In this document: piece after piece, positions 1 through 64,000 of the stretch | Layout of the letters: each line of letters opens with the position of its first letter | How positions within the stretch are numbered: position 1 is the stretch's first letter | Assembly: GCA_016932035.1 (NCBI GenBank) | Contig: JAFGDR010000031.1 | Location: 121,984-185,983, forward strand | DNA: 64,000 nucleotides | Source of the DNA: Candidatus Cloacimonadota bacterium | Lineage (GTDB): Bacteria > Cloacimonadota > Cloacimonadia > JGIOTU-2 | Reading direction: 5' to 3' | Program-made: the position numbers and the translations under genes | The notes under the pieces: model-generated | The model's input: only the letters and a program-made list of their open reading frames with translations | Database searches by the model: none | What the model was told of the DNA's origin: nothing

Positions 1-742
1 CGTTTATAACTTCTCCTATTTTATTAAGGTTATAAACTTTTGAAGAATTTAAATATTCAGATATGGATTTAGATAAGCTCGGTAATAATTTATCTTTATT
101 TAACTTTTTTAAAAGGGGTAATATTCGATAACTTACACCATCTACTGAGATATTATCGTTAATTCGGTCAACAAATATTTTGTAATTATAATCTGTTATT
201 GGATTTCCTTTCGGAGTTTTTCCATATACCTTTTCAATATTATCATCTTGGTGAAATTTATATTTCCGCTTGTTTGAAGCCAATTGGTCTGCAAACTCAA
301 CACTTCCTCGTATATTACATCTATCACGTTCGACTTCTTTGCATATACTCCAAATAGAGAATAGTATAGCTTGAGTATATTTCTTTTCTTTTTGAAGAAA
401 AATTCTCATTTGGTTAGCAATTTCTGCTTGTGAAAAGACATCTACAAATTTAACATTGAGTTCATTTAGAATTCTCCACCCCTCATCGTTTTTATTAGCT
501 AGTTGTAAGTACATAGGAAGCCTCAGGCGTTCTTTAATCATAAGATCATTAGATCCCTTTAAAGAGAATGCCTCTTTCAGTATTTTACAAGCTTCATCAT
601 ACTTTTTTTCATTTTTTAGGATTGTAGCTTTCTTTAACTTCTCTCTAGCAGGATTTATCTCATTATTAACAACAAGTTTTACGCCAAATTCAATTTTTGA
701 TTGTTTTTTATTACTAGAGAATATATTTTTAAAAAAATCCAA
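1..742 (-). CDS. Hypothetical protein, partial (runs off left edge)
   Basis: I do not recognise this protein. A minus-strand frame is open from the left edge up to a stop just upstream of 742, and 247 residues are visible. The most likely start is TTG at 742, giving an LDFFKNIFSS-type N-terminus, with AGGA about 10 nt upstream; no in-frame ATG lies earlier. The product is rich in K, N, E and I. It is predicted to be helical, and stretches such as DEACKILKEAFSLKG (about residues 45-60) resemble tetratricopeptide helices, but no clear repeat register is visible. Base composition is markedly more AT-rich than in the metabolic genes further right, which may indicate an accessory origin. The C-terminus is outside the window. 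Confidence 0.7.
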   Translation of the reverse strand, partial: MDFFKNIFSSNKKQSKIEFGVKLVVNNEINPAREKLKKATILKNEKKYDEACKILKEAFSLKGSNDLMIKERLRLPMYLQLANKNDEGWRILNELNVKFVDVFSQAEIANQMRIFLQKEKKYTQAILFSIWSICKEVERDRCNIRGSVEFADQLASNKRKYKFHQDDNIEKVYGKTPKGNPITDYNYKIFVDRINDNISVDGVSYRILPLLKKLNKDKLLPSLSKSISEYLNSSKVYNLNKIGEVIN

Positions 743-1127
743 ACATAGTAATTTCCTATTCTTTTTCTGTAGTATATCATCTTATTAATAGTACAAAAAG
801 TACAATAATCTTAAAATATTCACAATTCATAACACACTTATATTATTCAATAATAATTACAACAAATTAAAGAAATATTTCATAATTTCCCTGTCAATAT
901 TTTATATTACACAAAAAATTTTGTATACTATACATAGCGAGTATTAATGCAATACTTGATAGACTATCAAAAGTACTTTTATGGGAGTGCATGTCTTAAG
1001 TGGATTGAGAAAATTCTAGAATGAAACGTAAAAAGTTTTAAGGAATAGACTTTCGATTATGCTACGAATTACTCCATCCGGGAGTATGACAAAGGTTTTT
1101 ATATAATCTCAAGCTAAGGGCGTCTAA
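743..1127. other. Non-coding, very AT-rich intergenic stretch
   Basis: This 385-base gap holds no frame with a credible start and ribosome binding site on either strand. The only structure I see is a short inverted repeat, TACTCC-atccg-GGAGTA, at 1070-1086, without a following T-run. Promoter elements for the leftward gene starting at 742 probably lie in its left part, but I cannot place them. Confidence 0.5.
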
Positions 1128-1559
1128 TTATTGATTTTTGATTGGATGTTCATGAGTCATAATGGTTTGATTTTGTATTTTTCCTGAAGATGTATCTAAA
1201 GTGTCAATAGCTGAAGGTAATGCTACTACTAATGTTATTAAGGCTATTACTAATAATGTTATTGTAAGAGTTTTTAATGACTTATTCAGTCTCCAGTCTT
1301 TAAATTTATCATGCAGTTTCCAACAATTGCTTGTATCAATTTTATAACGGTCCTTACAGTCTATACGATCAACAAAAGAACAATATTCATCTCCTAGACT
1401 TTTTTGTATTTTATTAAATTTACTTTCATCAAAATTAAGTATTTTTAGCATTTCCTCTTTGTAAAAATGTGGATTGAATTCCTCCTTTTTAGAAGCGTAT
1501 TCCAGAAGCACAAATAAAAATTCTTCTCGTTCTTTTTGAGCCTTATTTATTACTTTCAT
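1128..1559 (-). CDS. Hypothetical protein with C-terminal membrane anchor
   Basis: This unrecognised protein has about 143 residues. The first 95 or so are charged and helical (KEREEFLFVLLEYASKKEEF, then an EEMLKILNF segment). A single strongly hydrophobic segment follows near the C-terminus (TITLLVIALITLVVALPSAI), and a short polar tail ends in a His-containing stretch. I chose the ATG at 1559 because AAGGAAA lies 7 nt upstream. The same frame also opens at a TTG at 1622, directly after a stop and with no Shine-Dalgarno, which would add 21 residues. It is the last gene after the HPP gene, 70 bases downstream of it, and may be read through from the antiporter operon. No function can be given. 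Confidence 0.6.
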   Translation of the reverse strand: MKVINKAQKEREEFLFVLLEYASKKEEFNPHFYKEEMLKILNFDESKFNKIQKSLGDEYCSFVDRIDCKDRYKIDTSNCWKLHDKFKDWRLNKSLKTLTITLLVIALITLVVALPSAIDTLDTSSGKIQNQTIMTHEHPIKNQ

Positions 1560-1631
1560 ATCAATTTCCTTATAGCTAATTTTTGCTTTGTTCAAAATAT
1601 GAAATGCCCTATCATTTACCAATCATTTAAA

Positions 1632-2117
1632 TTATACAAGGTCGCGGATTACATTCTTGAAAATATCGTGGATAGCAGCAAGTAGTATTGAGAATATGAC
1701 AACAGCAAAAGCTATCTCCCATGAAAATCCTATCAAAGCTATACCAAGTGCAGTTCCGCATGCAGGAGGATGCTCGCAGTCTATCATGACCATTATGAAC
1801 ATCGAAATTCCAACCGATGCAGCAAGTATGAGTATCTCAATATAGAAAGACGAGAAAGGTATAAGGGATATCAAAGAACCAACGAGCAAACCCGTAAGAT
1901 GTCCACCAATTATGCTTCTGGGACGTGCGGAAACGCTGTTCGGCATAGCGAATACAATAAAGACCGTTGCACCGATAGAAGCGATCACGATCGCATTGCT
2001 GAATTTGAGGATGATGAGAATGAGAAATACTGAAACAGTTGCGAAAAGGCTTTGAAAGAGATAGTTTTTCCAGTGCTGGGCTAGCTCAGTTTTATTTTTT
2101 CTAAATGTTTTTCTCAT
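1632..2117 (-). CDS. HPP family integral membrane protein
   Basis: This 161-residue protein matches the HPP family, named for its His-Pro-Pro motif. Here the motif lies in CEHPPACGTALG at about residues 113-124. The preceding conserved block (IASIGATVFIVFA, then SARPRSIIGGH) is also present. Four membrane segments are visible, at about residues 17-37, 40-58, 74-110 (two helices close together) and 125-150. Some plant and cyanobacterial HPP proteins transport nitrite, but bacterial members are mostly uncharacterised, so the substrate here is unknown. It starts 3 bases after the PII-like gene ends and clearly belongs to the same operon as the antiporter and EIIA genes. Confidence 0.8.
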   Translation of the reverse strand: MRKTFRKNKTELAQHWKNYLFQSLFATVSVFLILIILKFSNAIVIASIGATVFIVFAMPNSVSARPRSIIGGHLTGLLVGSLISLIPFSSFYIEILILAASVGISMFIMVMIDCEHPPACGTALGIALIGFSWEIAFAVVIFSILLAAIHDIFKNVIRDLV

Positions 2118-2120
2118 AGT

Positions 2121-2435
2121 CTAAATTATTTTTTCTATTGGAAGTAATACGATATTTCCAATTCCATCGTCAACAAAATTCACATCCGACCGTTTAAGTT
2201 CTTCCAACATAAAATCAATTTGAGTATTATCGACTACGGCCATGATGAGGTTTGTGAATTGCTTTTCGTCGCCGAATGTACTTCTAAAACCAGCGAATAG
2301 CGGCATGCTGAAAGTCAATTTATGACTCAAGGATTCTCCGCTGAGAACAATAGTGTCTTCGACCCCGGCTTCTGTCAGAGCCATCATTATATCATCTAAG
2401 TATTTTACTTTGTAAAGCTGCAATATCATATACAT
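2121..2435 (-). CDS. PII-like regulatory protein
   Basis: The 104-residue product has the size and pattern of a small ferredoxin-like-fold PII/CutA-type protein. It begins with a beta strand (MILQLYKVKYLDDIM), then a helix followed by AGVEDTIVLSG, a loop region around residues 35-60, and an IMAVVDNTQIDFMLEELK strand-helix unit. Classical PII T-loop residues, including the uridylylated Tyr motif, are not visible, so it is PII-like rather than GlnB. AGGTG lies 7 nt before the ATG at 2435. It sits between the antiporter and the HPP membrane protein, 18 bases after the former, which suggests that it senses a ligand and gates one of the two transporters. That role is inferred from context only. 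Confidence 0.55.
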   Translation of the reverse strand: MYMILQLYKVKYLDDIMMALTEAGVEDTIVLSGESLSHKLTFSMPLFAGFRSTFGDEKQFTNLIMAVVDNTQIDFMLEELKRSDVNFVDDGIGNIVLLPIEKII

Positions 2436-2453
2436 AGTGTCACCTAATAAAAA

Positions 2454-3674
2454 TTAATCTCCTCTGTCTGCAAGGGCTTCTCCCGATTTGAATAGAGCCC
2501 ATTTAAGAAATATCGGTCCAACAAGCATGACGAGAAACGTCGTTGCAGTAACGGTGCTGATGATCTGGTTCGCATACAGTGACATGCCAAGATTTTCAAG
2601 GGTCTTGGATGCTGCTAGAGCTAATCCGATCGCAACACCTGCCTGGTCAAGAAGACAGAATCCCAGATATTTCCGAACAGGTTCTGTTGCGTGGGAGAGC
2701 GAACCGCCAACGTAAGCACCTACCCATTTGCCTGAAGAACGTGCGAGAATATAGACAATTGCAAGAAGTCCGAATTTTATCAATAATGAAAGGTCAAGAC
2801 GGGCACCGACAAGTACGAAGAACCAAACATAGATCGGTGGCGACCAATCACCGAGGGCAGTGAATATTTTCCGGGCATTGATCGGTTTTGAGTTGATGAC
2901 CACGATTCCCATAGCCATGTTTAGAAGGATGGGAGAAAGTTTCAAAATCTCAGCAATGCCGCAATTTAGAAGAATGATGCCAAGCGAAAAGATGAGGAGT
3001 TTGACCCGGTCATGTATGCGTTGACTCACCAGCATCATAAGAAATCCAATTGCAACTCCGATAATAACGGAGAGGAACATTTCAAGACCAGCTGTACCCA
3101 GTGCAGAAAGAATGGATGATGCTGTGCTCGTGTGCACATCTCCAAGAAAGATTAATGCAACCGGCATAATGATGATATAAATAACAAGCGCAAGAATATC
3201 ATCCAATCCGACAATTGCATAGAGTGTTGTTGTTAATGTTCCTTTTGCTTTATACTCACGAACAACTTCCACTGTAGCTGCTGGAGCTGTGGCAACGGCA
3301 AGTGCGCCGAAAATAAGTCCAAGTGGGATGCTTTTAAGAAGGAGACTCAACGCAATACTAACAAAAAAGAACGCACCAAAGGATTCAAAAAACAGCGTAT
3401 AAATAATAACTTTTCCCAATTTTTTTATTTCACTCCATCTTAACGCACCACCGATACCAAAACCGATAAGCGATAGTGTAACGACATTAATGATCTCGAG
3501 TGACCTAATCTGTTCATAGGAAATAAAATTAAAAACACTTGGACCAAGCAATGCTCCAGCAATAATATAACCTACAATAAGTGGTGATTTTAGAAGTTTT
3601 GCACCATTCGAGAAGATAAGCGCAGCAATGAGTGATATTCCAAGAAAAATAAAAATGAAATGAGTTGTATACAT
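2454..3674 (-). CDS. CPA2-type cation/proton antiporter
   Basis: This 406-residue polytopic protein, with about 12 hydrophobic segments, resembles the transmembrane domain of Kef/NapA-type sodium (or potassium):proton exchangers. Family features visible are KSPLIVGYIIAGALLGPSVF near residues 29-48, an acidic-containing central helix around GALAVATAPAATVEVVREY, and GLDDILALVIYIIIM with paired Asp residues at about 150. The C-terminal half contains MAMGIVVINSKP and a Gly-rich helix. No C-terminal RCK/TrkA-N nucleotide-binding domain is present, so regulation would have to come in trans. The EIIA gene ends immediately before its ATG, and the PII-like gene follows 18 bases later. Transported ion (Na+ or K+) cannot be decided from sequence. 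Confidence 0.85.
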   Translation of the reverse strand: MYTTHFIFIFLGISLIAALIFSNGAKLLKSPLIVGYIIAGALLGPSVFNFISYEQIRSLEIINVVTLSLIGFGIGGALRWSEIKKLGKVIIYTLFFESFGAFFFVSIALSLLLKSIPLGLIFGALAVATAPAATVEVVREYKAKGTLTTTLYAIVGLDDILALVIYIIIMPVALIFLGDVHTSTASSILSALGTAGLEMFLSVIIGVAIGFLMMLVSQRIHDRVKLLIFSLGIILLNCGIAEILKLSPILLNMAMGIVVINSKPINARKIFTALGDWSPPIYVWFFVLVGARLDLSLLIKFGLLAIVYILARSSGKWVGAYVGGSLSHATEPVRKYLGFCLLDQAGVAIGLALAASKTLENLGMSLYANQIISTVTATTFLVMLVGPIFLKWALFKSGEALADRGD

Positions 3675-4136
3675 CTAATCCTGCGTTTTGATAAGAGAAT
3701 ACATGTCTTGCGGAGATTGAGCAGAGAGGAGTTTTTGTACAAATGATCTGTTTTTCAGACGAAGAACAAGACGGGACAGAAGGCGAATATAATCCTTGTC
3801 CTGCGTATCCGAAGCACCGATCATGAATATGAGAGAAACCGGTTTGTTGTCTATGGATTCATACTCAAGCCCTTCTACTTTTCTGCCGAGTGCGATAACA
3901 AAATCCTGTATGGATTTGTCACGTATGTGGGGAACAGCAATGCCATATCCAATGCCGGTACTCATTAGTTTTTCCCGGTCATAAATTTTCTTAAGAAATA
4001 GTTTTGGGTCAGTAATAAGTTCGCTGTTACATATTATTCCTGAAAGTTCTTTCAGCGCTTCGTCTTTGTTATCGGAAATTATATCGATAATACGATCCGG
4101 TTCGAGGTATTTATGAATTTGAATCAGGTTCTTCAT
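3675..4136 (-). CDS. PTS EIIA (PtsN / EIIA-Ntr type) protein
   Basis: A single EIIA domain of 153 residues of the fructose/mannitol-Ntr type. The phosphorylatable histidine is in GIAVPHIRD at about residue 70, and downstream FMIGASDTQDKDYIRLLSRL is typical of the family. There is no EIIB or EIIC domain, and no sugar PTS gene nearby, so a regulatory rather than transport role is likely. EIIA-Ntr proteins are known to control potassium transport and stress responses in other bacteria. I chose the ATG at 4136 because the N-terminus there matches the family. A longer frame to 4241 would overlap the divergent gene and adds 35 unconserved residues. It is the first gene of the antiporter operon and its stop touches the antiporter start. 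Confidence 0.8.
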   Translation of the reverse strand: MKNLIQIHKYLEPDRIIDIISDNKDEALKELSGIICNSELITDPKLFLKKIYDREKLMSTGIGYGIAVPHIRDKSIQDFVIALGRKVEGLEYESIDNKPVSLIFMIGASDTQDKDYIRLLSRLVLRLKNRSFVQKLLSAQSPQDMYSLIKTQD

Positions 4137-4190
4137 AGAATAGCCGTCCCTGCATGATATTTCTGCTTGTTTTTTATGAAGACAAATAAT

Positions 4191-4196
4191 TGTCAA
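4191..4196 (-). promoter_or_regulatory. Putative -35 element of the EIIA-antiporter operon
   Basis: TTGACA on the minus strand, 55 bases upstream of the chosen start at 4136. No good -10 hexamer is visible at 16-18 bases. A near match, TTGACC, faces the divergent lipoprotein gene at 4234-4239. Confidence 0.35.
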
Positions 4197-4284
4197 AGAA
4201 TTAAATGAGAGAGAATTATTAATCATTAATTTCTTGACCAAATATATGAGTAAAATGTGCTCAAAGAAAAATCAGGAGCAGGCA

Positions 4285-5007
4285 ATGAAAAAGTATAGTA
4301 GATTATTACTTGGAATATTTTTTATAATATCTTCAATATTATTAACGCAATGTGATTCACCCCTTTCGGATGAACCCCTTAACGATCCTTCAAAAATTTC
4401 TCCAACCCTATCAGTTGAAAGGACGTTGGATAATACTAAAACAACCACGGGAGAGGCAATAGCATTCCTTTTCGATAAAAATTTGAACCTTGTTAAGATC
4501 ATGGACGGCGGTGTGTCTGTAAACGGCACAAATCTTACACTTGAATACTTAATTACGGGTGGTCCCTATTATGAAACAAGTGGAAACTATCCAATCTTTT
4601 TAAATACAAATTATACGATCACCGTAACAATGAGTAACGGCGATACCTATGACTCAACAATCAGAACCCAGTTCCAGGAACTTCATACCTTCAATATTCC
4701 TGCTACTTTTAATCATACAGATAGCGTGCAGGTAACATGGGAAGAGGTTATTCAGGATTATCCTATGAGTATAGAATTTTCGTACGATGACGGAGATGAT
4801 GTCGGAGTTGTATATGTAGATATCCCGGAAGACAGTGTTGATACAGGAAGTTATACAATACCGCCCGATAATTTTACTGAACTTGCAGGGAAAACATGCA
4901 AGGCAAAGCTTATCTCGGAGAAACAAGGCGCAGCAAATGAGCATTTTAAAGAAACTGCATCCATATCATCGAAAATTGCTATAATCGAAGAGTGTCACAT
5001 TAACTAA
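4285..5007 (+). CDS. Putative lipoprotein, unknown function
   Basis: A 240-residue predicted lipoprotein. The signal sequence is MKKYSRLLLGIFFIISSI followed by a lipobox ending LTQC, so the mature protein would be lipid-anchored at about Cys23. The ATG at 4285 is chosen because AGGAG lies 6 nt upstream. An in-frame ATG at 4234 would put 17 charged residues before the signal sequence. The mature part is beta-rich and acidic with many Asn, Thr and Asp residues, including DDGDDVGVVYVD at about residue 170, and may form immunoglobulin-like sandwiches. I recognise no catalytic motif. It stands alone, divergent from the EIIA operon and 12 bases before the PAP2 gene. Confidence 0.75.
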   Translation: MKKYSRLLLGIFFIISSILLTQCDSPLSDEPLNDPSKISPTLSVERTLDNTKTTTGEAIAFLFDKNLNLVKIMDGGVSVNGTNLTLEYLITGGPYYETSGNYPIFLNTNYTITVTMSNGDTYDSTIRTQFQELHTFNIPATFNHTDSVQVTWEEVIQDYPMSIEFSYDDGDDVGVVYVDIPEDSVDTGSYTIPPDNFTELAGKTCKAKLISEKQGAANEHFKETASISSKIAIIEECHIN

Positions 5008-5018
5008 CCTTCTTTTTA

Positions 5019-5624
5019 ATGTTCCATTTCCTTTTGCAGGCAGATCGATCGGTCTTTCTGTTCTTTAATAAAACACTATCCAACGGTTTTTTTGATAAGA
5101 TATTTCCTGTCATTACAGAGCCGAGAAACTGGCTGATCGTTATCCTCATCGCACTTATTTTCTTTGTCATTAAGGAAAAGAAAAGAGCGATTGGAGTACT
5201 TGTGGTTGTTGTCATAGCAGTTGCCCTTTCTGATCTTATTGCTTATAGGATAATAAAAGCCCTTGTGGGTAGATACCGTCCGTGCCATCCTGAATTTTTT
5301 GTAGATGGGGGTAATTTTCTCATTGGTATGAAAACGTCATTCTCATTTCCCTCCAACCATGCCATGAATATGTTCACGGCAGCAACGGTTTTTTCGTGTT
5401 TTTACAATAAATACGCCGGATACTTCTTTGGATTTGCTGTTTTAATCGGATTTTCACGCATTTATGTGGGTGTTCATTTTCCGCTTGATATCATTGGAGG
5501 TGCGGTATTTGGCATGATCCTGGGTATCGTAGTGTATTTGGCTTATTGCAGGTTAGAAGTTCTTGTCAAACATCATATGAAAAAGAAAACAATAAATGAA
5601 GATAACTCCAAGCCAGAAAGCTGA
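5019..5624 (+). CDS. PAP2-family membrane phosphatase
   Basis: A 201-residue integral membrane phosphatase of the type 2 phosphatidic acid phosphatase superfamily. The three catalytic motifs are in order: K-x6-RP as KALVGRYRP (about residues 79-87), PSNH within FSFPSNHAMN (about 107-116) and SRIYVGVHFPLDIIGG (about 147-162) with the catalytic His. About five or six membrane helices surround them. Relatives dephosphorylate undecaprenyl diphosphate, phosphatidylglycerol phosphate or phosphatidic acid; the substrate here is not decidable. No Shine-Dalgarno precedes the ATG at 5019, so the start is less certain than the identity. Its 3' end overlaps the next gene by 29 bases. Confidence 0.85.
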   Translation: MFHFLLQADRSVFLFFNKTLSNGFFDKIFPVITEPRNWLIVILIALIFFVIKEKKRAIGVLVVVVIAVALSDLIAYRIIKALVGRYRPCHPEFFVDGGNFLIGMKTSFSFPSNHAMNMFTAATVFSCFYNKYAGYFFGFAVLIGFSRIYVGVHFPLDIIGGAVFGMILGIVVYLAYCRLEVLVKHHMKKKTINEDNSKPES

Positions 5625-6414
5625 GTTTCAAAAAGAAGTATACTCATTTTATACAGCGCATAAAAGGGATTTTCCATGGCGAAATACTGATGATCCATAT
5701 TGTATTTTTGTTTCGGAAATAATGCTCCAGCAAACACAAACGGATAGAGTAATAGAAAAATATAATGAATTTATAAAAAATTTCCCAAATTTTGAAACAC
5801 TCGCAAAAAGCGCTTTCCCCGATGTCCTGAGCGTATGGAAAGGACTTGGTTATAATCGTCGTGCAAAATGGATACATGAGTGTGCGAAAACAATCGAAAA
5901 GATACATGACGGGATTTTACCAGGTGAAGCAGAAGAGCTCGAATCGTTACCCGGAATTGGAAAAGCAACAGCACGTTCTTTGCTTGCATTCGCATATAAT
6001 AAAGATGTCCTGTTTATAGAAACTAATATCAGGACGGTGTATATACATTACTTCTTTGAAGAGAAGGACGACATTCATGATAATGAAATTCTCGAATTGC
6101 TCAATCAAACATATGATAAGGGGCATGCACGGGAATGGTATTCTGCACTCATGGATTACGGCGCTTTTCTTAAAAAGGAAATTGGAAATCTCAATAACCG
6201 CAGCAGGCACTATAATAAACAGTCAAAATTTGAGGGTTCGGACAGGCAGATACGCGGAAGATTGCTTGATATTTTGCTTAAAGAGCAGAAAATAACGATT
6301 GAAGATGTTGCGGGAATACTTAATGAAGATACAGAAAGAGTTCAAAGAATCGTTAGGGATATGGTCAATGAGAAATTGATCAAGACAAACAAAAACGGGG
6401 TATTAGGTCTTTAG
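5596..6414 (+). CDS. MutY-like HhH-GPD DNA glycosylase lacking the Fe-S loop
   Basis: This 272-residue protein has the MutY N-terminal catalytic domain. The DFPWR motif is followed by SEIMLQQTQTDRV (catalytic Glu and adenine-specificity Gln region, about residues 40-53) and the helix-hairpin-helix SLPGIGKATARSLLAFA (about 118-134). The position that normally carries the catalytic Asp reads FIETNIRTV, with Glu in its place. The four cysteines of the 4Fe-4S loop are all absent, and the NUDIX-like C-terminal domain is replaced by about 70 residues resembling a winged helix. I therefore call it MutY-like rather than MutY; 8-oxoG:A repair is likely but not shown. The start overlaps the PAP2 gene by 29 bases. 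Confidence 0.8.
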   Translation: MKITPSQKAEFQKEVYSFYTAHKRDFPWRNTDDPYCIFVSEIMLQQTQTDRVIEKYNEFIKNFPNFETLAKSAFPDVLSVWKGLGYNRRAKWIHECAKTIEKIHDGILPGEAEELESLPGIGKATARSLLAFAYNKDVLFIETNIRTVYIHYFFEEKDDIHDNEILELLNQTYDKGHAREWYSALMDYGAFLKKEIGNLNNRSRHYNKQSKFEGSDRQIRGRLLDILLKEQKITIEDVAGILNEDTERVQRIVRDMVNEKLIKTNKNGVLGL

Positions 6415-7683
6415 TTTTTTCTTCTTAGCTGCTGGGAAAAGGATATTATTGAGGATGAGTCTGTAGCCGGGAGAGTTTTTATGCAACTCTAATAGTGTTG
6501 GGGGATCGCCGATCCTATGCTGATAGTCCTCAGGATCATGTCCGCCATAGAATGTATATGTTCCTCTTCCAAAATTTCCATGGAGATATTTTACTTCATT
6601 AGCACCTTCTACCTCACCAAGAATTATGGCACTTTTCTTAACAAATTCCTTGTGATAAGAAGTTGTTTGTCCGAGGAATCCATTCACAACATTAACATGA
6701 CATTGTGTCAGCATTGTCGGTACTGGATCATACTTTGCAGAAAATTGAAATAAGGTAAAATAGTCTGCTTCTGCTCCTCTTATCTGTGCATAATTGCTTG
6801 CATCGATACTTGAGAATTCATATTCGTATGGATTTTTAACTAGGGTAAAGTTTTCAAATGCAAAGGTTCTATCAAAGTCGAGTTTTTTCTCAGCATGAGC
6901 ATCGATAGGATCACCGTCAAAGGGTACATCGCAGATATCGATACCAGCTGCAGCTTGTGCAATATCATAGGTGTCGGTCGCAGCACACATCGCAAAAAGA
7001 AATCCACCGTTTCGAACATATTCCCGGATCATCTCTACAACGGCTTGTTTGAGTTGCCAGACCTTTGCGAATCCAAGTTCGCGAGCAAGCTCTTCATCGA
7101 TTTCCTTGATCTTCTTGTACCAGTCTGTGCTGTGGAATCCTGCATAAAATTTACCGAACTGACCGGTAAAATCTTCGTGATGAAGATGAAGCCAATCATA
7201 TTCTTCCAGTTTTCCTTGTAACACTTCTATGTCATAAATCGTATCATACGGTATCTGAGCATACGTAAGTGCAAGCGTGACAGCATCATCCCATGGCTCT
7301 CCTGCAAATCCCTTTACCTGCCCGGCTTTGCTTTCCGGCAATGTATAGACTGCAATCTTTGGTGCTTTTTCAAGATGTACAACATCCATGTTCGATTTCT
7401 GGATCGTCTGCTCGATCGCAAGATAGTCCATTGGAGAAACCAATTCGTAAGACACACCTCTTAGGCGGCACAGAGATTCGATGTCTTCGGATTCAGGTAA
7501 TAGAAATGAACCATCCCTATAATTTAACAGCCACTTGCCGTCATATCCGTTTTCAAGAGCATTATATACAATCCCATATGACTTTAGATGATCGGTTTGG
7601 GAGAAGTCCATCGGAATGAGAATATCTGACCAGCCCAATACTGGTAATAAAATTATGAATACGAGAAGTGCTGTTTTTTTCAT
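6403..7683 (-). CDS. Exported protein of the Bacteroidetes 'asparagine synthetase B-like' family
   Basis: A 426-residue protein with a Sec signal peptide (MKKTALLVFIILLPVLGWS). The mature start, ILIPMDFSQTDHLKSYGIVYNAL followed by WLLNYRDGSFLL, matches a family often labelled asparagine synthetase B in Bacteroidetes. I see no ATP-pyrophosphatase signature, and the label is doubtful. The middle (KIAVYTLPESKAGQV to FLFAMCAATDTYDIA) looks like a class I glutamine-amidotransferase-like fold with a possible nucleophile Cys near residue 238. The C-terminal region, GNFGRGTYTFYGGHDPED, fits the same fold. Export makes a biosynthetic role unlikely. The ATG directly follows the hemW stop, so the two genes are co-transcribed, and the 3' end overlaps the convergent mutY-like gene by 12 bases. 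Confidence 0.65.
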   Translation of the reverse strand: MKKTALLVFIILLPVLGWSDILIPMDFSQTDHLKSYGIVYNALENGYDGKWLLNYRDGSFLLPESEDIESLCRLRGVSYELVSPMDYLAIEQTIQKSNMDVVHLEKAPKIAVYTLPESKAGQVKGFAGEPWDDAVTLALTYAQIPYDTIYDIEVLQGKLEEYDWLHLHHEDFTGQFGKFYAGFHSTDWYKKIKEIDEELARELGFAKVWQLKQAVVEMIREYVRNGGFLFAMCAATDTYDIAQAAAGIDICDVPFDGDPIDAHAEKKLDFDRTFAFENFTLVKNPYEYEFSSIDASNYAQIRGAEADYFTLFQFSAKYDPVPTMLTQCHVNVVNGFLGQTTSYHKEFVKKSAIILGEVEGANEVKYLHGNFGRGTYTFYGGHDPEDYQHRIGDPPTLLELHKNSPGYRLILNNILFPAAKKKKLKT

Positions 7684-8805
7684 TTATACGAACTCTCTTA
7701 ATATTTCATCAGACACAAAGAGTGCTTTACGGGTTAATTTCAGGTGATCATCCACAATTGTCAAATATCCAAGTTTTGAATATGTCTCAATCGTGTGTTT
7801 ATATTCTTTTTCAAGATCAAATCCATAACGTGTTTTTATTGAGGACAATGAAATTCCTCTTCTCATTCTCAGACCAAGAAATATTAAATCTGAGATATAT
7901 TCTCGAGTAGGGATCTCCTTTTTACTCTTTACGATCGGAAGTTCATTTTGTATCGAATGTATATAGCGATTTACATCAGAAATATTTGCGTATCGGGTCA
8001 TATTGTAATAAGAATGAGCTGAAGCACCAAAACCAACATACTCTTTTCCCATCCAATATGAAGTATTGTGTTGTGATTCATATCCTCGAAGAGCAAAATT
8101 AGATATTTCATACTGTTGGATGTTATGAGATTCCAAAAATGAAATCATAGAATAGTACATATCTCGTTGGGAATCTTCATCAGGGAATGGAAGCTGATCT
8201 TTGATGTTATAAAGAGGAGTGTTTTTCTCAACAGAAAGGCAATATGATGAAATATGCATAGGATGAAGCTCAATCGCGCGCAAGATACTTTTTCTCCATG
8301 AATCGCAGGTTTGCCCCGGAATGCCGTACATCAGATCGAGTGAATAATTTAGCGTGCAATATTCAGCAACACATTCCACTGCTTGTTCAATTTCTTCAGC
8401 AGAATGAATGCGGCCAAGTAATTTCAATTCATTATCATGAAAGGACTGCGCGCCGATACTTATTCGATTGATGCCCAGCGTTTTCCAATCCTGAGCTTTT
8501 ATCCGGTTTATCGTGGATGGATTTGCTTCGAGTGTTATTTCTGCATTTTTATCAATATGAAAAGTATGAGCAATCTTAGAAATGATAGGGAATAGTTGAA
8601 AAAAAGAAAGCAACGATGGAGTTCCACCACCGAAATACACGGATTTTACGATGTAATCGTTTCCTTTGAATTTCCCAATCTCTTTTATCAATCCCCTCAT
8701 GTATTTCTCAACAATTTGTGTATCATATGCGATGGAATAGAAATTACAGTAGCTGCATTTTTGAAGGCAAAATGGTATATGAATATAGATTGAAATTTCT
8801 TTCAC
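7684..8805 (-). CDS. hemW: HemW-like radical SAM protein
   Basis: A 373-residue oxygen-independent coproporphyrinogen III oxidase-like protein. The N-terminus has the HemW pattern: IYIHIPFCLQKCSYCNFYS carries the CxxxCxxC radical SAM cluster ligands at about residues 13-20, followed by the SAM-binding VYFGGGTPSLL. Further motifs are RISIGAQSF, SLDLMYGIPGQT, and the C-terminal HemW domain starting near REYISDLIFLGLRMRRG. HemW proteins are heme-binding and are thought to deliver heme rather than oxidise coproporphyrinogen; that assignment is family knowledge. The start is GTG at 8805 without a clear Shine-Dalgarno. It lies 30 bases after lepB and abuts the exported gene downstream. Confidence 0.88.
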   Translation of the reverse strand: MKEISIYIHIPFCLQKCSYCNFYSIAYDTQIVEKYMRGLIKEIGKFKGNDYIVKSVYFGGGTPSLLSFFQLFPIISKIAHTFHIDKNAEITLEANPSTINRIKAQDWKTLGINRISIGAQSFHDNELKLLGRIHSAEEIEQAVECVAEYCTLNYSLDLMYGIPGQTCDSWRKSILRAIELHPMHISSYCLSVEKNTPLYNIKDQLPFPDEDSQRDMYYSMISFLESHNIQQYEISNFALRGYESQHNTSYWMGKEYVGFGASAHSYYNMTRYANISDVNRYIHSIQNELPIVKSKKEIPTREYISDLIFLGLRMRRGISLSSIKTRYGFDLEKEYKHTIETYSKLGYLTIVDDHLKLTRKALFVSDEILREFV

Positions 8806-8835
8806 AGCAAAATATTTAAATAAAGTAAGCAGGAT

Positions 8836-9564
8836 TTATTTTGGGATCTTGAGTATCCTATTCCACCTTATCTTATGATGATCTCCCATCGACCAGTAAA
8901 TGATCATAGGTATACCCTTAATATATTCTCTTTCGAGAAAACCCCAGTAGCGTGAATCATTGCTGTTATCTCGATTATCTCCCATTACAAAGTAGCAGCT
9001 ATCAGGCACAACAACAGGCCCGAAATTATCCCTGCTTCCCATAAATTCATTGTTGATGTAGAGGCGTCCCTGTTCGCGGGGTATGATACGAAAATCAGTA
9101 TGCTGAACGTACTTCTCTTTTACATAATTTCCATTTACATACACATTCTTATCGATGATCTGAATTGTATCTCCGGGTAGACCAATGATTCGTTTAATGA
9201 AATCCCGGCGTTTATAGAATTTGAAGAAGAAGTTCTTTTTATCCCAATAAATCGGACGGATCAGCTTGGTATAGCGGTCTGTAGGCTCCGGGTCGTATGG
9301 ATCAAATGGGAATTTAAAGATGACGGGCTCGAACTGCTTTGGTTCTCGAAACCAATACACGAATTTATTTGCGATAAGCTGATCCCCTTTGAGAAAGGTG
9401 CTTTCCATGGATTCTGACGGTATAAGAAATGTCTCGATTATAAATGTCCGAATAATGATCGCAGCGATACCCGCAAAAACGATTGCTTCAATCCATTCAC
9501 GGAGTGCAGATCTTTTCTTCATTTTACCTTTTTTATCAGCTTTTATGTCTTTTGGTTTTGCCAT
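8836..9564 (-). CDS. lepB: Signal peptidase I
   Basis: A 242-residue type I signal peptidase that removes Sec signal peptides at the outer face of the inner membrane. One N-terminal membrane helix (about residues 26-46) leads into LIPSESMEST with the nucleophile Ser at about 52. The general-base Lys is about 124 in RRDFIKRIIGLPGD, and YFVMGDNRDNSNDSRYWG forms the conserved box E. The first 20 residues are strongly Lys-rich and cytoplasmic. AGGA sits 8 nt before the ATG. It lies 23 bases downstream of the acyl-CoA ligase gene on the same strand, and hemW follows. Confidence 0.92.
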   Translation of the reverse strand: MAKPKDIKADKKGKMKKRSALREWIEAIVFAGIAAIIIRTFIIETFLIPSESMESTFLKGDQLIANKFVYWFREPKQFEPVIFKFPFDPYDPEPTDRYTKLIRPIYWDKKNFFFKFYKRRDFIKRIIGLPGDTIQIIDKNVYVNGNYVKEKYVQHTDFRIIPREQGRLYINNEFMGSRDNFGPVVVPDSCYFVMGDNRDNSNDSRYWGFLEREYIKGIPMIIYWSMGDHHKIRWNRILKIPK

Positions 9565-9587
9565 TCAGTTCGTCCTAATCTTTTCTG

Positions 9588-11126
9588 TTATGATTTATGT
9601 TTTTTGCCGTTATCGAGATACTCCCGGCAGATCTGTTCGACTTCCCTAAAATTGACTTTTCCAGTTCCCATCATCGGAATATCCTCAATAACATGGAATT
9701 CTTTTGGTATTGCGATAGAGGGAAGCTCTTTTGCCATTTGCTTTTTGATTTTCTTAAAATCAATTTCTGCTGTTGTGAGAGCAGCAACAATGTCAGCGCC
9801 TTTTGTTGGATTTGGAACATCGACGACACAGCACACAACATCATTTGGAAGTAGTTTATTAAGCACATCTTCGACCTTTACAAGTGATACCATTTCACCA
9901 CCGATCTTCACAAATCTGCGGAGACGTCCACGATGCCAGAGAAATCCGTCATCATCAAGGATACCCATATCACCGGTATCGTACCACCCGTTATGAATTC
10001 GCAGTGAGGTCTCTTCGAGATCTCCATAATAGCCCTTCATAACAAGATCACCTTTCACGACAATCTTACCCTCTTTACCGCGAGGTAATTCCTCGTCTGT
10101 TTCCCTATCTAAGATTTTTACCTGAACACCGGGAATTGGTTTACCGATACTGCCGGGTTTATTCGCTTCTTTAAGATTTACTGAGATAACGGGGCTTGTT
10201 TCTGTTGTTCCGTAACCTTCGAGAAGTTCGATGCCGTGATGTTTTTGATATGCTTCGCGTATCTGATTAGTGAGCTTATCTGCACCTGCAACAGCGATTC
10301 GTACTGAAGAAAAGTCGCCGGGCTTGGATCGTCTGAAATAACCAAAGAAGAACGCAGGTGTGCCGATCATAATGGTTATCTTATAGTTGATGATGGAGTC
10401 CACAATTTTTTTGTAATCAAGAGGATTTGCATGGGTGACGACAGCTGATCCAACAATTAATGGTATCCATAGATTCGTCGTAAGTCCAAAAACATGAAAG
10501 AGAGGGAGATTGCCCAGGAATATATCCTCATGAGAAAACTCAAAAACCTCGGTGCAGGATTTAACATTATGAAAGATATTTTTATGTGTAAGCTGTACAG
10601 CTTTTGGATCCTTTTCACTTCCACTGGTAAACAGAATGATCGATGTTTCGTCTTCGCTGCCGTGATGAACAGAGTTCTGAAGCATGCCCGTTGGGAGTTT
10701 GGATCGGAGAGCAGCCTTGATCTTATCACCGGTCGTGAGCGTGGCAAGAATATCCTCGATGAATATCATACCCGGAACAAACTCGATGTTCAGGGTTTCC
10801 ATTAATTTCTTGCTGGTTATTATCGTTTTAAAGCTGCATTTTTCTTGAGCATAGATACAGTTATTTGCAGCACCTGTTGAATAATTGATCATGACAGGGA
10901 TTTTTCCAATGATGAGGGATGCAAGTATGGATAGCATGCATCCTGCAGATGTGGGGATCATTATTCCGATGTGGGGTTCAGGATATACTGAAAGTTTTTT
11001 TGAAAGAATTAGAGATGCAATGAGTAATTTATCATAGGTGAAATCCTTTTCAGTTGCCTGATCGTATAGTGCAATTTTCTTTGAGTATTTTTTTGCCGTA
11101 GCAATAAATGCTTGTTGTAGTTGCAT
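9588..11126 (-). CDS. AMP-dependent acyl-CoA / acyl-ACP synthetase
   Basis: A 512-residue member of the ANL adenylating superfamily. The P-loop-like motif ILFTSGSEKDPKAVQLTHKN is at about residues 167-186, the A5 motif LEGYGTTETSP at about 309, and A7/A8 motifs WYDTGDMGILDDDGF and RGRLRRFVKIGGEMVS at about 393 and 413. The catalytic Lys motif GTGKVNFREV is near residue 492. The enzyme should activate a carboxylic acid, probably a fatty acid, through an acyl-adenylate. Its length and the GGEMVS variant resemble the synthetase part of acyl-ACP synthetase/2-acyl-GPE acyltransferases. AAGGAG lies 5 nt before the ATG. It is the first gene of a minus-strand unit with lepB and hemW. Confidence 0.85.
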   Translation of the reverse strand: MQLQQAFIATAKKYSKKIALYDQATEKDFTYDKLLIASLILSKKLSVYPEPHIGIMIPTSAGCMLSILASLIIGKIPVMINYSTGAANNCIYAQEKCSFKTIITSKKLMETLNIEFVPGMIFIEDILATLTTGDKIKAALRSKLPTGMLQNSVHHGSEDETSIILFTSGSEKDPKAVQLTHKNIFHNVKSCTEVFEFSHEDIFLGNLPLFHVFGLTTNLWIPLIVGSAVVTHANPLDYKKIVDSIINYKITIMIGTPAFFFGYFRRSKPGDFSSVRIAVAGADKLTNQIREAYQKHHGIELLEGYGTTETSPVISVNLKEANKPGSIGKPIPGVQVKILDRETDEELPRGKEGKIVVKGDLVMKGYYGDLEETSLRIHNGWYDTGDMGILDDDGFLWHRGRLRRFVKIGGEMVSLVKVEDVLNKLLPNDVVCCVVDVPNPTKGADIVAALTTAEIDFKKIKKQMAKELPSIAIPKEFHVIEDIPMMGTGKVNFREVEQICREYLDNGKKHKS

Positions 11127-11184
11127 AGAAACTCCTTACAGGCTTATTTATGCGAAAAGCAACAATCAAAGAGGGTATTTGTAA

Positions 11185-11228
11185 TGTCAATATTTTCATC
11201 TACGAGTTAAATGTGGAAAAAATTGACA
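11185..11228. promoter_or_regulatory. Divergent promoter pair between acyl-CoA ligase and site-2 protease genes
   Basis: TTGACA occurs on the minus strand at 11190-11185, pointing to the ligase gene, and on the plus strand at 11223-11228, pointing to the protease gene. For the plus copy a TACATT hexamer follows after 16 bases at 11245-11250. The protease ATG is at 11257, so the transcript may start at or within the first codon. Confidence 0.45.
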
Positions 11229-11256
11229 CGGTGTATGCAACGCTTACATTTCTTAT

Positions 11257-11883
11257 ATGAATATTTTACAGCAGTTCGTTATCATGATTTTTCCCGTGCT
11301 CTTTGCACTGACCATTCATGAATTTTCACACGGCTATGCTGCATATAAGCTTGGAGACGATACCGCAAAACGAGCAGGACGATTGACGCTTAATCCTATA
11401 AAACATCTCGATCCAATCGGCACGATCATGCTTTTTATTGCAAAGATAGGATGGGCGAGACCGGTACCGATCAATCCGTATAACTTCAAGAATTTTAAAC
11501 GGGATACTGCAATTGTATCATTTGCAGGACCTCTTGCTAACTTCATCAGCGCAATCGTTTTCAGTATAATTTTCAATCTCCTTTTTTCTCCAACAGCTCC
11601 TCAAAATGTTTTTATTCTTATCATCTTTTATACGATCTTTATTAATATTGCTCTTGGTCTTTTTAACCTGATTCCTATTCCACCACTCGACGGTTCAAAA
11701 ATATTTGGCGCACTCTTACCGGATAGACTGTATTTCAAATATCAACAGTTTGAACGGAAAGGCATGATTCTGTTCATAGCAATTATTTTGATAAGCAATT
11801 TTGCTGGATTGAATATTGTTGGTGGAGTTATTCTTCCTCCAATCAGATTTTTTGTTCGGTTACTAACAGGCGTTTCCGTATAA
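11257..11883 (+). CDS. Site-2 protease family zinc metalloprotease (M50)
   Basis: A 208-residue intramembrane metalloprotease of the short M50 group. The zinc-binding motif HEFSH is at residues 21-25 in the first membrane helix, followed by GYAAYKLGDDTAKRAGRLTLNP, which is typical of the family. The third zinc ligand is the Asp in NLIPIPPLDGSKI at about residues 137-149. There is no PDZ domain, unlike RseP, so the substrate may be different from anti-sigma factors, although an ECF sigma/anti-sigma pair lies 2 kb downstream. No Shine-Dalgarno precedes the ATG, which lies only 6 bases after a -10-like hexamer. scpA follows 2 bases after the stop. Confidence 0.88.
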   Translation: MNILQQFVIMIFPVLFALTIHEFSHGYAAYKLGDDTAKRAGRLTLNPIKHLDPIGTIMLFIAKIGWARPVPINPYNFKNFKRDTAIVSFAGPLANFISAIVFSIIFNLLFSPTAPQNVFILIIFYTIFINIALGLFNLIPIPPLDGSKIFGALLPDRLYFKYQQFERKGMILFIAIILISNFAGLNIVGGVILPPIRFFVRLLTGVSV

Positions 11884-11885
11884 TT

Positions 11886-12638
11886 ATGACACAAGAAGCA
11901 ATCCAAGAAGAACAAAACGAATCGTATAAGATTATACTTCCTAATTTTGAGGGACCGCTTGATCTCTTGCTCTATCTTATCAGGAAGCACAAGATCGACA
12001 TCTATGATATTCCCATTGCTTTCATGCTGGAAGAGTATCTGAAATATCTTGCTGTGATGGAGGACCTGAATATCTCTATCGAAGGTGAATTCATGGAGAT
12101 GGCAGCAACGCTTATACAGATAAAGCTGCGTTCTCTTTTGCCGAGATCGGTTGAGGAAGAAGAGGAAGATCCCAGAACCGAACTCGTCAACAATCTGCTT
12201 GCATATCAAAAGGTGAAGGAAACAACAGGCATACTCTCAGAACTTGCGGATGAAAACAGGTATTATGTGTACCGGTCAATGGATGATGAGGTTCGTAAAG
12301 AGATACAGCAATCTGCTGTTACATATGAGCTGGAACAAAAGGATGTCGACCTGTATGATCTTATAAAAGTATTGCAAAAATATATCATTTTGAAGCCCCA
12401 GGAAATTGCTGAGGATATTTCTCTTGATGAGTATAAAGTGGAGGTTAAGATCGAGGATTTGGCCAAGCTCATGAGAAGGCAGAAGAAGATACTTTTTTCA
12501 GATCTTGTGAAAAATTGTGGGAGGACTGAGATCATTGCCTTCTTTCTTGCTGTTCTCGAAATGATCAAAAGAAAGAGGATTACAGTTTTTCAGAGTAACG
12601 AGTTTTCAGATATACATATAAACAGACCTAAAGATTAG
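11886..12638 (+). CDS. scpA: Segregation and condensation protein A
   Basis: A 250-residue kleisin subunit of the SMC-ScpAB chromosome condensation complex. The N-terminal signature NFEGPLDLLLYLIRKHKIDIYDIP (about residues 20-43) is diagnostic, followed by MEMAATLIQIKLRSLLPR, an acidic linker, and a C-terminal winged-helix part (KNCGRTEIIAFFLAVLEMIKRKRI). The protein should bridge the SMC head and neck and act in the cytoplasm on the nucleoid. scpB is not adjacent here, which departs from the common scpA-scpB order; the downstream gene is convergent with only 3 bases between stops. The gene begins 2 bases after the site-2 protease and is presumably co-transcribed with it. Confidence 0.92.
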   Translation: MTQEAIQEEQNESYKIILPNFEGPLDLLLYLIRKHKIDIYDIPIAFMLEEYLKYLAVMEDLNISIEGEFMEMAATLIQIKLRSLLPRSVEEEEEDPRTELVNNLLAYQKVKETTGILSELADENRYYVYRSMDDEVRKEIQQSAVTYELEQKDVDLYDLIKVLQKYIILKPQEIAEDISLDEYKVEVKIEDLAKLMRRQKKILFSDLVKNCGRTEIIAFFLAVLEMIKRKRITVFQSNEFSDIHINRPKD

Positions 12639-12641
12639 AAT

Positions 12642-13142
12642 TTATTTATTTCGTCCTTCCTTTGGTTTGTCAGGATATTTATCACCATCTCTCAGCATCC
12701 TTACTTTATCCTGAAGATCTCTTCCGAAACTTTCCATAAAGATGAGATATTCAGCAAATTTTTCTTCCCCCAAAGTTTTGCGAAGTTTTTTGTAGAGTTC
12801 AACTCGTTTAGTATTTGTTTCGTGCTCGTGGGTAATGAGAAGATCGATATTTTTGGTAATTTCTTTCTTGTTTTCGGCTTTAAGCCCATCCTTTAGATTT
12901 TTCACAACCATCTTGTGGGTATCATAAGAGCTTTCCATCAAAAGATCGATATCTTTAATAACTGGAAGTACTTTTTCGCTTTCCTCATCAGATAGATCGA
13001 GAGCTTTAAGAAGCTCAAGGTTTCTAAGCTGCAAAATGACCTTTTTTTGATCTCCCATTGGATGAAAGTGTCCGGGCTGTGAATATGCGATACCGGAAAT
13101 AAGTAAGATCGAAATAACAATTAGAACAAGTTTTTTATTCAT
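12642..13142 (-). CDS. Periplasmic Spy/CpxP-like stress protein
   Basis: A 166-residue exported helical protein. Residues 1-21 form a signal peptide (MNKKLVLIVISILLISGIAYS). The mature part is charged and entirely helix-predicted. It contains RNLELLKALDLSDEESEKVLPVI, and its length and pattern resemble the heavy-metal-resistance/Spy family, although a strict LTxxQ repeat is not visible. The ATG at 13142 is preceded by GAGGAG at 5 nt; a longer frame to 13184 overlaps the anti-sigma gene and lacks a ribosome site. It is the last gene of the ECF sigma, anti-sigma operon, so it is probably part of that envelope-stress output. Chaperone or metal-sensing activity is inferred. Confidence 0.65.
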   Translation of the reverse strand: MNKKLVLIVISILLISGIAYSQPGHFHPMGDQKKVILQLRNLELLKALDLSDEESEKVLPVIKDIDLLMESSYDTHKMVVKNLKDGLKAENKKEITKNIDLLITHEHETNTKRVELYKKLRKTLGEEKFAEYLIFMESFGRDLQDKVRMLRDGDKYPDKPKEGRNK

Positions 13143-13155
13143 ATATACTCCTCGT

Positions 13156-13737
13156 TTAGGTAACATTACTTTTATATAATTCATTTACAAGTTTCTCAAG
13201 TTCCTCCTGATCAAGATTATTAAGGATCTCGTCATAGTGTTGCCAATCTCCGTAAAGAATATCGTTAGTCAACTCTTCATTCTCGCATATTTCTTCGAGA
13301 TACATAGATTCGAGATCATCAAGATAAAGGTCACTCAGAGAAACAGTTTCCGAATATGTTACATTATCGATGACATAATAATCAGATTCCGTCGTGTCAG
13401 TTGCACGGTGAGGCATGAAGAATATCATGAGTGCTGCAAAGAGAACCACAGCGGTTGCTATTGCCGGTTTTACCCAAGCCCAGTTCCAGAAATAATGTTT
13501 TTCTTTTTGAGGTATTCGCTCAAATCGTTGCATGATATGAGCATGAGGAGGAACGGGATGCCTTTTTATGTCCTGTGAGACAAATTCTTCAGTCAGATTA
13601 AGGACTTTTTTCCATTCTTCAACCTCAAGTCTGCAATGTGGGCATACAGAGATATGCTTCTCGATATGTTTTTTCTTTTGAGATGATAGCTCATCGCTTA
13701 AATAATCGAGTAAAATATTTTTTTTAATACATCTCAT
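13156..13737 (-). CDS. Anti-sigma factor with zinc-finger (zf-HC2) domain
   Basis: A 193-residue membrane-bound anti-sigma factor. The N-terminal zinc-binding anti-sigma domain carries H-x3-C-x2-C in HISVCPHCRLEV at about residues 28-39. A single membrane helix at about residues 93-112 (IATAVVLFAALMIFFM) separates it from an acidic periplasmic tail rich in Asp and Glu. CAGGAG lies before the ATG, overlapping the end of the sigma gene. The pair should work as a standard ECF switch in which the zinc finger holds the sigma factor until a periplasmic signal releases it. The acidic C-terminal domain is not one I recognise. Confidence 0.85.
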   Translation of the reverse strand: MRCIKKNILLDYLSDELSSQKKKHIEKHISVCPHCRLEVEEWKKVLNLTEEFVSQDIKRHPVPPHAHIMQRFERIPQKEKHYFWNWAWVKPAIATAVVLFAALMIFFMPHRATDTTESDYYVIDNVTYSETVSLSDLYLDDLESMYLEEICENEELTNDILYGDWQHYDEILNNLDQEELEKLVNELYKSNVT

Positions 13738-13739
13738 CG

Positions 13740-14258
13740 TTACTCCTGAAAATCCATCATATGCTGATCTTGCAGGTCATTCTTGATCTTTTGCATGGCA
13801 AAAAAATAACTACTCTTCACTGTGCCGAGACTTTTTTTGAGGATCTGTGCGATCTTTTTAAAAGGCAGCTGATTATAATAACGCATAACAAAAATCTCTT
13901 TCTGCCTTGGTGAGAGGGCTTCAATTGCCTTTTCGAGTGAATCAAACAATTCCTTTTCCTGGAGAACAGTAGCAGGATTGGTATCAACCTGCGTTCGCAC
14001 TTCGTGAGCAATCGGTATGTTGTTCAAATCCTTACTTTTTTTACTGTTCATGTAATAAATATGGTTGAGTGCGATCCTGTAAACCCAGGTCGTAAATTTT
14101 GATTCCTTTCGAAATGAACTGATATTTTCATAGACTTTTATAAAAATCTCCTGTGTTGCATCTTCTGCGTCTTCATAGTTTTTCAACATCTTTAAAGCAA
14201 GCAAAAAGATCATCTGGTAATTTTCTTCAATCAGTGTATTAAGCTGAACAGATTCCAT
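13740..14258 (-). CDS. ECF-type RNA polymerase sigma factor
   Basis: A 172-residue ECF sigma factor. Region 2 includes DAEDATQEIFIKVYENISSFRKESKFTTWVYRIALN (about residues 32-67), with the core-binding and -10 recognition helices. Region 4 is AIEALSPRQKEIFVMRYYNQLPFKKIAQILKKSLGTVKS (about 112-150), the -35 recognition helix-turn-helix. It is co-transcribed with its anti-sigma factor (2 bases apart) and the Spy-like gene. No obvious ECF-type promoter with an AAC -35 core is apparent upstream, so autoregulation is not shown by the sequence. A role in envelope stress is inferred from the operon partners. Confidence 0.9.
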   Translation of the reverse strand: MESVQLNTLIEENYQMIFLLALKMLKNYEDAEDATQEIFIKVYENISSFRKESKFTTWVYRIALNHIYYMNSKKSKDLNNIPIAHEVRTQVDTNPATVLQEKELFDSLEKAIEALSPRQKEIFVMRYYNQLPFKKIAQILKKSLGTVKSSYFFAMQKIKNDLQDQHMMDFQE

Positions 14259-14390
14259 GACCTAATTTTCGTTTATTAGCTTAGACGTAAAAGCAGTAAA
14301 AAAGTTTAATCTCAAACTGGTTTTTTTCATATTAAGAACAAAATAGAGAGAGCAGTTTTCTTATAGCAAGGAAATTGTGTGCATTATAAA

Positions 14391-14396
14391 TTGACA
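14391..14396 (+). promoter_or_regulatory. Putative -35 element upstream of acyl-CoA ligase
   Basis: TTGACA on the plus strand 91 bases upstream of the ligase start at 14487. No convincing -10 hexamer follows at the usual distance. Confidence 0.3.
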
Positions 14397-14440
14397 GAAA
14401 TATTCATATAAAACCCACTGAAGGAGTTGTGCTCACATGG

Positions 14441-14457
14441 TTACAATATATTTGTAA
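14441..14457. promoter_or_regulatory. Operator-like palindrome upstream of acyl-CoA ligase
   Basis: TTACAA-TATAT-TTGTAA is a perfect 6-5-6 inverted repeat, 30 bases upstream of the ligase start codon. It has the size of a repressor site, but the binding protein is unknown. Confidence 0.35.
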
Positions 14458-14486
14458 AATAGATTCATGGAGACAATAAGGAAACT

Positions 14487-16181
14487 ATGAAAAATTCTGA
14501 ACAAAAAACTCTCGGTAATATTTTCAACAAAACAATAAAAACATACCCAAACAACATCGCAGTCTCAATGGTTGAAGGAGAACCTGTGACCTATGAAGAA
14601 TTTGGAAAAAGAGTTGAGATTTTATCAAAAATATTACAAAAAAGAGGAATTACCAAAGGGGAGAAGGTTGCAATTCTCTCAGAGAACAAACCGAAATGGG
14701 GTATTGCCTTTTTTGCAATAACTACTATTGGAGCAATCGCAGTTCCTTTACTCCCAGATTTTCACGCAAATGAGATCCATCACATACTGCTGCACTCAGA
14801 TGCTAAAGCGATTTTCATTTCAAAAGAGCTCTATAACAAACTTGAAGATGCACGTCTCGAAACGCTGCATACGATTTTCCATATCGATGATTTCAGTATT
14901 ATCCCACCAAATACAGCGCTGGACAAGTTAAAAGAATTTCTGAAAGAAGGTGAAATTGAATATACAAAACTGCGTGATTCTGCGATGAAACTGCTGTATC
15001 CAGAGATGCAGACGATTACCGAAGATCATGTCGCATCAATAATATACACTTCAGGAACGACAGGACATTCAAAAGGTGTCGAGTTAACACATAAAAATTT
15101 AATCTTTGATGCTGAATCCACGTTGAAGATTCAGGATGTCAATTCAGAGGATCGACTTTTATCAATTTTACCGCTCTCGCATTCCTATGAATTTACAATA
15201 GGATTCCTGATACCCTTTATAGCAGGTGCAGCAGTGTATTATCTTGATAAACCACCTGTGGCAAGAGTGTTACTTCCGGTTCTTCAAAAAATAAAACCCA
15301 CAATGATGCTCACCGTACCTCTTGTTATCGAAAAGATATACAAAGTGAGAATTGCACCTCAGCTTGCTAAAAGCGGTTTGATTCGATCTATCATGAAAGT
15401 GCCGGCTTTACGCAAGAAATTACACAAAGTCGCAGCCAAGAAAGTCATGAAATTTTTTGGTGGAGAACTGAAATTCTTTGGCATTGGCGGTGCAGGATTG
15501 AATAGCGAAGTCGAAAAATTCCTTCGAGAAGGGAAATTTCCCTATGCAATTGGTTACGGACTTACGGAAACATCACCGTTGATCGCAGGAAGCGGAGTGA
15601 AAAATACAAAATTCCGATCAACCGGTATAATCATTCCAGAAGTTGAAGTTAAAATTAACGACCCTGATCCTAAAACAAACGAAGGCGAAATCTGGGTGAA
15701 AGGTCCAAATGTCATGAGAGGATACTATAAAGATCCCGAGCGAACAAAATCAGTGATAACAAAAGATGGTTGGTTTAAGACTGGCGATCTTGGTTATATG
15801 GATAAACAAGGATACTTATATATTATTGGAAGATTGAAAAATATTATTGTGGGACCGAGTGGAGAGAATATATATCCTGAAGAGATCGAATCGTGGATCA
15901 ACCAGAATGATAACGTGTTGGAATCCATTGTATATCAGGAAAACGGGCAGCTTATTGCTCGTGTTCATTTAAATTATGAGGAGCTTGATGTTGAGTTCAA
16001 GCATAAAAAATTAACTGAAACCCAGATCGCAAAAAAGGTTGAAGCCATGCTTGAAGATCTGAGAAATGAAGTAAATAGCAAAGTTTCGACCTTTTCAAGA
16101 ATATCAAGGATGATCGAACAGCCCGAACCTTTTGAAAAAACACCCACCAAGAAGATCAAACGCTATCTTTACACAAACTGA
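14487..16181 (+). CDS. Long-chain fatty-acid--CoA ligase
   Basis: A 564-residue AMP-forming acyl-CoA synthetase. The core motifs are IIYTSGTTGHSKGVELTHKN (about residues 187-206), the A5 motif GYGLTETSPLI (about 356), GWFKTGDLGYMDKQGYLYIIGRLKNIIVGPSGENIYPEEIE (about 430-470), and a C-terminal Lys in TPTKKIKRYLY. This order and the long linker region resemble the FadD/FAA branch that activates medium- and long-chain fatty acids at the membrane. It is monocistronic, with a palindrome and a TTGACA box upstream. In an anaerobe it could serve phospholipid recycling or syntrophic fatty-acid use; neither can be chosen from this window because no beta-oxidation genes are present. Confidence 0.88.
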   Translation: MKNSEQKTLGNIFNKTIKTYPNNIAVSMVEGEPVTYEEFGKRVEILSKILQKRGITKGEKVAILSENKPKWGIAFFAITTIGAIAVPLLPDFHANEIHHILLHSDAKAIFISKELYNKLEDARLETLHTIFHIDDFSIIPPNTALDKLKEFLKEGEIEYTKLRDSAMKLLYPEMQTITEDHVASIIYTSGTTGHSKGVELTHKNLIFDAESTLKIQDVNSEDRLLSILPLSHSYEFTIGFLIPFIAGAAVYYLDKPPVARVLLPVLQKIKPTMMLTVPLVIEKIYKVRIAPQLAKSGLIRSIMKVPALRKKLHKVAAKKVMKFFGGELKFFGIGGAGLNSEVEKFLREGKFPYAIGYGLTETSPLIAGSGVKNTKFRSTGIIIPEVEVKINDPDPKTNEGEIWVKGPNVMRGYYKDPERTKSVITKDGWFKTGDLGYMDKQGYLYIIGRLKNIIVGPSGENIYPEEIESWINQNDNVLESIVYQENGQLIARVHLNYEELDVEFKHKKLTETQIAKKVEAMLEDLRNEVNSKVSTFSRISRMIEQPEPFEKTPTKKIKRYLYTN

Positions 16182-16246
16182 TCGAGCTGTTGTTTATTCA
16201 TAAAACCAAGATTTGACGAAAAGATTGCACAATTCTACTTAGAAGC

Positions 16247-16265
16247 ATGCACTATATTTGTGCAT
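16247..16265. promoter_or_regulatory. NtrC-type enhancer (upstream activator site)
   Basis: ATGCAC-TATATTT-GTGCAT is a perfect 6-7-6 inverted repeat. The TGCAC-N7-GTGCA core equals the half-site pattern and spacing known for NtrC-family activators. It lies about 115 bases upstream of the sigma-54 promoter at 16365. A further TGCAC half-site is at 16226-16230, 22 bases (two helical turns) upstream. Confidence 0.6.
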
Positions 16266-16364
16266 AATATTCTGAAAGAAATTGATGGTAAAATAATTTT
16301 TAAACGCATAACAAACAAAATAGAAGAAGGTTACGGCAATAATGATTTGGAATGAAATAAATTT

Positions 16365-16380
16365 TGGCACGATTTTCGCA
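16365..16380 (+). promoter_or_regulatory. Sigma-54 promoter
   Basis: TGGCACGATTTTCGCA matches the sigma-54 consensus TGGCACG-N4-TTGC with the invariant GG and GC at the correct spacing and a single mismatch (C for T before GC). The predicted start is near 16391, about 30 bases before the first gene at 16422. The operon it controls encodes a sigma-54-dependent activator. Confidence 0.8.
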
Positions 16381-16421
16381 TAAAAAGTGGCTGCGAATAG
16401 ACATGTATGAAAGGAGAAAAC

Positions 16422-16877
16422 ATGAAAAAGTTAGTCGCACTCATAAGTATTTTGATGCTCACTGTTGGTATCATATTTGCAGCCTCGGTAGAGGGCTATG
16501 TTACAGATGCTGAAAACGGTGAAGGAATTGAAAGTGCAATTGTTAGATTTCATTTTCTTGATGGAGACTGCCCAGAAGGCGGAACAAATGGAAATGGTCA
16601 AAATGGTGGAAACAATGGTAATAACGGCGGCAATAATGGTGGTTATGGCATTAATGTTTATAATGCAACGACCGATGCAAACGGTTATTACTCAATCGTT
16701 GATTTACCAGAAGGCAGTTATGAAGCTCGTGCATTAAAACCTCATACCTATATGCCAACTCTTATTGAAGATATCACCATCACTGAAGATGTAAATGTTG
16801 TCGATTTTGCACTTGAGGGCTGCAACGGGACAGGCTCTGCAAAGCAGTTAAAAGTAAGACATCTGATCAATTTTTAG
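16422..16877 (+). CDS. Small exported protein with carboxypeptidase-regulatory-like domain
   Basis: A 151-residue exported protein. The signal peptide is MKKLVALISILMLTVGIIFA and the mature part starts at SVEGYV. It is a single transthyretin-like beta-sandwich of the carboxypeptidase regulatory type: GYVTDAENGEGIESAIVRF at the start, and TTDANGYYSIVDLPEGSYEARA after about residue 80. An insertion of about 25 residues made of N-G-G repeats (about residues 48-72) interrupts the sandwich. Two cysteines may form a disulfide. GGAG precedes the ATG at 16422 by 5 nt. It is the first and presumably most expressed gene after the sigma-54 promoter, with a hairpin just downstream. Surface or matrix role is inference. 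Confidence 0.75.
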   Translation: MKKLVALISILMLTVGIIFAASVEGYVTDAENGEGIESAIVRFHFLDGDCPEGGTNGNGQNGGNNGNNGGNNGGYGINVYNATTDANGYYSIVDLPEGSYEARALKPHTYMPTLIEDITITEDVNVVDFALEGCNGTGSAKQLKVRHLINF

Positions 16878-16898
16878 GTGTACAACATGAGAAATATT

Positions 16899-16926
16899 GA
16901 CGGGATTTCGGTCCCGTCCTTATTTT
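16899..16926 (+). terminator. Intrinsic terminator or attenuator inside the sigma-54 operon
   Basis: GACGGGA-TTTCGG-TCCCGTC forms a 7-bp G+C-rich stem with a 6-base loop, followed by CTTATTTT. It lies between the first and second genes of the operon and could make the first message more abundant. Confidence 0.6.
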
Positions 16927-16943
16927 CTCAATAAGGAGTTTTC

Positions 16944-17294
16944 ATGAAATCGATAATATTAACTGGTTGTTTTATACTTATACTCACAGGTTTTATATTT
17001 GCGGCTGATTCTACCAACGTACCTGTTACTAATGATCAAATAGTGATCATTGAAAAGGATGACGGTCAGGAATTCGATTTCTTTGTTGATAAAGATGGTG
17101 ATGGTATTTGTGATAACAGAACTTTAAGAAATAAAGGAATGATATCACACAATCAAAAAATCCGTCATTATAGAATGATATCATATAAATATAACCAGCA
17201 AAACCAGTGTGAATTTGGCTTGGAAAACGGAGAGAGAAGAGGAAATAACGGAAATGGACAGCACGGGACACAGAGACACAATGGAGGTCAATGA
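16944..17294 (+). CDS. Small exported protein with DxDxDG calcium-type motif
   Basis: A 116-residue exported protein with a signal peptide (MKSIILTGCFILILTGFIFA). The mature part contains FFVDKDGDGICDNRT at about residues 46-60, a DxDxDGxxD loop like those of thrombospondin type 3 and dockerin calcium sites. The C-terminus is basic, Gly, Asn and Arg-rich (RRGNNGNGQHGTQRHNGGQ). AAGGAG precedes the ATG. Similar small DGDGICDNR proteins occur in other FCB-type anaerobes, to my knowledge without an assigned function. It sits between the sandwich-domain protein and the beta-barrel gene, whose start is 3 bases after its stop. Confidence 0.7.
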   Translation: MKSIILTGCFILILTGFIFAADSTNVPVTNDQIVIIEKDDGQEFDFFVDKDGDGICDNRTLRNKGMISHNQKIRHYRMISYKYNQQNQCEFGLENGERRGNNGNGQHGTQRHNGGQ

Positions 17295-17297
17295 TTG

Positions 17298-18260
17298 ATG
17301 CATGCCCTTGTCGGTGTGATTATTTTTCTCATTCCAACGATGCTTCTTGGCTTGAATGTTCAAGGGGATGTTTATATTTCAGGTTCTGCGCAGCAAGATG
17401 TCGATCTGATGACAGAAAGTAAAGGAATATTGGGAGGAACGTTAAAACTGATTAATGATAGCTACTATATTGATGCACAAACCCAGTATTCAGTTCCCTT
17501 AGATACAACACAATCAGAAAGTAATATTTCTTTATTAGGTGAGATATTTTTCCCATGGTTCAGCGTTAGCACACATATCTATTATCAAGATGGTAGAACC
17601 CAATATCGTGATTATTTAATGATCAGTGGAGAGATATTTCGAACAATTGATAATCCTCAATCAATTATAGAATATGGAGATGTTTTCAAGTATTCTACTT
17701 TTTGGGATTATAACACTTTCAACCACATAGATAATACACTCTATCTTCTTTATAAACACTTTTTTAGACGATCGGCACTACATACCTATTTCGATTTCAG
17801 CTATCGGTATTTCAACAATTATTCTGATCCATCAATAGCACTTTCAAAGGCAAGCTCAGAAATATATGTAACACAAAGCATAAAGCGCAATATTGGCCTG
17901 AAATATGGATTTTTTATTAATAAAAATATAACGACAAATGATTCACTTATTTATATGAACTCAGATTTATATGATACATTTGCCTATGATCTCTATACCG
18001 TTTATTTGGGCGGTACGATTTATCTTGAGAATTTGCTCATGAAACCCGAACTGTCCTATCATCATAAGATTTACAATAACCTTGCAGAAGAACATCCTTA
18101 TACGGAAAATGGAATAAAATTATCTCTTTATGCAGATTACCCTCTTACTGATCATATATTTGTTTATTCAAATACCAGTGTTTATTTTATTTTAGATGAT
18201 TCTTCGAATTTTGGTTCCTATAATGTGGTTTGTGGCGTAAGATATACATTTATAAAATAG
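17298..18260 (+). CDS. Putative outer-membrane beta-barrel protein
   Basis: A 320-residue protein with an N-terminal hydrophobic signal (ALVGVIIFLIPTMLLG) and many alternating aromatic/polar strands ending in an aromatic-rich C-terminus (VVCGVRYTFIK). That pattern is typical of outer-membrane barrels of 12-16 strands. No family is recognised. I chose the ATG at 17298, with GGAGG about 10 nt upstream; a TTG one codon earlier is also possible. Its place between two small exported proteins and the histidine kinase suggests it exports, anchors or senses something at the cell surface, and may be the structure that the downstream kinase and activator control. Confidence 0.65.
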   Translation: MHALVGVIIFLIPTMLLGLNVQGDVYISGSAQQDVDLMTESKGILGGTLKLINDSYYIDAQTQYSVPLDTTQSESNISLLGEIFFPWFSVSTHIYYQDGRTQYRDYLMISGEIFRTIDNPQSIIEYGDVFKYSTFWDYNTFNHIDNTLYLLYKHFFRRSALHTYFDFSYRYFNNYSDPSIALSKASSEIYVTQSIKRNIGLKYGFFINKNITTNDSLIYMNSDLYDTFAYDLYTVYLGGTIYLENLLMKPELSYHHKIYNNLAEEHPYTENGIKLSLYADYPLTDHIFVYSNTSVYFILDDSSNFGSYNVVCGVRYTFIK

Positions 18261-18261
18261 C

Positions 18262-19914
18262 ATGAAAACAAAATCTGTTCAGAAAAAAGAAAAAACCCTT
18301 AAGTATTTGCTCTTGATCACATCACTCATAATTGTATGTTTGTGGGGGTCACTTTATTATTTACAAACGAACAATATTAATACGGTTTATAAGACCATAG
18401 AAATGAACGGACGTCTCTATCTCGAGATGGTGAGTGACATCATTCAGAGCAATCTTTATTCACAGGACGTTATAGAATCTCTCTTCTTTGAGCGCGCAGA
18501 AATGCTCCTTCATTTTGTTATGGAAGAGCACTCACCTCAGCTAGTTGACTCATTAAGAAACAGTATGCTCATTCACCATGTATGTACCATTGACTCACGA
18601 GGAAAACTGATAAACTCCATACCGGAAGATTGTACTGATATTATTTCGGTTGAGCATCTCCCCAGAACACATGAATTTGTACTCCTTGAAATAGAAGACG
18701 ACCCATCAAATGTTTTTTTCGTTACCTTCAGAGAAAACACATGGTTTGTGGCATCTGTTAATAAGAGAGACTATTTTTCATTGCTTAAACCGATTCAATT
18801 GTCAACGCTCTTTTCAAAGCTTGGCGAGCAAATTGAACGTGTCAGTGAATCTGTTAAGATACTTCCCCAGATTCGTTATCTTGTTATACAGGACGAGAGA
18901 GGGATCATTGCTGCAACCGAGAATGTGCGAAAAATTCAGCGGATATCATCGGATGAATTCCTGGAATCGAATTTGATGAATGAAAAGATTGCTTCAAGAA
19001 CTTATACTTATGAGGAGAAAAAAGTGCTTGAGATCATTCGACCGTTCTATCTCGAAGAACAGTCCGTTTTAATACGTCTTGGGATTTCAATGGATAGGAT
19101 TGAAGCACTGAAGAGGAACAGGAATCTTCTATTTATTATGTATTCAATCATTTTTGCTGGAATCCTTGCACTCGAGTTTTTCTTCTATAGAAATCATATT
19201 AAAATAAACAGCATGAAAGAATCCCTTCAAAATGCAGAATACATGGCAGGCATCGGAGAGCTTGGTAGAGAAGTTGCACACGAGATAAAAAATCCCCTTA
19301 ATGCGATTTCAATGACACTTCAGCGATTGAATAAGGAGATAGACATCAAGAAGAATGATTCGTCCAAGAAAATGCTTGCCCTCTCATTCAATGAGATCGA
19401 ACGTCTTAATGAAATAGTAGAAAGATTTCTGGATTACTCTAGACCACTCGAACTAAAAATTGAAAGTGTTCCTGTTTATAAATTTGTTGATAAGATTCTT
19501 ATGCTGTTCAAAGAAGAGTTTAGGGCAAAAAATATAAATTTTAGACTAGATGGTTCACCAGATCTATTGTGGAATTTCGACCCTGAAGCTCTTACACAGG
19601 TTATGATTAATGTTATTAAAAATAGTGTTGACTCCTTCCAGGATGCTCAATTAAATTCAATTATTGAAGTAACTTTCCGTGAAAAAAATAATGAACTTCA
19701 GATCAGAACATCGGACAACGGAACTGGTATTCAGGATGATATTCTTCAAAAAGTATGGGATCTTTATTTCAGCACAAAAGAATTTGGAAATGGCTTAGGG
19801 CTCCCGGTCTCAGCAAAGATAATCAAAGAACATCAGGGTTCAATTGAGATAACAAGCAAGGTAGATAAAGGCACTGAGGTAGTAATACAATTACCGAAGG
19901 TGGAGTTAACGTGA
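18262..19914 (+). CDS. Membrane sensor histidine kinase
   Basis: A 550-residue histidine kinase. A first membrane helix (about 13-31) and a second (about 289-310) bracket a periplasmic domain of about 250 residues that I do not recognise. The dimerisation domain carries the phospho-accepting His at residue 340 in GREVAHEIKNPLNAISMTLQRL. The ATPase domain has N (VIKNSVDSF), G1 (DNGTGIQDDI) and G2 (GNGLGLPVSAKII) boxes. No HAMP or PAS domain is evident. The HEIKNPL form is typical of NtrB/ZraS-type kinases that pair with sigma-54 activators. Its stop overlaps the GTG start of the activator by 4 bases, making the pair unambiguous. Confidence 0.9.
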   Translation: MKTKSVQKKEKTLKYLLLITSLIIVCLWGSLYYLQTNNINTVYKTIEMNGRLYLEMVSDIIQSNLYSQDVIESLFFERAEMLLHFVMEEHSPQLVDSLRNSMLIHHVCTIDSRGKLINSIPEDCTDIISVEHLPRTHEFVLLEIEDDPSNVFFVTFRENTWFVASVNKRDYFSLLKPIQLSTLFSKLGEQIERVSESVKILPQIRYLVIQDERGIIAATENVRKIQRISSDEFLESNLMNEKIASRTYTYEEKKVLEIIRPFYLEEQSVLIRLGISMDRIEALKRNRNLLFIMYSIIFAGILALEFFFYRNHIKINSMKESLQNAEYMAGIGELGREVAHEIKNPLNAISMTLQRLNKEIDIKKNDSSKKMLALSFNEIERLNEIVERFLDYSRPLELKIESVPVYKFVDKILMLFKEEFRAKNINFRLDGSPDLLWNFDPEALTQVMINVIKNSVDSFQDAQLNSIIEVTFREKNNELQIRTSDNGTGIQDDILQKVWDLYFSTKEFGNGLGLPVSAKIIKEHQGSIEITSKVDKGTEVVIQLPKVELT

Positions 19915-21245
19915 AAATATTAGTTATTGAGGATGATAGATCGCAGAGAGAGATCTTAACTGATTTTTTAACAACCAAAGATCATCAGGTTACTGCCGCC
20001 CTTTCTGGTGAAGATGGAGTTGAAGCGTTCTATCATAATCCGGTTGATGTCGTCATAACTGATTACCGAATGCCGGGCATAAGCGGGAAAGAGGTTCTTC
20101 AAAAAATACTTGAGATAAATCCCCTGACTGCAGTTATAGTCATCACTGCTTACAGTTCGGTTGAGAACGCAGTAGAGTTACTCAAAATTGGCGCTTTCGA
20201 CTACATAGAAAAACCGATCAATCTCGAGCTTTTGCTCAATAAAATTGAAAATGCACAGAATTATATACAGGTTGAGAAAGAAAGCAAAACTGTTCATGAT
20301 GTGATCGAAGATAGAGATTTCCCGATTACTTTTATTGCTGAAAGCAAAAAGATGAGTGAGATCCTCAGTGTGGTTAAAAGGGTAGCACATGTCGATGCTT
20401 CTGTTCTTATTACAGGTGAGAGCGGAACGGGAAAAGAGGTTATCGCCGATATCATTCATTATCTAAGTTCGCGCAGACATCGTAAAATGGTAAAGGTGAA
20501 CTGTTCGGCTATACCGGACACTCTTCTTGAGAGCGAACTTTTCGGGCACGTAAGAGGTGCATTTACCGATGCGATCAGAGACAGAAAAGGCAGATTTGAA
20601 GAAGCAGATGGGGGTACCCTCTTTCTGGATGAGATCGGTGACATTGCTCCAATGATACAGGTAAAACTGCTCCGTGCACTGCAGACAATGGAGTTTGAAC
20701 CTGTAGGAAGTTCAATCACCAAGAAGGTGAATGTACGTATTATTGCTGCGACGAATAAAAACATAAAAACAGAGGTTCAGATCGGGAATTTCCGAGAAGA
20801 TCTCTTTTATCGGCTTAATGTCATTCTTATTCATTTGCCACCACTCCGAGAACGAAAACAGGATATCACAAAATTAGTTAATCATTTTCTGGAAGAATTT
20901 TCTAGAGAAGAAGAGCTTTCCATATCACATGAAGCGCTGATGATGCTTATCAACTATCAATGGGAAGGGAATATCAGGCAATTGAAAAATGTAATCCAGA
21001 GAACGGTCACACTTTCAAGAAGCAATGTTATACGCATTGAAGATCTGCCGGATGAGATAAAGAATTTCACTATTTCCAAAGACCAGTCAAATGGAAGAAC
21101 AATTGCACAAGTCGAGAAAGAGCATATAAAAAGTGTATTAGAAGATTGTGATCATAATCAGATAAAAGCTGCTGAGATACTTGGGGTTCACAGGAATACC
21201 CTTTCTCGTAAGATCAAAGAATATCACATTCGGTTAAAGAAATAG
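19911..21245 (+). CDS. Sigma-54-dependent response regulator (NtrC family)
   Basis: A 444-residue activator with three domains. The receiver (1-120) has the acidic pocket EDD and the phospho-acceptor Asp51 in VVITDYRMPG. The AAA+ domain (about 145-370) has Walker A GESGTGKEV, the sigma-54-contacting loop ELFGHVRGAFTDA, and Walker B GGTLFLDEIGD. The C-terminal Fis-type helix-turn-helix (about 400-440) ends in IKAAEILGVHRNTLSRKIKEY. The start is GTG in a four-base overlap with the kinase gene. A sigma-54 promoter and an NtrC-type palindrome lie upstream of the operon, so autoregulation is likely. Confidence 0.93.
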   Translation: MKILVIEDDRSQREILTDFLTTKDHQVTAALSGEDGVEAFYHNPVDVVITDYRMPGISGKEVLQKILEINPLTAVIVITAYSSVENAVELLKIGAFDYIEKPINLELLLNKIENAQNYIQVEKESKTVHDVIEDRDFPITFIAESKKMSEILSVVKRVAHVDASVLITGESGTGKEVIADIIHYLSSRRHRKMVKVNCSAIPDTLLESELFGHVRGAFTDAIRDRKGRFEEADGGTLFLDEIGDIAPMIQVKLLRALQTMEFEPVGSSITKKVNVRIIAATNKNIKTEVQIGNFREDLFYRLNVILIHLPPLRERKQDITKLVNHFLEEFSREEELSISHEALMMLINYQWEGNIRQLKNVIQRTVTLSRSNVIRIEDLPDEIKNFTISKDQSNGRTIAQVEKEHIKSVLEDCDHNQIKAAEILGVHRNTLSRKIKEYHIRLKK

Positions 21246-21254
21246 TAACGATTT

Positions 21255-22040
21255 ATGGGTCGATTTCATATTAGAAGGTTCATTCAATATAGTTTTCTTG
21301 GCATTTCTGCAGCCCTCTTTATACTCCTGACAGAAGGTGCTTTACCAATAGCCCATGAATTCTGCCCCTATTCTTCTGTTTGTTTCGGTGTCTGGAAAAT
21401 CGGTTCGAAATTTGCTCCCTTCCTTTTTCCTGCTGCGATTATCATTGGTGGACTGATAGCAATAAGTTCGATGTTTTTGGGACGCTGGTTCTGTGGGTAC
21501 GTATGTCCATTTGGAACCATCCAGGAGTTGATCTATTCCGCCCGTGGACCAAAGACACGTTTTCGTCAGCTTATAGCTTATAAAACACATAAATATCTGA
21601 ATATACTGAAGTATATAATTTTGTTGTTTACAGCAGTTACTTCTTATTTAAGCGTGCAATATCTATATATGAAATTCTGTCCGGTTATGGCAATTGCTCA
21701 TATTCAGCGTATTACTTTTGCAGGGATTGGTGTGCTCATTATCATTGTCGCAGGTGGTTTTTTTGTTGAGAGATTTTGGTGCAGATACCTCTGCCCTTAT
21801 GCTGCATTAATGAATATTTTTCAGAAGCTTGCTGATCTTCTCAAGATCCGGAGATATAAAATTTATCGTAATATTAAAACCAGTTTAAATTGTTTTAATT
21901 GTGTCAACTACTGTCCGATGAATATTGACATAGGATATCTGGAAAAGATTTCAGATTTCAATTGCATCAAATGTATGCGATGTGTTCGCCAATGTTCGAA
22001 GTCTGATAAAGAAAAAAGCAACTGTATATACAGAGATTAA
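21255..22040 (+). CDS. NapH/CcoG-like membrane 4Fe-4S protein
   Basis: A 261-residue polytopic protein with about four or five membrane helices. Two copies of the cysteine motif found in NapH-type proteins are present, WFCGYVCPFGT (about residue 80) and FWCRYLCPYAA (about 175). A C-terminal soluble part has the Cys-rich stretches NCFNCVNYCPMNID and CIKCMRCVRQCS, enough for two 4Fe-4S clusters. Relatives pass electrons from the quinone or ferredoxin pool to periplasmic partners. It follows the sigma-54 activator gene by 9 bases and precedes the exported ferredoxin gene by 7 bases, so it is probably in the same transcript. The electron acceptor is unknown. Confidence 0.8.
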   Translation: MGRFHIRRFIQYSFLGISAALFILLTEGALPIAHEFCPYSSVCFGVWKIGSKFAPFLFPAAIIIGGLIAISSMFLGRWFCGYVCPFGTIQELIYSARGPKTRFRQLIAYKTHKYLNILKYIILLFTAVTSYLSVQYLYMKFCPVMAIAHIQRITFAGIGVLIIIVAGGFFVERFWCRYLCPYAALMNIFQKLADLLKIRRYKIYRNIKTSLNCFNCVNYCPMNIDIGYLEKISDFNCIKCMRCVRQCSKSDKEKSNCIYRD

Positions 22041-22047
22041 GGAAACC

Positions 22048-22551
22048 GTGAAAAAAATACAGAGTTTACTCATCCTAATTCTTATGGTAATACCAATAGT
22101 CGTTATTGCACAGAAAACAACGAAAGTGTATGAAGTAAATGATTCAAAATGTATCGGCTGTACGATCTGTGTGCGCAAAGTACAATGTCCAACCGATGCC
22201 ATAACAATGGTGAATGGTAAAGCTGTTATAGACAAGACAAAATGTATTGCATGTGGTGTATGTGCAGTTCAATGTCCTGTAAAAGCTATTTTTGAGACTG
22301 AGATAATAGATAGTACTGTACCGAATGATACTAAAGACATTGCAATCATAGAAGAAAGTACTTCTCAAGAAAATATTTTATACGAGGTAATCCCTGAAGC
22401 ATGTATCGGGTGTAGAATTTGTGTGAAGAAATGCCCGATGCAGGCAATCAGCATTAAGAAGGGTAAGGCAATTATTGATTCCACGAAATGTAATAATTGT
22501 GGAATCTGCGAGAAAGTTTGTCCTTTCGATGCGATTAGAGAAAAAGAATAG
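22048..22551 (+). CDS. Exported polyferredoxin with four 4Fe-4S motifs
   Basis: A 167-residue ferredoxin starting at GTG 22048, with AAGGA 5 nt upstream and a Sec-like signal (KKIQSLLILILMVIPIVVIAQ). A longer frame to 21982 would overlap the upstream gene and bury the signal. Four cysteine motifs form two bicluster units: CIGCTICVRKVQCP, CIACGVCAVQCP, CIGCRICVKKCP and CNNCGICEKVCP. The first has five residues instead of three before the last Cys. The units are joined by an acidic linker of about 35 residues. If exported as predicted, it would be a periplasmic electron carrier working with the NapH-like membrane protein encoded just upstream. No twin-arginine motif is present, which is unusual for a cluster protein. 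Confidence 0.8.
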   Translation: MKKIQSLLILILMVIPIVVIAQKTTKVYEVNDSKCIGCTICVRKVQCPTDAITMVNGKAVIDKTKCIACGVCAVQCPVKAIFETEIIDSTVPNDTKDIAIIEESTSQENILYEVIPEACIGCRICVKKCPMQAISIKKGKAIIDSTKCNNCGICEKVCPFDAIREKE

Positions 22552-22563
22552 GCAGGGAAATCT

Positions 22564-23370
22564 TTACAGATACTGCATCATATCTTTGTTTTTTACCTGT
22601 CCATACAATTCAATATAAGGCTTAACAGGGCTCGAAACAATTTTTGGGAAAAGCACCTCTTCAATCTGGAAAAATCCAGCAGACTGCGACATCTCGATAA
22701 GTATTTTTATAGGCTTCTTCTCGCCTTTCAAGATATTTACTTTTTGGATCGAGCTTGCGGAATATTTATGAATATCCCCTACTCTTGGTTGCTGAGAGAG
22801 TAATGTCGTAATACGGGAACGTCCCTTTTCCATATCACAACCGTCACCAATAAGAACAAGACCAGCTTCCAGCGAATAGATCTTCTCAGTTGCCATATGA
22901 CCGAATATACCTTCGATGACCATGGATTTAAGGATGCATTTTCTGTGAATGTCTTTACCGTAAATGACATCGAGAATTCTCTGAATAATTGGTTCAGCAA
23001 TGATGATCCCGATGATCTCATGATGATCGCGTGTCGAGGACATACCTACATCATGCAGAAGAGATGCCATAAGAACTGATACCTGGCTATCCTCTACAGT
23101 TCCGAGATTTTCATTCTCCAGATTGAATTTGATGCCTGCTTTATGCAACAAATCAAACATCTTCAGAGCATTGAGTGCTGCCTTACGCATATGCACCGGT
23201 CCATGATCGTTATATCCGAGACGTTTTATTGAAACTGTATTTGCATAATCCTGAAGAGCTTGTACTTCTTCATCTTCAAATATATGTTCTGCAATTTCTT
23301 TTGCCTTTCCCTTAAGATGGCTGATAATTGTCTTTTCAAGATTCTGTTGTTTATGAGTTTTCTTTATCAT
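22564..23370 (-). CDS. HD-domain phosphohydrolase
   Basis: A 268-residue protein with an HD metal-binding domain. Visible ligands are His in GYNDHGPVHMRKAALNAL (about residues 53-70), the HD doublet in MASLLHDVGMSSTRDHHEI (about 100-118), and Asp in LVLIGDGCDMEKGRSRI (about 168-184). It lacks the relA/spoT synthetase and the dGTPase signatures. The pattern resembles a group of stand-alone HD phosphohydrolases annotated in archaea and anaerobic bacteria whose substrate is unknown; nucleotide hydrolysis is a reasonable guess. It is monocistronic, converges with the ferredoxin gene at 12 bases, and has an inverted repeat containing TTGACA about 50 bases upstream. Confidence 0.75.
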   Translation of the reverse strand: MIKKTHKQQNLEKTIISHLKGKAKEIAEHIFEDEEVQALQDYANTVSIKRLGYNDHGPVHMRKAALNALKMFDLLHKAGIKFNLENENLGTVEDSQVSVLMASLLHDVGMSSTRDHHEIIGIIIAEPIIQRILDVIYGKDIHRKCILKSMVIEGIFGHMATEKIYSLEAGLVLIGDGCDMEKGRSRITTLLSQQPRVGDIHKYSASSIQKVNILKGEKKPIKILIEMSQSAGFFQIEEVLFPKIVSSPVKPYIELYGQVKNKDMMQYL

Positions 23371-23417
23371 ACTATGTTTTCTTTTCCATTTTACTTTTTA
23401 CAATGAAAGTGTAGCAT

Positions 23418-23435
23418 TTGACATATACTTGTCAA
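23418..23435. promoter_or_regulatory. TTGACA-containing palindrome upstream of HD phosphohydrolase
   Basis: TTGACA-TATACT-TGTCAA is a perfect 6-6-6 inverted repeat. On the minus strand the TTGACA at 23435-23430 can serve as a -35 box, with TACACT 16 bases downstream as a possible -10. It may be both promoter and operator. Confidence 0.4.
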
Positions 23436-23470
23436 TAAGAATGTAATAAAGTTGAAAGTGGTACGAATGA

Positions 23471-23510
23471 AAATTAAAAAAAGGAATGCTCCTCATATTG
23501 GGAGCATTCC
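23471..23510 (-). terminator. Rho-independent terminator of the efflux operon
   Basis: GGAATGCTCC and GGAGCATTCC form a perfect 10-bp stem around an 8-base loop. On the minus strand it is followed by seven T and an AT-rich tail. It lies 26 bases past the RND pump stop. Confidence 0.9.
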
Positions 23511-23535
23511 AATTTATATAGATTGTTTATAATCT

Positions 23536-26500
23536 TTATTTGGTGTCTTTATTGTATTTCTTGTATGAGATCCTCTCGACCAATGAATAGATAGTCGGGA
23601 TAATCAGCAGGGTAAAGAAAGTTGCGGTAATTAGACCCCCAATAACTGCAATTGCGATCGGTGAGCGCATTTCTGAGCCCTGACCTGTACTGATTGCCAT
23701 TGGGAGCATGCCTCCGATCGTTGTTATAGCTGTTATCAGAACCGGTCTCATCCTATCAGAACCTGCCTGCAAGATCGATCTTTGGGGAGAGAGCCCCTCT
23801 TTTCTCAGCTGATTAATATGATCAATTAGCACAATACCGTTGTTCACCACAATACCAGAAAGCACGATAATGCCAACGAACGTAATAGCGCTAAGTGTGG
23901 TTCCGGTGGCAACAAGTATATAGATAACACCAATATATGCCAATGGGAGTGTGAACATGATCACAAACGGCTGTTTGAAGGATTCGAATTGTGATGCAAG
24001 AATAACATACACAAGAAGGACTGCGAGAAGAAGGGCAAGGAATAAGGTAAGGAAGCTTTCTTTCATGTCTTCATACGCCCCACCGTACTCGATGAAGTAT
24101 CCAAGCGGAAGGTCATCTGTAATATCCGTGAGTTCCTTTTTGATCTTCAGAACTGTTCCGCTAAGGTCTTTTCCTTTCAGGTCAGCGGTTATTGTAACCT
24201 TCCTCGTCTGATGTTCGCGCGATATTGTCAGAGGACCTTCACCAATATCCCATGAAGCTATTTGCTTAAGGGGGATCGAAAATCCCATCGGTGAAACTAA
24301 AGTAATATCTTCAAGATTTTTGATACTGTTCCTGTCTTCCTTATCATATCGTACGAAGATATCGATCTCATCTCCTGCTTCACGAAAGATACCTGCCACC
24401 GTTCCATAAGTTGCGGTTCTGATCGCAGATTCGATCTGTGCCGTTGTCAGGCCGTATCTAAATGCCTTATCTCTGTTTATCTTAATGTGAAGTTCGGGCT
24501 TCGCTTGCTTGTAGGTATTTTTAACATCGATGATACCTGGAATTGACGAAATTTTATCTTCAATCTGAAGACTTATCTTTCGGAGATAATTGAGATCCTT
24601 CCCAAATATTTTGATCGAAATAGGATCACCTGAACCGCCCATCATCTCGCCGGACATATCAGAGAATGTGATATCTACATCTTCGTAGCGGGGAAATTTC
24701 TGCCTTATTGCTTCTTTTATTTCGTCAGAACTGCGGTCGCGATCTTCTTTGTAACTGATCCTGAAAAATATCTGCGATTCGTTGGATCCCTGAGGATTAG
24801 TAGGGTCGGCTGCTGCCATACCTTCTGTCATAGCGCCGGTAGCAGACATGACATCGATGACTTCAGGAATTTCTTCAATGATCGCTTCGAGGTCATGCAC
24901 AAGAGCACTTGTCTGGTCAAGACTTGTACCCACAGGAGCTTTTACCGTCATGACCTGCATGGGCATATCGGATTTCGGCATGAATTCAGCTCCAACAAAC
25001 GGTATAAGTAAAATTGCAAGTACAAAGAAAGCAAGCGTAATTAAAATGATTTTCCCCCGATGATGCAGAGACCAATTGAGAACTCGAACATAGAAATTAC
25101 GCAGCTTGATGAATATCTTACCTGTCGCCTGCATGTATTCTTCGCCCGACGCTCGCTTTTTAAAAATGACAGAAGCAAGCATAGGAACGATCGTAAGGGC
25201 TACGAATAATGATGCAAAGAGAGAGAATGCAACAGTGAGTGCCATGCCGCGGACAAGCTGACCGGTAAATCCTCCCGCAAAAATCATGGGTGCAAAAACA
25301 GCAATTGTGGTCAGCGTTGATGCAGTTATCGCCATACCAACCTGCGAAGCACCGATAATCGCTGCTTCAAAACGCTTCTTCCCTTTTTCAAGATGACGAT
25401 AGATGTTCTCGATCACAACAATAGAGTTATCTACCAGCATACCAACCCCGAGCGCCAGACCTCCAAGTGTCATGATGTTCAGTGAATATTTTGCCAGGTA
25501 AATTGGAATAAAAGTAACGATTACCGAGATGGGGATTGCAAGAGAAATGATAAGCGTCGGACGCCAGTTTCTTAGAAAGAGGAACATGATCAATATTGCA
25601 ATGAGACCACCAAATATAAGAGTATTTCCTGTTTTTGACGTTATTCTTGCTACGATATCACCCTGATCAAAGATCTCCACAAATTTGATGTCTTCAGGAA
25701 GGGTTTCCTTGATCTTAACCAATTCTTCATTGATAATTTTAGAAACCTTCAGTGTGTTTGCACCGGACTCTTTACTTATCCAGAGCATGACGGTAGGTTT
25801 ACCGTTCGTGAGAACTTTATATCGTACTTCTGCAAATCCATCTACAACTCGAGCTATATCCTTCACATAGATGACTTTGCCGCTTTTACTCATCCCGATA
25901 GGGGTGTTTGCAATTTCCTCGGTTGATGTGAATTGACCGAGTGATCGAATCATATATTCATTGATACCTTCGTCGATATAACCGGCACTCATATTAAGAT
26001 TTTGAGCGCCAATGATCTGAACCACATCATCGATGGAAATCCCATTCTGCTCCAGCTTGACTTTGTCGATAATGACCTGCTTCTGCGGTTCGTCTCCACC
26101 CATCATTGAAATGGAAGCAACCCCCTTGAGATGCTTGAGTTTAGGCTCGACCTCATCTTCGAGTATCTTCTTAAGCTGATAGGTATTCTCCATACCGGTA
26201 ACACCATAATATAAAACCGGCATTTCAGAGAGATTGAACTTAACAACCATTGGACGATTTGCATCTTCCGGAAGATAATCAAGGTTCATATCGATCGCAT
26301 CTCGAAGATCTTGTGCAGCAAAATCAAGATTTGTGCCCCAGACAAATTCAACAAGAATGAGAGAAATGTTCTCCATGCTTTCGGACTTGAGATTTTTAAT
26401 ATTTTTAACACCGGCAATGGAAGTTTCGAGAAGCTTTGTTATAACCTCTTCGACATCTTGGGATGAAGCTCCCGGATAATATGTCACAACTGAGATGGTA

Positions 26501-26628
26501 GGATAGTCGAGATCCGGAAGCATTTCAAAACCGATCATCAGGAATGATACAATACCCAATATGACAACCAACACAGTGAGCATCGTTACAGTGACGCGTC
26601 TGTTAACGGAAAATTCTGGTAATTTCAT
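23536..26628 (-). CDS. RND efflux permease (AcrB/HAE1 type)
   Basis: A full-length, 1030-residue inner-membrane RND pump. It shows the duplicated topology: helix 1 at residues 13-30, a large periplasmic loop, helices 2-6 at about 330-475, a second loop, and helices 8-12 at about 845-1010. The proton-relay helix 4 contains LALGVGMLVDNSIVVIENIYRHLEKGKKRFEAA (about 387-420), although only one Asp of the canonical pair is seen. It sits downstream of a TetR regulator, a TolC and an adaptor, forming a complete tripartite pump. The exported compound is unknown; sequence is closer to drug/lipid HAE pumps than to metal CusA pumps, since the Met metal-relay is not evident. AAGGAG precedes the ATG. Confidence 0.93.
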   Translation of the reverse strand: MKLPEFSVNRRVTVTMLTVLVVILGIVSFLMIGFEMLPDLDYPTISVVTYYPGASSQDVEEVITKLLETSIAGVKNIKNLKSESMENISLILVEFVWGTNLDFAAQDLRDAIDMNLDYLPEDANRPMVVKFNLSEMPVLYYGVTGMENTYQLKKILEDEVEPKLKHLKGVASISMMGGDEPQKQVIIDKVKLEQNGISIDDVVQIIGAQNLNMSAGYIDEGINEYMIRSLGQFTSTEEIANTPIGMSKSGKVIYVKDIARVVDGFAEVRYKVLTNGKPTVMLWISKESGANTLKVSKIINEELVKIKETLPEDIKFVEIFDQGDIVARITSKTGNTLIFGGLIAILIMFLFLRNWRPTLIISLAIPISVIVTFIPIYLAKYSLNIMTLGGLALGVGMLVDNSIVVIENIYRHLEKGKKRFEAAIIGASQVGMAITASTLTTIAVFAPMIFAGGFTGQLVRGMALTVAFSLFASLFVALTIVPMLASVIFKKRASGEEYMQATGKIFIKLRNFYVRVLNWSLHHRGKIILITLAFFVLAILLIPFVGAEFMPKSDMPMQVMTVKAPVGTSLDQTSALVHDLEAIIEEIPEVIDVMSATGAMTEGMAAADPTNPQGSNESQIFFRISYKEDRDRSSDEIKEAIRQKFPRYEDVDITFSDMSGEMMGGSGDPISIKIFGKDLNYLRKISLQIEDKISSIPGIIDVKNTYKQAKPELHIKINRDKAFRYGLTTAQIESAIRTATYGTVAGIFREAGDEIDIFVRYDKEDRNSIKNLEDITLVSPMGFSIPLKQIASWDIGEGPLTISREHQTRKVTITADLKGKDLSGTVLKIKKELTDITDDLPLGYFIEYGGAYEDMKESFLTLFLALLLAVLLVYVILASQFESFKQPFVIMFTLPLAYIGVIYILVATGTTLSAITFVGIIVLSGIVVNNGIVLIDHINQLRKEGLSPQRSILQAGSDRMRPVLITAITTIGGMLPMAISTGQGSEMRSPIAIAVIGGLITATFFTLLIIPTIYSLVERISYKKYNKDTK

Positions 26629-26656
26629 GATAAGATCTCCTTGTGTGTGGTGTGCA

Positions 26657-27688
26657 TTACTGGTTTCTAATTATTACTTCAGAACCATCAGGCAGACCGA
26701 TCGCACCGCTGATAATCACAAGATCATTTTCACTAAGTCCTGATAAAATCTCAACCTCGGTTTCGTTCGACAACCCTCGAGTAATTGCCTGTTTTGATGC
26801 TTTTGATTTACTCACCACAAAAACATAATTGTCATCGACAAGAGCATCTTTGGGAATGATCAGAGTTTTAGATGAGCTTTTTATTACAATATCTGTAAGC
26901 GCAAATTGATTTGGTTTGAGTGAATGGTCACGGTTGTCAATATTGATCGCGCAGGGGAAGGTTCCGGACATCATATCTGCTTCAGGAGAGATGAAAGTAA
27001 CCGTACCCAGGAAATATTGGTCAGGTTCACTATCAACAAAGATATAGGCCTTTTGTCCTTTTTTGATCTTATTGATGTCTACGTCCGAGATGTTTACATT
27101 CATTTTGAGTTTATCAAGAGTGACGATGCGGAACAGGGCAGGATCTCCATATGCGCTTGGGAGCATAGGAGAAAAGGATTCACCCTCATGTTTTGTGCGA
27201 AGGGTTACGATTCCGTCGAAAGGTGCTTTGATTTGTGTGTTATTCTTGATAAAATTATATGCCGATTCTGCTGTCTTGTATTCAGATTCGATCTGGTCGA
27301 AAGTTTGTTTGTCCACAGAACCGGTATTTTTGAGGGACTTCATTCGCTCATAATTTTTCTTTGCAACCTCGAACTGTGCTTCTGCCTGTCTGAGCTGTGT
27401 GCTGTCCATGATCGCAAGCACCTGTCCCTTGTGAACGTTATCACCTTCTTGAACAAAAATTTTATTGATCTTCATGCTAAGTTCGGGACCAACGAGTGCC
27501 GCTTTTTCTGCTTCCAATGTTCCGGAATAGGTCACTACCTCTTCGATATCTTTGATTTTAACTTTTTCTACTTGGACAATATTTTTACCTGTTGATATGA
27601 TCTCTTCCTCAACTTTCGCTTTTTGTGAACAAGCAGTAAAGGATATGACGATCAGTATAAGTGCCAGAGTTACTATTTTATAGTTCAT
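26657..27688 (-). CDS. RND efflux periplasmic adaptor (MFP) lipoprotein
   Basis: A 343-residue membrane-fusion protein. The signal peptide ends with a lipobox (FTACSQ, Cys at about residue 20). The barrel-lipoyl unit begins at VTYSGTLEAEKAALVGPELSMKINKIFVQEGDNVHKGQVLA (about 53-92), a coiled-coil hairpin spans about 93-150, and the second lipoyl half is IKAPFDGIVTLR (about 153-165). The beta-barrel and membrane-proximal domains follow. The protein connects the RND pump to TolC in the periplasm. It lies 28 bases upstream of the pump gene and 13 bases after the tolC-like gene, with GAGAGGA before the ATG. Confidence 0.92.
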   Translation of the reverse strand: MNYKIVTLALILIVISFTACSQKAKVEEEIISTGKNIVQVEKVKIKDIEEVVTYSGTLEAEKAALVGPELSMKINKIFVQEGDNVHKGQVLAIMDSTQLRQAEAQFEVAKKNYERMKSLKNTGSVDKQTFDQIESEYKTAESAYNFIKNNTQIKAPFDGIVTLRTKHEGESFSPMLPSAYGDPALFRIVTLDKLKMNVNISDVDINKIKKGQKAYIFVDSEPDQYFLGTVTFISPEADMMSGTFPCAINIDNRDHSLKPNQFALTDIVIKSSSKTLIIPKDALVDDNYVFVVSKSKASKQAITRGLSNETEVEILSGLSENDLVIISGAIGLPDGSEVIIRNQ

Positions 27689-27701
27689 GTGTTCCTCTCA
27701 A

Positions 27702-29102
27702 TTATTTGTTTGTATATTTTTCCAAGGCATACTTTGCTCGCACAAAATCATAGTAAGACGTTTGCAAGCCCAGTTCTATGCTGTAAAGCATTATCTCTGA
27801 ATCCATTAATTCTGTATTGGTGACCATTCCCTGGTCAAAAAGGTCATTTACGATACTATAATTTTCTTTTGCATTCTCATATGCCAACTTCCCGCTCATC
27901 ACTTTTTTTGCTTTTGTGATCAGGTCGTACACGCAGTTTTCAGCTGCCATGAGAATTTTCTGACGTGCATCTTCCAGCTTGAGTCTTGTGCTTTTATACT
28001 CATAGCTGCTTTTTTTAAGATTGGTAATGTTTGTACCAAAATGGAAAATTGGAACTGAAAATACAGCAGCTATGTTCCATGTATCAGCACCATCAAAATT
28101 GAGTTTGTCATCCTGGTCAAATGTACGGGTGTACTTTAGATTGAAAGAAGGAAGAAAGTTGCTGATAGCCAGTTTGTGCGCAGTCTTGGCAATTCGATCT
28201 GTAAGTTCCAGGCTTTTTAGATCAGGATTTTCAGATTTGACAATGGAAAGCACATAACTCAGCGTATCATATTTAGTAACCTCAGACATAGAGTGCAATA
28301 GTGAAATCTCATTATCATAGGATGTAAGGTCAATGCGGTCAGGCATAGCAGCATCAGACAGAGACTGCAAGCCGAGAATGTTGAACCAGTATGTTTTCAG
28401 AACAGATAAACTATTCTTCAACTGCTCAAGTGTGATCTTGTCATTTTCGACCTTTACTTCCCACTGAAGCACATCGGATTTTGTAACCATTCCCACATCG
28501 AATTTATCCTGAATTTTTTTCAACTGAGCTCTGCTGGATGCCAGGCTTTTATTTGCGATCTTGATCATATCTTGGATATTAAGAATATTAAGATATGAAT
28601 CTGCAACATTGTACTCGAGATCGTTCTGTGTGCTTGCAAGGCTTTGTAGTGCCTGCTTTGTGCTCAATCTTGCGATCGTATAACCGAGAAAGAGTTTCCC
28701 GCCATTGAATATTGGCTGTTGCAGCGTAATATCGGTCGTGTATGTTGTTTTGTAAATTCCGCCGCTCAATTCACCGGCAGATATCGGAACATAGTCACCA
28801 GTCGGCACATCGAATGCATCGAAAACCGGTAATTTATAAACTGTGTTCGCTTCGTTGTAGGTTTCATCGTCTATCCTAAAAGCCATTGCATTGAAATCAA
28901 GTTTCGGGAAGAAATTCGTAAGAGCATTTTTTTCATTCCACTTTGAATTTAGATAATCATATTTTTCAGCATTAAAACTCTTGTTGTTCTTGAGAGCAGT
29001 TGAGATCGCATCATTAAGAGTTATGGCAGAAAGATGGAAGCCCATCAAGAACAGCAGAAGGATCAAAAACTTGAAAGCCCTGAAAATGAGTTTTTTACTC
29101 AT
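27702..29102 (-). CDS. TolC-family outer-membrane efflux protein
   Basis: A 466-residue outer-membrane factor. After a signal peptide (about residues 10-27), the family start ITLNDAISTALKNNKSFNAEKYDY is visible. Two homologous halves follow, each with long helices and short beta strands. The first half has QPIFNGGKLFLGYTIARLSTKQA (about 127-149), and the second has FSVPIFHFGTNITNLKKSSYEYKSTRLKLEDARQ (about 345-378). The trimer should form the exit duct of the efflux complex. It lies between the TetR gene and the adaptor gene in the same operon, with AAGGAG before the ATG. Confidence 0.92.
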   Translation of the reverse strand: MSKKLIFRAFKFLILLLFLMGFHLSAITLNDAISTALKNNKSFNAEKYDYLNSKWNEKNALTNFFPKLDFNAMAFRIDDETYNEANTVYKLPVFDAFDVPTGDYVPISAGELSGGIYKTTYTTDITLQQPIFNGGKLFLGYTIARLSTKQALQSLASTQNDLEYNVADSYLNILNIQDMIKIANKSLASSRAQLKKIQDKFDVGMVTKSDVLQWEVKVENDKITLEQLKNSLSVLKTYWFNILGLQSLSDAAMPDRIDLTSYDNEISLLHSMSEVTKYDTLSYVLSIVKSENPDLKSLELTDRIAKTAHKLAISNFLPSFNLKYTRTFDQDDKLNFDGADTWNIAAVFSVPIFHFGTNITNLKKSSYEYKSTRLKLEDARQKILMAAENCVYDLITKAKKVMSGKLAYENAKENYSIVNDLFDQGMVTNTELMDSEIMLYSIELGLQTSYYDFVRAKYALEKYTNK

Positions 29103-29124
29103 GTATATCTCCTTATTATATAAT

Positions 29125-29736
29125 TTATGGTTTCATTCCCTTGAATATTAAATCGATGAGATCGTCGGTATTCTCAAAAAGTGTTTCCGTATCAAATTCA
29201 GGATCAAAGATGTACATCATCATTTGCGTCAGAAGAACGGAATAGAATATTTTTGTTGCATCGAAGGTGTTGATATCGCGGGATATAATATTATTTTTTT
29301 TGAATCTATCCAATAATTTTTGGAATGATTTCATGAGTTCAATATCAAGGAAGATACCCTTCTGGATATGCGCATCGGAGGAAAGGGTTGCAATAAAAAT
29401 CTCCTTTAGACTATCCTTATTTACTAATAACGGGATACTAAAAATTTTTCTTAGGAGTAATTTTATCGCATCTTTCGCTTTTTGCTCTGTAAGATTAACG
29501 GTAAAAATTTCATCACTATCAGCGATTTTGAATTCCATCTGCTCCTGTATGATATCGAGCAGAAGATCGTGCTTTGAGGGGAAGTAGTTATATAAAGTTC
29601 CAACTGCCACATTAGATTTTTCTGCGATATCCTGCATGGATGTATTCGAGAATCCTTTCTTGTTAAATAGGTCAACTGCGGCTGCAAAGATCCTATCTTT
29701 TCGGGCTGTTTTCTTTTTTTCTCTTAAACCAGTCAT
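29125..29736 (-). CDS. TetR-family repressor of the efflux operon
   Basis: A 203-residue TetR regulator. The DNA-binding domain spans about residues 10-58, with the helix-turn-helix GFSNTSMQDIAEKSNVAVGTLYNYFPSKHDLL. The C-terminal ligand-binding domain is divergent and does not reveal an inducer. GGAG lies 5 nt before the ATG. It is the first gene of the TolC-adaptor-RND operon, so it most likely represses its own transcript. Two 12-bp palindromic elements lie 16-43 bases upstream of its start codon and are good candidates for its operators. Confidence 0.92.
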   Translation of the reverse strand: MTGLREKKKTARKDRIFAAAVDLFNKKGFSNTSMQDIAEKSNVAVGTLYNYFPSKHDLLLDIIQEQMEFKIADSDEIFTVNLTEQKAKDAIKLLLRKIFSIPLLVNKDSLKEIFIATLSSDAHIQKGIFLDIELMKSFQKLLDRFKKNNIISRDINTFDATKIFYSVLLTQMMMYIFDPEFDTETLFENTDDLIDLIFKGMKP

Positions 29737-29751
29737 GATATCTCCAAAAAA

Positions 29752-29779
29752 TGAATAGATTCAAAAATGAATTGGTTCA
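29752..29779. promoter_or_regulatory. Tandem TetR-operator candidates
   Basis: TGAATAGATTCA (29752-29763) and TGAATTGGTTCA (29768-29779) are two imperfect palindromes sharing the TGAAT-n2-nTTCA frame, with start points 16 bases apart. They lie between the putative minus-strand -35 at 29809-29804 and the repressor start codon. Confidence 0.5.
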
Positions 29780-29803
29780 CTTTTTTGTGGCTTCAATAAA
29801 AGC

Positions 29804-29840
29804 TGTCAAATTATTTAACATAGAATAAAAATATTTGACA
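29804..29840. promoter_or_regulatory. Divergent promoter -35 elements
   Basis: TTGACA occurs on the minus strand at 29809-29804, facing the TetR operon, and on the plus strand at 29835-29840, facing the acidic-tailed membrane protein gene. The two form a TGTCAAA...TTTGACA inverted pair. Clear -10 hexamers are not visible. Confidence 0.4.
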
Positions 29841-29899
29841 TTATTTAATCCTTATTTGTAAACGTTGAACTACATTGATAAAAAACCAGAGGAGATGCT

Positions 29900-30994
29900 A
29901 TGGAAGAAAAACAAGCTAAGGTTTTCAGGTTCAGGGATATCTTTAAAGCATGGAATCATACTTTCAGATTCCATCGTTTGATGATATCAGGTTTTGCGTA
30001 TATCCTTATGGGGATTATTGCATATTTCCTCATATTCGATGACTTTCTTATTCCAGTTTCTATGTTCGGTATGAAAGATACGTTATTGGTCGCTCTTAAC
30101 CTCTTTTCCGTTAAATCGATCATCGGTATAATCTTGATTGCGTTCATTATGTTTATCGCCCGAATGTGCATTGCATATTCCATCAGGACTGAGGTGGTTG
30201 ATGATGAGATATTCGTTGGATGGAAAGATGTTTTCAAATTCTTAGGTAAACATATTAAGACATTTGTATTTTATGTGTTAGGATGGATTTTGCTCTTTGT
30301 TCTCATTGCACTTGGTCATCTCTTCTTCTATGTAATCGGTATGATCCCCTATGTTGGTTCACTTTGGCTATCAATCATGTATCTTATCCCTTTTGTGATT
30401 TCTCTTTTTGCAGTTCTTGCAGGGGTCATTCTATGCTTTGCATGTACCTATGGCGCTGTTATCGTTGGTGTCGAGCAGGAATCTGCAATGGACAGTATCA
30501 TAAGTCTATTCCATCTTATTAAGGACCACGGCGTTTATATCATTGCCACACATGCGCTATCATGGCTCGTAGGAACCATTGCATTCTGTTTCGTTTTCGT
30601 CGTCGTTCAGGGCGCGGTGGCACTCACAAGCTGGGGCGCACATCTCATCATGGGACAGGAGTTTGCTAAGATAACAATTCCGAGTTTCTTTGGATTTCTG
30701 GGCCTTCTCTTTCCAAAACTAAATATGGTTTATGGCGTAGGTGGATATTATCTTGTTCCAGGATTTATCATAGGTATTTTCCTGATTCTGATAGCAGGTA
30801 TGCTCTATTCCTATTTCTTTAATTATATGTCCGCAGCAGAAACCTTCATCTATCTTTCATCACAGGATAAATTTTACCCAAAGAGAAAAGATGACGATGT
30901 CGATCTTGATGAGGACGAAGAAGACGAGGAAAAAGATGACGTGGAAGAAGAAGTCGATGTTGAGATCGATGTCGAAGAAAAAGAGAAAGAATAG
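29900..30994 (+). CDS. Polytopic membrane protein with poly-acidic C-terminal tail
   Basis: A 364-residue membrane protein that I do not recognise. About six hydrophobic regions are visible, at about residues 33-55, 62-93, 114-140, 145-185, 206-235 and 265-310, in the style of uncharacterised glycerophosphoryl-diester-phosphodiesterase-like membrane domains. The last 35 residues consist almost only of Asp, Glu and a few Lys and Val (from KRKDDDVDLDED onward). Such a tail may bind cations or basic proteins on the cytoplasmic face. GAGGAG precedes the ATG. The aldolase gene starts 5 bases after the stop, so the two are probably co-transcribed, although no functional link is apparent. Confidence 0.7.
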   Translation: MEEKQAKVFRFRDIFKAWNHTFRFHRLMISGFAYILMGIIAYFLIFDDFLIPVSMFGMKDTLLVALNLFSVKSIIGIILIAFIMFIARMCIAYSIRTEVVDDEIFVGWKDVFKFLGKHIKTFVFYVLGWILLFVLIALGHLFFYVIGMIPYVGSLWLSIMYLIPFVISLFAVLAGVILCFACTYGAVIVGVEQESAMDSIISLFHLIKDHGVYIIATHALSWLVGTIAFCFVFVVVQGAVALTSWGAHLIMGQEFAKITIPSFFGFLGLLFPKLNMVYGVGGYYLVPGFIIGIFLILIAGMLYSYFFNYMSAAETFIYLSSQDKFYPKRKDDDVDLDEDEEDEEKDDVEEEVDVEIDVEEKEKE

Positions 30995-30999
30995 TAACA

Positions 31000-31971
31000 A
31001 TGGTACATTTTAAGGAATTAGGATTTCAAAATACGCGTGACATGTTTAAAAAGGCGATGGATGGCAAATATGCCATCCCCGCCTATAATTTTAACAACAT
31101 GGAGCAGCTTCAGGCAATTATTACTGCTTGCGTTAATACAGCTTCTCCGGTTATCTTACAGGTTTCCAAGGGTGCTCGTAATTATGCAAACGAAACCCTC
31201 CTTCGATATATGGGACAGGGTGCTATTGCAATGATGAAGCAGATGGGAAAAGCAGTTCCCGTTGCAATGCATCTTGACCATGGAGATACTTTTGAACTGT
31301 GTGTAAGTTGTATTGAATATGGATTTTCATCCGTTATGATCGACGGATCTTCATTGCCGTACGAGGAAAATATCGAGCTGACAAAAAAAGTGGTTGATTA
31401 TGCTCATAAGCATGACGTCACCGTAGAAGGTGAATTGGGTGTTCTCGCAGGAATCGAGGATGATGTTTCTGCTGAAGTGTCACACTACACCGATCCAGAC
31501 GATGTTGAAGATTTTGTGAATAGAACAGGTGTTGATTCGCTTGCAATATCAATCGGCACCTCGCACGGCGCGTACAAATTCAAAGTAGCACCAGGAGAGA
31601 AAATTCCACCACTCCGTTTTGATATACTCGAAGAGATTGAACACAGAATTCCCGGATTCCCGATTGTGCTTCATGGTTCATCATCCGTTATGCCAAGATA
31701 TATTGAGATAATTAATAAGTATGGCGGAGATATGCACGGTGCAACAGGTGTGCCGGAAGATCAACTTAGAAAAGCAACAAAATCTGCTGTTTGTAAGATC
31801 AATATCGACTCTGACGGAAGACTTGCTATGACTGCTATCATACGAGAATTTCTCGCAAAAAATCCATCCGCTTTTGACCCGAGAAAGTATCTTGGACCGG
31901 CTCGCACAGAACTGATTGCAATGTATGAACACAAGAATAAAAATGTCCTTGGTTCCGCAGGAAAGGCATGA
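31000..31971 (+). CDS. fba: Class II fructose-bisphosphate aldolase
   Basis: A 323-residue zinc-dependent aldolase that cleaves fructose 1,6-bisphosphate in glycolysis and forms it in gluconeogenesis. The signature MHLDHGDTFELC (about residues 85-96) contains the catalytic Asp and a zinc His. GFSSVMIDGSSLPYEENI follows, then VEGELGVLAG with a metal Glu, SIGTSHGAYKF with a zinc His (about 184-194), and VLHGSSSV with the third His near 222. The length is typical of class IIB enzymes; other ketose-bisphosphate substrates such as tagatose-bisphosphate cannot be excluded. The ribosome site is weak (GAAAGAATAG). Confidence 0.92.
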   Translation: MVHFKELGFQNTRDMFKKAMDGKYAIPAYNFNNMEQLQAIITACVNTASPVILQVSKGARNYANETLLRYMGQGAIAMMKQMGKAVPVAMHLDHGDTFELCVSCIEYGFSSVMIDGSSLPYEENIELTKKVVDYAHKHDVTVEGELGVLAGIEDDVSAEVSHYTDPDDVEDFVNRTGVDSLAISIGTSHGAYKFKVAPGEKIPPLRFDILEEIEHRIPGFPIVLHGSSSVMPRYIEIINKYGGDMHGATGVPEDQLRKATKSAVCKINIDSDGRLAMTAIIREFLAKNPSAFDPRKYLGPARTELIAMYEHKNKNVLGSAGKA

Positions 31972-31985
31972 TATAACATAAAAAC

Positions 31986-31991
31986 TTGACA
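31986..31991 (+). promoter_or_regulatory. Putative -35 element upstream of outer-membrane protein gene
   Basis: TTGACA on the plus strand 139 bases upstream of the ATG at 32130. The long leader between them shows no other clear element. Confidence 0.3.
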
Positions 31992-32129
31992 ATTTATACG
32001 AAATTTAAGAACAGAAATTCTATACGTGTTTTTTGAATTGAAATGTCGAAATTAAACCAAGCTTCGGCTGATTATGTTAACTTCTTAGGCAGGTAATAAA
32101 AAAAATAACAAAGTTCGAGAAGGAGTACT

Positions 32130-32693
32130 ATGAAAAAAATAATTGCTTTAGTTGTGTGTTTAATGATAACCACAAGTGTGTTTGCTTTCGATCCAGGTGA
32201 AAAACTTATCTGGGGTGAAGTAGGATTTAGTTCTTATACACCCATGAAAGATTTTGATGCTACAACAACACTTAGTCTTGATGCAATGGTCAGCTATTTT
32301 CTTATGAAGGATATTTCACTTGATGTCGGTCTTTTTTGGGAAAGTGTAAAAAGTCCATATTTCTATATGAAAGAAGATGAAACCCAAACTGTTAGTGATC
32401 TGATGCTTGGCGTTGGTGGTTCTTTCTATATAACTAATTTCTATATCAATGCAGCATTTCTCTATGAGTTGTATAGTTCAAAATATAATAGCAAGAGTGA
32501 TGACACCTATACTCAAAATGCAACATACTTACTGTTTGGTGGTGGCTATCTGTTCCCACTTGTTGAACATGTATTTATAGATATTGGTGCTGATTATTTG
32601 ATGGGACTTGGAAAATTCTCTGGTGATAGCGAAGCAGACAACGAACGCACAAACATTGGTGTCGGAGCAGGTTTTGTAGTTCATCTACCATAA
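32130..32693 (+). CDS. Small outer-membrane beta-barrel protein
   Basis: A 187-residue protein with a signal peptide (MKKIIALVVCLMITTSVFA). The mature part has about eight alternating strands, for example ISLDVGLFWESV, NFYINAAFLYELY and HVFIDIGADYLMGLG, and ends in VGAGFVVHLP. That is the architecture of an OmpW/OmpX-type 8-stranded barrel. The final residue is not Phe, which is atypical for BAM substrates. GAAGGAG precedes the ATG. A stem-loop follows the gene. The next gene encodes another predicted outer-membrane protein, so both may belong to a surface locus, but no function is assignable. Confidence 0.7.
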   Translation: MKKIIALVVCLMITTSVFAFDPGEKLIWGEVGFSSYTPMKDFDATTTLSLDAMVSYFLMKDISLDVGLFWESVKSPYFYMKEDETQTVSDLMLGVGGSFYITNFYINAAFLYELYSSKYNSKSDDTYTQNATYLLFGGGYLFPLVEHVFIDIGADYLMGLGKFSGDSEADNERTNIGVGAGFVVHLP

Positions 32694-32719
32694 AAACTAA
32701 TAATGTAATTATGAAATAA

Positions 32720-32750
32720 CGGAGCATCATTCAATGGTGCTTCGTTTCTC
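32720..32750 (+). terminator. Probable intrinsic terminator
   Basis: An 11-bp stem with two G-U pairs and a three-base loop (32720-32744) begins CGGAGCATCATT and returns as ATGGTGCTTCG. It is followed by TTTCTC, a weak T tract. Confidence 0.55.
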
Positions 32751-32802
32751 ATTTCAATACATACCAAAACATATAAGAAAGTATGAACTAAAAAGGAGTA
32801 CA

Positions 32803-33963
32803 ATGATGAAAAAACTACTAGTTCTTATACTGTTACTTGCTGTTTGTACCTCTGCCTTCGCTACAGAAGGACGAGCAAGAGGCATGGGAGTAAATCCCAT
32901 ATTTTATGATGATGACTGTCTTTTTATTCTATTTCCACAGTATATTTCACATTATATGAATAATGCATATATTGATGCATATTATTCTTCATATTATGGA
33001 AAGACTCAAGCTTATCAATATTCGGGCGGTTTGAACTTCAAGCTTCTCGGCAATGACTTTGGTATCTATATCAATAGAGATTTCCCCATCAAGTTTGACT
33101 ATAATTATGCAAGACTGGATAAAGCAATGAACCTCTATCTTGCACTGGGTGGACTTGGTCTTGGATTCGATGTTGCAATGGATAACTATCAGAACGATAA
33201 TTATTATACGAAATCAAAGCTGACAGAAAACACTCTTGGTCTTGGTGGAAAGATCGGACTCGAAGTAAGCGGTTTTGATGTTGCAGGGCAGGTATACTTT
33301 GCAACCGGAAAATCTGAAGTGGAAGATGTTTCAGAAGACACTGATAATGCCATGTTCTTATATGGTGCTGCTCGAATGAAAATGTTCGAAACAGAAAAAT
33401 CATGTATTTATCCAAAAGCAGAACTTGAAATTGGAACCGCAAAAGAGGTGGAAAAAGACCTGACAAAAGATGATAATGAAGATGAATACAAATTTAATTA
33501 CATGACCATCGATCCGGGTATCGGCTTGAATCATTGGATTACGGACGAAGTCCTTGTTATCGCTGCTGCAAGCTGCGGGTATTATACCGGCAAATATACC
33601 TATTCATACGGGTATTCAGACACAACATATAGTTATGATACCAGCTATTCTATGATCACCCTGCCTTTCCTTGAGCTTGGCCTTGAAGCACATCTTGCAA
33701 AATGGCTGACCTTACGAGCAGGTGTTAGTAAAGAATATTACTACTACTCATCAAAAGGTGATGAATGCTGCAAAGATGATAACAAAGTTTCATATTATGA
33801 TTCAAACTTCAACTATGCATTTGGCGTTGGACTTAACTTCGGAAGATGGACGGTCGATTGGGAAATCTGTGATGACCTTTATTGGGAAGGTCCGTTTATT
33901 GTAACTGGAAATGAAAGCGATTTTGCCGGTTCATTTACGGTAAAATATAATTTCGGTCAATAA
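32803..33963 (+). CDS. Putative outer-membrane protein, tyrosine-rich barrel
   Basis: A 386-residue exported protein. I chose the ATG at 32803 with AAGGAG 4 nt upstream, giving a signal peptide MMKKLLVLILLLAVCTSAFA. A longer frame to 32734 would put 23 polar residues before the signal. The mature protein is rich in Tyr and Asp (YYSSYYGKTQAYQYSGG, YSYGYSDTTYSYDTSYS) and has repeated amphipathic strands, ending in FTVKYNFGQ. It resembles porin-like barrels of FCB-type bacteria but I cannot name a family. A paired CC motif, GDECCKDD, near residue 320 may lie in a loop. A strong terminator follows. Confidence 0.65.
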   Translation: MMKKLLVLILLLAVCTSAFATEGRARGMGVNPIFYDDDCLFILFPQYISHYMNNAYIDAYYSSYYGKTQAYQYSGGLNFKLLGNDFGIYINRDFPIKFDYNYARLDKAMNLYLALGGLGLGFDVAMDNYQNDNYYTKSKLTENTLGLGGKIGLEVSGFDVAGQVYFATGKSEVEDVSEDTDNAMFLYGAARMKMFETEKSCIYPKAELEIGTAKEVEKDLTKDDNEDEYKFNYMTIDPGIGLNHWITDEVLVIAAASCGYYTGKYTYSYGYSDTTYSYDTSYSMITLPFLELGLEAHLAKWLTLRAGVSKEYYYYSSKGDECCKDDNKVSYYDSNFNYAFGVGLNFGRWTVDWEICDDLYWEGPFIVTGNESDFAGSFTVKYNFGQ

Positions 33964-33986
33964 TCTCTATTCTGATTATAAACTTA

Positions 33987-34014
33987 GGGACGATTAAAAA
34001 AATCGTCCCTTTTT
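33987..34014 (+). terminator. Rho-independent terminator
   Basis: GGGACGATT-AAAAA-AATCGTCCC forms a perfect 9-bp stem followed by TTTTT. It ends the outer-membrane protein transcript and may also slow the convergent gap transcript. Confidence 0.85.
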
Positions 34015-34036
34015 GTTTTATATACAAATTTTCTTA

Positions 34037-35050
<1,014 letters not shown>

Positions 35051-36022
35051 TTAATGTATTATTTTTACTTCATCTTGAATATCTTCAGGAATTGTAATGC
35101 CAAGTTTTTGAGCTGTTTTTTCATTCACCATCAGCGTTCCTTTTTTAGGCATCCTGACTGTGAGTTGTGACGGTTTTGTGCCCGATAGAATTTCTTTTGC
35201 CATAAGTGCAGCTTCACGACCCTGTTCATAACCGGATTGGGTTTCTCCGCATAGGACGCCACCAAGAACGGAGAATGCTTCGAAACTAAACGTAGGAATC
35301 GGAGTATTATCAAGTGTCCAATTAAGGACTCGTTCGTTTGGTATACTCTCATCAGAACCTGGATCTCTCAGCGTAAAGTAAAGATATATTCCAAGAGCAT
35401 CAACTTCTGAGTGGATCTTTCGTACATATTTTTTCCAGTCATCGTAATTATCGGTCATAAAAACATCATACAGATCAACCGGAAAATTTTCCTGAGTAAA
35501 TCTGGTCACTGCAGCTTGTGAAGTCACACTATTATCAGTAATAATAGCAACTGATCTTACAGATGGATCTAGTTGCTGGAGCAATCCGATCGTGCCCTCA
35601 ATAAGATTTCGTTCAATGACACCGGTGATATTCTTTGCAGGCATTCCATAATCCTCTGGATCTCCATTTATACCAGTAAAGATAAATGGGAATTTTTTAT
35701 CGATGTATTTACTTGCTACCAGTCGGCACGCATTGTCATCACAAACAATAACAATATCCGGCTTGAAAGAGTCAATTTTCTGAATAGCTTCGGTTGTGAC
35801 GTTCTTTTCCCATGTTTTATCCGTTTTGCGTTTTGTATCCATATAGAAGGACTCGATCGTAATATCCTGATCATTGAAGATTTCATATATTCCCTTTTTC
35901 TCCTGCTTGCACCATTCATATTCAGGATGATAGCTGTATATTACCAATATTTTTTTTGGAGATTTTGAACAGCCAATAATGATAAACAGTGCTGCTAATA
36001 AAAGCATGATTATTTTCTTCAT
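35051..36022 (-). CDS. ABC-type substrate-binding lipoprotein (PF04392-like)
   Basis: A 323-residue lipoprotein with a lipobox ending IIGCSK (Cys at about residue 18). The periplasmic binding fold starts with KKILVIYSYHPEYEWCKQEKKGI. It has the alternating pattern of the ABC-sub-bind family (PIFTGINGDPEDYG-like segment near 112-124, SVAIITDNSVTSQAAV near 157, and EAALMAKEILSG near 270), best known from TrpX-like amino-acid uptake proteins. No permease or ATPase gene is adjacent, so it is an orphan and could act as a sensor or with a distant transporter. The ATG at 36022 has AAGGAG 8 nt upstream. gap follows 21 bases later. Confidence 0.75.
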   Translation of the reverse strand: MKKIIMLLLAALFIIIGCSKSPKKILVIYSYHPEYEWCKQEKKGIYEIFNDQDITIESFYMDTKRKTDKTWEKNVTTEAIQKIDSFKPDIVIVCDDNACRLVASKYIDKKFPFIFTGINGDPEDYGMPAKNITGVIERNLIEGTIGLLQQLDPSVRSVAIITDNSVTSQAAVTRFTQENFPVDLYDVFMTDNYDDWKKYVRKIHSEVDALGIYLYFTLRDPGSDESIPNERVLNWTLDNTPIPTFSFEAFSVLGGVLCGETQSGYEQGREAALMAKEILSGTKPSQLTVRMPKKGTLMVNEKTAQKLGITIPEDIQDEVKIIH

Positions 36023-36068
36023 GAACATTCTCCTTGCATGCGAACGTTTATCGGTAAATATTTTTAAT

Positions 36069-36074
36069 TGTCAA
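36069..36074 (-). promoter_or_regulatory. Putative -35 element upstream of substrate-binding lipoprotein
   Basis: TTGACA on the minus strand between feoB and the lipoprotein gene, with GATAAA 16 bases downstream as a possible -10. Confidence 0.4.
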
Positions 36075-36088
36075 GATTAGGATTTTGA

Positions 36089-37810
36089 TCACAAAATTAA
36101 ATTGAGAATACCCCCAACAATGATCGTGGAAATCAACATGATCCCTGCGGATTTTAACATATCCTTTACACCCAATTCTTTTAGGAGTACTGCAAAAGTT
36201 GCTATGCAAGGGAAATACATGGTTAGAACAACCGAAGAAATGATCATCTGCGATTTGGATAATCCAAGAGGAATAAGCATACCTACAGCAACATCTTTTC
36301 GTAGAAAGCCAATAATGAGGGCACCGACAGCACCCTCCGGCAGTCCAAAAATTCCCTTAACGAGTGGCGCAGAAAGCCTGCCTAAAAATTGTATGATGCC
36401 CGAAAAATAGAGAATATTCACAACAAGAACGCCGACGATTACGAAGGGAACAGCTTCTCTCAGGAACCACAGGATACGCATCCAGACCTTTTTAAAAAGA
36501 CCTGGAATATATGGGAATCTATATGGTGGTATCTCAATGAAAATCTCAGGACTCTCACCCTTGGTAAAGACATTCATAATCAAACCAAGCACGACCCAGA
36601 CAATGAACAGTGTCCCAAAAACGATTGCAATTGCTCCTACTCCATATGAGCCGACAAGCCCGAATATCATGGCGATCTGAGCCATACAGGGGATAGCAAT
36701 TGCCATGAGTGTAGCAGCGATGAACCTTTCCCGCCGGGTTTCAAGTACTCGTGTTGCCATTGCACCAGGCACATTACATCCGATACCGAGAAGCATCGGA
36801 ATAATCGCCAGCCCATGTATGCCAAGCTTGTGCATGAACTTATCGATAAGGATTCCAAGGCGTGGCAGATAGCCCGAATCTTCAACAAAACTGAGTACCA
36901 AATAGAATGAAATTATATATGGAAGAACCATTCCGATAGGAACAAAAAGACCTGTAGAAAGGAGTCCCAAAGATTCGACATATTCGATCGAGCCATTGAT
37001 CAGTTTACCAAGCAGTATGTTATGAAAGAAACCTGAGCCACCGAGAAGGGCTGAGAGTTTCATAAGCACCGGTGTCCATAAATTATCAAACAGTGGTTCC
37101 ATAACATAACCGATGATTGATTCCCCAATAAGCCGAATAATATAAAATGATAGAGCAAGTATGATTATTGCAATTGGTATACCAGCAATAGGATGGATCG
37201 AGGCGTCGCCAATTCGCTCCCACAGTGTATGATGTCTATGCGTTAGTTGCTGTGTTTTCTCAATGATCTTACCGATCTTGTTCCATATATTTTCTTCTTT
37301 GAATTGCAGGGTGCTTATTTTTGCCTGATCGAGTGATTCCACAAAATGCTTGATACCTTCACCTGTTATTCCGCAGGTTGTAAAGACCGGAATGCCAAGT
37401 TCTTTTTGTAAGGCTTCTACATTGATGGATACACCGGTATGCTTGCATTCGTCCCAGAAATTAAGTAGGACGATCATCGGCATTCTTCGTTGTATGAGCT
37501 GAAGGGTAAGATGGAGGTTTCGTTCAAGATTTGTTGCATCGACAACATTGACGATAATGGAGTTTTCATCATCTTTGATATCGTCGAGCATTTGCACGGC
37601 AACCTCTTCTGCACGGCATGTCGGTTCGAGTGTATACGTGCCCGGAACATCGAAGATCTCGGTGCGCAATCCCTCATGCCGCAGGATACCTTTTGTAAAA
37701 CTTACGGTGGTTCCCGGGTAATTGGATGCAATAACATTCACGCCGGTCAAGCGAGAGAATATAACGCTTTTCCCGACATTAGGATTCCCGATAAGAAGGA
37801 TCTTATTCAT
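36089..37810 (-). CDS. feoB: Ferrous iron transporter B
   Basis: A 573-residue Fe(II) transporter. The N-terminal GTPase has G1 GNPNVGKS (residues 8-15), G2 in SNYPGTTV, G3 DVPGTYTLEP and a G4-like NFWD. After a linker of about 60 residues come two gate-type membrane modules, including GLLSTGLFVPIGMVLPYII, the GCNVPGAMATRVLETRRER motif typical of FeoB, and FLREAVPFVIVGVLVVNILYFSG. It is shorter than the E. coli protein (773) but within the range seen in anaerobes. I chose the ATG at 37810, where the GTPase begins and AAAGG lies 7 nt upstream; it overlaps feoA by 8 bases. A Fur-family gene heads the operon. Confidence 0.93.
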   Translation of the reverse strand: MNKILLIGNPNVGKSVIFSRLTGVNVIASNYPGTTVSFTKGILRHEGLRTEIFDVPGTYTLEPTCRAEEVAVQMLDDIKDDENSIIVNVVDATNLERNLHLTLQLIQRRMPMIVLLNFWDECKHTGVSINVEALQKELGIPVFTTCGITGEGIKHFVESLDQAKISTLQFKEENIWNKIGKIIEKTQQLTHRHHTLWERIGDASIHPIAGIPIAIIILALSFYIIRLIGESIIGYVMEPLFDNLWTPVLMKLSALLGGSGFFHNILLGKLINGSIEYVESLGLLSTGLFVPIGMVLPYIISFYLVLSFVEDSGYLPRLGILIDKFMHKLGIHGLAIIPMLLGIGCNVPGAMATRVLETRRERFIAATLMAIAIPCMAQIAMIFGLVGSYGVGAIAIVFGTLFIVWVVLGLIMNVFTKGESPEIFIEIPPYRFPYIPGLFKKVWMRILWFLREAVPFVIVGVLVVNILYFSGIIQFLGRLSAPLVKGIFGLPEGAVGALIIGFLRKDVAVGMLIPLGLSKSQMIISSVVLTMYFPCIATFAVLLKELGVKDMLKSAGIMLISTIIVGGILNLIL

Positions 37811-38045
37811 GACCGAGCCTTTCCACATAGATCCTGCGAGCCATGCCATGCCCGATCGCTACTTGTGAGTTCCCGATCTGAACAATAACCGGACCGTGAA
37901 AAAGCTGCGATGAGACCATTTTAACTACTGCATGAGGACGTAATCCAAGCGAACTCATCCTGCGTTCAAAGAGTCTTCCGCCGTGGTGTGACACGATAAC
38001 AGCGCTTTCACCTTTTTTGAGTTTGATCAAGGGGATTTTTTCCAT
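37803..38045 (-). CDS. feoA: Ferrous iron transport protein A
   Basis: An 80-residue SH3-like FeoA protein that supports FeoB-mediated Fe(II) uptake. The fold starts with IPLIKLKKGESAVIV, has the characteristic RRMSSLGLRPHAVVKM (about residues 27-42) and ends with VAIGHGMARRIYVE. I chose the ATG at 38045 with AGAGG 6 nt upstream; a TTG two codons earlier lies inside the ribosome site. The end overlaps feoB by 8 bases and the Fur-family gene ends 9 bases before the start, so the three genes form one operon. It is cytoplasmic. Confidence 0.9.
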   Translation of the reverse strand: MEKIPLIKLKKGESAVIVSHHGGRLFERRMSSLGLRPHAVVKMVSSQLFHGPVIVQIGNSQVAIGHGMARRIYVERLGHE

Positions 38046-38054
38046 GTACAACCT

Positions 38055-38492
38055 CTACTTGTCCTTTTTCCGGCATTCTTTACAGATGCCGCATATTCTG
38101 AGTGTGTGACCGGTCATCAAGAAATCATTTTCTTCACATACCTGCTTTTGTATCGCTTCGATCTTATCAGAATGAAATTCTATGATCTTGCCGCATTCAT
38201 TGCATATAAGATGATCATGATGGGCTTCATCCTTCTTTTGTTCATAGATATATGAACCGCTTTGCAGCTGAGTATTCTCGACCAGGCCGCTCTTTACCAA
38301 TAGATCGAGGGTACGATAAACTGTTGCGCGGGATATGGCATATCCGTCTTGTTTAAGGTCAAGATAGAGTTCATCTGCGCTGAAATGGTCTGAACGTAAA
38401 AGGATGTATCGGGTTATCTGTTCTCTTTCTGCAGAACAGAGTGAATTGTTCATTTTTAAAAAGGTTTTAAATTTTTTTATCTTCTTTTCCAT
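38055..38492 (-). CDS. Fur-family metal-responsive repressor
   Basis: A 145-residue Fur-family regulator. The N-terminal winged helix includes HFSADELYLDLKQDGYAISRATVYRTLDLLVKSGLV (about residues 36-71). The dimerisation and metal domain has the His motif EAHHDHLIC (about 91-99), CNECGKIIEF with a CxxC, and a second CxxC pair in ICGICKECRKK that should bind structural zinc. It heads the feoAB operon, so it is most likely the iron sensor Fur, although the family also includes Zur and PerR. A TGAGAC-N3-GTCTCA palindrome 22 bases upstream of its start overlaps the -10 position, consistent with autoregulation. Confidence 0.88.
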   Translation of the reverse strand: MEKKIKKFKTFLKMNNSLCSAEREQITRYILLRSDHFSADELYLDLKQDGYAISRATVYRTLDLLVKSGLVENTQLQSGSYIYEQKKDEAHHDHLICNECGKIIEFHSDKIEAIQKQVCEENDFLMTGHTLRICGICKECRKKDK

Positions 38493-38513
38493 TTTTATAA
38501 ACCATTTTAAGAT

Positions 38514-38528
38514 TGAGACACAGTCTCA
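38514..38528. promoter_or_regulatory. Fur-type operator of the fur-feoAB operon
   Basis: TGAGACACAGTCTCA is a perfect 6-3-6 inverted repeat of Fur-box size. It covers the expected -10 position, 17 bases downstream of a minus-strand TTGACA at 38549-38544. Confidence 0.55.
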
Positions 38529-38543
38529 TTTGAAGTTTACGCC

Positions 38544-38549
38544 TGTCAA
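38544..38549 (-). promoter_or_regulatory. -35 element of the fur-feoAB operon
   Basis: TTGACA on the minus strand. The hexamer 17 bases downstream, AGACTG, lies within the palindrome at 38514-38528. Confidence 0.45.
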
Positions 38550-38560
38550 GAAAAATGTAA

Positions 38561-38593
38561 AATAAAAAACCCGTAGCATTCACTCCGGGTTTT
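38561..38593 (-). terminator. Intrinsic terminator between outer-membrane protein and fur promoter
   Basis: AAAACCCG and CGGGTTTT pair around a 12-base loop. On the minus strand the stem is followed by TTTTTTATTTT. It ends the transcript of the gene at 38615-39517. Confidence 0.75.
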
Positions 38594-38614
38594 AAGTTAA
38601 TTTACAAATGTTTT

Positions 38615-39517
38615 TTAAATAGAAAAACCGACACCTAATCGTACGGTCTGGTACTTCGCAACGGAATAATCAAGCATAACGTCGATGAGTAATATTTTCA
38701 ACCGTGCACCTGCTGTTAAACGGAATCCGTTGTCACCATCGATATCAAAGTCGATCGGAACATCTGTACCAGTCCAAGGTTCTTTATAGGTATATTTTGC
38801 TTTGAGCTTTGTCATCTCATATCCGATACCACCATAAATTGTAACAGGAAGTACAACGAGTCCTCTGCTGGCATGAAGATTTACAAATGAGCTATTCACT
38901 GTAACCTCGTCACCAACCTTCAGCTGCTGGTATGTTCCCTGTATTGATATTGGGATAAGAGCAGATAGCATTGGGATAAGTTTACTTACCTGGTATTTTA
39001 CACCCCCACCTATAAACGTAAGTTTTCCGAGATCCTTGATCTCGTAAGGAGGGATGTAACGTAATTCGACTTCGAAACCTGCTGGTAATCCAAGATGAGC
39101 CTGAGGAACAACAAGAGGGATCATACCAAAATTTACACCTGGAGGTAAAAATAAATCCGGTGTAACCTGAGGATCTTTGGTTGTGAAAACTGCACCGTCT
39201 TTTCCCCACACTGTTGCTGAAACCTCGTAATCTCCATTATACAGTTCAGTATTTGGGTTATGAGCTAAAAAGGTTTTTTCTTTGTCTGGAACAACTGCAA
39301 GCATTGCATTGAACGTCAGACCAAAACTCAAGGGTGCCGTCTTAGCTGTACTGAACCATCCTGAATTAAGGTCGCTTCCAAAAGCATTAACAAAGGGCTT
39401 GATATACATTTTAGCGTTCTCTTCACCAAGCTTTGTGAGGTCTTCTATAACATCAGCCTGGATAAGAGAAACAGCACAAATCATCAAAAAAAGAAAAACT
39501 AAAATTATTTTCTTCAT
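38615..39517 (-). CDS. Putative outer-membrane protein, DUF6588-like
   Basis: A 300-residue exported protein. The signal peptide is MKKIILVFLFLMICAVSLIQA. The mature N-terminus, LGEENAKMYIKPFVNAFGSDLNSGWFSTA (about residues 30-58), resembles the start of the DUF6588 family of FCB-type bacteria, whose members are predicted outer-membrane proteins. Later strands such as KTFIGGGVKYQV-like segments and a final AKYQTVRLGVGFSI support a barrel. The family name is from memory and should be checked. The ATG at 39517 has GGAGG 5 nt upstream. It is monocistronic, with TTGACA upstream and a terminator downstream. Confidence 0.65.
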   Translation of the reverse strand: MKKIILVFLFLMICAVSLIQADVIEDLTKLGEENAKMYIKPFVNAFGSDLNSGWFSTAKTAPLSFGLTFNAMLAVVPDKEKTFLAHNPNTELYNGDYEVSATVWGKDGAVFTTKDPQVTPDLFLPPGVNFGMIPLVVPQAHLGLPAGFEVELRYIPPYEIKDLGKLTFIGGGVKYQVSKLIPMLSALIPISIQGTYQQLKVGDEVTVNSSFVNLHASRGLVVLPVTIYGGIGYEMTKLKAKYTYKEPWTGTDVPIDFDIDGDNGFRLTAGARLKILLIDVMLDYSVAKYQTVRLGVGFSI

Positions 39518-39562
39518 GTGTACCTCCACACTTTTATGTGAGTACGTCAGTTTATATTAAAA

Positions 39563-39568
39563 TGTCAA
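39563..39568 (-). promoter_or_regulatory. Putative -35 element upstream of DUF6588-like gene
   Basis: TTGACA on the minus strand, 46 bases upstream of the ATG at 39517 and just past the tyrS stop. No clear -10 is visible. Confidence 0.35.
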
Positions 39569-39583
39569 GAATTTTAGGAATTT

Positions 39584-40786
39584 CTATAAGAGAATAAGTT
39601 TGCAGAATCTGCGTTTACCAACTTTGATGACCATGTCATTTTCCGGGATTAATTCATAGTTCATGTCGGAAATTCTTTCGCCATTTATTGATACAGCCCC
39701 CTGTTTGATCATGCGTCTGCCTTCACCATTAGACTGCACAAGCCCCCCATCATTAAGAAGCTGAACCAGCCAGATTTTTTCCGGTTTGACCTTTAACTCA
39801 GGGATGTCATCTGGAATTTCTTTTTGAGCAAAAACAGTATTAAAATGATCTTCTGCTTTCTTTGCAGCTTCAGCATCATGATAAAGCTCAACAACCCGAC
39901 GTGCAAGCTCCTGCTTGATCAGCTTGGGATTCATACCTTCTTTGAGTTTCTTCTTCATCTCAAGTATGTCGTCGATAGATGCAAACGCCGCATACAGGAA
40001 ATAATTCTCAATGAGATAATCCGGTATGGACATGACCTTGCCGTATTTATCTTCGGGAGAGTCAAAGATTGCTATGTAATTACCAAGACTTTTACTCATT
40101 TTTTCTACACCATCAGTTCCGATCAGAATGGGCATCAGCACTGCGACCTGTTCGGGCATATTGAAGTAACGCTGCATATCACGTCCTGCTAAGATGTTGA
40201 ATTTCTGCTCGGTGGCACCCAATTCCACATCAGCTTTGATCGCAACAGAGTCGTATGCCTGGAGTATTGGATACATAAGCTCGTGCAGTCCGAAAGGAAG
40301 ATTTTCTTCATATCTTCTACGGAATGTATCATGCGCCATGATCTGCGCCATGGTGAATTTTCCAAGTAGAGAAATAAATTCCGAAAGCTGCATAGGACCA
40401 AACCACTCACTCTGATAACGAACTTCAGTCTTATCCTTATCCAGAACATAGTACATTTGATCCATGTATTTCTCTGCGTTTCGTTTTACATCTTCTGCAG
40501 ATAAGTGCGGTCGCGACTCGTTTTTCCCGGTCGGGTCTCCGATCTGTGCAGTATAGTCTCCGATCACAATAACGCCGATATGTCCTAAGTCCTGGAATCT
40601 GCGCATAATACGAACAGGAACCATATGCCCGATGTGTACATCCGAAGCTGTGGGATCGATACCGTATTTTATCCTGAGTGGGATTTTTGTCTCTTGCGAA
40701 TGTTTGAGTTTCTTAATAAGATCTTCTTCAGGAATGATCTCTTCAACTCCCTGCTTGATGATCTCCATCTGTTTTTGTATATCCAA
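39584..40786 (-). CDS. tyrS: Tyrosyl-tRNA synthetase
   Basis: A 400-residue class I aminoacyl-tRNA synthetase. The HIGH motif occurs as SDVHIGHMVP in YGIDPTASDVHIGH (about residues 40-53), and the KMSKS loop as VEKMSKSLGNYIAI (about 230-243). A C-terminal S4 RNA-binding domain covers about residues 335-400 (WLVQLLNDGGLVQSNGEGRRMIKQGAVSING). The YGIDPTA start and the total length fit the shorter TyrS type found in many bacteria (TyrZ-like) rather than the E. coli type. The gene stands alone; the tRNA-Leu gene lies 86 bases upstream on the same strand. Confidence 0.93.
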   Translation of the reverse strand: MDIQKQMEIIKQGVEEIIPEEDLIKKLKHSQETKIPLRIKYGIDPTASDVHIGHMVPVRIMRRFQDLGHIGVIVIGDYTAQIGDPTGKNESRPHLSAEDVKRNAEKYMDQMYYVLDKDKTEVRYQSEWFGPMQLSEFISLLGKFTMAQIMAHDTFRRRYEENLPFGLHELMYPILQAYDSVAIKADVELGATEQKFNILAGRDMQRYFNMPEQVAVLMPILIGTDGVEKMSKSLGNYIAIFDSPEDKYGKVMSIPDYLIENYFLYAAFASIDDILEMKKKLKEGMNPKLIKQELARRVVELYHDAEAAKKAEDHFNTVFAQKEIPDDIPELKVKPEKIWLVQLLNDGGLVQSNGEGRRMIKQGAVSINGERISDMNYELIPENDMVIKVGKRRFCKLILL

Positions 40787-40872
40787 AATATCTCCCGATT
40801 TGATTATCTTACATTCATAGGTTTATTCTTGACAACAGATATGCCCTTTTTAAGAGCTGAATCATAAATGAT

Positions 40873-40960
40873 TGGTGCTGAAGAGGGGACTCGAACCCCT
40901 ACATCCGTAATGGACACTAGGTCCTGAACCTAGCGCGTCTACCACTTCCGCCACTTCAGC
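40873..40960 (-). tRNA. tRNA-Leu (CAG)
   Basis: An 88-base tRNA on the minus strand. The acceptor stem is GCTGAAG paired with CTTCAGC, followed by discriminator A and an encoded CCA (40875-40873). The D arm is GCGGAAGTGGTAGACGC. The anticodon stem CTAGG/CCTAG carries the loop TTCAGGA with anticodon CAG, which reads CUG codons. A long variable arm (GTGTCCATTACGGAT) and the TTCGAGTCC T loop confirm a class II tRNA-Leu. Confidence 0.96.
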
Positions 40961-41048
40961 ACGAGTGAGAAATTTCTGAGATGCGCTCTGGAGCGTCAAG
41001 AAAATCGCATTTCCAGATGCAGTATTGATTATAGAATAAGGATAGTAG

Positions 41049-41621
41049 ATGAATAAAATAGAGATTGAAAGATTATTGGTCGACTCTGGTGCTTTTTTAG
41101 AAGGTCATTTCAAGCTGACCTCTGGAAAACACAGCAAATATTATGTTGAGAAGATAAAGCTCATTCAGAGACCGGAAGATGTGGTCAAGATCGGGAAGGC
41201 ATTTGCTTCGAAGTGTTCTCATCTCGATTTTGATGTGGTTGTGAGTCCTGCTCTCGGAGCGATTGTTCTTGGATATGAAGTTGCCAAACAAATGGGTAAG
41301 AGATTTGTTTTTACCCAGAGAAAAGAAGGTGTGATGTCAATCCGCAGCGGGTTTGATCTTCAGCCGGGTGAAAGAGTCCTTATTATCGAAGATGTGACAA
41401 CAACCGGAGGGAGTGTTTTTGAGGTAATCGATTGCATTAGAGAGCGTGGGGCAGATATAGCCGGTGTCGGTCTTGTGGTTTACAGAAGTGGAGGTATTAT
41501 CGATTTTGGTGTACCTGTACTCCCACTCCTCACGTTGAAAATCGAAGCATACGAGCCGGATGAATGCCCCCTTTGTAGAGAAAATGTTCAGATAACCAAA
41601 CCCGGTTCAAGCGGTAAATAA
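41049..41621 (+). CDS. pyrE: Orotate phosphoribosyltransferase
   Basis: A 190-residue enzyme of pyrimidine biosynthesis that joins orotate to PRPP to give OMP. The N-terminal LTSGKHSKYYVEK segment and the family Lys-rich loop (FTQRKEG) are present. The PRPP-binding motif VLIIEDVTTTGGSVFEVID is at about residues 115-133. The C-terminus carries a CPLCREN cysteine pair (about 175-181) that recurs in some anaerobe PyrE proteins. AAGGA lies before the ATG. It is followed 25 bases later by the formimidoyltransferase gene, with no metabolic link apparent. Confidence 0.9.
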   Translation: MNKIEIERLLVDSGAFLEGHFKLTSGKHSKYYVEKIKLIQRPEDVVKIGKAFASKCSHLDFDVVVSPALGAIVLGYEVAKQMGKRFVFTQRKEGVMSIRSGFDLQPGERVLIIEDVTTTGGSVFEVIDCIRERGADIAGVGLVVYRSGGIIDFGVPVLPLLTLKIEAYEPDECPLCRENVQITKPGSSGK

Positions 41622-41646
41622 GAGAATATTCAAGGAGTAAATACAT

Positions 41647-43338
41647 ATGAAAATTGTTGAATGTGTTCCTAATTTTAGTGAAGGTCGTGATCTCAATATT
41701 ATCAAACAGATCACTGACCAGATAGAAGAAGTCGATGGCGTTGTGCTGCTCGATGTTGATCCCGGTAAAGAAACGAATCGAACTGTTGTAACCTTTGTCG
41801 GGTCTCCAGAAGGTGTAGAAGAAGCAGCGTTCAGGGCAATTAAGAAGGCTTCTGAGATCATCGACATGCGTCAACACTCAGGTGCTCATCCACGCATGGG
41901 AGCAACCGATGTATGTCCCTTTGTGCCTGTGGCAGGAGTAACAACTGAAGATTGTATTGAGATTTCAAAAAAACTTGGTAAGCGTGTCGGTGATGAACTC
42001 CACATACCGGTTTTTCTATATGAACACTCAGCAACGACACCGGAACGGCAGAACCTTGCAAACATCAGGCAGGGAGAATTTGAAGGGCTCGCCAAGAAAC
42101 TCGAAAATCCGCATTGGAAACCTGATTTTGGTCCTGCAAAATGCCATGAAAAAGCAGGGGGTCTTGTTACCGGTGCTCGTGAATTTCTCATTGCATACAA
42201 CATCGATTTGAACACACGTGATACTCAAAAAGCAAAGGAAATAGCTCTTACGATACGTGAAAAAGGTCGTCGAATGCGTGATGAGAATTATCAGCCTATT
42301 ACAGATGATGAAGGAAACATTATTACAGAGCCAGGTATATTTGAGGATGTTAAAGCGATCGGATGGTATATTCCTGAATACGGACAGGCGCAGATCTCCA
42401 TCAACCTTACGAACTACAACGTTGCACCACCCCATCTTGTTTTTGACAAAGTCAGAGAGATCGCTCTTGAAAGAGGTTTGGTGGTAACAGGTAGTGAGCT
42501 TGTTGGACTCATTCCGCTTGAAGCAATGCTTAATGCAGGTAGATATTTCCTCGAAAAGCAAGGTTCATCCTATGCTGTTTCCGATAAAGAACTGGTGCAT
42601 ATTGCAATTGTTTCACTCGGACTCAATGACATTTCAAAATTCGATCCAAATGAGAAGATCATTGAATATAAGATTGCTAAACAAGACTTACTTGTTAATC
42701 TGAAAGTCAACGAATTTGTTGATGAGCTTGCCTCCGATTCACCTGCCCCTGGTGGCGGAAGTGTTGCAGCATTATGCGGGAGTCTCGCTGCAGGCTTGAC
42801 TTCGATGGTTGGAAATCTGACGCAGGGAAAATATAAATTCAAGAATAGCGAAGAGAGGATTGCATATAAAGAAAACGAAGCGCGCATGCTGACCATGGCG
42901 TGGGAAGCCCAGCAACTTAAAAAGCATCTTCTCATCGCAATCGATACTGACACGGAAGCATTCAATACGTATATGGCCGCAATGAAGCTTCCCAAGAAAA
43001 CGGATGAGGAAAAGAAAATTCGATCTACTGAAATTCAGAAGGCGATCAAAAATGCAACACAGGTTCCGCTTCATACAATGAAACTTTGCTGGGAAGTTAT
43101 CGTGCTGGCAGAAACCGCAGCAAAATATGGAAACCAGAATGCCCTTTCTGACGCAGGCGTCGCTGCCATAACAGCACTTACCGCAACAAAAAGTGCATAT
43201 TTTAATGTGCTAATCAACCTGCCTGGTGTCAAAGATGAGGATTTTAAAAAGAAGATCAGAGAGGAAGCAGACAACACACTAAATCAAGCAATTGAACTTT
43301 CTGGAAAAATTGAAAAAAGTGTTTTAGAGAAGTTATAA
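41647..43338 (+). CDS. ftcD: Bifunctional glutamate formimidoyltransferase / formimidotetrahydrofolate cyclodeaminase
   Basis: A 563-residue two-domain enzyme of histidine and purine breakdown. The N-terminal formiminotransferase begins with KIVECVPNFSEGRD (residues 2-15), and MRQHSGAHPRMGATDVCPFVP (about 77-97) holds the catalytic His region. It transfers the formimino group from formiminoglutamate to tetrahydrofolate. The cyclodeaminase domain starts near residue 358 with FVDELASDSPAPGGGSVAAL and releases ammonia. The fused form is typical of eukaryotes and of anaerobic bacteria that ferment amino acids. No hut genes are adjacent. AAGGAG precedes the ATG, and a hairpin with a T-run follows the gene. 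Confidence 0.93.
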   Translation: MKIVECVPNFSEGRDLNIIKQITDQIEEVDGVVLLDVDPGKETNRTVVTFVGSPEGVEEAAFRAIKKASEIIDMRQHSGAHPRMGATDVCPFVPVAGVTTEDCIEISKKLGKRVGDELHIPVFLYEHSATTPERQNLANIRQGEFEGLAKKLENPHWKPDFGPAKCHEKAGGLVTGAREFLIAYNIDLNTRDTQKAKEIALTIREKGRRMRDENYQPITDDEGNIITEPGIFEDVKAIGWYIPEYGQAQISINLTNYNVAPPHLVFDKVREIALERGLVVTGSELVGLIPLEAMLNAGRYFLEKQGSSYAVSDKELVHIAIVSLGLNDISKFDPNEKIIEYKIAKQDLLVNLKVNEFVDELASDSPAPGGGSVAALCGSLAAGLTSMVGNLTQGKYKFKNSEERIAYKENEARMLTMAWEAQQLKKHLLIAIDTDTEAFNTYMAAMKLPKKTDEEKKIRSTEIQKAIKNATQVPLHTMKLCWEVIVLAETAAKYGNQNALSDAGVAAITALTATKSAYFNVLINLPGVKDEDFKKKIREEADNTLNQAIELSGKIEKSVLEKL

Positions 43339-43360
43339 AAAAATTCTATGAATGACATAC

Positions 43361-43395
43361 GTGCACACGAATAATAACTTTGTGTGCACTTTTTT
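43361..43395 (+). terminator. Intrinsic terminator abutting the nfo start codon
   Basis: GTGCACAC and GTGTGCAC form an 8-bp stem with a 13-base loop, followed by TTTTTT. The run ends 3 bases before the ATG of the next gene at 43399. Confidence 0.75.
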
Positions 43396-43398
43396 ATT

Positions 43399-44256
43399 AT
43401 GAAATATATTGGAGCACATGTCAGCGCAAGCGGCGGTGTGTGGAACGCACCGGAAAATGCCCATAATATTGGTGCAAAGGCATTTGCACTCTTTACTAAA
43501 AACCAGAGGCAATGGAAGGCAAATCAGCTTAATAAAGAGGATATTTCATTATTCAAAGAAGCATGCTCCCGTTTTGGATATGATTCCAGATATATCCTTC
43601 CCCATGACAGTTATCTGATAAACCTGGGACATCCTGAAAAGGATGCTCTTCAAAAATCAAGAGATGCTTTTATCGATGAGGTCCGACGATGCGAGCAGCT
43701 TGGGTTGCGCTATCTCAATTTTCACCCGGGAAGTACGCTTAAGAGAATTTCAAATAAAGAATGCCTAGCCATCGTTGTGGATTCGATAAATAAGACAATT
43801 GATAACTCCGATTATCTTACATTAGTCATTGAAACAACCGCGGGAATGGGTTCGAGTGTTGGTTCGTCATTTGAAGAACTTTCGTATATTATAGAACGAG
43901 TTGAAGACAAATCCAGAATAGGTGTCTGTATCGACATGTGCCATATCTTCGCAGCAGGATATGATATCGGTAAAAAGAAGAAATATGAAGAAACGATGCG
44001 TAGGTTTGAAGATGTCATAGGTCTTCAATATCTAAAAGGAGCTCACCTCAACGATTCCAAAAAGGATTTCGGAAGCGGCATAGACAGACATGCCCCAATC
44101 GGAAAAGGTTTTATAGGAATAGAAGGTTTCAGAAACATCATGAATGATGAACGATTCGATGAAATTCCTCTCATACTCGAAACACCCGAACGAGATAATT
44201 GGAAAAAAGAAATAATATTGCTCTACGATCTTATTGAACAGAAAGAGGTTACATGA
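43399..44256 (+). CDS. nfo: Endonuclease IV (AP endonuclease)
   Basis: A 285-residue TIM-barrel AP endonuclease that incises DNA 5' to abasic sites. The signature KYIGAHVSASGG is at the N-terminus. Zinc-ligand motifs are LPHDSYLINLGHP, LNFHPGST (His), VIETTAGMG (Glu), IGVCIDMCHIFAAGYD (Asp and His), and LNDSKKDFGSGIDRHAPIGKG (Asp, His). I chose the ATG at 43399 because the family begins there; a GTG at 43384 lies within the terminator stem. There is no visible Shine-Dalgarno, since the hairpin and its T-run occupy that position. The next gene overlaps its stop by 4 bases (ATGA). Confidence 0.93.
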   Translation: MKYIGAHVSASGGVWNAPENAHNIGAKAFALFTKNQRQWKANQLNKEDISLFKEACSRFGYDSRYILPHDSYLINLGHPEKDALQKSRDAFIDEVRRCEQLGLRYLNFHPGSTLKRISNKECLAIVVDSINKTIDNSDYLTLVIETTAGMGSSVGSSFEELSYIIERVEDKSRIGVCIDMCHIFAAGYDIGKKKKYEETMRRFEDVIGLQYLKGAHLNDSKKDFGSGIDRHAPIGKGFIGIEGFRNIMNDERFDEIPLILETPERDNWKKEIILLYDLIEQKEVT

Positions 44257-45401
44257 ATAAAAAAATTGCAGTTTTAGGAGCAGGTCTTGTTGGTCATGCA
44301 ATCGTACAGGACCTTGCTAAGGATAAGGATGTTTTTGTGAAGGTTTATGATATTGATGATGAGAAGCTCAATCAGTTTCAGAATATCTATAATGTGGAAG
44401 CGGAGTGTAAGGATGTTGCAGGATTATCATCTTTTGATGAAATACTTGAAGATGTCGATCTTGCAATTTCTGCGGTACCTGGATTTATGGGTTTTGAAAC
44501 ATTGCTTAAGATCATCAAAACGGGAACGAATGTCGTTGATATTGCATTTTTTCCTGAAGATCCCTTCCAGCTCGATGAGCTTGCAGAAGAGATGAAGGTT
44601 ACTGCTGTTATCGATTGCGGAGTAGCCCCCGGTTTGTGTAACATCATACTTGGTTATCAATATGCTCATCTTGATGAAATTTCACGTTATGAGTGCTTTG
44701 TAGGCGGATTGCCGAAAGTTCGCAGAATGCCTTTCCAGTACAAAGCAGGATTCTCCCCGATCGATGTGCTTGAGGAATATACTCGTCCTGCGCGATTTAT
44801 CGAGTTTGATAAAGAGATCACGAAACCTGCATTATCCGATGTAGAGCATCTTGATGTGCCCGGAGTCGGAACACTCGAAGCATTCAATACGGACGGATTG
44901 CGCACACTTCTCAAAACGATTCATGTTCCATTCATGAAGGAAAAGACACTGCGATATCCTGGTCATGCTTTTATTATGAAGATGCTTCGTGATAATGGTT
45001 TTCTTGATACTAATGAAATCGATGTTCACGGAACGAGGGTCAAACCCATTGAGATGACGTCTCAATTACTTTTCAAGAACTGGAAATTCGATGAGGGCGA
45101 AGAAGATGTGACGTTTATGAGAGTTATCATCGACGGGGAAAAGAAAAATCAACACTACGCTTATACGTATGATCTTCTTGATTCCTATGATAAGGAAACT
45201 GATACGACCTCAATGGCGCGAACAACAGGTTATACATGCACAGCTGTCGCAAGACTTTTGCTTTCAGGAATGTTTGATAAAAAAGGTATCTGTCCTCCAG
45301 AATATGTCGGGCAAAGTCAGAAATGTTATGAATCAGTACTGAAGCAACTTTCACAGCGAAATATTGTGATGGAAGAGAAACTCGCTAAAGATGATGAATA
45401 A
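44253..45401 (+). CDS. Saccharopine dehydrogenase-like / lysine dehydrogenase-type oxidoreductase
   Basis: A 382-residue NAD(P)-dependent enzyme. The Rossmann motif KKIAVLGAGLVGHAIVQDLA is at residues 3-22, and the segment VIDCGVAPGLCNIILGYQ (about 120-137) is typical of the saccharopine dehydrogenase LYS9 branch and of L-lysine 6-dehydrogenases. The C-terminal catalytic domain includes GGLPKVRRMPFQYKAGFSP, a pattern conserved in this branch. It may reduce or oxidise lysine- or other amino-acid-derived substrates. Which one cannot be decided. The start overlaps nfo by 4 bases and the hydrolase gene follows directly, so the three are co-transcribed. Confidence 0.82.
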   Translation: MNKKIAVLGAGLVGHAIVQDLAKDKDVFVKVYDIDDEKLNQFQNIYNVEAECKDVAGLSSFDEILEDVDLAISAVPGFMGFETLLKIIKTGTNVVDIAFFPEDPFQLDELAEEMKVTAVIDCGVAPGLCNIILGYQYAHLDEISRYECFVGGLPKVRRMPFQYKAGFSPIDVLEEYTRPARFIEFDKEITKPALSDVEHLDVPGVGTLEAFNTDGLRTLLKTIHVPFMKEKTLRYPGHAFIMKMLRDNGFLDTNEIDVHGTRVKPIEMTSQLLFKNWKFDEGEEDVTFMRVIIDGEKKNQHYAYTYDLLDSYDKETDTTSMARTTGYTCTAVARLLLSGMFDKKGICPPEYVGQSQKCYESVLKQLSQRNIVMEEKLAKDDE

Positions 45402-46406
45402 ATGAAGAAAATATCTCTTTTATTGCTTTTCATATGCCTTCTTTTTTGTTGTACTCAGAATCAAAAACATGAAGCAGAGAAAGAAGAGGTAGTCTCAGAG
45501 AAGAAAACAGTTGAACATCCTTTATCCATTGAGTATCTCAGAACGCAAAACTTTTCGAGAAGCAGGATTGAGATCGTCGATACGGTGCTGGTCAATGAAT
45601 CATATTCAAAATATATCGTATCATACAAGTCGGGCAGTCTAAAAATTTATGCAGCACTGGCAATACCCAAAAGTGATGAAACAGAAAGTACTTTTCCCAT
45701 AATCATTCTCAACCACGGATACATTCCACCTGATTCATATGACAACACCAGGAAATATGTTCGTTATATTGATTTTATGGCACGGAATGGATTTATCGTA
45801 TGTATGCCGGATTATCGGGGACATGGAAAATCCGGAGGAATCGCCACTTCTCCTTTTTTCACAAATCATTACCTTAAGGATGTGATGAATGCTCTGGGTT
45901 CTGTTTTGCAACTCGATAATGCAGATACAACCAATATTTTTATGTGGGGGCATTCTATGGGCGGCTCGATCACCCAGCATGCAATGGTCATCGATGACCG
46001 CATACGAGCAGGAGTTATCTGGGGAGGAGTGGTCGGAACATACGAAGATATGTTCTATACATACCAGGATAAGACGCCATGGGTGAGAAAAGGCGGATAT
46101 ATTGCGCATGAAATGGAAAGGTTGGAACGAGAATACGGTGCGTATTCGTTAGAGAATGAATTCTGGAAATCGATTTCACCTGTTGCTTATTTGCATAAGA
46201 TAAGCGGACCCGTTCAGCTGCATCATGCACGATACGATCCGTCTGTGCCGGTAGAAATGTCGATAGCTTTTACTCAACATCTGGAAGTTGCGCAGCAGTC
46301 GGTTGAGCTTTATATCTATAATTCGTATGATCATAATATCGGTCCCCCACATTTCGAGGAAGCGATGCAGCGCACTGTAGATTTTTATAAAAAATATGTA
46401 GAATGA
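45402..46406 (+). CDS. Alpha/beta-hydrolase, predicted lipoprotein
   Basis: A 334-residue serine hydrolase with an N-terminal signal and lipobox-like LLFCCTQ (Cys at about 16 or 17). The oxyanion region is IIILNHGYIPPDSYD, the nucleophile elbow is WGHSMGGSITQHA (Ser near residue 187), the catalytic Asp is likely in HHARYDPSVPVE, and the His in YNSYDHNIGPPHF near the C-terminus. The fold resembles S9-type prolyl oligopeptidase and dienelactone hydrolase domains. A peptidase or esterase role at the periplasmic side of the inner or outer membrane is likely, substrate unknown. It begins immediately after the stop of the saccharopine-type gene. Confidence 0.8.
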   Translation: MKKISLLLLFICLLFCCTQNQKHEAEKEEVVSEKKTVEHPLSIEYLRTQNFSRSRIEIVDTVLVNESYSKYIVSYKSGSLKIYAALAIPKSDETESTFPIIILNHGYIPPDSYDNTRKYVRYIDFMARNGFIVCMPDYRGHGKSGGIATSPFFTNHYLKDVMNALGSVLQLDNADTTNIFMWGHSMGGSITQHAMVIDDRIRAGVIWGGVVGTYEDMFYTYQDKTPWVRKGGYIAHEMERLEREYGAYSLENEFWKSISPVAYLHKISGPVQLHHARYDPSVPVEMSIAFTQHLEVAQQSVELYIYNSYDHNIGPPHFEEAMQRTVDFYKKYVE

Positions 46407-46428
46407 AATAAATCTCAGGAGAGATATA

Positions 46429-47592
46429 ATGAAAGATAAGATAAATTTAGGATTACGATTTTTTCTGATCATACTCATCGTCGTTGTTGGATCAATTATT
46501 TCTGTGCGATTGTGGTCGGGAAAGTCTGAGAAGATAGATTAATCGCTTGAAATCGCCATCAATGAGAATATGACGATTTCTGAAATCGGGAAAGTAAACA
46601 AGCTTGAAAATATTGTACTGAAAAATGCTTTCGGACTTCAGGCAAAAGAAGAGATGCAAAAGAAACTCTCGGACTTTAATCTCTCTATCGAGCAGGCGGC
46701 ATCAAAGATACAAAAATCCATGGCATTACAGTCCGAGGACGCATCAAAAAATTGGGTAAAGATCGTCATCAAATTCGCACTCTGGTTTGCGTTCCTGATA
46801 TTCATGTTCATTATGATAAAAAAGAAAAATGTCAGCACAAAGAACAGAAGTTGGTTCTACTTTATTGCAGTTATGATATTTGGCGTCATACTCAGCGCAG
46901 ATCCTTCTCCCATGGGAACGATCAAAGATAACTTTGCTCTATTTGGTGCATATCATGTTCTCTTCCCGCCGAGATTAGTCGCACTTGCACTTATGTTGCT
47001 CATGGTCATTCTTGCAAACAAATTTATCTGTTCGTGGGGATGCCAGCTCGGGACATTGCAGGATCTCATTTTCAGGATCAATAAAGAAAAAAAAGGGAGA
47101 CCTGTTATCGCAAAGATTAAAATACCATTTGTGATCACGAACACGATTCGGATAATTTTCTTTCTGGTATTTGCGGTCATTGCATTAGTCTGGGCATTTG
47201 ATATTATCGAGCCGATCGATCTCTTCAGGATATTCAAACCGTCTGCACTTGGTATTATCGGGATAATTTTTGCGGCGATCATGTTCAGCTTATCATTGAT
47301 CGTTTATCGTCCGTGGTGTCACTTTTTCTGCCCTTTCGGTCTTATTGGATGGGTTGCAGAAAAGATAAGCATCATCAAAATAAAGGTTGATTATACTAAA
47401 TGTATTGGATGCGGAAGCTGCATTAAAAGTTGTCCTTCAAGCGTAATGGAAGCAATCATTAAAAAGAAGAAGATAATTCCCGATTGTTTTTCCTGTGCAT
47501 CCTGCATTGAGAGCTGCCCGGTCGATGCGATCAGTTTCAAGGAAGGTAAGAGAGATAAGCCAACGAAGGATATTTTACAGAAATTGGGTTAA
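46429..47592 (+). CDS. NapH-like membrane 4Fe-4S protein interrupted by an in-frame TAA
   Basis: A frame of 388 codons begins at the ATG at 46429 (AGGAG upstream) and encodes a membrane anchor, MKDKINLGLRFFLIILIVVV, but reads TAA at codon 38 (46540-46542). The same frame continues with SLEIAINENMTISEIGK and stays open to 47592. The remaining part, from ATG 46570, has about five membrane segments, the NapH motifs FICSWGCQLGT and PWCHFFCPFGL, and two 4Fe-4S sites (CIGCGSCIKSCP and CFSCASCIESCP). Homologues I remember have the anchor and the NMTI segment in one chain, so the stop looks like a nonsense change or a sequence error. A weak GAG before ATG 46570 might allow restart. Confidence 0.75.
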
Positions 47593-47624
47593 TAAATTGT
47601 GCGTTGAGATTTAAGAGCAAGGTG

Positions 47625-47657
47625 AAAAAAAAGCACGGTATCATTAGACGCCGTGCT
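47625..47657 (-). terminator. Rho-independent terminator of hppA
   Basis: AGCACGG and CCGTGCT pair over a 12-base loop. On the minus strand the stem is followed by seven T. It lies 26 bases beyond the hppA stop. Confidence 0.85.
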
Positions 47658-47682
47658 CTATGTATTTAAGGGTTATTGGATT

Positions 47683-49887
47683 TTACATAATACCGAGGAA
47701 ATTTTGAATTGCGGGGGAGAACGCTACGATCATTCCTGCGAACACAATACTTACCATGCTCATCAGTTTGATGAGAATGTTAATTGAAGGACCGGCAGTA
47801 TCTTTGAATGGATCGCCAACTGTATCACCAACCACACATGCTTTGTGAACGTCTGAACCTTTTCCACCATAATGACCGATCTCGACATATTTTTTTGCAT
47901 TATCCCACGCACCGCCAGAATTGTTCATCATGATCGCGAGTGTGAAACCTGTGGTGAGTCCACCTGCAAGCAAGCCCATGACACCGGCAACACCGAGTAA
48001 CAGACCAACAAAGATGGGAGTAAGAATACCAAGAAGTGCAGGGGCAACCATTTCTTTTTGAGCTCCTTTTGTAGAGATAAGAACACATTTTGCATATTCG
48101 GGTTCAGTCTTGCCTTCCATAATACCTGGAAGCTCTTTGAACTGTCTGCGGACTTCAGCAACCATATCGCCTGCTGCGCGTCCAACTGCTTTAAGGGTCA
48201 GTGCTGCAAAAACAAATGTGACCATTGCTCCGATAAAAAGACCGATCAGCATCTTAGGATTCATGAGTGTTATATTATAATGCTGAACGAAATGGGCAAT
48301 TGTTGCTTTACTCAATTCTACGCCAGCGATCATTGTTTCGCCTGCGAATTTCAACCCGGTTCGCACTTCTTCAAGATAGGAAGCGAGCAAAGCCATTGCG
48401 GTAAGTGCTGCAGAGCCGATAGCGAAACCTTTTCCGGTTGCCGCAGTTGTGTTACCAACAGAATCGAGTGCATCGGTGCGTTCGCGAACCTCTTTGGGAA
48501 GCTTGGACATTTCTGCATTTCCACCGGCATTGTCAGCAATAGGACCGAAGGCATCCATAGCGAGTGTTACACCGAGTGTGGAGAGCATGCCGACTGCACC
48601 GAATCCGATGCCGTACAAGCCCATTTCAGGAATACTGAAACCTTTACTCACAGCAAACGCAGCAAGAATTCCAATGCCGATAATAATGACCGGTGCGCCT
48701 GTCGATCTCATGCCAACTGCAAGTCCATCAATGATAACGGTTGCAGGTCCAAATTCAGCCTGTTCCGCTATTCCTTTTGTTGGCTTGTAGCTATATGATG
48801 TAGAGCGTTCGGTGAATATCCCGATAAGAATACCGGCAAGCAATCCTATGACCATGGCAAAAAAGACTCCAAGCGAATATTCGGGAGGTAACATCCATTT
48901 TGTTACAAAGAATGCAACGATCGCGATGAGTATTGAGCTTCCATACACGCCCTTGTTCAAAGCGAACATGAGGTCTTTGGTTGTAGCATCTTCTTTGGTT
49001 GAGACCATATAAATGCCAAGTACAGAGAGAAATGCACCGATACCGGCAAGTATCATCGGTGCGGTGACAAAGCGGATCGCAAGATCCTGCAATGCCGGGA
49101 TCCTCAAAGAAATCTGAGTAAAAGCAGCCATACCAAGTGCGGCAGTTGCAAGAATTGAACCAGCATAAGATTCATAAAGGTCTGCACCCATACCAGCCAC
49201 ATCACCGACGTTGTCTCCCACATTATCTGCAATGGTCGCTGGATTACGGGGATCGTCTTCTGGAATACCGGCTTCGACTTTGCCAACGAGGTCAGCACCC
49301 ACGTCAGCAGCTTTTGTATAAATACCTCCACCGAGACGAGCAAAAAGTGCTTGAGTTGATGCACCCATACCGAAACTAAGCATCACGACTGTGATCGTAT
49401 GAAGGTCCATCTTGAATGCATTAAGTACAAAGAACCATGCAGAGATATCAACAAGTGCCAGTCCAACGACCACAAGACCCATCACACCACCTGCCCGGAA
49501 TGCGATAGTGAGACCTTTATTCAGACTCTGACGTGCACCTTCAGCAGTTCTGTTTGATGCAAGAGTTGCTGTGTTCATGCCAATCCAGCCTGCAAGTCCG
49601 CTGAAAAATCCACCAGTCAAGAATGCCCATGGTATAAGAGGGTGGAGCACTTTCAGCACCCATGCCATAATGTTAAAGACGATGAATGCAATAATAAAAA
49701 ATATTCCGACTCCGCGATACTGCTGCTTAAGATATGCAAAAGCGCCTTCCCGTACATATTTGGCGATCTTCTGCATCTGCTCATTACCCGGATCTTCTTT
49801 TTTCACATTCCTGTAAAGAACGAATGAAAAGATCAAAGCTATGATAGCACCGGCAGGAGCGACAATCCATAGTAATGGGATGTTCAT
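47683..49887 (-). CDS. hppA: K+-dependent membrane pyrophosphatase (Na+ or H+ pumping)
   Basis: A 734-residue pyrophosphate-energised ion pump with about 16 membrane helices. The PPi-binding signature DVGADLVGKVEAGIPEDDPRNPATIADNVGDNVGD is at about residues 191-225. The motif GNTTAATGKGFAIGSAALTA (about 476-495) has Ala where K+-independent enzymes have Lys, so the pump should require potassium; many such members transport Na+. The C-terminal GGKGSDVHKACVVGDTVGDPFKDTAGPS is fully conserved. It recovers energy from biosynthetic PPi, which suits an anaerobe with low ATP yield. The gene has its own TTGACA box and terminator. Confidence 0.95.
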   Translation of the reverse strand: MNIPLLWIVAPAGAIIALIFSFVLYRNVKKEDPGNEQMQKIAKYVREGAFAYLKQQYRGVGIFFIIAFIVFNIMAWVLKVLHPLIPWAFLTGGFFSGLAGWIGMNTATLASNRTAEGARQSLNKGLTIAFRAGGVMGLVVVGLALVDISAWFFVLNAFKMDLHTITVVMLSFGMGASTQALFARLGGGIYTKAADVGADLVGKVEAGIPEDDPRNPATIADNVGDNVGDVAGMGADLYESYAGSILATAALGMAAFTQISLRIPALQDLAIRFVTAPMILAGIGAFLSVLGIYMVSTKEDATTKDLMFALNKGVYGSSILIAIVAFFVTKWMLPPEYSLGVFFAMVIGLLAGILIGIFTERSTSYSYKPTKGIAEQAEFGPATVIIDGLAVGMRSTGAPVIIIGIGILAAFAVSKGFSIPEMGLYGIGFGAVGMLSTLGVTLAMDAFGPIADNAGGNAEMSKLPKEVRERTDALDSVGNTTAATGKGFAIGSAALTAMALLASYLEEVRTGLKFAGETMIAGVELSKATIAHFVQHYNITLMNPKMLIGLFIGAMVTFVFAALTLKAVGRAAGDMVAEVRRQFKELPGIMEGKTEPEYAKCVLISTKGAQKEMVAPALLGILTPIFVGLLLGVAGVMGLLAGGLTTGFTLAIMMNNSGGAWDNAKKYVEIGHYGGKGSDVHKACVVGDTVGDPFKDTAGPSINILIKLMSMVSIVFAGMIVAFSPAIQNFLGIM

Positions 49888-49945
49888 AGAGAATCCTCCG
49901 ATATAAATGTTGATTTAGCGTCAGATTTTTAAGCACTATCCTGTT

Positions 49946-49951
49946 TGTCAA
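49946..49951 (-). promoter_or_regulatory. Putative -35 element of hppA
   Basis: TTGACA on the minus strand, 59 bases upstream of the hppA ATG. The hexamer 17 bases downstream, AAATCT, is a poor -10. Confidence 0.35.
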
Positions 49952-50054
49952 GGATACAAAGATGAGAGCTATCTTCTACATCGAACTTCAATGAATAATT
50001 GGATAATTATAAATAACGAGAGTTTAGGAATATTAAGCGGAAAAAAAGTATCAT

Positions 50055-50075
50055 TTTTGATGATTAATATCAAAA
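50055..50075. promoter_or_regulatory. Operator-like inverted repeat upstream of the hydrogenase operon
   Basis: TTTTGAT and ATCAAAA form a 7-7-7 inverted repeat, 55 bases upstream of the plus-strand TTGACA. Arms are AT-rich, so chance is possible. Confidence 0.3.
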
Positions 50076-50129
50076 TTTCACATGCTAAAATGGTTGAATT
50101 ATAAATTTAGGAATCTTTCTCGGAAAAAC

Positions 50130-50135
50130 TTGACA
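50130..50135 (+). promoter_or_regulatory. Putative -35 element of the hydrogenase operon
   Basis: TTGACA on the plus strand, 101 bases upstream of the first operon gene. TAATGT begins 14 bases downstream, shorter than the usual spacing. Confidence 0.35.
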
Positions 50136-50235
50136 CATAAAATATACCCTAATGTTTTACCCACCAAATAACTTACTTCAAAAATAAAATTATTTAAATG
50201 ATTAGACCTAAATGCTTGAATGAGAAAGGACACAC

Positions 50236-51255
50236 ATGGTCGTTTCAAAATCCGATCTAATTAAATTTTTCAATTCAATACAGTCAGAATATGAGGTTTA
50301 TGTCCCCCATAAAACTGAGCGGGAAGTTGACGACCTTGTATTTAAAAAATTTGATCCTGAAAAAGATTTTGTCCTCGATAAATACCGCACAGTTGATCCT
50401 GTACGAGCACTTTTTTATATGCCATCAGAAACCGTTCTGCCACCCTCTGCAAAATCAAAGAAAAGAATAATCGCAGGCGTAAAGAATTGTGATCTTATGG
50501 GACTTGCTGTTCTTGATGATGCGCTACTTAAAGATAATTTTGTAGAGCCGAATTATAAAATCTGGAGAGAAAATTCATACATTATAAGTTGTGACTGCAC
50601 GGGGGCACTTCCCACCTGCCATTGCATTTTACTCGATAATAATCCCTATCCTGTAGAAAAAGAAGGTGAAGTGCTTTACGATATTAACCTTTCTCCTGTC
50701 GATGATAAATATATCATAACAATCGGTAGTAAGAAGGGGGAAGAACTCGCAGAAAAACTCAAAGAAGTGTGTACACTCTCAAGTGTAACTGATAATGATA
50801 AAGAGATCCGTGAAGCAAATCGAGCAGAGGTTCTCAAGAAGGTCAGAGACATCAATGCAGATTTTACACCTGACAGAAACTATGATGTGATCACAGAGAA
50901 TAAAGAAGCTGCTACATGGAAAGAATTATGTAATGAATGTGTACAATGCGGTGCATGTACGAATATCTGTCCGACTTGTTATTGTCTTATCCTCAATGAT
51001 GAAAGCACAAATGAGGAATTCAAAAAAGTTCGATCATGGGACTCCTGCCAATTGGTTGGATATGCAGAAGTTGCAGGTGGAGGAACGCCACGCGAACACA
51101 AATGGGAAACATTTAGAAATCGTTATCAATGCAAACATAATTTTATGAAGTTTAATTTCGATAAATTAGGATGCACAGGATGCGGGAGATGTATTTCTGC
51201 CTGTCCTGCTGAAATCGATTTACGAGAAGTTATTCAAAGTTTACAGGAGGTTTAG
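50236..51255 (+). CDS. Sulfhydrogenase-beta-like 4Fe-4S dicluster protein
   Basis: A 339-residue protein resembling the beta subunit of sulfhydrogenases (HydB) and subunit A of anaerobic sulfite reductase. The N-terminal region has the family segments KRIIAGVKNCDLMGLAVLDD and a Cys-rich CDCTGALPTCHC (about residues 118-129). Two ferredoxin motifs follow: CVQCGACTNICPTCYC (about 235-250) and CTGCGRCISACPAEI (about 315-329). In relatives this subunit links a flavoprotein to a hydrogenase or reductase. It is the first gene of the hydrogenase operon (AAAGGA before the ATG) and is followed 1 base later by the matching gamma-like flavoprotein. Alternative: AsrA-like protein, but no siroheme sulfite reductase gene is present. 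Confidence 0.82.
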   Translation: MVVSKSDLIKFFNSIQSEYEVYVPHKTEREVDDLVFKKFDPEKDFVLDKYRTVDPVRALFYMPSETVLPPSAKSKKRIIAGVKNCDLMGLAVLDDALLKDNFVEPNYKIWRENSYIISCDCTGALPTCHCILLDNNPYPVEKEGEVLYDINLSPVDDKYIITIGSKKGEELAEKLKEVCTLSSVTDNDKEIREANRAEVLKKVRDINADFTPDRNYDVITENKEAATWKELCNECVQCGACTNICPTCYCLILNDESTNEEFKKVRSWDSCQLVGYAEVAGGGTPREHKWETFRNRYQCKHNFMKFNFDKLGCTGCGRCISACPAEIDLREVIQSLQEV

Positions 51256-51256
51256 G

Positions 51257-52084
51257 TTGCCAGACAAGAACCCCTACGAAGTATTAAAAGCTGATGTGCT
51301 CGACGTCATCGAAGAATCCCCTACGATCAAATCATTCTATCTCAAACCGGAAAGACCGTTTGAATTTGCTACTGGTCAGTTCATTGAACTTTCATTGCCG
51401 GGAATTGGAGAAGCACCTTTTACGCCTTCATCCTCACATTATGAGAAAGAAAAAATATGGGTTACCATAATGAATGCCGGATTTGTCACCAACCAGATAC
51501 ATAAGGTTCAAAAAGGTGATGTGATGGGAATCCGCGGACCTTACGGAAAAGGATACCCACTCGACATTTTCAAAGGCAAAGATGTTCTCCTCCTTGGTGG
51601 CGGTGTGGGACTCGCTCCGCTTCGTTGTCTTCTCCAGACAATGATACATGATATTAATGATTATAAGAGTATCACAGTTTGCTTTGGTGCCCGTACACCA
51701 GATGATATGATCTATAAAGATCAGATTAAAGATTGGAAAGGCCATGAAAAGATACACCACCTATGTACTGTTGATAAATGTTCTGAAAGCGATATCTGGA
51801 AAGGGAAAACTGGTGTTGTAACTATTCTACTTGATGATATCAAGGTTGATCCTAAAGAAGCCATTGCCGTGGTATGCGGACCTCCTATCATGATGAAATT
51901 CGGAACCTTCTCTTTGCTGGATAAAGGTTTTAAACAAGGAAATATCTACCTCTCAATGGAGAAGAAAATGTATTGCGGTTTCGGGCAGTGCAGACATTGT
52001 GTGATGGGTAAATATTATGCCTGTAAAGATGGTCCCGTGTTCACGTATGAACAAATCAAAGACGAAGAAAAAATCTGGGATTAA
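51257..52084 (+). CDS. Sulfhydrogenase-gamma-like FAD/NAD(P)-binding flavoprotein
   Basis: A 275-residue ferredoxin-NADP reductase-type protein like HydG of sulfhydrogenases, AsrB and PyrK. The FAD-binding barrel contains FATGQFIELSLPG and APFTPSSS (about residues 55-60). The nucleotide-binding half starts with VLLLGGGVGLAPLRCLL (about 111-127) and has AVVCGPPIMMKF near 210. The C-terminus binds a 2Fe-2S cluster through CGFGQCRHCVMGKYYACKDGP (about 239-259). The start is TTG at 51257 with GGAGG 6 nt upstream. It should exchange electrons between NAD(P)H and the beta-like subunit, adding a pyridine-nucleotide module to the membrane hydrogenase. Confidence 0.85.
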   Translation: MPDKNPYEVLKADVLDVIEESPTIKSFYLKPERPFEFATGQFIELSLPGIGEAPFTPSSSHYEKEKIWVTIMNAGFVTNQIHKVQKGDVMGIRGPYGKGYPLDIFKGKDVLLLGGGVGLAPLRCLLQTMIHDINDYKSITVCFGARTPDDMIYKDQIKDWKGHEKIHHLCTVDKCSESDIWKGKTGVVTILLDDIKVDPKEAIAVVCGPPIMMKFGTFSLLDKGFKQGNIYLSMEKKMYCGFGQCRHCVMGKYYACKDGPVFTYEQIKDEEKIWD

Positions 52085-52109
52085 TACATATTAAAGGAAA
52101 GATAGTATC

Positions 52110-52616
52110 ATGAAAAGATTATTTGTAGATATACCTAAGCTTCTGAAAGAAGAAAGTCTCGAATGCATTGATTGTGAATACTTGTATCACGAAGGAGCTA
52201 ATCGCGGTGTATTCTCTATTGTAGAAATTGCTGAATTTGGTGCGTATTGCCGCCAATGCAAAGAATCCTTTTGTATCGAAGCATGCCCAAAGGATGCGCT
52301 TGAACACAGCCCAACCAATATGATCTTACGTCATAATATGCGTTGTGTGGGTTGTAAGAGCTGCACGCTTGCCTGTCCCTTTGGTACGATCTTTCCCGAA
52401 GTCATTAACTATATATCGCAGAAATGTGATTTCTGTTTAAATCAATTGGAAATTGATCCGAACTATGTCCCGCTTTGTGTAAAAACCGCTCCTAACGAAA
52501 CACTTACTATGGTTGATATCGACAAAGATGATCCTGAAAATAATATTTATCTTGTTGGAAGCAGAATGGTGGTCAAGACACATCACTGGCGAAATAAAGT
52601 CGGAAAAAATAAATAG
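52110..52616 (+). CDS. HycB/DmsB-like 4Fe-4S polyferredoxin subunit
   Basis: A 168-residue electron-transfer protein. Cysteine clusters are CIDC (about residue 19), CRQCKESFCIEACP (about 49-62), CVGCKSCTLACP (about 80-91) and CDFC followed by a distant Cys, giving a four-cluster pattern as in HycB, HydN and DmsB-type subunits. The cluster-binding cores sit in the order typical of these proteins, with a C-terminal tail rich in Asp, His and Lys. It probably relays electrons between the HydB-like module and the hydrogenase small subunit. It starts 25 bases after the flavoprotein gene and 28 bases before the proton-channel subunit gene. Confidence 0.82.
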   Translation: MKRLFVDIPKLLKEESLECIDCEYLYHEGANRGVFSIVEIAEFGAYCRQCKESFCIEACPKDALEHSPTNMILRHNMRCVGCKSCTLACPFGTIFPEVINYISQKCDFCLNQLEIDPNYVPLCVKTAPNETLTMVDIDKDDPENNIYLVGSRMVVKTHHWRNKVGKNK

Positions 52617-52644
52617 CATTGGATGATGAGGTTCAGGAGATAAT

Positions 52645-53574
52645 ATGCTAAAATATTTGTTCTATCTGCTCGTGTTCCCGGGCTTTCTCTTTGCATCCGT
52701 ATTCGGACTCATCGTAGGATGGATAGAAAGAAAAGTCAGTGCTCGAGTTCAATTCCGCGTTGGTCCTCCTTTCTTTCAGAATTTTTATGACATATTCAAA
52801 TTGTGGGGTAAAGAGATCATACTGATAAAGAATTCCCCCTATTTCATTTTTATTATTGCTCCAATCATTGCATTTGCATCAGTTATCATATCATCAACAA
52901 TCGTCGGGGTTTCTTTCTTCTACGGCATTGGTATCGGCGGAGATCTTCTCTTTATCATCTACCTGATGGTGATATATTCTGTTGCGATGATCCTTGGCGC
53001 ATCGTCTACCGGTAACATCTATTCCAGTATCGGGGCAGGACGTGAGATGAAGATGCTCATCTCGGATGAACTTGCATTCGTTCTGGTGATCCTCGTTCCG
53101 ATCATCCATGCAGGATATAAAATCAACCTTTCACAAATTTTAGCATATCAAAACGTAAACGGTATGATCATCGGTAGCGCTTCTGGCATTATCGCTTTTA
53201 TCGTTGGCATCATTTGCCTACAGGCAAAGATGGGCATGGTTCCTTTTGATATCGCAGAAGCTGAAACAGAGATCGTCGAAGGACCGCTCATGGAGTATTC
53301 CGGTCCATTGCTTGCGTTCTGGAAACTTGCACATTATATGATGTATGTGTTCCTTCCAATGCTACTCGTTATCCTTTTCTGGGGTGGCATGAGTTTTGCT
53401 TCTTTTGGAACCATTATGGCTGGAATTGGAAAATATCTGCTTGTAGTAGTACTGATGATACTTATCAGGAATACAAATCCTCGCGTTCGTATCGATTATG
53501 CAATAAATTTCTTCTGGAAATGGGCAAGCCCCCTTGCTCTTATCGCCGTAATTCTGGCAATCATAGGAGTGTAA
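52645..53574 (+). CDS. mbhM: Membrane subunit, NuoH/EchB/MbhM type
   Basis: A 309-residue membrane protein with eight or nine helices, homologous to complex I subunit H and to MbhM, EchB and HycD. Conserved segments are GLIVGWIERKVSARVQFRVGPP (about residues 22-43), MLISDELAFVLVILVP (about 136-151) and MGMVPFDIAEAETEIVEGPLMEYSG (about 192-216). In this family the loops contact the small and large hydrogenase subunits and connect electron flow with ion channels. Its position just upstream of the small subunit gene is as in Ech and Mbh operons. AGGAG precedes the ATG. Confidence 0.9.
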   Translation: MLKYLFYLLVFPGFLFASVFGLIVGWIERKVSARVQFRVGPPFFQNFYDIFKLWGKEIILIKNSPYFIFIIAPIIAFASVIISSTIVGVSFFYGIGIGGDLLFIIYLMVIYSVAMILGASSTGNIYSSIGAGREMKMLISDELAFVLVILVPIIHAGYKINLSQILAYQNVNGMIIGSASGIIAFIVGIICLQAKMGMVPFDIAEAETEIVEGPLMEYSGPLLAFWKLAHYMMYVFLPMLLVILFWGGMSFASFGTIMAGIGKYLLVVVLMILIRNTNPRVRIDYAINFFWKWASPLALIAVILAIIGV

Positions 53575-53577
53575 ATT

Positions 53578-53997
53578 ATGGCTTTCTATAATAAAATTAT
53601 TAAAAAATCGATTTGGGTATTTCACGTCAGTGCAAGCCCGTGTAACAACTGCGACATCGAAATTCTTGATCTAATCACACCGGGATATGACGTCGAACGT
53701 TTTGGTATTAAGCTTGTCGGTTCAGCCCGTCATGCTGATGTTCTTCTTGTTACGGGTGTTGTTTCCTATAAAGTTGCACCTCGCATTAAGCAACTCTATG
53801 AACAAGCAGCAAAGCCGCTCTTTGTTGTTGGCATTGGAACTTGTACTGCTGGTGGCGCAACCTTCAAAACGAGTTATAATAAAGCAGGAATACCGCTTGA
53901 AAATGTTATACCGGTCAATGCATACGTCCCGGGATGCCCTCCTAAACCCGAAGCTATGATCGATGGTATAGTAAAATTATTAGGAACGTTAAAATGA
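53578..53997 (+). CDS. mbhJ: [NiFe] hydrogenase small subunit, group 4 (NuoB/MbhJ type)
   Basis: A 139-residue small subunit with a single 4Fe-4S site. The four ligands are in SASPCNNCDIEIL (about residues 20-25), GIGTCTAGG (about 89-97) and VPGCPPKPEAM (about 118-128). It forms the proximal cluster next to the nickel site. The small size, without further cluster domains or a Tat signal, is that of group 4 energy-converting hydrogenases and of NuoB. The large subunit encoded next retains the nickel ligands, so hydrogenase rather than complex I is indicated. The stop overlaps the NuoC-like gene by 4 bases. Confidence 0.9.
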   Translation: MAFYNKIIKKSIWVFHVSASPCNNCDIEILDLITPGYDVERFGIKLVGSARHADVLLVTGVVSYKVAPRIKQLYEQAAKPLFVVGIGTCTAGGATFKTSYNKAGIPLENVIPVNAYVPGCPPKPEAMIDGIVKLLGTLK

Positions 53998-54443
53998 GCG
54001 ACAAAGGCACAGAATTTTTTGATACATTTAAAGATAAGATGACCAAAGTCATCCGCAAACCAAGAAGAAATTACTTCAACATAAAAAACGAAGACCTGAT
54101 AGAGATCGCCGACTATCTTTTCAATACAATGGGCTGCAGGCTTTCGATCTGTACTGCAACCGAGGTGTATGATGGATTGGAAGTACTCTATCATTTCTCT
54201 GATGACAAAACAGGGATTTATTACAATCCGCGTGTAAAAACGAGTCTGGAAAATCCGGAGATCAATTCAATTGCACCAATGATCGCTGGTGCAAACTGGA
54301 TCGAGAGAGAAATGTATGATCTTTTTGGTATTAAGTTCAAGGGACATCCTGATCTGAAGAAATTGCTGACAATCAACAGCCCTCATTTCGGTGAAGATGA
54401 CCATCCAATGCGTTTTAAGCGCAAGCGAACAATAGAGAAGTAA
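53994..54443 (+). CDS. mbhK: NuoC/MbhK-like hydrogenase subunit
   Basis: A 149-residue subunit homologous to the 30-kDa (NuoC) protein of complex I. The diagnostic segment NWIEREMYDLFGIKFKGHPDLKKLL is at about residues 101-125. The N-terminal half is a small alpha/beta domain (FNIKNEDLIEIADYLFNTMGCRLS). It has no cofactor of its own and helps to assemble the peripheral arm. The gene begins inside the small-subunit stop (ATGA overlap) and the large subunit gene follows 22 bases later, the standard order J-K-L of Mbh operons. Confidence 0.88.
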   Translation: MSDKGTEFFDTFKDKMTKVIRKPRRNYFNIKNEDLIEIADYLFNTMGCRLSICTATEVYDGLEVLYHFSDDKTGIYYNPRVKTSLENPEINSIAPMIAGANWIEREMYDLFGIKFKGHPDLKKLLTINSPHFGEDDHPMRFKRKRTIEK

Positions 54444-54465
54444 CAGGTATGCAGAGGAGCATGTA

Positions 54466-55683
54466 ATGAGTAAATGCAGAATTCCTTTAGGACCTTTTCA
54501 TCCATTGTTGGAAGAAGCGGAATTCTTTGATATAAAAGTCGAAGGTGAAAAAGTTGTTGATATTGAAATGGAAACCGGCTGGATGCACAGGGGTCATGAA
54601 AAGATCTCTGAAACCAAATCCTTTACCCAATCGATCTTCCTTGTAGAAAGAATTTGTGGAATTTGTTCGACCTCCCATCCATTCGCAGCAGTCCATGCTA
54701 TGGAAGACATCGATAATGTCGAAATACCAGAACGTGCGCAATATATACGAATTTTTATCGGAGAGATGGAACGAATCCACAGCCATCTGCTCTGGCTCGG
54801 GCTTGCTGGACATTTCATTGGATACGATACCCTTTGGATGTGGGCATGGAAATATCGCGAACCCGTTTTGCAAATATTCGAAAAAGTGTCGGGTAATAGA
54901 AATCACTATGCGATGTTCCGTGTCGGTGGTGTCGGGAGAGATTTTGATAATGATCTGATCCCTGAGATACATCCAATTCTTGATATGATCGAAAAGAAGA
55001 TGCTTATGATAGCAGGCGCAGCACAAGATGATCCGGTACTTCGCTCACGTCTTAAAGGTGTCGGAGTGCTGACCAAAGAAGATGCTATAAATTACTGTGC
55101 TATTGGTCCTACAGCTCGTGCATCTGATGTTGATATAGACGTCAGACGAGATGATCCTCTTGAATATGATCTTGTAGATTTTGATGTTATCGTTTTACCG
55201 AACGGGGACGTTTATGATAAATTAGTTGTTCGTGTACTTGAGATTATTGAATCTGTGAAAATTATCAGACAATGTCTTGACGCATTTCCAAAGATTGGTG
55301 GTGAATATATCAATAAAGTAAAACATATTTCGCCCGGAGAAGGTTGCGGAAGATACGAAGCACCACGCGGAGAAGTATTTCATTATATTAGAAGTGATGG
55401 CTCAAATCGTCCACTTCGTCATAAAGTTCGTGCTCCAAGTTTCTCAAATATTCCAACCTACAAAGCTTCGTGTGTTGGCATTCCGCTTGCAGATGCTCTT
55501 ATCACACTTGCAGCTGTTGACCCATGCTACTGTTGTACCGAGCGCAGCATCCGAGTTATTGATAAAAATAATAAGAAATTAGAACATAATCTATTAACCA
55601 TGTCTCGCCAAAAGACCACACAACTCAAAAGTGACATAGTAGGAAGCGAGAAAACACCCATCGATCGAATTTTTGAAGATTAG
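54466..55683 (+). CDS. mbhL: [NiFe] hydrogenase large subunit, group 4 (MbhL/EchE type)
   Basis: A 405-residue catalytic subunit. Both nickel-binding motifs are intact: RICGIC with Cys64 and Cys67, and DPCYCCTER with Cys354 and Cys357. These motifs are lost in complex I NuoD, so this is a true hydrogenase. About 45 residues follow the second motif. In HycE-type enzymes a C-terminal extension after CTxR is cleaved by a maturation protease once nickel is inserted, and such a protease gene lies at the end of this operon. AGAGGAG precedes the ATG. An extra Cys (356) lies between the two ligands. Reaction: 2 H+ + 2 e- to H2, or the reverse, coupled to ion movement. Confidence 0.94.
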   Translation: MSKCRIPLGPFHPLLEEAEFFDIKVEGEKVVDIEMETGWMHRGHEKISETKSFTQSIFLVERICGICSTSHPFAAVHAMEDIDNVEIPERAQYIRIFIGEMERIHSHLLWLGLAGHFIGYDTLWMWAWKYREPVLQIFEKVSGNRNHYAMFRVGGVGRDFDNDLIPEIHPILDMIEKKMLMIAGAAQDDPVLRSRLKGVGVLTKEDAINYCAIGPTARASDVDIDVRRDDPLEYDLVDFDVIVLPNGDVYDKLVVRVLEIIESVKIIRQCLDAFPKIGGEYINKVKHISPGEGCGRYEAPRGEVFHYIRSDGSNRPLRHKVRAPSFSNIPTYKASCVGIPLADALITLAAVDPCYCCTERSIRVIDKNNKKLEHNLLTMSRQKTTQLKSDIVGSEKTPIDRIFED

Positions 55684-55705
55684 GAATTCAAGAAAGGGTA
55701 TATAA

Positions 55706-57520
55706 ATGTGGAATAATTATCTATTTTTGCTTGTCGTTATCCCGATAATTGCAACCATTATCAGTCTATTTGTACCGACGATCATCAAAAAGCTACTCAC
55801 CCTCGCTTCTGTAATATGGACGCTTATTCTCAGCATTAAGGTTTTCAGTGCAGAAGCACTCAGCTTTGGAATGTTCGGAGCAAATATTTTCCTCACTGAC
55901 CAACTTTCACGATTCATACTCCTGTTCATTAATATTCTCAGTTTGATCATTCTGATCTATTGCCTCAAGAATGTGAAAAAAGACTATGAGGGAAAATTCT
56001 TCCTTCTCTTTGCATTGACGGTAAGTTTCTGTAATGGTGTTGCCCTGAGCGCAAATATGATCGCATTCATTATTTTCTGGGGACTCTCCGGAGCACTTGT
56101 ATACCTGTTTGGAATTTTAAATTCACCTAAGAGTGCCGATAGCTCAAGGAAAGCATTCATTATTATTGGAACATCAGATGTGCTGCTGCTTTTTGGTATG
56201 GTCATTATGTTTGTAATGACCAAGAATCCAAACCTTTATATGGGCAAGATAACACTGTCCAGCGTGATGACCTATGTGGCATTTTTCTGTTTACTTCTTG
56301 CTTCATTTGCCAAAGCAGGTGCATTCCCGATGCATACGTGGCTACCTGATTATGCTAAAGATGCCCCTATCGAAGCAGTTGCAGAACTTCCAGCGGCAAT
56401 GGATAAGCTTCTGGGAATTTACCTTTTTGCACGAATTATGATGAATTTCTTTGCCTATCCGTTTGTAATACAAGCGATCATTATGATACTGGGTGCCTTA
56501 ACGATAATCTTTGCTGTTATGATGGCCCTTGTTCAACATAATGGTCGAAAACTTCTCGGATACCATGCTGTCAGCCAGGTTGGATATATGGTACTTGGTA
56601 TTGGAACAGGGAATCCAATTGGTATTATCGGTGGACTCTTCCACATGCTGAATAATGCAATCTATAAATCAAGTTTATTCCTTTCACTTGGATCTGTGGA
56701 GAAAAGAACGGGAACTTCCGAACTCGACAATCTCGGCGGTCTTGCACGAAAGATGCCCCTCACATTTGTGGCAGCATTGATCGGTGCCCTTTCAATATCG
56801 GGAATTCCACCCTTGAATGGATTCTTCTCGAAATGGATGGTTTACCAGAGTGTTCTGGAAACTGCATCAAAGCATGGTTCGATCTGGCAGATCGTGTTAA
56901 ACCTTTGTTTCGTTCTCGCAGTGTTCGGAAGTGCTCTTACTCTCGCAAGTTTTATCAAATTTATACATGCGATCTTCCTCAGCAAATTGCCAAAGAAATA
57001 TGACGCTGTTAAGGAGATCAGCTTTAATAACTGGATCGCAAATCTGTTGCTTGGAGCACTCTGTGTGATCTTTGGTGTGCTTGTATTTGCAATTCCAGTA
57101 AAGATGTTCTTGCTTCCCATTATTGGCACGGGAACGATTAAAACATTCCTTTTGGGGTTTTACAGTTCAAAGGTCATTCTCTACTTCTTTGCCGCATCAA
57201 TCCTTCTTGGTCTGATCATCTATCTTGTCTTCAAGAAAATCCGTTTTGATGATGAATATGTCGGTACCTATCCCACGACTGAAGCGAATCGTATCACCGG
57301 TGTTGAGTTCTATCAGGAAATCTCGAATATGAGACCGTTCAAGAAGATCTACGAGTGGGCAAATAAGAAATATTTTGATATTTATAAATGGGGAACAGTG
57401 TTTTCCCTGTGGCTTGGCGATGTCTTCCATAAGTTGCATTCTGGTTTATTACACACCTATGCGATATGGACACTCGCCGGTCTGGTGATCGTCACCATAA
57501 TTTTGTTAAGTGCAATTTAG
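55706..57520 (+). CDS. Antiporter-like ion-channel subunit (MrpA-N/NuoL type)
   Basis: A 604-residue membrane protein with about 14-16 helices of the NuoL/M/N-MrpA/D family. The central signature is FAKAGAFPMHTWLPDYAKDAPIEAVAELPAAMDKLLGIYLF (about residues 207-247), with conserved Lys residues in a broken helix. Further segments are NNAIYKSSLFLSLGSVEKRTGTSELDNLGGL (about 313-343) and ALSISGIPPLNGFFSKW (about 361-377). The C-terminal part has a long charged segment and one last helix, resembling an amphipathic lateral element. With the next gene it corresponds to a split MrpA. It should conduct Na+ or H+. Confidence 0.88.
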   Translation: MWNNYLFLLVVIPIIATIISLFVPTIIKKLLTLASVIWTLILSIKVFSAEALSFGMFGANIFLTDQLSRFILLFINILSLIILIYCLKNVKKDYEGKFFLLFALTVSFCNGVALSANMIAFIIFWGLSGALVYLFGILNSPKSADSSRKAFIIIGTSDVLLLFGMVIMFVMTKNPNLYMGKITLSSVMTYVAFFCLLLASFAKAGAFPMHTWLPDYAKDAPIEAVAELPAAMDKLLGIYLFARIMMNFFAYPFVIQAIIMILGALTIIFAVMMALVQHNGRKLLGYHAVSQVGYMVLGIGTGNPIGIIGGLFHMLNNAIYKSSLFLSLGSVEKRTGTSELDNLGGLARKMPLTFVAALIGALSISGIPPLNGFFSKWMVYQSVLETASKHGSIWQIVLNLCFVLAVFGSALTLASFIKFIHAIFLSKLPKKYDAVKEISFNNWIANLLLGALCVIFGVLVFAIPVKMFLLPIIGTGTIKTFLLGFYSSKVILYFFAASILLGLIIYLVFKKIRFDDEYVGTYPTTEANRITGVEFYQEISNMRPFKKIYEWANKKYFDIYKWGTVFSLWLGDVFHKLHSGLLHTYAIWTLAGLVIVTIILLSAI

Positions 57521-57536
57521 TTGTAAGGAGGCTTAA

Positions 57537-58076
57537 GTGCCAGTTGATGTTTGGTTGTACTTTATTTTAGGATTCATGATAATCGGTTCGATTGCAAGTC
57601 TGGAAATAAAGAACATTCTCTCTTCGATCATCACGATTGGTGTGGTCGGACTGGGTTTGTCCTTGGCATTCCTCTTCTTAGGAGCACCGGACCTTGCACT
57701 CGTTCAGTTCGTGTTCGAAATTCTTTGTGTTATAATCTTGATCCGGGCTTTTGCAAAACGTTCGATCGAGGTTCGTGCACTGAAAAGAGATGTGCCGGAA
57801 ACGATCATTGCAATAGTTATCCTGATCAGCATTTTCGTCTTGAGCATATTTGCTTTTAAAGATCTGCCTTCCTTTGGCAAACCCATCGTGCGTGTTGCTG
57901 AACGATACCTGGCTCGAGCAGGTGTGGAAACCGGTTCTCAGAATATCGTCACCTCCGTTATTCTAAACTACAGAATATATGATACCCTCGGTGAAGTCAC
58001 CGTGCTTTTCACAGCGATTTTAGGTGCCTTTACCATATTGCGCAAACAAGGGAGGAAGAAAAGACATGCAGAATAG
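57537..58076 (+). CDS. MbhD-MbhE fused subunit (MrpA C-terminal half)
   Basis: A 179-residue membrane protein combining two modules that are separate in Pyrococcus Mbh. Residues 1-90 match MbhD/DUF4040 (IKNILSSIITIGVVGLGLSLAFLFLGAPDLALVQFVFEILCVIILI). Residues about 135-175 match MbhE (NIVTSVILNYRIYDTLGEVTVLFTAILGAFTIL). Both modules occur at the C-terminus of full-length MrpA. It has about six helices. The start is GTG with AAGGAGG 5 nt upstream, and the end overlaps the MrpB-like gene by 11 bases. It should form part of the Na+/H+ antiporter wing. Confidence 0.85.
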   Translation: MPVDVWLYFILGFMIIGSIASLEIKNILSSIITIGVVGLGLSLAFLFLGAPDLALVQFVFEILCVIILIRAFAKRSIEVRALKRDVPETIIAIVILISIFVLSIFAFKDLPSFGKPIVRVAERYLARAGVETGSQNIVTSVILNYRIYDTLGEVTVLFTAILGAFTILRKQGRKKRHAE

Positions 58077-58515
58077 TTTTCCCAAAGAAGGAATGTCTGT
58101 AATTGTTAAGACAATTACACGTTTCACTGTCTGGTTGATCTTCTTATACGGTTTGTACATCGTTATTCATGGTCACCTTTCACCCGGTGGTGGTTTTGCA
58201 GGTGGAGTGATTATAGCGCTTTCTTATGTCCACCTGACCCTTGCATACGGAAAGAATTTCGTGTTGGAACGCGTTAATAAATTTGCGATGCATAGTCTCG
58301 AAGCAATTGCCGCAATCCTTTTTGTGCTGACCGGTATTGCCGGTTTGTATATATTAGGAAGTTTCCTCGCAAATTTCATGGGCATTGGCAAGCTTTATAC
58401 TCTCATAAGTGCTGGATACATTCCGATGCTGAATATCTTCATTTGTGTGAAGGTAGGTATGGGTCTGTATCTCGTGTTCTATTACCTTGCAAGTTTCAAA
58501 CCCAAGGAAGGATAA
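58066..58515 (+). CDS. mrpB: MrpB/MbhF-like antiporter subunit
   Basis: A 149-residue membrane protein with four helices. The MnhB signature HGHLSPGGGFAGGVIIALSYV (about residues 36-56) is present, with conserved His, Gly and Pro. I chose the ATG at 58066, which gives MQNSFPKEG and has GGAGG 10 nt upstream; the upstream in-frame extension overlaps the previous gene by 50 bases. In Mrp and Mbh this subunit is required for Na+/H+ exchange. The next gene follows 4 bases later. Confidence 0.88.
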   Translation: MQNSFPKEGMSVIVKTITRFTVWLIFLYGLYIVIHGHLSPGGGFAGGVIIALSYVHLTLAYGKNFVLERVNKFAMHSLEAIAAILFVLTGIAGLYILGSFLANFMGIGKLYTLISAGYIPMLNIFICVKVGMGLYLVFYYLASFKPKEG

Positions 58516-58519
58516 GACA

Positions 58520-58864
58520 ATGATATTATATATAATGTGCTTTTTCCTCTTTTTGGTCGGTATATACGGTGCGATCACAAAGAGAGATCTGATTAAAATA
58601 ATACTTGCAATCGGTATCATGGGTTATTCCGTGAATCTTTTCCTCGTGCTACTTGCATACAGGACAGGAGCTCTTGTTCCCATCCTAAAAGAAGGACTCA
58701 ACATTCCTGCAAGCATGATGGTCGATCCTATTCCTCAAGCGCTTGTTCTAACCTCGATCGTGATCGAGCTTGGTATTACAGCTCTTATGGCTGCCCTTGC
58801 GATCAGGATCTATCAAAAATATGATACCTTTGATATTACGAAGATCAGGAGATTACAAGGATGA
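58520..58864 (+). CDS. mrpC: MrpC/NuoK-like antiporter subunit
   Basis: A 114-residue protein with three helices, homologous to MrpC, MbhG and NuoK. Recognisable segments are FLFLVGIYGAITKRDLIKIILAIGIMGYSVNLFLVL (about residues 8-43) and DPIPQALVLTSIVIELGITALMAALAIRIY (about 71-100), the latter containing the conserved Glu used in ion conduction. The ATG at 58520 has AAGGA 7 nt upstream; a frame open further to the left overlaps mrpB. The stop overlaps the MrpD-like gene by 4 bases. Confidence 0.9.
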   Translation: MILYIMCFFLFLVGIYGAITKRDLIKIILAIGIMGYSVNLFLVLLAYRTGALVPILKEGLNIPASMMVDPIPQALVLTSIVIELGITALMAALAIRIYQKYDTFDITKIRRLQG

Positions 58865-60366
58865 TATTATCACAGTTTATTTTCGTTCCACTCCTTGCTG
58901 CGTTTCTGATTGTTCTTTTTGCTCGTAGAAAAGAAAATATTGCTGCTGTCTTTACTCTTGCTGCCACTGCGTGGATATTGATTGTTGCCTTTGTTGCGTT
59001 CTTCAAGCTTCCTGCTAACGGAGGTATGATCCTCAATAATACAAGCGGCTGGAAGATACCTTTTACTATTGCTTTGATCCTGGATAATCTTTCTGCATTT
59101 ATGCTTATCGTTGTGAATCTTGTTGCATTTCTCTCTGCTTTTTATGCGATCCAGTACATCAATCACTTTAACGGGAAATGGAATTTCTTTGCACTCTTTA
59201 TGCTCATGGTAACAGGCATGAATGGTGTGATCCTCAGCGGAGACTTCTTCAATCTCTATGTATTTATGGAAATCTCACTCTACTCTGCATATGCCCTTGT
59301 TGCATTTGGAACAGAGTCTGAGGAATTGGAAGCAGCATTCAAATATGCCACCATGGGCGCGATCACCTCGACAATGATTCTCTTTGGTATCGGCATATTA
59401 TATAGCTATACCTCTACGTTGACCATGGCTGATGTTGGTCTCCACTTAAGAAGTGTAGGGACTCCGAAGCTCATCTTCCTCGTATACGGATTATTTATTG
59501 CTGGTTTTGGTTTAAAGACAGCGCTTGTACCGTTCCATGCATGGCTGCCTGATGCTCATCCATCAGCTCCTGCCCCTATCTCTGCGATGCTTTCCGGCGT
59601 GTTGATAAAAACTCTGGGTGTCTATGCAATCGTACGAATATTTTTCAATGTATTTGGTGCACCAACCGTTGTGCTTCAGATACTGATGTTACTGGGTGTT
59701 CTATCAATAGTTATAGGAGGATTCCTCTCTGTTGTGCAATGGGATTTTAAACGATTGCTTGGATTCAGCAGTATCAGTCAGATTGGTTATGTTATAATTG
59801 GTTTTGCATTGGGAACTCCTCTTGGAATACTCGGCGGTGTGCTACATTTATTCTATCATGCAATCTTCAAATCCTTGCTCTTTTTGGATAGTGGTTCGGT
59901 CGAATATGCAACAGGTACCCGAGATCTCAGACAGCTTGGTGGGTTGTCAAAAGAGATGAAAGTCACGTCATCAACAACAATGATCGGCACGCTTTCAATC
60001 TCAGGAATTCCTCCATTTAATGGATTCTTCAGCAAACTGATAATCATCATTGCATGTATCGCAGCAGGTCAGGTCATTATTGGTATTATTGCCGCTTTAG
60101 TGAGTATTGTAACTCTTGCTTATTTCCTAAAAGTGCAGAAGCATGCATTCTATGGCAAGAAGGGTTCTGCAAAGGTTCTGGAAAAAGTTCCTTTTGCTAT
60201 GAAAACTGCGATGATCATCCTCGCTGCCCTGTGCCTTATCAGCTCTGCTGTTATGATCCCTTCGATAAGAAAAAATTATCTCAATCCCATAGTGGATACC
60301 GTTATGGGAAAGACTTCATATATCGACAAAGTCGAGCCCTATCTTGATAATGGGAGTGTCAAATGA
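58861..60366 (+). CDS. mrpD: MrpD/MbhH-like antiporter subunit
   Basis: A 501-residue protein with about 14 helices of the NuoN/MrpD family. Signature elements are FMEISLYSAYALVAFGTE with a conserved Glu (about residue 138), TALVPFHAWLPDAHPSAPAPISAMLSGVLIKTLGVY (about 220-255), and FHAIFKSLLFLDSGSVEYATGTRDLRQLGGLSKEM (about 330-364). It is a second complete antiporter-type channel in the operon besides the gene at 55706. Pyrococcus Mbh has only one such subunit, while Mrp antiporters have two. Genes on both sides overlap it by 4 bases. Confidence 0.9.
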   Translation: MILSQFIFVPLLAAFLIVLFARRKENIAAVFTLAATAWILIVAFVAFFKLPANGGMILNNTSGWKIPFTIALILDNLSAFMLIVVNLVAFLSAFYAIQYINHFNGKWNFFALFMLMVTGMNGVILSGDFFNLYVFMEISLYSAYALVAFGTESEELEAAFKYATMGAITSTMILFGIGILYSYTSTLTMADVGLHLRSVGTPKLIFLVYGLFIAGFGLKTALVPFHAWLPDAHPSAPAPISAMLSGVLIKTLGVYAIVRIFFNVFGAPTVVLQILMLLGVLSIVIGGFLSVVQWDFKRLLGFSSISQIGYVIIGFALGTPLGILGGVLHLFYHAIFKSLLFLDSGSVEYATGTRDLRQLGGLSKEMKVTSSTTMIGTLSISGIPPFNGFFSKLIIIIACIAAGQVIIGIIAALVSIVTLAYFLKVQKHAFYGKKGSAKVLEKVPFAMKTAMIILAALCLISSAVMIPSIRKNYLNPIVDTVMGKTSYIDKVEPYLDNGSVK

Positions 60367-60866
60367 AGGTAGAAACAAAAAGCAGGATCGTTGTCTTTAT
60401 TCTTTCGATTTTAGTTTGGATATTGATAACAATGGTCTTCAGTATTCCATCCCTGGTTGTGGGTATAGTAATGGCATTGCTTACCGCGATATTTGCCGGT
60501 GAGATGCTCATCATTACTGAACGAAAATTTCGTTTGAAAAGAGTTTGGTATACACTTGAATACCTGGTGAAATTCTTTTGGGAGTTGATCAAGGCAAATT
60601 TCCACGTTGCATACATTGTTATTCATCCTCTTCTTCCGATTAAGCCAGGTATTGTAAAGGTGAAAACAAAGTTAAAAAGAGACTCTGCACTCACCATGCT
60701 TGCCAACTCGATTACCTTAACTCCCGGAACACTAACGGTAGATATCGATGTTGATGATCAGGTTCTGTATGTTCATTGGATCGATGTCAAATCTACCGAT
60801 ATAGAGCAGACGACAAAAGATGTGGGTGGTCGTTTTGAAAAACTACTCGAGGAGATATTTGAATGA
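60363..60866 (+). CDS. mrpE: MrpE/MbhA-like subunit
   Basis: A 167-residue protein with two or three N-terminal helices (about residues 8-48) followed by a cytoplasmic domain. The family motif ANFHVAYIVIHPLLPIKPGIVKVKTKLKRDSALTMLANSITLTPGTLTVDID (about 79-130) is clear, with the nearly invariant LTPGT. MrpE is needed for assembly of Mrp antiporters. Four-base overlaps on both sides show strict translational coupling. Confidence 0.9.
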   Translation: MKVETKSRIVVFILSILVWILITMVFSIPSLVVGIVMALLTAIFAGEMLIITERKFRLKRVWYTLEYLVKFFWELIKANFHVAYIVIHPLLPIKPGIVKVKTKLKRDSALTMLANSITLTPGTLTVDIDVDDQVLYVHWIDVKSTDIEQTTKDVGGRFEKLLEEIFE

Positions 60867-61204
60867 GAGTTTTTAGATGGTTTATCGGTTTACTTATAAT
60901 AGGTGCATTCTTTGTTATAAATTTTGTAGTATTTCCAGAGATTCCCTTTAACTATAAGCTGATCAATGTACTTCTTTTCTGTTCGCTGTTCATACTAATC
61001 CGTGTGGTGAAAGGACCGTCGGTGGCAGACCGTATCGTAGCGATTGATATTCTGGGTATTTTGATCATTGGAATCTGTGCGATCCTGGCAATTGCCCTTG
61101 AGCGTTCATATTTTATAGACATCGGTATTGCATGGGGTCTTCAAAGCTTTATTGGAGCCATGGCTCTTGCAAAGTTCTTAGAAGGGAGGTCCCTCGATGC
61201 ATGA
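60863..61204 (+). CDS. mrpF: MrpF/MbhB-like subunit
   Basis: A 113-residue protein with three membrane helices. The typical block RVVKGPSVADRIVAIDILGILIIGICAILAI (about residues 47-77) contains the conserved Asp-Arg and Asp residues of MrpF. YFIDIGIAWGLQSFIGAMALAKFLEGR closes the protein. It overlaps mrpE by 4 bases and mrpG by 8 bases. Confidence 0.9.
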   Translation: MRVFRWFIGLLIIGAFFVINFVVFPEIPFNYKLINVLLFCSLFILIRVVKGPSVADRIVAIDILGILIIGICAILAIALERSYFIDIGIAWGLQSFIGAMALAKFLEGRSLDA

Positions 61205-61556
61205 TCTTGCAATCAATCAGATAATTGGTTATATTATTATTTGCGGTGGTATTTTGTTCGATCTTTTTGGGGTACTGGGTCTGGTTCGTCTTCCTGATGT
61301 GTATAACAGGCTTCAGGCTGCAACGAAAAGCGTTACCTTCGGCTCTGCTGGAATTCTTATTGGTGTATTGGTATATTCAGGATTTACTGCAATGGGATTT
61401 AAAGCGCTTCTCTGTGCAATCTTTATACTTCTTACATCGCCTGTTTCTGCCCATGCTATTGCCAAAGCAGCTCATAAAGCAGGGATCAAAATGACTGATA
61501 AGACAATCATCGACCTGTATCGTCAGGATAAAGACAAGAATGAGGAACAGAAATGA
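61197..61556 (+). CDS. mrpG: MrpG/MbhC-like subunit
   Basis: A 119-residue protein with three helices. The MrpG signature DLFGVLGLVRLPDVYNRLQAATKSVTFG (about residues 22-49) is well preserved, followed by LTSPVSAHAIAKAAHKAG (about 79-96). The basic, charged C-terminus is cytoplasmic. It overlaps both neighbours and completes the antiporter set B-G. Together with the genes at 55706 and 57537 all seven Mrp functions are represented. Confidence 0.9.
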   Translation: MHDLAINQIIGYIIICGGILFDLFGVLGLVRLPDVYNRLQAATKSVTFGSAGILIGVLVYSGFTAMGFKALLCAIFILLTSPVSAHAIAKAAHKAGIKMTDKTIIDLYRQDKDKNEEQK

Positions 61557-62164
61557 TTATTCCAAAACTTCGAGAATTAGGCGAAGCAATCGTCTCACTT
61601 TTTTCTAAACCAATCACAAGCAAATATCCTTTTACAAAAAAACCCTATGAACCCGTTAAGCAGTTCAAAGGTAATCCAATATATAATGAAGATGAATGCG
61701 TTGGATGCGGAGCTTGCGCCCAGGTATGCCCTGCCGGTGCAATCAAAATGATCGACGAACCTGAAGAAGGCAAACGCATTATGCAGGTGAGTTATACGAA
61801 TTGTATTCGATGTGGGCAATGTGAAGAACACTGTATTACTAAAAAGGGAATAAAGCTCTCTAATGAATATATAACAGCTACTTTCAGTCCTGCGTGGGAA
61901 GCCGATATGATGAGTATTGAGAAGAAACTCATTGTCTGCCCGATCTGTGGAACAAAAATCGCAACTGAAGATCACATGAACTGGCTTATTGAAAAGATGG
62001 GTCCAAAAGCGTATGGAAATCCAAATCTTCTTGCTTTCATTCAACTTCGCTATCAGGATCTTCCGGAAGCGCACATAAAGAAAGATAAAATCAGAAGAGA
62101 AGATTATTATAAGTTAATGTGTCCACGCTGTAGGCACCAGGTTGTTGTCGAAGATGCTTTCTGA
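61553..62164 (+). CDS. NuoI/MbhN-like ferredoxin subunit
   Basis: A 203-residue hydrogenase subunit with two 4Fe-4S sites: CVGCGACAQVCPAGAI (about residues 46-61) and CIRCGQCEEHCITKKGI (about 83-99, with Ile replacing the usual Pro). The C-terminal 70 residues add a CPICGTKI pair and a CPRCRHQVV pair, which look like a zinc-ribbon or rubredoxin-type site not present in classical NuoI. It should relay electrons from ferredoxin or from the HydB-like module to the small subunit. The start overlaps mrpG by 4 bases, and the protease gene starts inside its last codons. Confidence 0.85.
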   Translation: MIIPKLRELGEAIVSLFSKPITSKYPFTKKPYEPVKQFKGNPIYNEDECVGCGACAQVCPAGAIKMIDEPEEGKRIMQVSYTNCIRCGQCEEHCITKKGIKLSNEYITATFSPAWEADMMSIEKKLIVCPICGTKIATEDHMNWLIEKMGPKAYGNPNLLAFIQLRYQDLPEAHIKKDKIRREDYYKLMCPRCRHQVVVEDAF

Positions 62165-62635
62165 TGAGTTGAAAAATCTATTTTCTTCAATCAAAAATAA
62201 AAATACCCTTTGCGTAGGGCTGGGAAATTATCAACGCGGCGATGATGCTGTGGGACTCTATATTGTCGACAATCTGCAGAAGAAATGTAAAAAAAAAAAC
62301 TTACATATCTGATCGCAGAAACAACTCCTGAGAATTATTTGAATATCCTTACATCAACTGGTCTCGATACAATTATCTTTTTCGATGCATGCAGATTCTC
62401 CCAAAGAGAAGGTGATGTGAAGATATTAGATGAAGAAGAGATCAGTACATTTGCTACATCAACTCATACAAGCTCACATGGATTGATAATATCATATATA
62501 CATAAATTTTCAAAAGCAGTGATTTATGTTATCGGAATCTGTATTGTAAAATCTTCACACTCTCAAAATATGTCAGAGAATGTAAAAAAAAGTGCCGATG
62601 AACTTATAGGTTTAATACAACATGCAGTATGCTGA
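62154..62635 (+). CDS. Hydrogenase maturation protease, frameshifted at an A11 tract
   Basis: The frame from the ATG at 62154 encodes LCVGLGNYQRGDDAVGLYIVDNL, the HycI/HyaD maturation-protease start with the nickel-ligand Asp, but stops at TGA 62310-62312. The rest of the protein is in another frame: YLIAETTPENYLNIL, then TIIFFDACRFSQREGD and STHTSSHGL with the conserved Asp and His, ending at 62635. The switch occurs at eleven consecutive A (62289-62299). One extra A gives a normal 160-residue enzyme. The large subunit of this operon carries a C-terminal extension that needs such a protease. Transcriptional slippage, a sequencing error or a recent mutation are possible explanations. hypF starts 14 bases before its end. 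Confidence 0.8.
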
Positions 62636-64000
62636 GATAATCCTAACCGGCATTGTTCAGGGCGTTGGATTCCGTCCTTTCGTAAAAAGGACAGCATTGA
62701 AGCACAATATTAAAGGATTTGTTGAAAACAGGGAATTCGGAGTGAAGATCATATCTCAGGCTTCAAAAAATACGATACAAAAATTTCTTGATGACCTATT
62801 GAACGCTGCTCCGGACGTTTCTACGATACTTACCCATTCGATAACATTTGGTGAAACCGAAGATGTATTTAACACATTTGATATTTCTCCCAGCAAGAAA
62901 AAGGGTGAGGTATCAGCACTTATTCCACCGGATATTGCAACATGCGAGGTTTGCGCGCAGGAGATTCTTGATAAGAATGACAGGCATTATCAGTACCCAT
63001 TTACTAATTGCACGAATTGCGGTCCACGATTTTCGATCATACAAGCCATTCCTTATGATAGAAAAAACACAACCATGAAGAAATTCGTTATGTGTGATCA
63101 CTGCAACAGGGAGTATACAACCGTTACAGATAGACGTTTTCACGCACAGCCCAATGCCTGTCCAAAATGCGGTCCCGAGCTTAGACTGATAGAGATCATC
63201 GATGATGAACAAACAATCATTGCTCAAAGAGAGCAGGCACTGGATAAAACAATATCGTTATTACAATCGGGCGAAATCGTTGCAATAAAAGGAATTGGAG
63301 GTTATCACCTTGTTTGCACTACTTTACAGCAAGAGACAGTTGATAAGTTGAGAAAGCGCAAGTACAGACCAAATAAACCATTTGCACTCATGGCACGGGA
63401 TATCGAGACGGTTAAAGAATACTGTATGGTAAGCGAAGCCGAAGAACGAATGCTGACCGGTCAACAGAAACCGATCGTGTTACTCAAGAAAAAAAATGAA
63501 CAGCTTGAACATGTTGCTCCCGGTGTGAAGGATCAGGGTTTTATGCTTCCGTACACACCTCTTCATTATCTTCTTTTTAAGCATTTTCGAATCCTTATCT
63601 TTACAAGCGGGAACATTTCAGAAGAAGCGCTGGAAAACAAAGACGATAGTGCATATGAGAGACTTTTTCATATAACACCTTATTACCTTTCATACAATAG
63701 AGAAATATTCAACAGGATCGATGACTCGATCGTAACCTTTGCACATGATCAGAATATATTGATACGAAAAGCTCGTGGATTTATACCAAAACCGATCAAT
63801 ATAGAAAAGAGATTCGGCAAACCGCAGATATTTGCTGCAGGTGCTGATATGAAGGGTTCGTTTGGGCTAACAAAAGAGAATATATTTCTTGGCAGCCAGT
63901 ACTTAGGTGATCTTGAATTCTCTTCAAATCATACTTTTTACAAAGAATCTCTTCAATATTTTAAATCGATTTTTGAGATGAATCCACAGGTTGTTGTTGC
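62622..64000 (+). CDS. hypF: Hydrogenase maturation factor HypF, partial
   Basis: The first 459 residues of the carbamoyltransferase that makes the cyanide ligands of the [NiFe] site. The acylphosphatase domain starts with ILTGIVQGVGFRPFVKR (residues 7-23). The zinc-finger domain has CEVC, CTNCGPRFSII, CDHCNREY and CPKCGPEL in order (about 108-185). The YrdC-like domain contains GEIVAIKGIGGYHLVC (about 214) and RKRKYRPNKPFALMARD, and the Kae1-like domain begins near AAGADMKGSFGL. The gene runs off the right edge. The ATG at 62622 overlaps the maturation-protease gene by 14 bases, so other hyp genes may follow outside the window. Confidence 0.95.
   Translation, partial: MQYAEIILTGIVQGVGFRPFVKRTALKHNIKGFVENREFGVKIISQASKNTIQKFLDDLLNAAPDVSTILTHSITFGETEDVFNTFDISPSKKKGEVSALIPPDIATCEVCAQEILDKNDRHYQYPFTNCTNCGPRFSIIQAIPYDRKNTTMKKFVMCDHCNREYTTVTDRRFHAQPNACPKCGPELRLIEIIDDEQTIIAQREQALDKTISLLQSGEIVAIKGIGGYHLVCTTLQQETVDKLRKRKYRPNKPFALMARDIETVKEYCMVSEAEERMLTGQQKPIVLLKKKNEQLEHVAPGVKDQGFMLPYTPLHYLLFKHFRILIFTSGNISEEALENKDDSAYERLFHITPYYLSYNREIFNRIDDSIVTFAHDQNILIRKARGFIPKPINIEKRFGKPQIFAAGADMKGSFGLTKENIFLGSQYLGDLEFSSNHTFYKESLQYFKSIFEMNPQVVV

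Follow-up and report, generated by a model that had tools for sequence, protein, structure and literature searches.

The window analysed here is a stretch of 64,000 nucleotides from a Celaenobacter-like Cloacimonadota genome. Positions 50236-62164 hold a hydrogenase operon in which all genes lie on the plus strand and either overlap slightly or stand a few to about 30 bases apart (Table 1). The described stretch ends, up to position 62635, with a HycI-type protease gene, which is followed by hypF. A promoter scan returned sites that were no commoner than in shuffled sequences. Using Pfam and NCBIfam models we recovered all parts named in the original prediction, i.e. HydB-like and HydG-like subunits, a [NiFe] core with four nickel cysteines, two antiporter-type proteins and the Mrp homologues. 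Two Fe-S subunits that it had not singled out are also present: a HycB/CooF-like wire protein and a HycF-type subunit.

Table 1. Genes of the hydrogenase operon and its downstream flank (window coordinates).
Position	Strand	Feature	Evidence
50236..51255	+	hydB-like Fe-S electron-transfer subunit (sulfhydrogenase beta / AsrA type)	9nez_B match, invariant Cys
51257..52084	+	hydG-like FAD, NAD(P), [2Fe-2S] subunit (sulfhydrogenase gamma / AsrB type)	TTG start; 9nez_C match
52110..52616	+	HycB/CooF-like wire, Cys sets for three [4Fe-4S]	conserved cluster Cys
52645..53574	+	NuoH/MbhM-like membrane anchor	PF00146, E 1e-65
53578..53997	+	NuoB/MbhJ-like small subunit, proximal [4Fe-4S]	PF01058; Cys 22, 25, 89, 120 invariant
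53994..54443	+	NuoC/MbhK-like subunit	PF00329
54466..55683	+	NuoD/MbhL-like [NiFe] large subunit, C-terminal tail after DPCYCCTER	Ni Cys
55706..57520	+	MrpA N-terminal / HycC-like antiporter subunit	Foldseek best MrpA 7qru_A
57537..58076	+	MbhD-MbhE fusion, MrpA C-terminal part	PF13244, PF20501; MrpA positions ~602-768
58024..58515	+	MrpB/MbhF-like; real start probably ATG 58066	PF04039
58487..58864	+	MrpC/MbhG-like; real start probably ATG 58520	PF00420
58861..60366	+	MrpD/MbhH-like antiporter subunit, TM5 Glu retained
60363..60866	+	MrpE-like	PF01899
60863..61204	+	MrpF-like	PF04066
61197..61556	+	MrpG-like	PF03334
61553..62164	+	HycF-type Fe-S subunit: two [4Fe-4S] and C-terminal CxxC..CxxC metal site	Foldseek HycF
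62154..62635	+	HycI-type maturation protease, two frames
~62622..64000	+	hypF start, continues beyond the window	by eye from translation

The catalytic core is that of a group 4 [NiFe] hydrogenase: the large subunit is of the NuoD type, carries both CxxC motifs of the Ni-Fe site and is accompanied by NuoB and NuoH partners. The nickel ligands C64, C67, C354 and C357 are invariant in 50/50 orthologues, and the nearest solved relative of the large subunit is P. furiosus MbhL (6cfw_L, E 1e-82). In a NuoD tree P. furiosus MbhL and E. coli HycE landed inside the clade on very long branches, and these placements were disregarded. Muribaculaceae sequences in the same tree were wrongly taken as Ech; the Ni motif was absent where checked. 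In the wire protein eight cluster cysteines are found in 43/43 sequences and the third set (C22/C106/C109/C123) in 40-41 of 40-42. For the terminal Fe-S subunit the best Foldseek match was HycF (7z0s_F, E 4e-11), while MbhN appeared only at rank 15. A fold that is HycF-like rather than MbhN-like implies a docked input module.

A complete Mrp set had been claimed for the operon. All seven subunits, MrpA-G, are represented, with MrpA counted as split across the first antiporter gene and the MbhDE gene. For the MrpA N-terminal-like subunit HycC (7z0s_C) followed at rank 3 of the Foldseek matches. The TM5 glutamate of this subunit is lost and replaced by glycine (FWGLSG), and the MrpD-like subunit retains it.

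The putative input module consists of HydB and HydG. Among solved structures they come closest to P. furiosus sulfhydrogenase 1 (9nez), HydB to chain B (E 3e-31) and HydG to chain C (E 3e-50). Both score below the NCBIfam equivalog cut-offs: HydB gave 142 bits for ShyB as the best model, 121 for HydB and 111 for AsrA, all far under the cut-offs, and HydG scored 221 for AsrB, 221 for PRK08345 and 182 for HydG. The cofactor ligands are intact. In HydB the cysteines 85, 121, 128, 130, 235, 238, 241, 245, 248, 250, 271, 313, 316 and 319 are invariant (39/39), and in HydG C240, 245, 248 and 256 are kept in 40/40 sequences together with the GGGxGxAP and RGPxG motifs. The HydG sequence motifs point decisively to neither NADH nor NADPH.

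The hydBG pair is conserved with the hydrogenase across phyla. Both genes lie within the hydrogenase operon in 38/49 related loci, whose carriers are mostly uncultured and span more than ten phyla. The shared order is hydB-hydG-wire-nuoHBCD-nuoL-mbhDE-mrpBCDEFG-HycF, and all nine downstream genes were found in 28/28 long loci. Because this order is kept across phyla we dismiss a chance association. In two further loci of the 49, an inserted complex separates hydBG from the other operon genes, all on one contig. These are C. antarcticus (L004) and NIOZ-UU1 (L013), for which a loss of hydBG was considered and rejected: both genes are located upstream, with an Ehr/Mrp complex carrying an NfnB-type fusion inserted between them and the wire gene. 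There, hydBG could serve the inserted Ehr complex too.

Most remaining gaps coincide with assembly limits. Among 124 Cloacimonadota genomes, 28/34 full-length nuoD genes share a contig with hydG, and five of the other six sit at contig edges. The nuoD loci G061, G100, G109, G099 and G066 lack hydBG at contig ends, and L014, L020, L033, L035, L037 (hydG present, hydB cut), L044, L046 and L048 are also truncated there. In the genome of L021, hydB-hydG-wire-nuoH occupies one end of a different contig. The exception is G107, where nuoD-nuoL-mbhDE-mrpB follows SudBA-like genes and the contig carries no hydBG.

The module and the hydrogenase are co-inherited. HydG of these operons forms one clade (SH-aLRT 99.9) separate from group 3b HydG, and its distances track those of the hydrogenase (hydG-nuoD r = 0.93, hydB-nuoD 0.91; 0/2000 permutations). 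A dedicated partner elsewhere in the cell would have spoken against the assignment. The host genome encodes a single HydB and a single close HydG, and its only two NiFe large subunits are that of the operon and a VhuA-like protein (3c type). Neither a group 3b hydrogenase (HydA/HydD) nor an FeFe hydrogenase was found in this genome, and AsrC is absent from it (31.5 bits for the top hit, where the cut-off is 324). HydBG is thus left with no other evident partner.

Parts of this arrangement have been described before. The hydrogenase of Ca. Celaenobacter was published as group 4g, Mrp-linked and ferredoxin-driven (PMC8542988). The present organism belongs to the same or a near genus, the Mrp link is common to both enzymes, and we file the operon under group 4g through this published call, given a C. 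antarcticus large subunit that is 93% identical. HydBG, the HycB-type wire and the HycF-type subunit, on the other hand, are not mentioned for the Celaenobacter enzyme in the passages of that account consulted. In Saganbacteria RX5A, asrA, asrB and cooF were reported in 2019 beside a group 4 hydrogenase and Mrp-like subunits; this region of one genome was called enigmatic and proposed to contain an oxidoreductase module (PMC6349859). It also has a molybdopterin oxidoreductase, which the Cloacimonadota operon lacks. The statement in the original prediction that the combination could not be named therefore holds only in part, since a close relative's enzyme had been filed and the asrA/asrB/cooF arrangement reported.

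With E. coli formate hydrogenlyase (4a) the operon shares the HycB-like wire, the HycF-like subunit with its C-terminal CxxC metal site, a HycC-like antiporter and the HycI-type protease. It differs in that HydBG replaces formate dehydrogenase, no FdhF or other molybdopterin enzyme being encoded in the operon, and in that a full Mrp set is added. In the E. coli complex HycF touches both HycB and FdhF, the input module (PMC9474812). P. furiosus Mbh (4d) has the same J, K, L, M and N-type core and an MrpB-G-type arm, but takes ferredoxin-type input via MbhN and has no HydBG or HycB-type wire; the Cloacimonadota operon has a second antiporter subunit and the HycF-type protein in place of MbhN. 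P. furiosus sulfhydrogenase 1 (3b) provides homologues of HydB and HydG with conserved ligands, whereas its HydA/HydD are missing here and the hydrogenase part is a membrane-bound group 4 enzyme. A precedent by analogy for joining an input module, a group 4 hydrogenase and an Mrp module in one cluster is Fdh2-Mfh2-Mnh2 of T. onnurineus (PMC8965080), in which the input is a formate dehydrogenase rather than an NAD(P)H module.

Taken together, we consider it likely that the operon encodes a reversible, ion-translocating group 4g [NiFe] hydrogenase with NAD(P)(H) as partner, built on the formate hydrogenlyase plan. NAD(P)H would bind to HydG, which carries FAD and [2Fe-2S], and the clusters of HydB would hand the electrons on to the HycB/CooF-like wire, from which they would travel via the HycF-type subunit and the NuoB proximal cluster to the Ni-Fe site, or along the reverse path. 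HydBG would thereby take the place of formate dehydrogenase. Conformational coupling through NuoH may drive the Mrp-type arm (split MrpA, B-G), exchanging Na+ and H+. The original prediction is supported in part: its core, an NAD(P)H module of the sulfhydrogenase type as a component of the Mrp-linked hydrogenase, agrees with the conservation across phyla and with the missing alternative partner in this genome. The conserved neighbourhood argues for functional linkage, which is distinct from contact, and docking of HydBG onto the complex is a prediction, as are the carrier, any use of ferredoxin, the ion coupling and the direction.

Besides G107 and the two loci with the inserted Ehr complex, energetics count against this reading. 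NADH has a potential of about -280 to -320 mV, and NADH alone provides too little energy for forward pumping. As it is too weak for both H2 release at ordinary pressure and pumping, either of two modes is expected: pumping coupled to the reduction of NAD(P)+ by H2, or release of H2 from NADH, which a very low H2 level or the ion gradient would have to draw forward.

A rival reading, and the published one for 4g, is a ferredoxin-driven Mbh-like pump. Reduced ferredoxin would then supply the clusters directly and HydBG would be a side branch, so that the complex divides electrons from ferredoxin between H+ and NAD(P)+. Ferredoxin delivers sufficient energy for pumping, the wire protein is itself ferredoxin-like, HydDB lists 4g, with undetermined role, as 'ferredoxin-coupled (putative)' (PMC5037454), and ferredoxin is assumed for the Cloacimonadota Mbh in PMC8542988. 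We nevertheless regard it as unlikely: the terminal subunit with its extra metal domain resembles HycF and not MbhN, the operon conserves a HycB-like protein, which formate hydrogenlyase has at its input site, and no case of dispensable HydBG was seen, except possibly G107.

Less probable still, HydBG could work on its own as a soluble NAD(P)H-dependent reductase, sharing a transcript with the membrane complex without being part of it. Co-transcription alone cannot show contact, and soluble HydBG homologues are present in other gene clusters of relatives; yet the strict linkage to one hydrogenase type in more than ten phyla, the one HydG clade with one copy in the host genome and the HycB-type adaptor gene between hydBG and the core genes speak against it. 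A sulfur-reductase (AsrAB-type) module, through which H2 or NADH would reduce sulfite, polysulfide or elemental sulfur, is very improbable, even though HydG matches AsrB models as strongly as HydG models and sulfhydrogenases can reduce sulfur (PMC5317091; PMC8542988), because the siroheme subunit AsrC is absent from the genome and the operon has no sulfur-handling gene.

For the NAD(P)H-linked hydrogenase, the occurrence of the operon set in more than ten bacterial groups makes it more likely that a class listed as probably ferredoxin-driven is NAD(P)H-driven. Should NAD(P)H linkage prove common in 4g, the metabolism modelled for Cloacimonadota, Marinimicrobia, Ignavibacteria, Atribacterota, Aminicenantes and others would have to be revised. 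With no need for an electron-bifurcating hydrogenase, these anaerobes could use an ion gradient to release H2 from NADH, or draw both NAD(P)H and an ion gradient from H2. The known NAD(P)H module of complex I is NuoEFG. We lean towards the view that HydBG on the Mrp-linked hydrogenase was gained independently of it, giving at least two gains on complex-I-type cores, and that enzymes now labelled ferredoxin-coupled 4g include widespread NAD(P)H:H+ oxidoreductase pumps whose direction is set by the H2 level. For the evolution of complex I this would add an independent case in which such a core bears an arm for NAD(P)H input.

Downstream of the operon, the N- and C-terminal halves of the HycI-type protease lie in different frames, with the junction at an A11 run at 62289-62299.

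The original prediction placed HydB-like and HydG-like genes (hydBG) and a [NiFe] core (nuoHBCD) in one operon. This was found to be the case: 16 genes follow each other on the plus strand, overlapping or spaced by at most about 30 bases. The large subunit, encoded by nuoD, is 92–93% identical to its counterparts in Ca. Celaenobacter antarcticus and other Cloacimonadota, which makes the DNA that of a Celaenobacter-like member of the phylum.

Features of the hydrogenase region in the window (C31:121984-185983 of the 2.44 Mb draft genome), in genomic order
Feature	Position	Strand	Remark
Membrane pyrophosphatase gene	47683-49887	-	Adjoins the operon, divergent; PF03030, 880 bits
Operon	50236-62164	+	The 16 genes from hydB-like to HycF-type
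hydB-like		+	
hydG-like		+	
HycB/CooF-like Fe-S protein	52110-52616	+	
nuoH		+	
nuoB		+	
nuoC		+	
nuoD		+	
MrpA/NuoL-type antiporter	55706-57520	+	604 residues
MbhD-MbhE fusion		+	179 residues
mrpB		+	
mrpC		+	
mrpD		+	
mrpE		+	
mrpF		+	
mrpG		+	
HycF-type Fe-S protein	61553-62164	+	Terminal subunit
HycI-type maturation protease	62154-62635		Two frames
A11 run	62289-62299		Frame break in the protease gene
hypF			Follows the protease gene

Scanning 84,980 species genomes for the large subunit at a threshold of at least 57% identity provided 49 loci. These span Cloacimonadota, Marinimicrobia (Fidelibacterota), KSB1, Ignavibacteriota, Calditrichota, Aminicenantes, Thermotogota MAGs, Elusimicrobiota, Atribacterota, WOR-3/Stahlbacteria, Planctomycetota and Aerophobota. 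At 38 loci hydB and hydG lie upstream of the core genes with the gene order unchanged, and at two more they lie on the same contig, separated from the core by an inserted complex; the expected conservation of hydBG with the hydrogenase in relatives was thus borne out. At the other nine loci the contig extends less than 4.6 kb upstream of nuoD; L037 nonetheless contains hydG, and in the case of L021 the genes absent there lie at the end of another contig. Wherever the contig continues for 8 kb or more downstream (28 loci), all nine downstream genes are present. The 124 Cloacimonadota genomes surveyed contain 34 large-subunit genes of full length, 28 of which have a HydG of the operon clade on their contig; five of the six exceptions are cut by contig ends. 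The sixth (L100/L122, G107:C99) carries SudBA-like genes directly upstream of nuoD-nuoL-mbhDE-mrpB; neither hydBG nor nuoHBC was found on this contig, which may be chimeric or a true variant.

A second Mrp-linked complex, with a NuoI-NfnB-type fusion (592–619 aa, PRK13984-like), occurs at L083 (G124:C5), L084 (G125:C204) and in the own genome (L097, G000:C39). In two genomes it interrupts the hydrogenase operon after hydBG and before the HycB/CooF-like gene, once accompanied by a CoA-disulfide-reductase-like gene. Its NuoD-like subunit is without the Ni motif, as seen in C. antarcticus (L004) and NIOZ-UU1 (L013).

In the HydG tree the operon proteins formed one clade (SH-aLRT 99.9), separate from group 3b HydG, from the HydG of other Cloacimonadota gene clusters and from that of P. 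furiosus. Pairwise distances over 20 loci correlated with 0.93 for hydG-nuoD and 0.91 for hydB-nuoD, values that none of 2000 permutations reached and that fall within the range among core subunits. The own genome encodes a single HydB, one close HydG (two further matches are only 28–33% identical) and two NiFe large subunits, namely that of the operon and a VhuA-like one, while neither an FeFe hydrogenase nor AsrC was found in it. No other partner for HydBG is therefore evident there, an absence that is strong but not absolute since the genome is 95% complete. Other Cloacimonadota possess a separate HydB-HydG pair (L091, L092, L093), which at L091 has an FAD-dependent oxidoreductase and a YeeE-type sulfur transporter nearby.

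The predicted four nickel cysteines of the large subunit (C64, C67, C354, C357) were present and invariant in 50/50 orthologues from many phyla, and the NuoB cluster ligands, across a similarly wide range, in 49–50 of 50. The [2Fe-2S] ligands of HydG (40/40) and 14 cysteines of HydB (39/39) are likewise invariant, and both proteins align over almost their full length with chains C and B, respectively, of P. furiosus sulfhydrogenase 1. The HycB/CooF-like protein retains its eight main ligands in 43/43 orthologues together with a nearly complete third set. In the terminal subunit, the ligands of both clusters and four more cysteines are kept in every complete sequence.

Regarding the membrane arm, the antiporter corresponds to the N-terminal portion of MrpA and the MbhDE fusion to MrpA positions ~602–768. 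Together the two genes are a split MrpA which, with mrpB-G, makes up the complete Mrp set that had been proposed. A model of the MrpA-like subunit, at a mean pLDDT of 80.7, gave matches to MrpA, to HycC and to chain X of the Mbs complex. In complex I and Mrp the glutamate of TM5 is central to proton transfer. MrpD retains it in every sequence compared; in the MrpA-like subunit FWG replaces FWE in all orthologues but L040 and L045, while D158, an aspartate of the following helix, is invariant. Judged from the replaced glutamate, the MrpA-like half may work differently.

The terminal subunit bears a HycF-like extension in which four cysteines are invariant. The predicted model of this subunit (mean pLDDT 75.8, pTM 0.65) matched HycF best (7z0s_F, E 4e-11; 7z0t_F, TM 0.79 over the target), with MbhN, from the ferredoxin-driven Mbh, only in 15th place. 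In E. coli formate hydrogenlyase, electrons pass from formate dehydrogenase via HycB and HycF to the hydrogenase (PMC9474812), and the operon shares with it the HycB-like and HycF-type proteins. Given this terminal subunit and the conserved HycB-like protein, the layout is that of a complex carrying a docked input module. By analogy we infer docking of HydBG, which would stand in for formate dehydrogenase. Fdh2-Mfh2-Mnh2 of T. onnurineus is a precedent for the cooperation of an input module with a group 4 hydrogenase and an Mrp arm (PMC8965080).

Potentials given in PMC9304861 are about -280 mV for NADH, -414 mV (standard) for H2 and about -500 mV for ferredoxin. H2 formation from NADH is uphill except at very low H2, and forward ion pumping from NADH is therefore unlikely. 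Two plausible directions would be NAD(P)+ reduction by H2 with ion pumping, or H2 formation from NAD(P)H aided by the ion gradient. Since RnfC is encoded in the own genome, the gradient and the ferredoxin/NADH pools are probably interconvertible.

HydDB lists group 4g as putatively ferredoxin-coupled, with an undetermined role (PMC5037454). The Celaenobacter enzyme is reported as an Mrp-linked, H2-evolving group 4g hydrogenase, and ferredoxin is assumed as donor of the Cloacimonadota Mbh (PMC8542988). A Saganbacteria region, termed enigmatic, has cooF, asrA and asrB beside a group 4 hydrogenase and Mrp-like subunits, with a molybdopterin enzyme as an extra (PMC6349859). The literature searched, with subscription journals and supplements outside its scope, yielded no description of a conserved operon type that combines HydBG with 4g and Mrp.

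All eight genomes of the genus (L105-L112), and also G119, carry the HycI-type protease gene as two halves in different frames, broken at an A10–A12 run; in other genera it has a single frame. In seven of the eight the halves are offset by the same -1 despite differing run length, a pattern that is hard to explain as sequencing error. It suggests frameshifting or polymerase slippage at the poly-A run.
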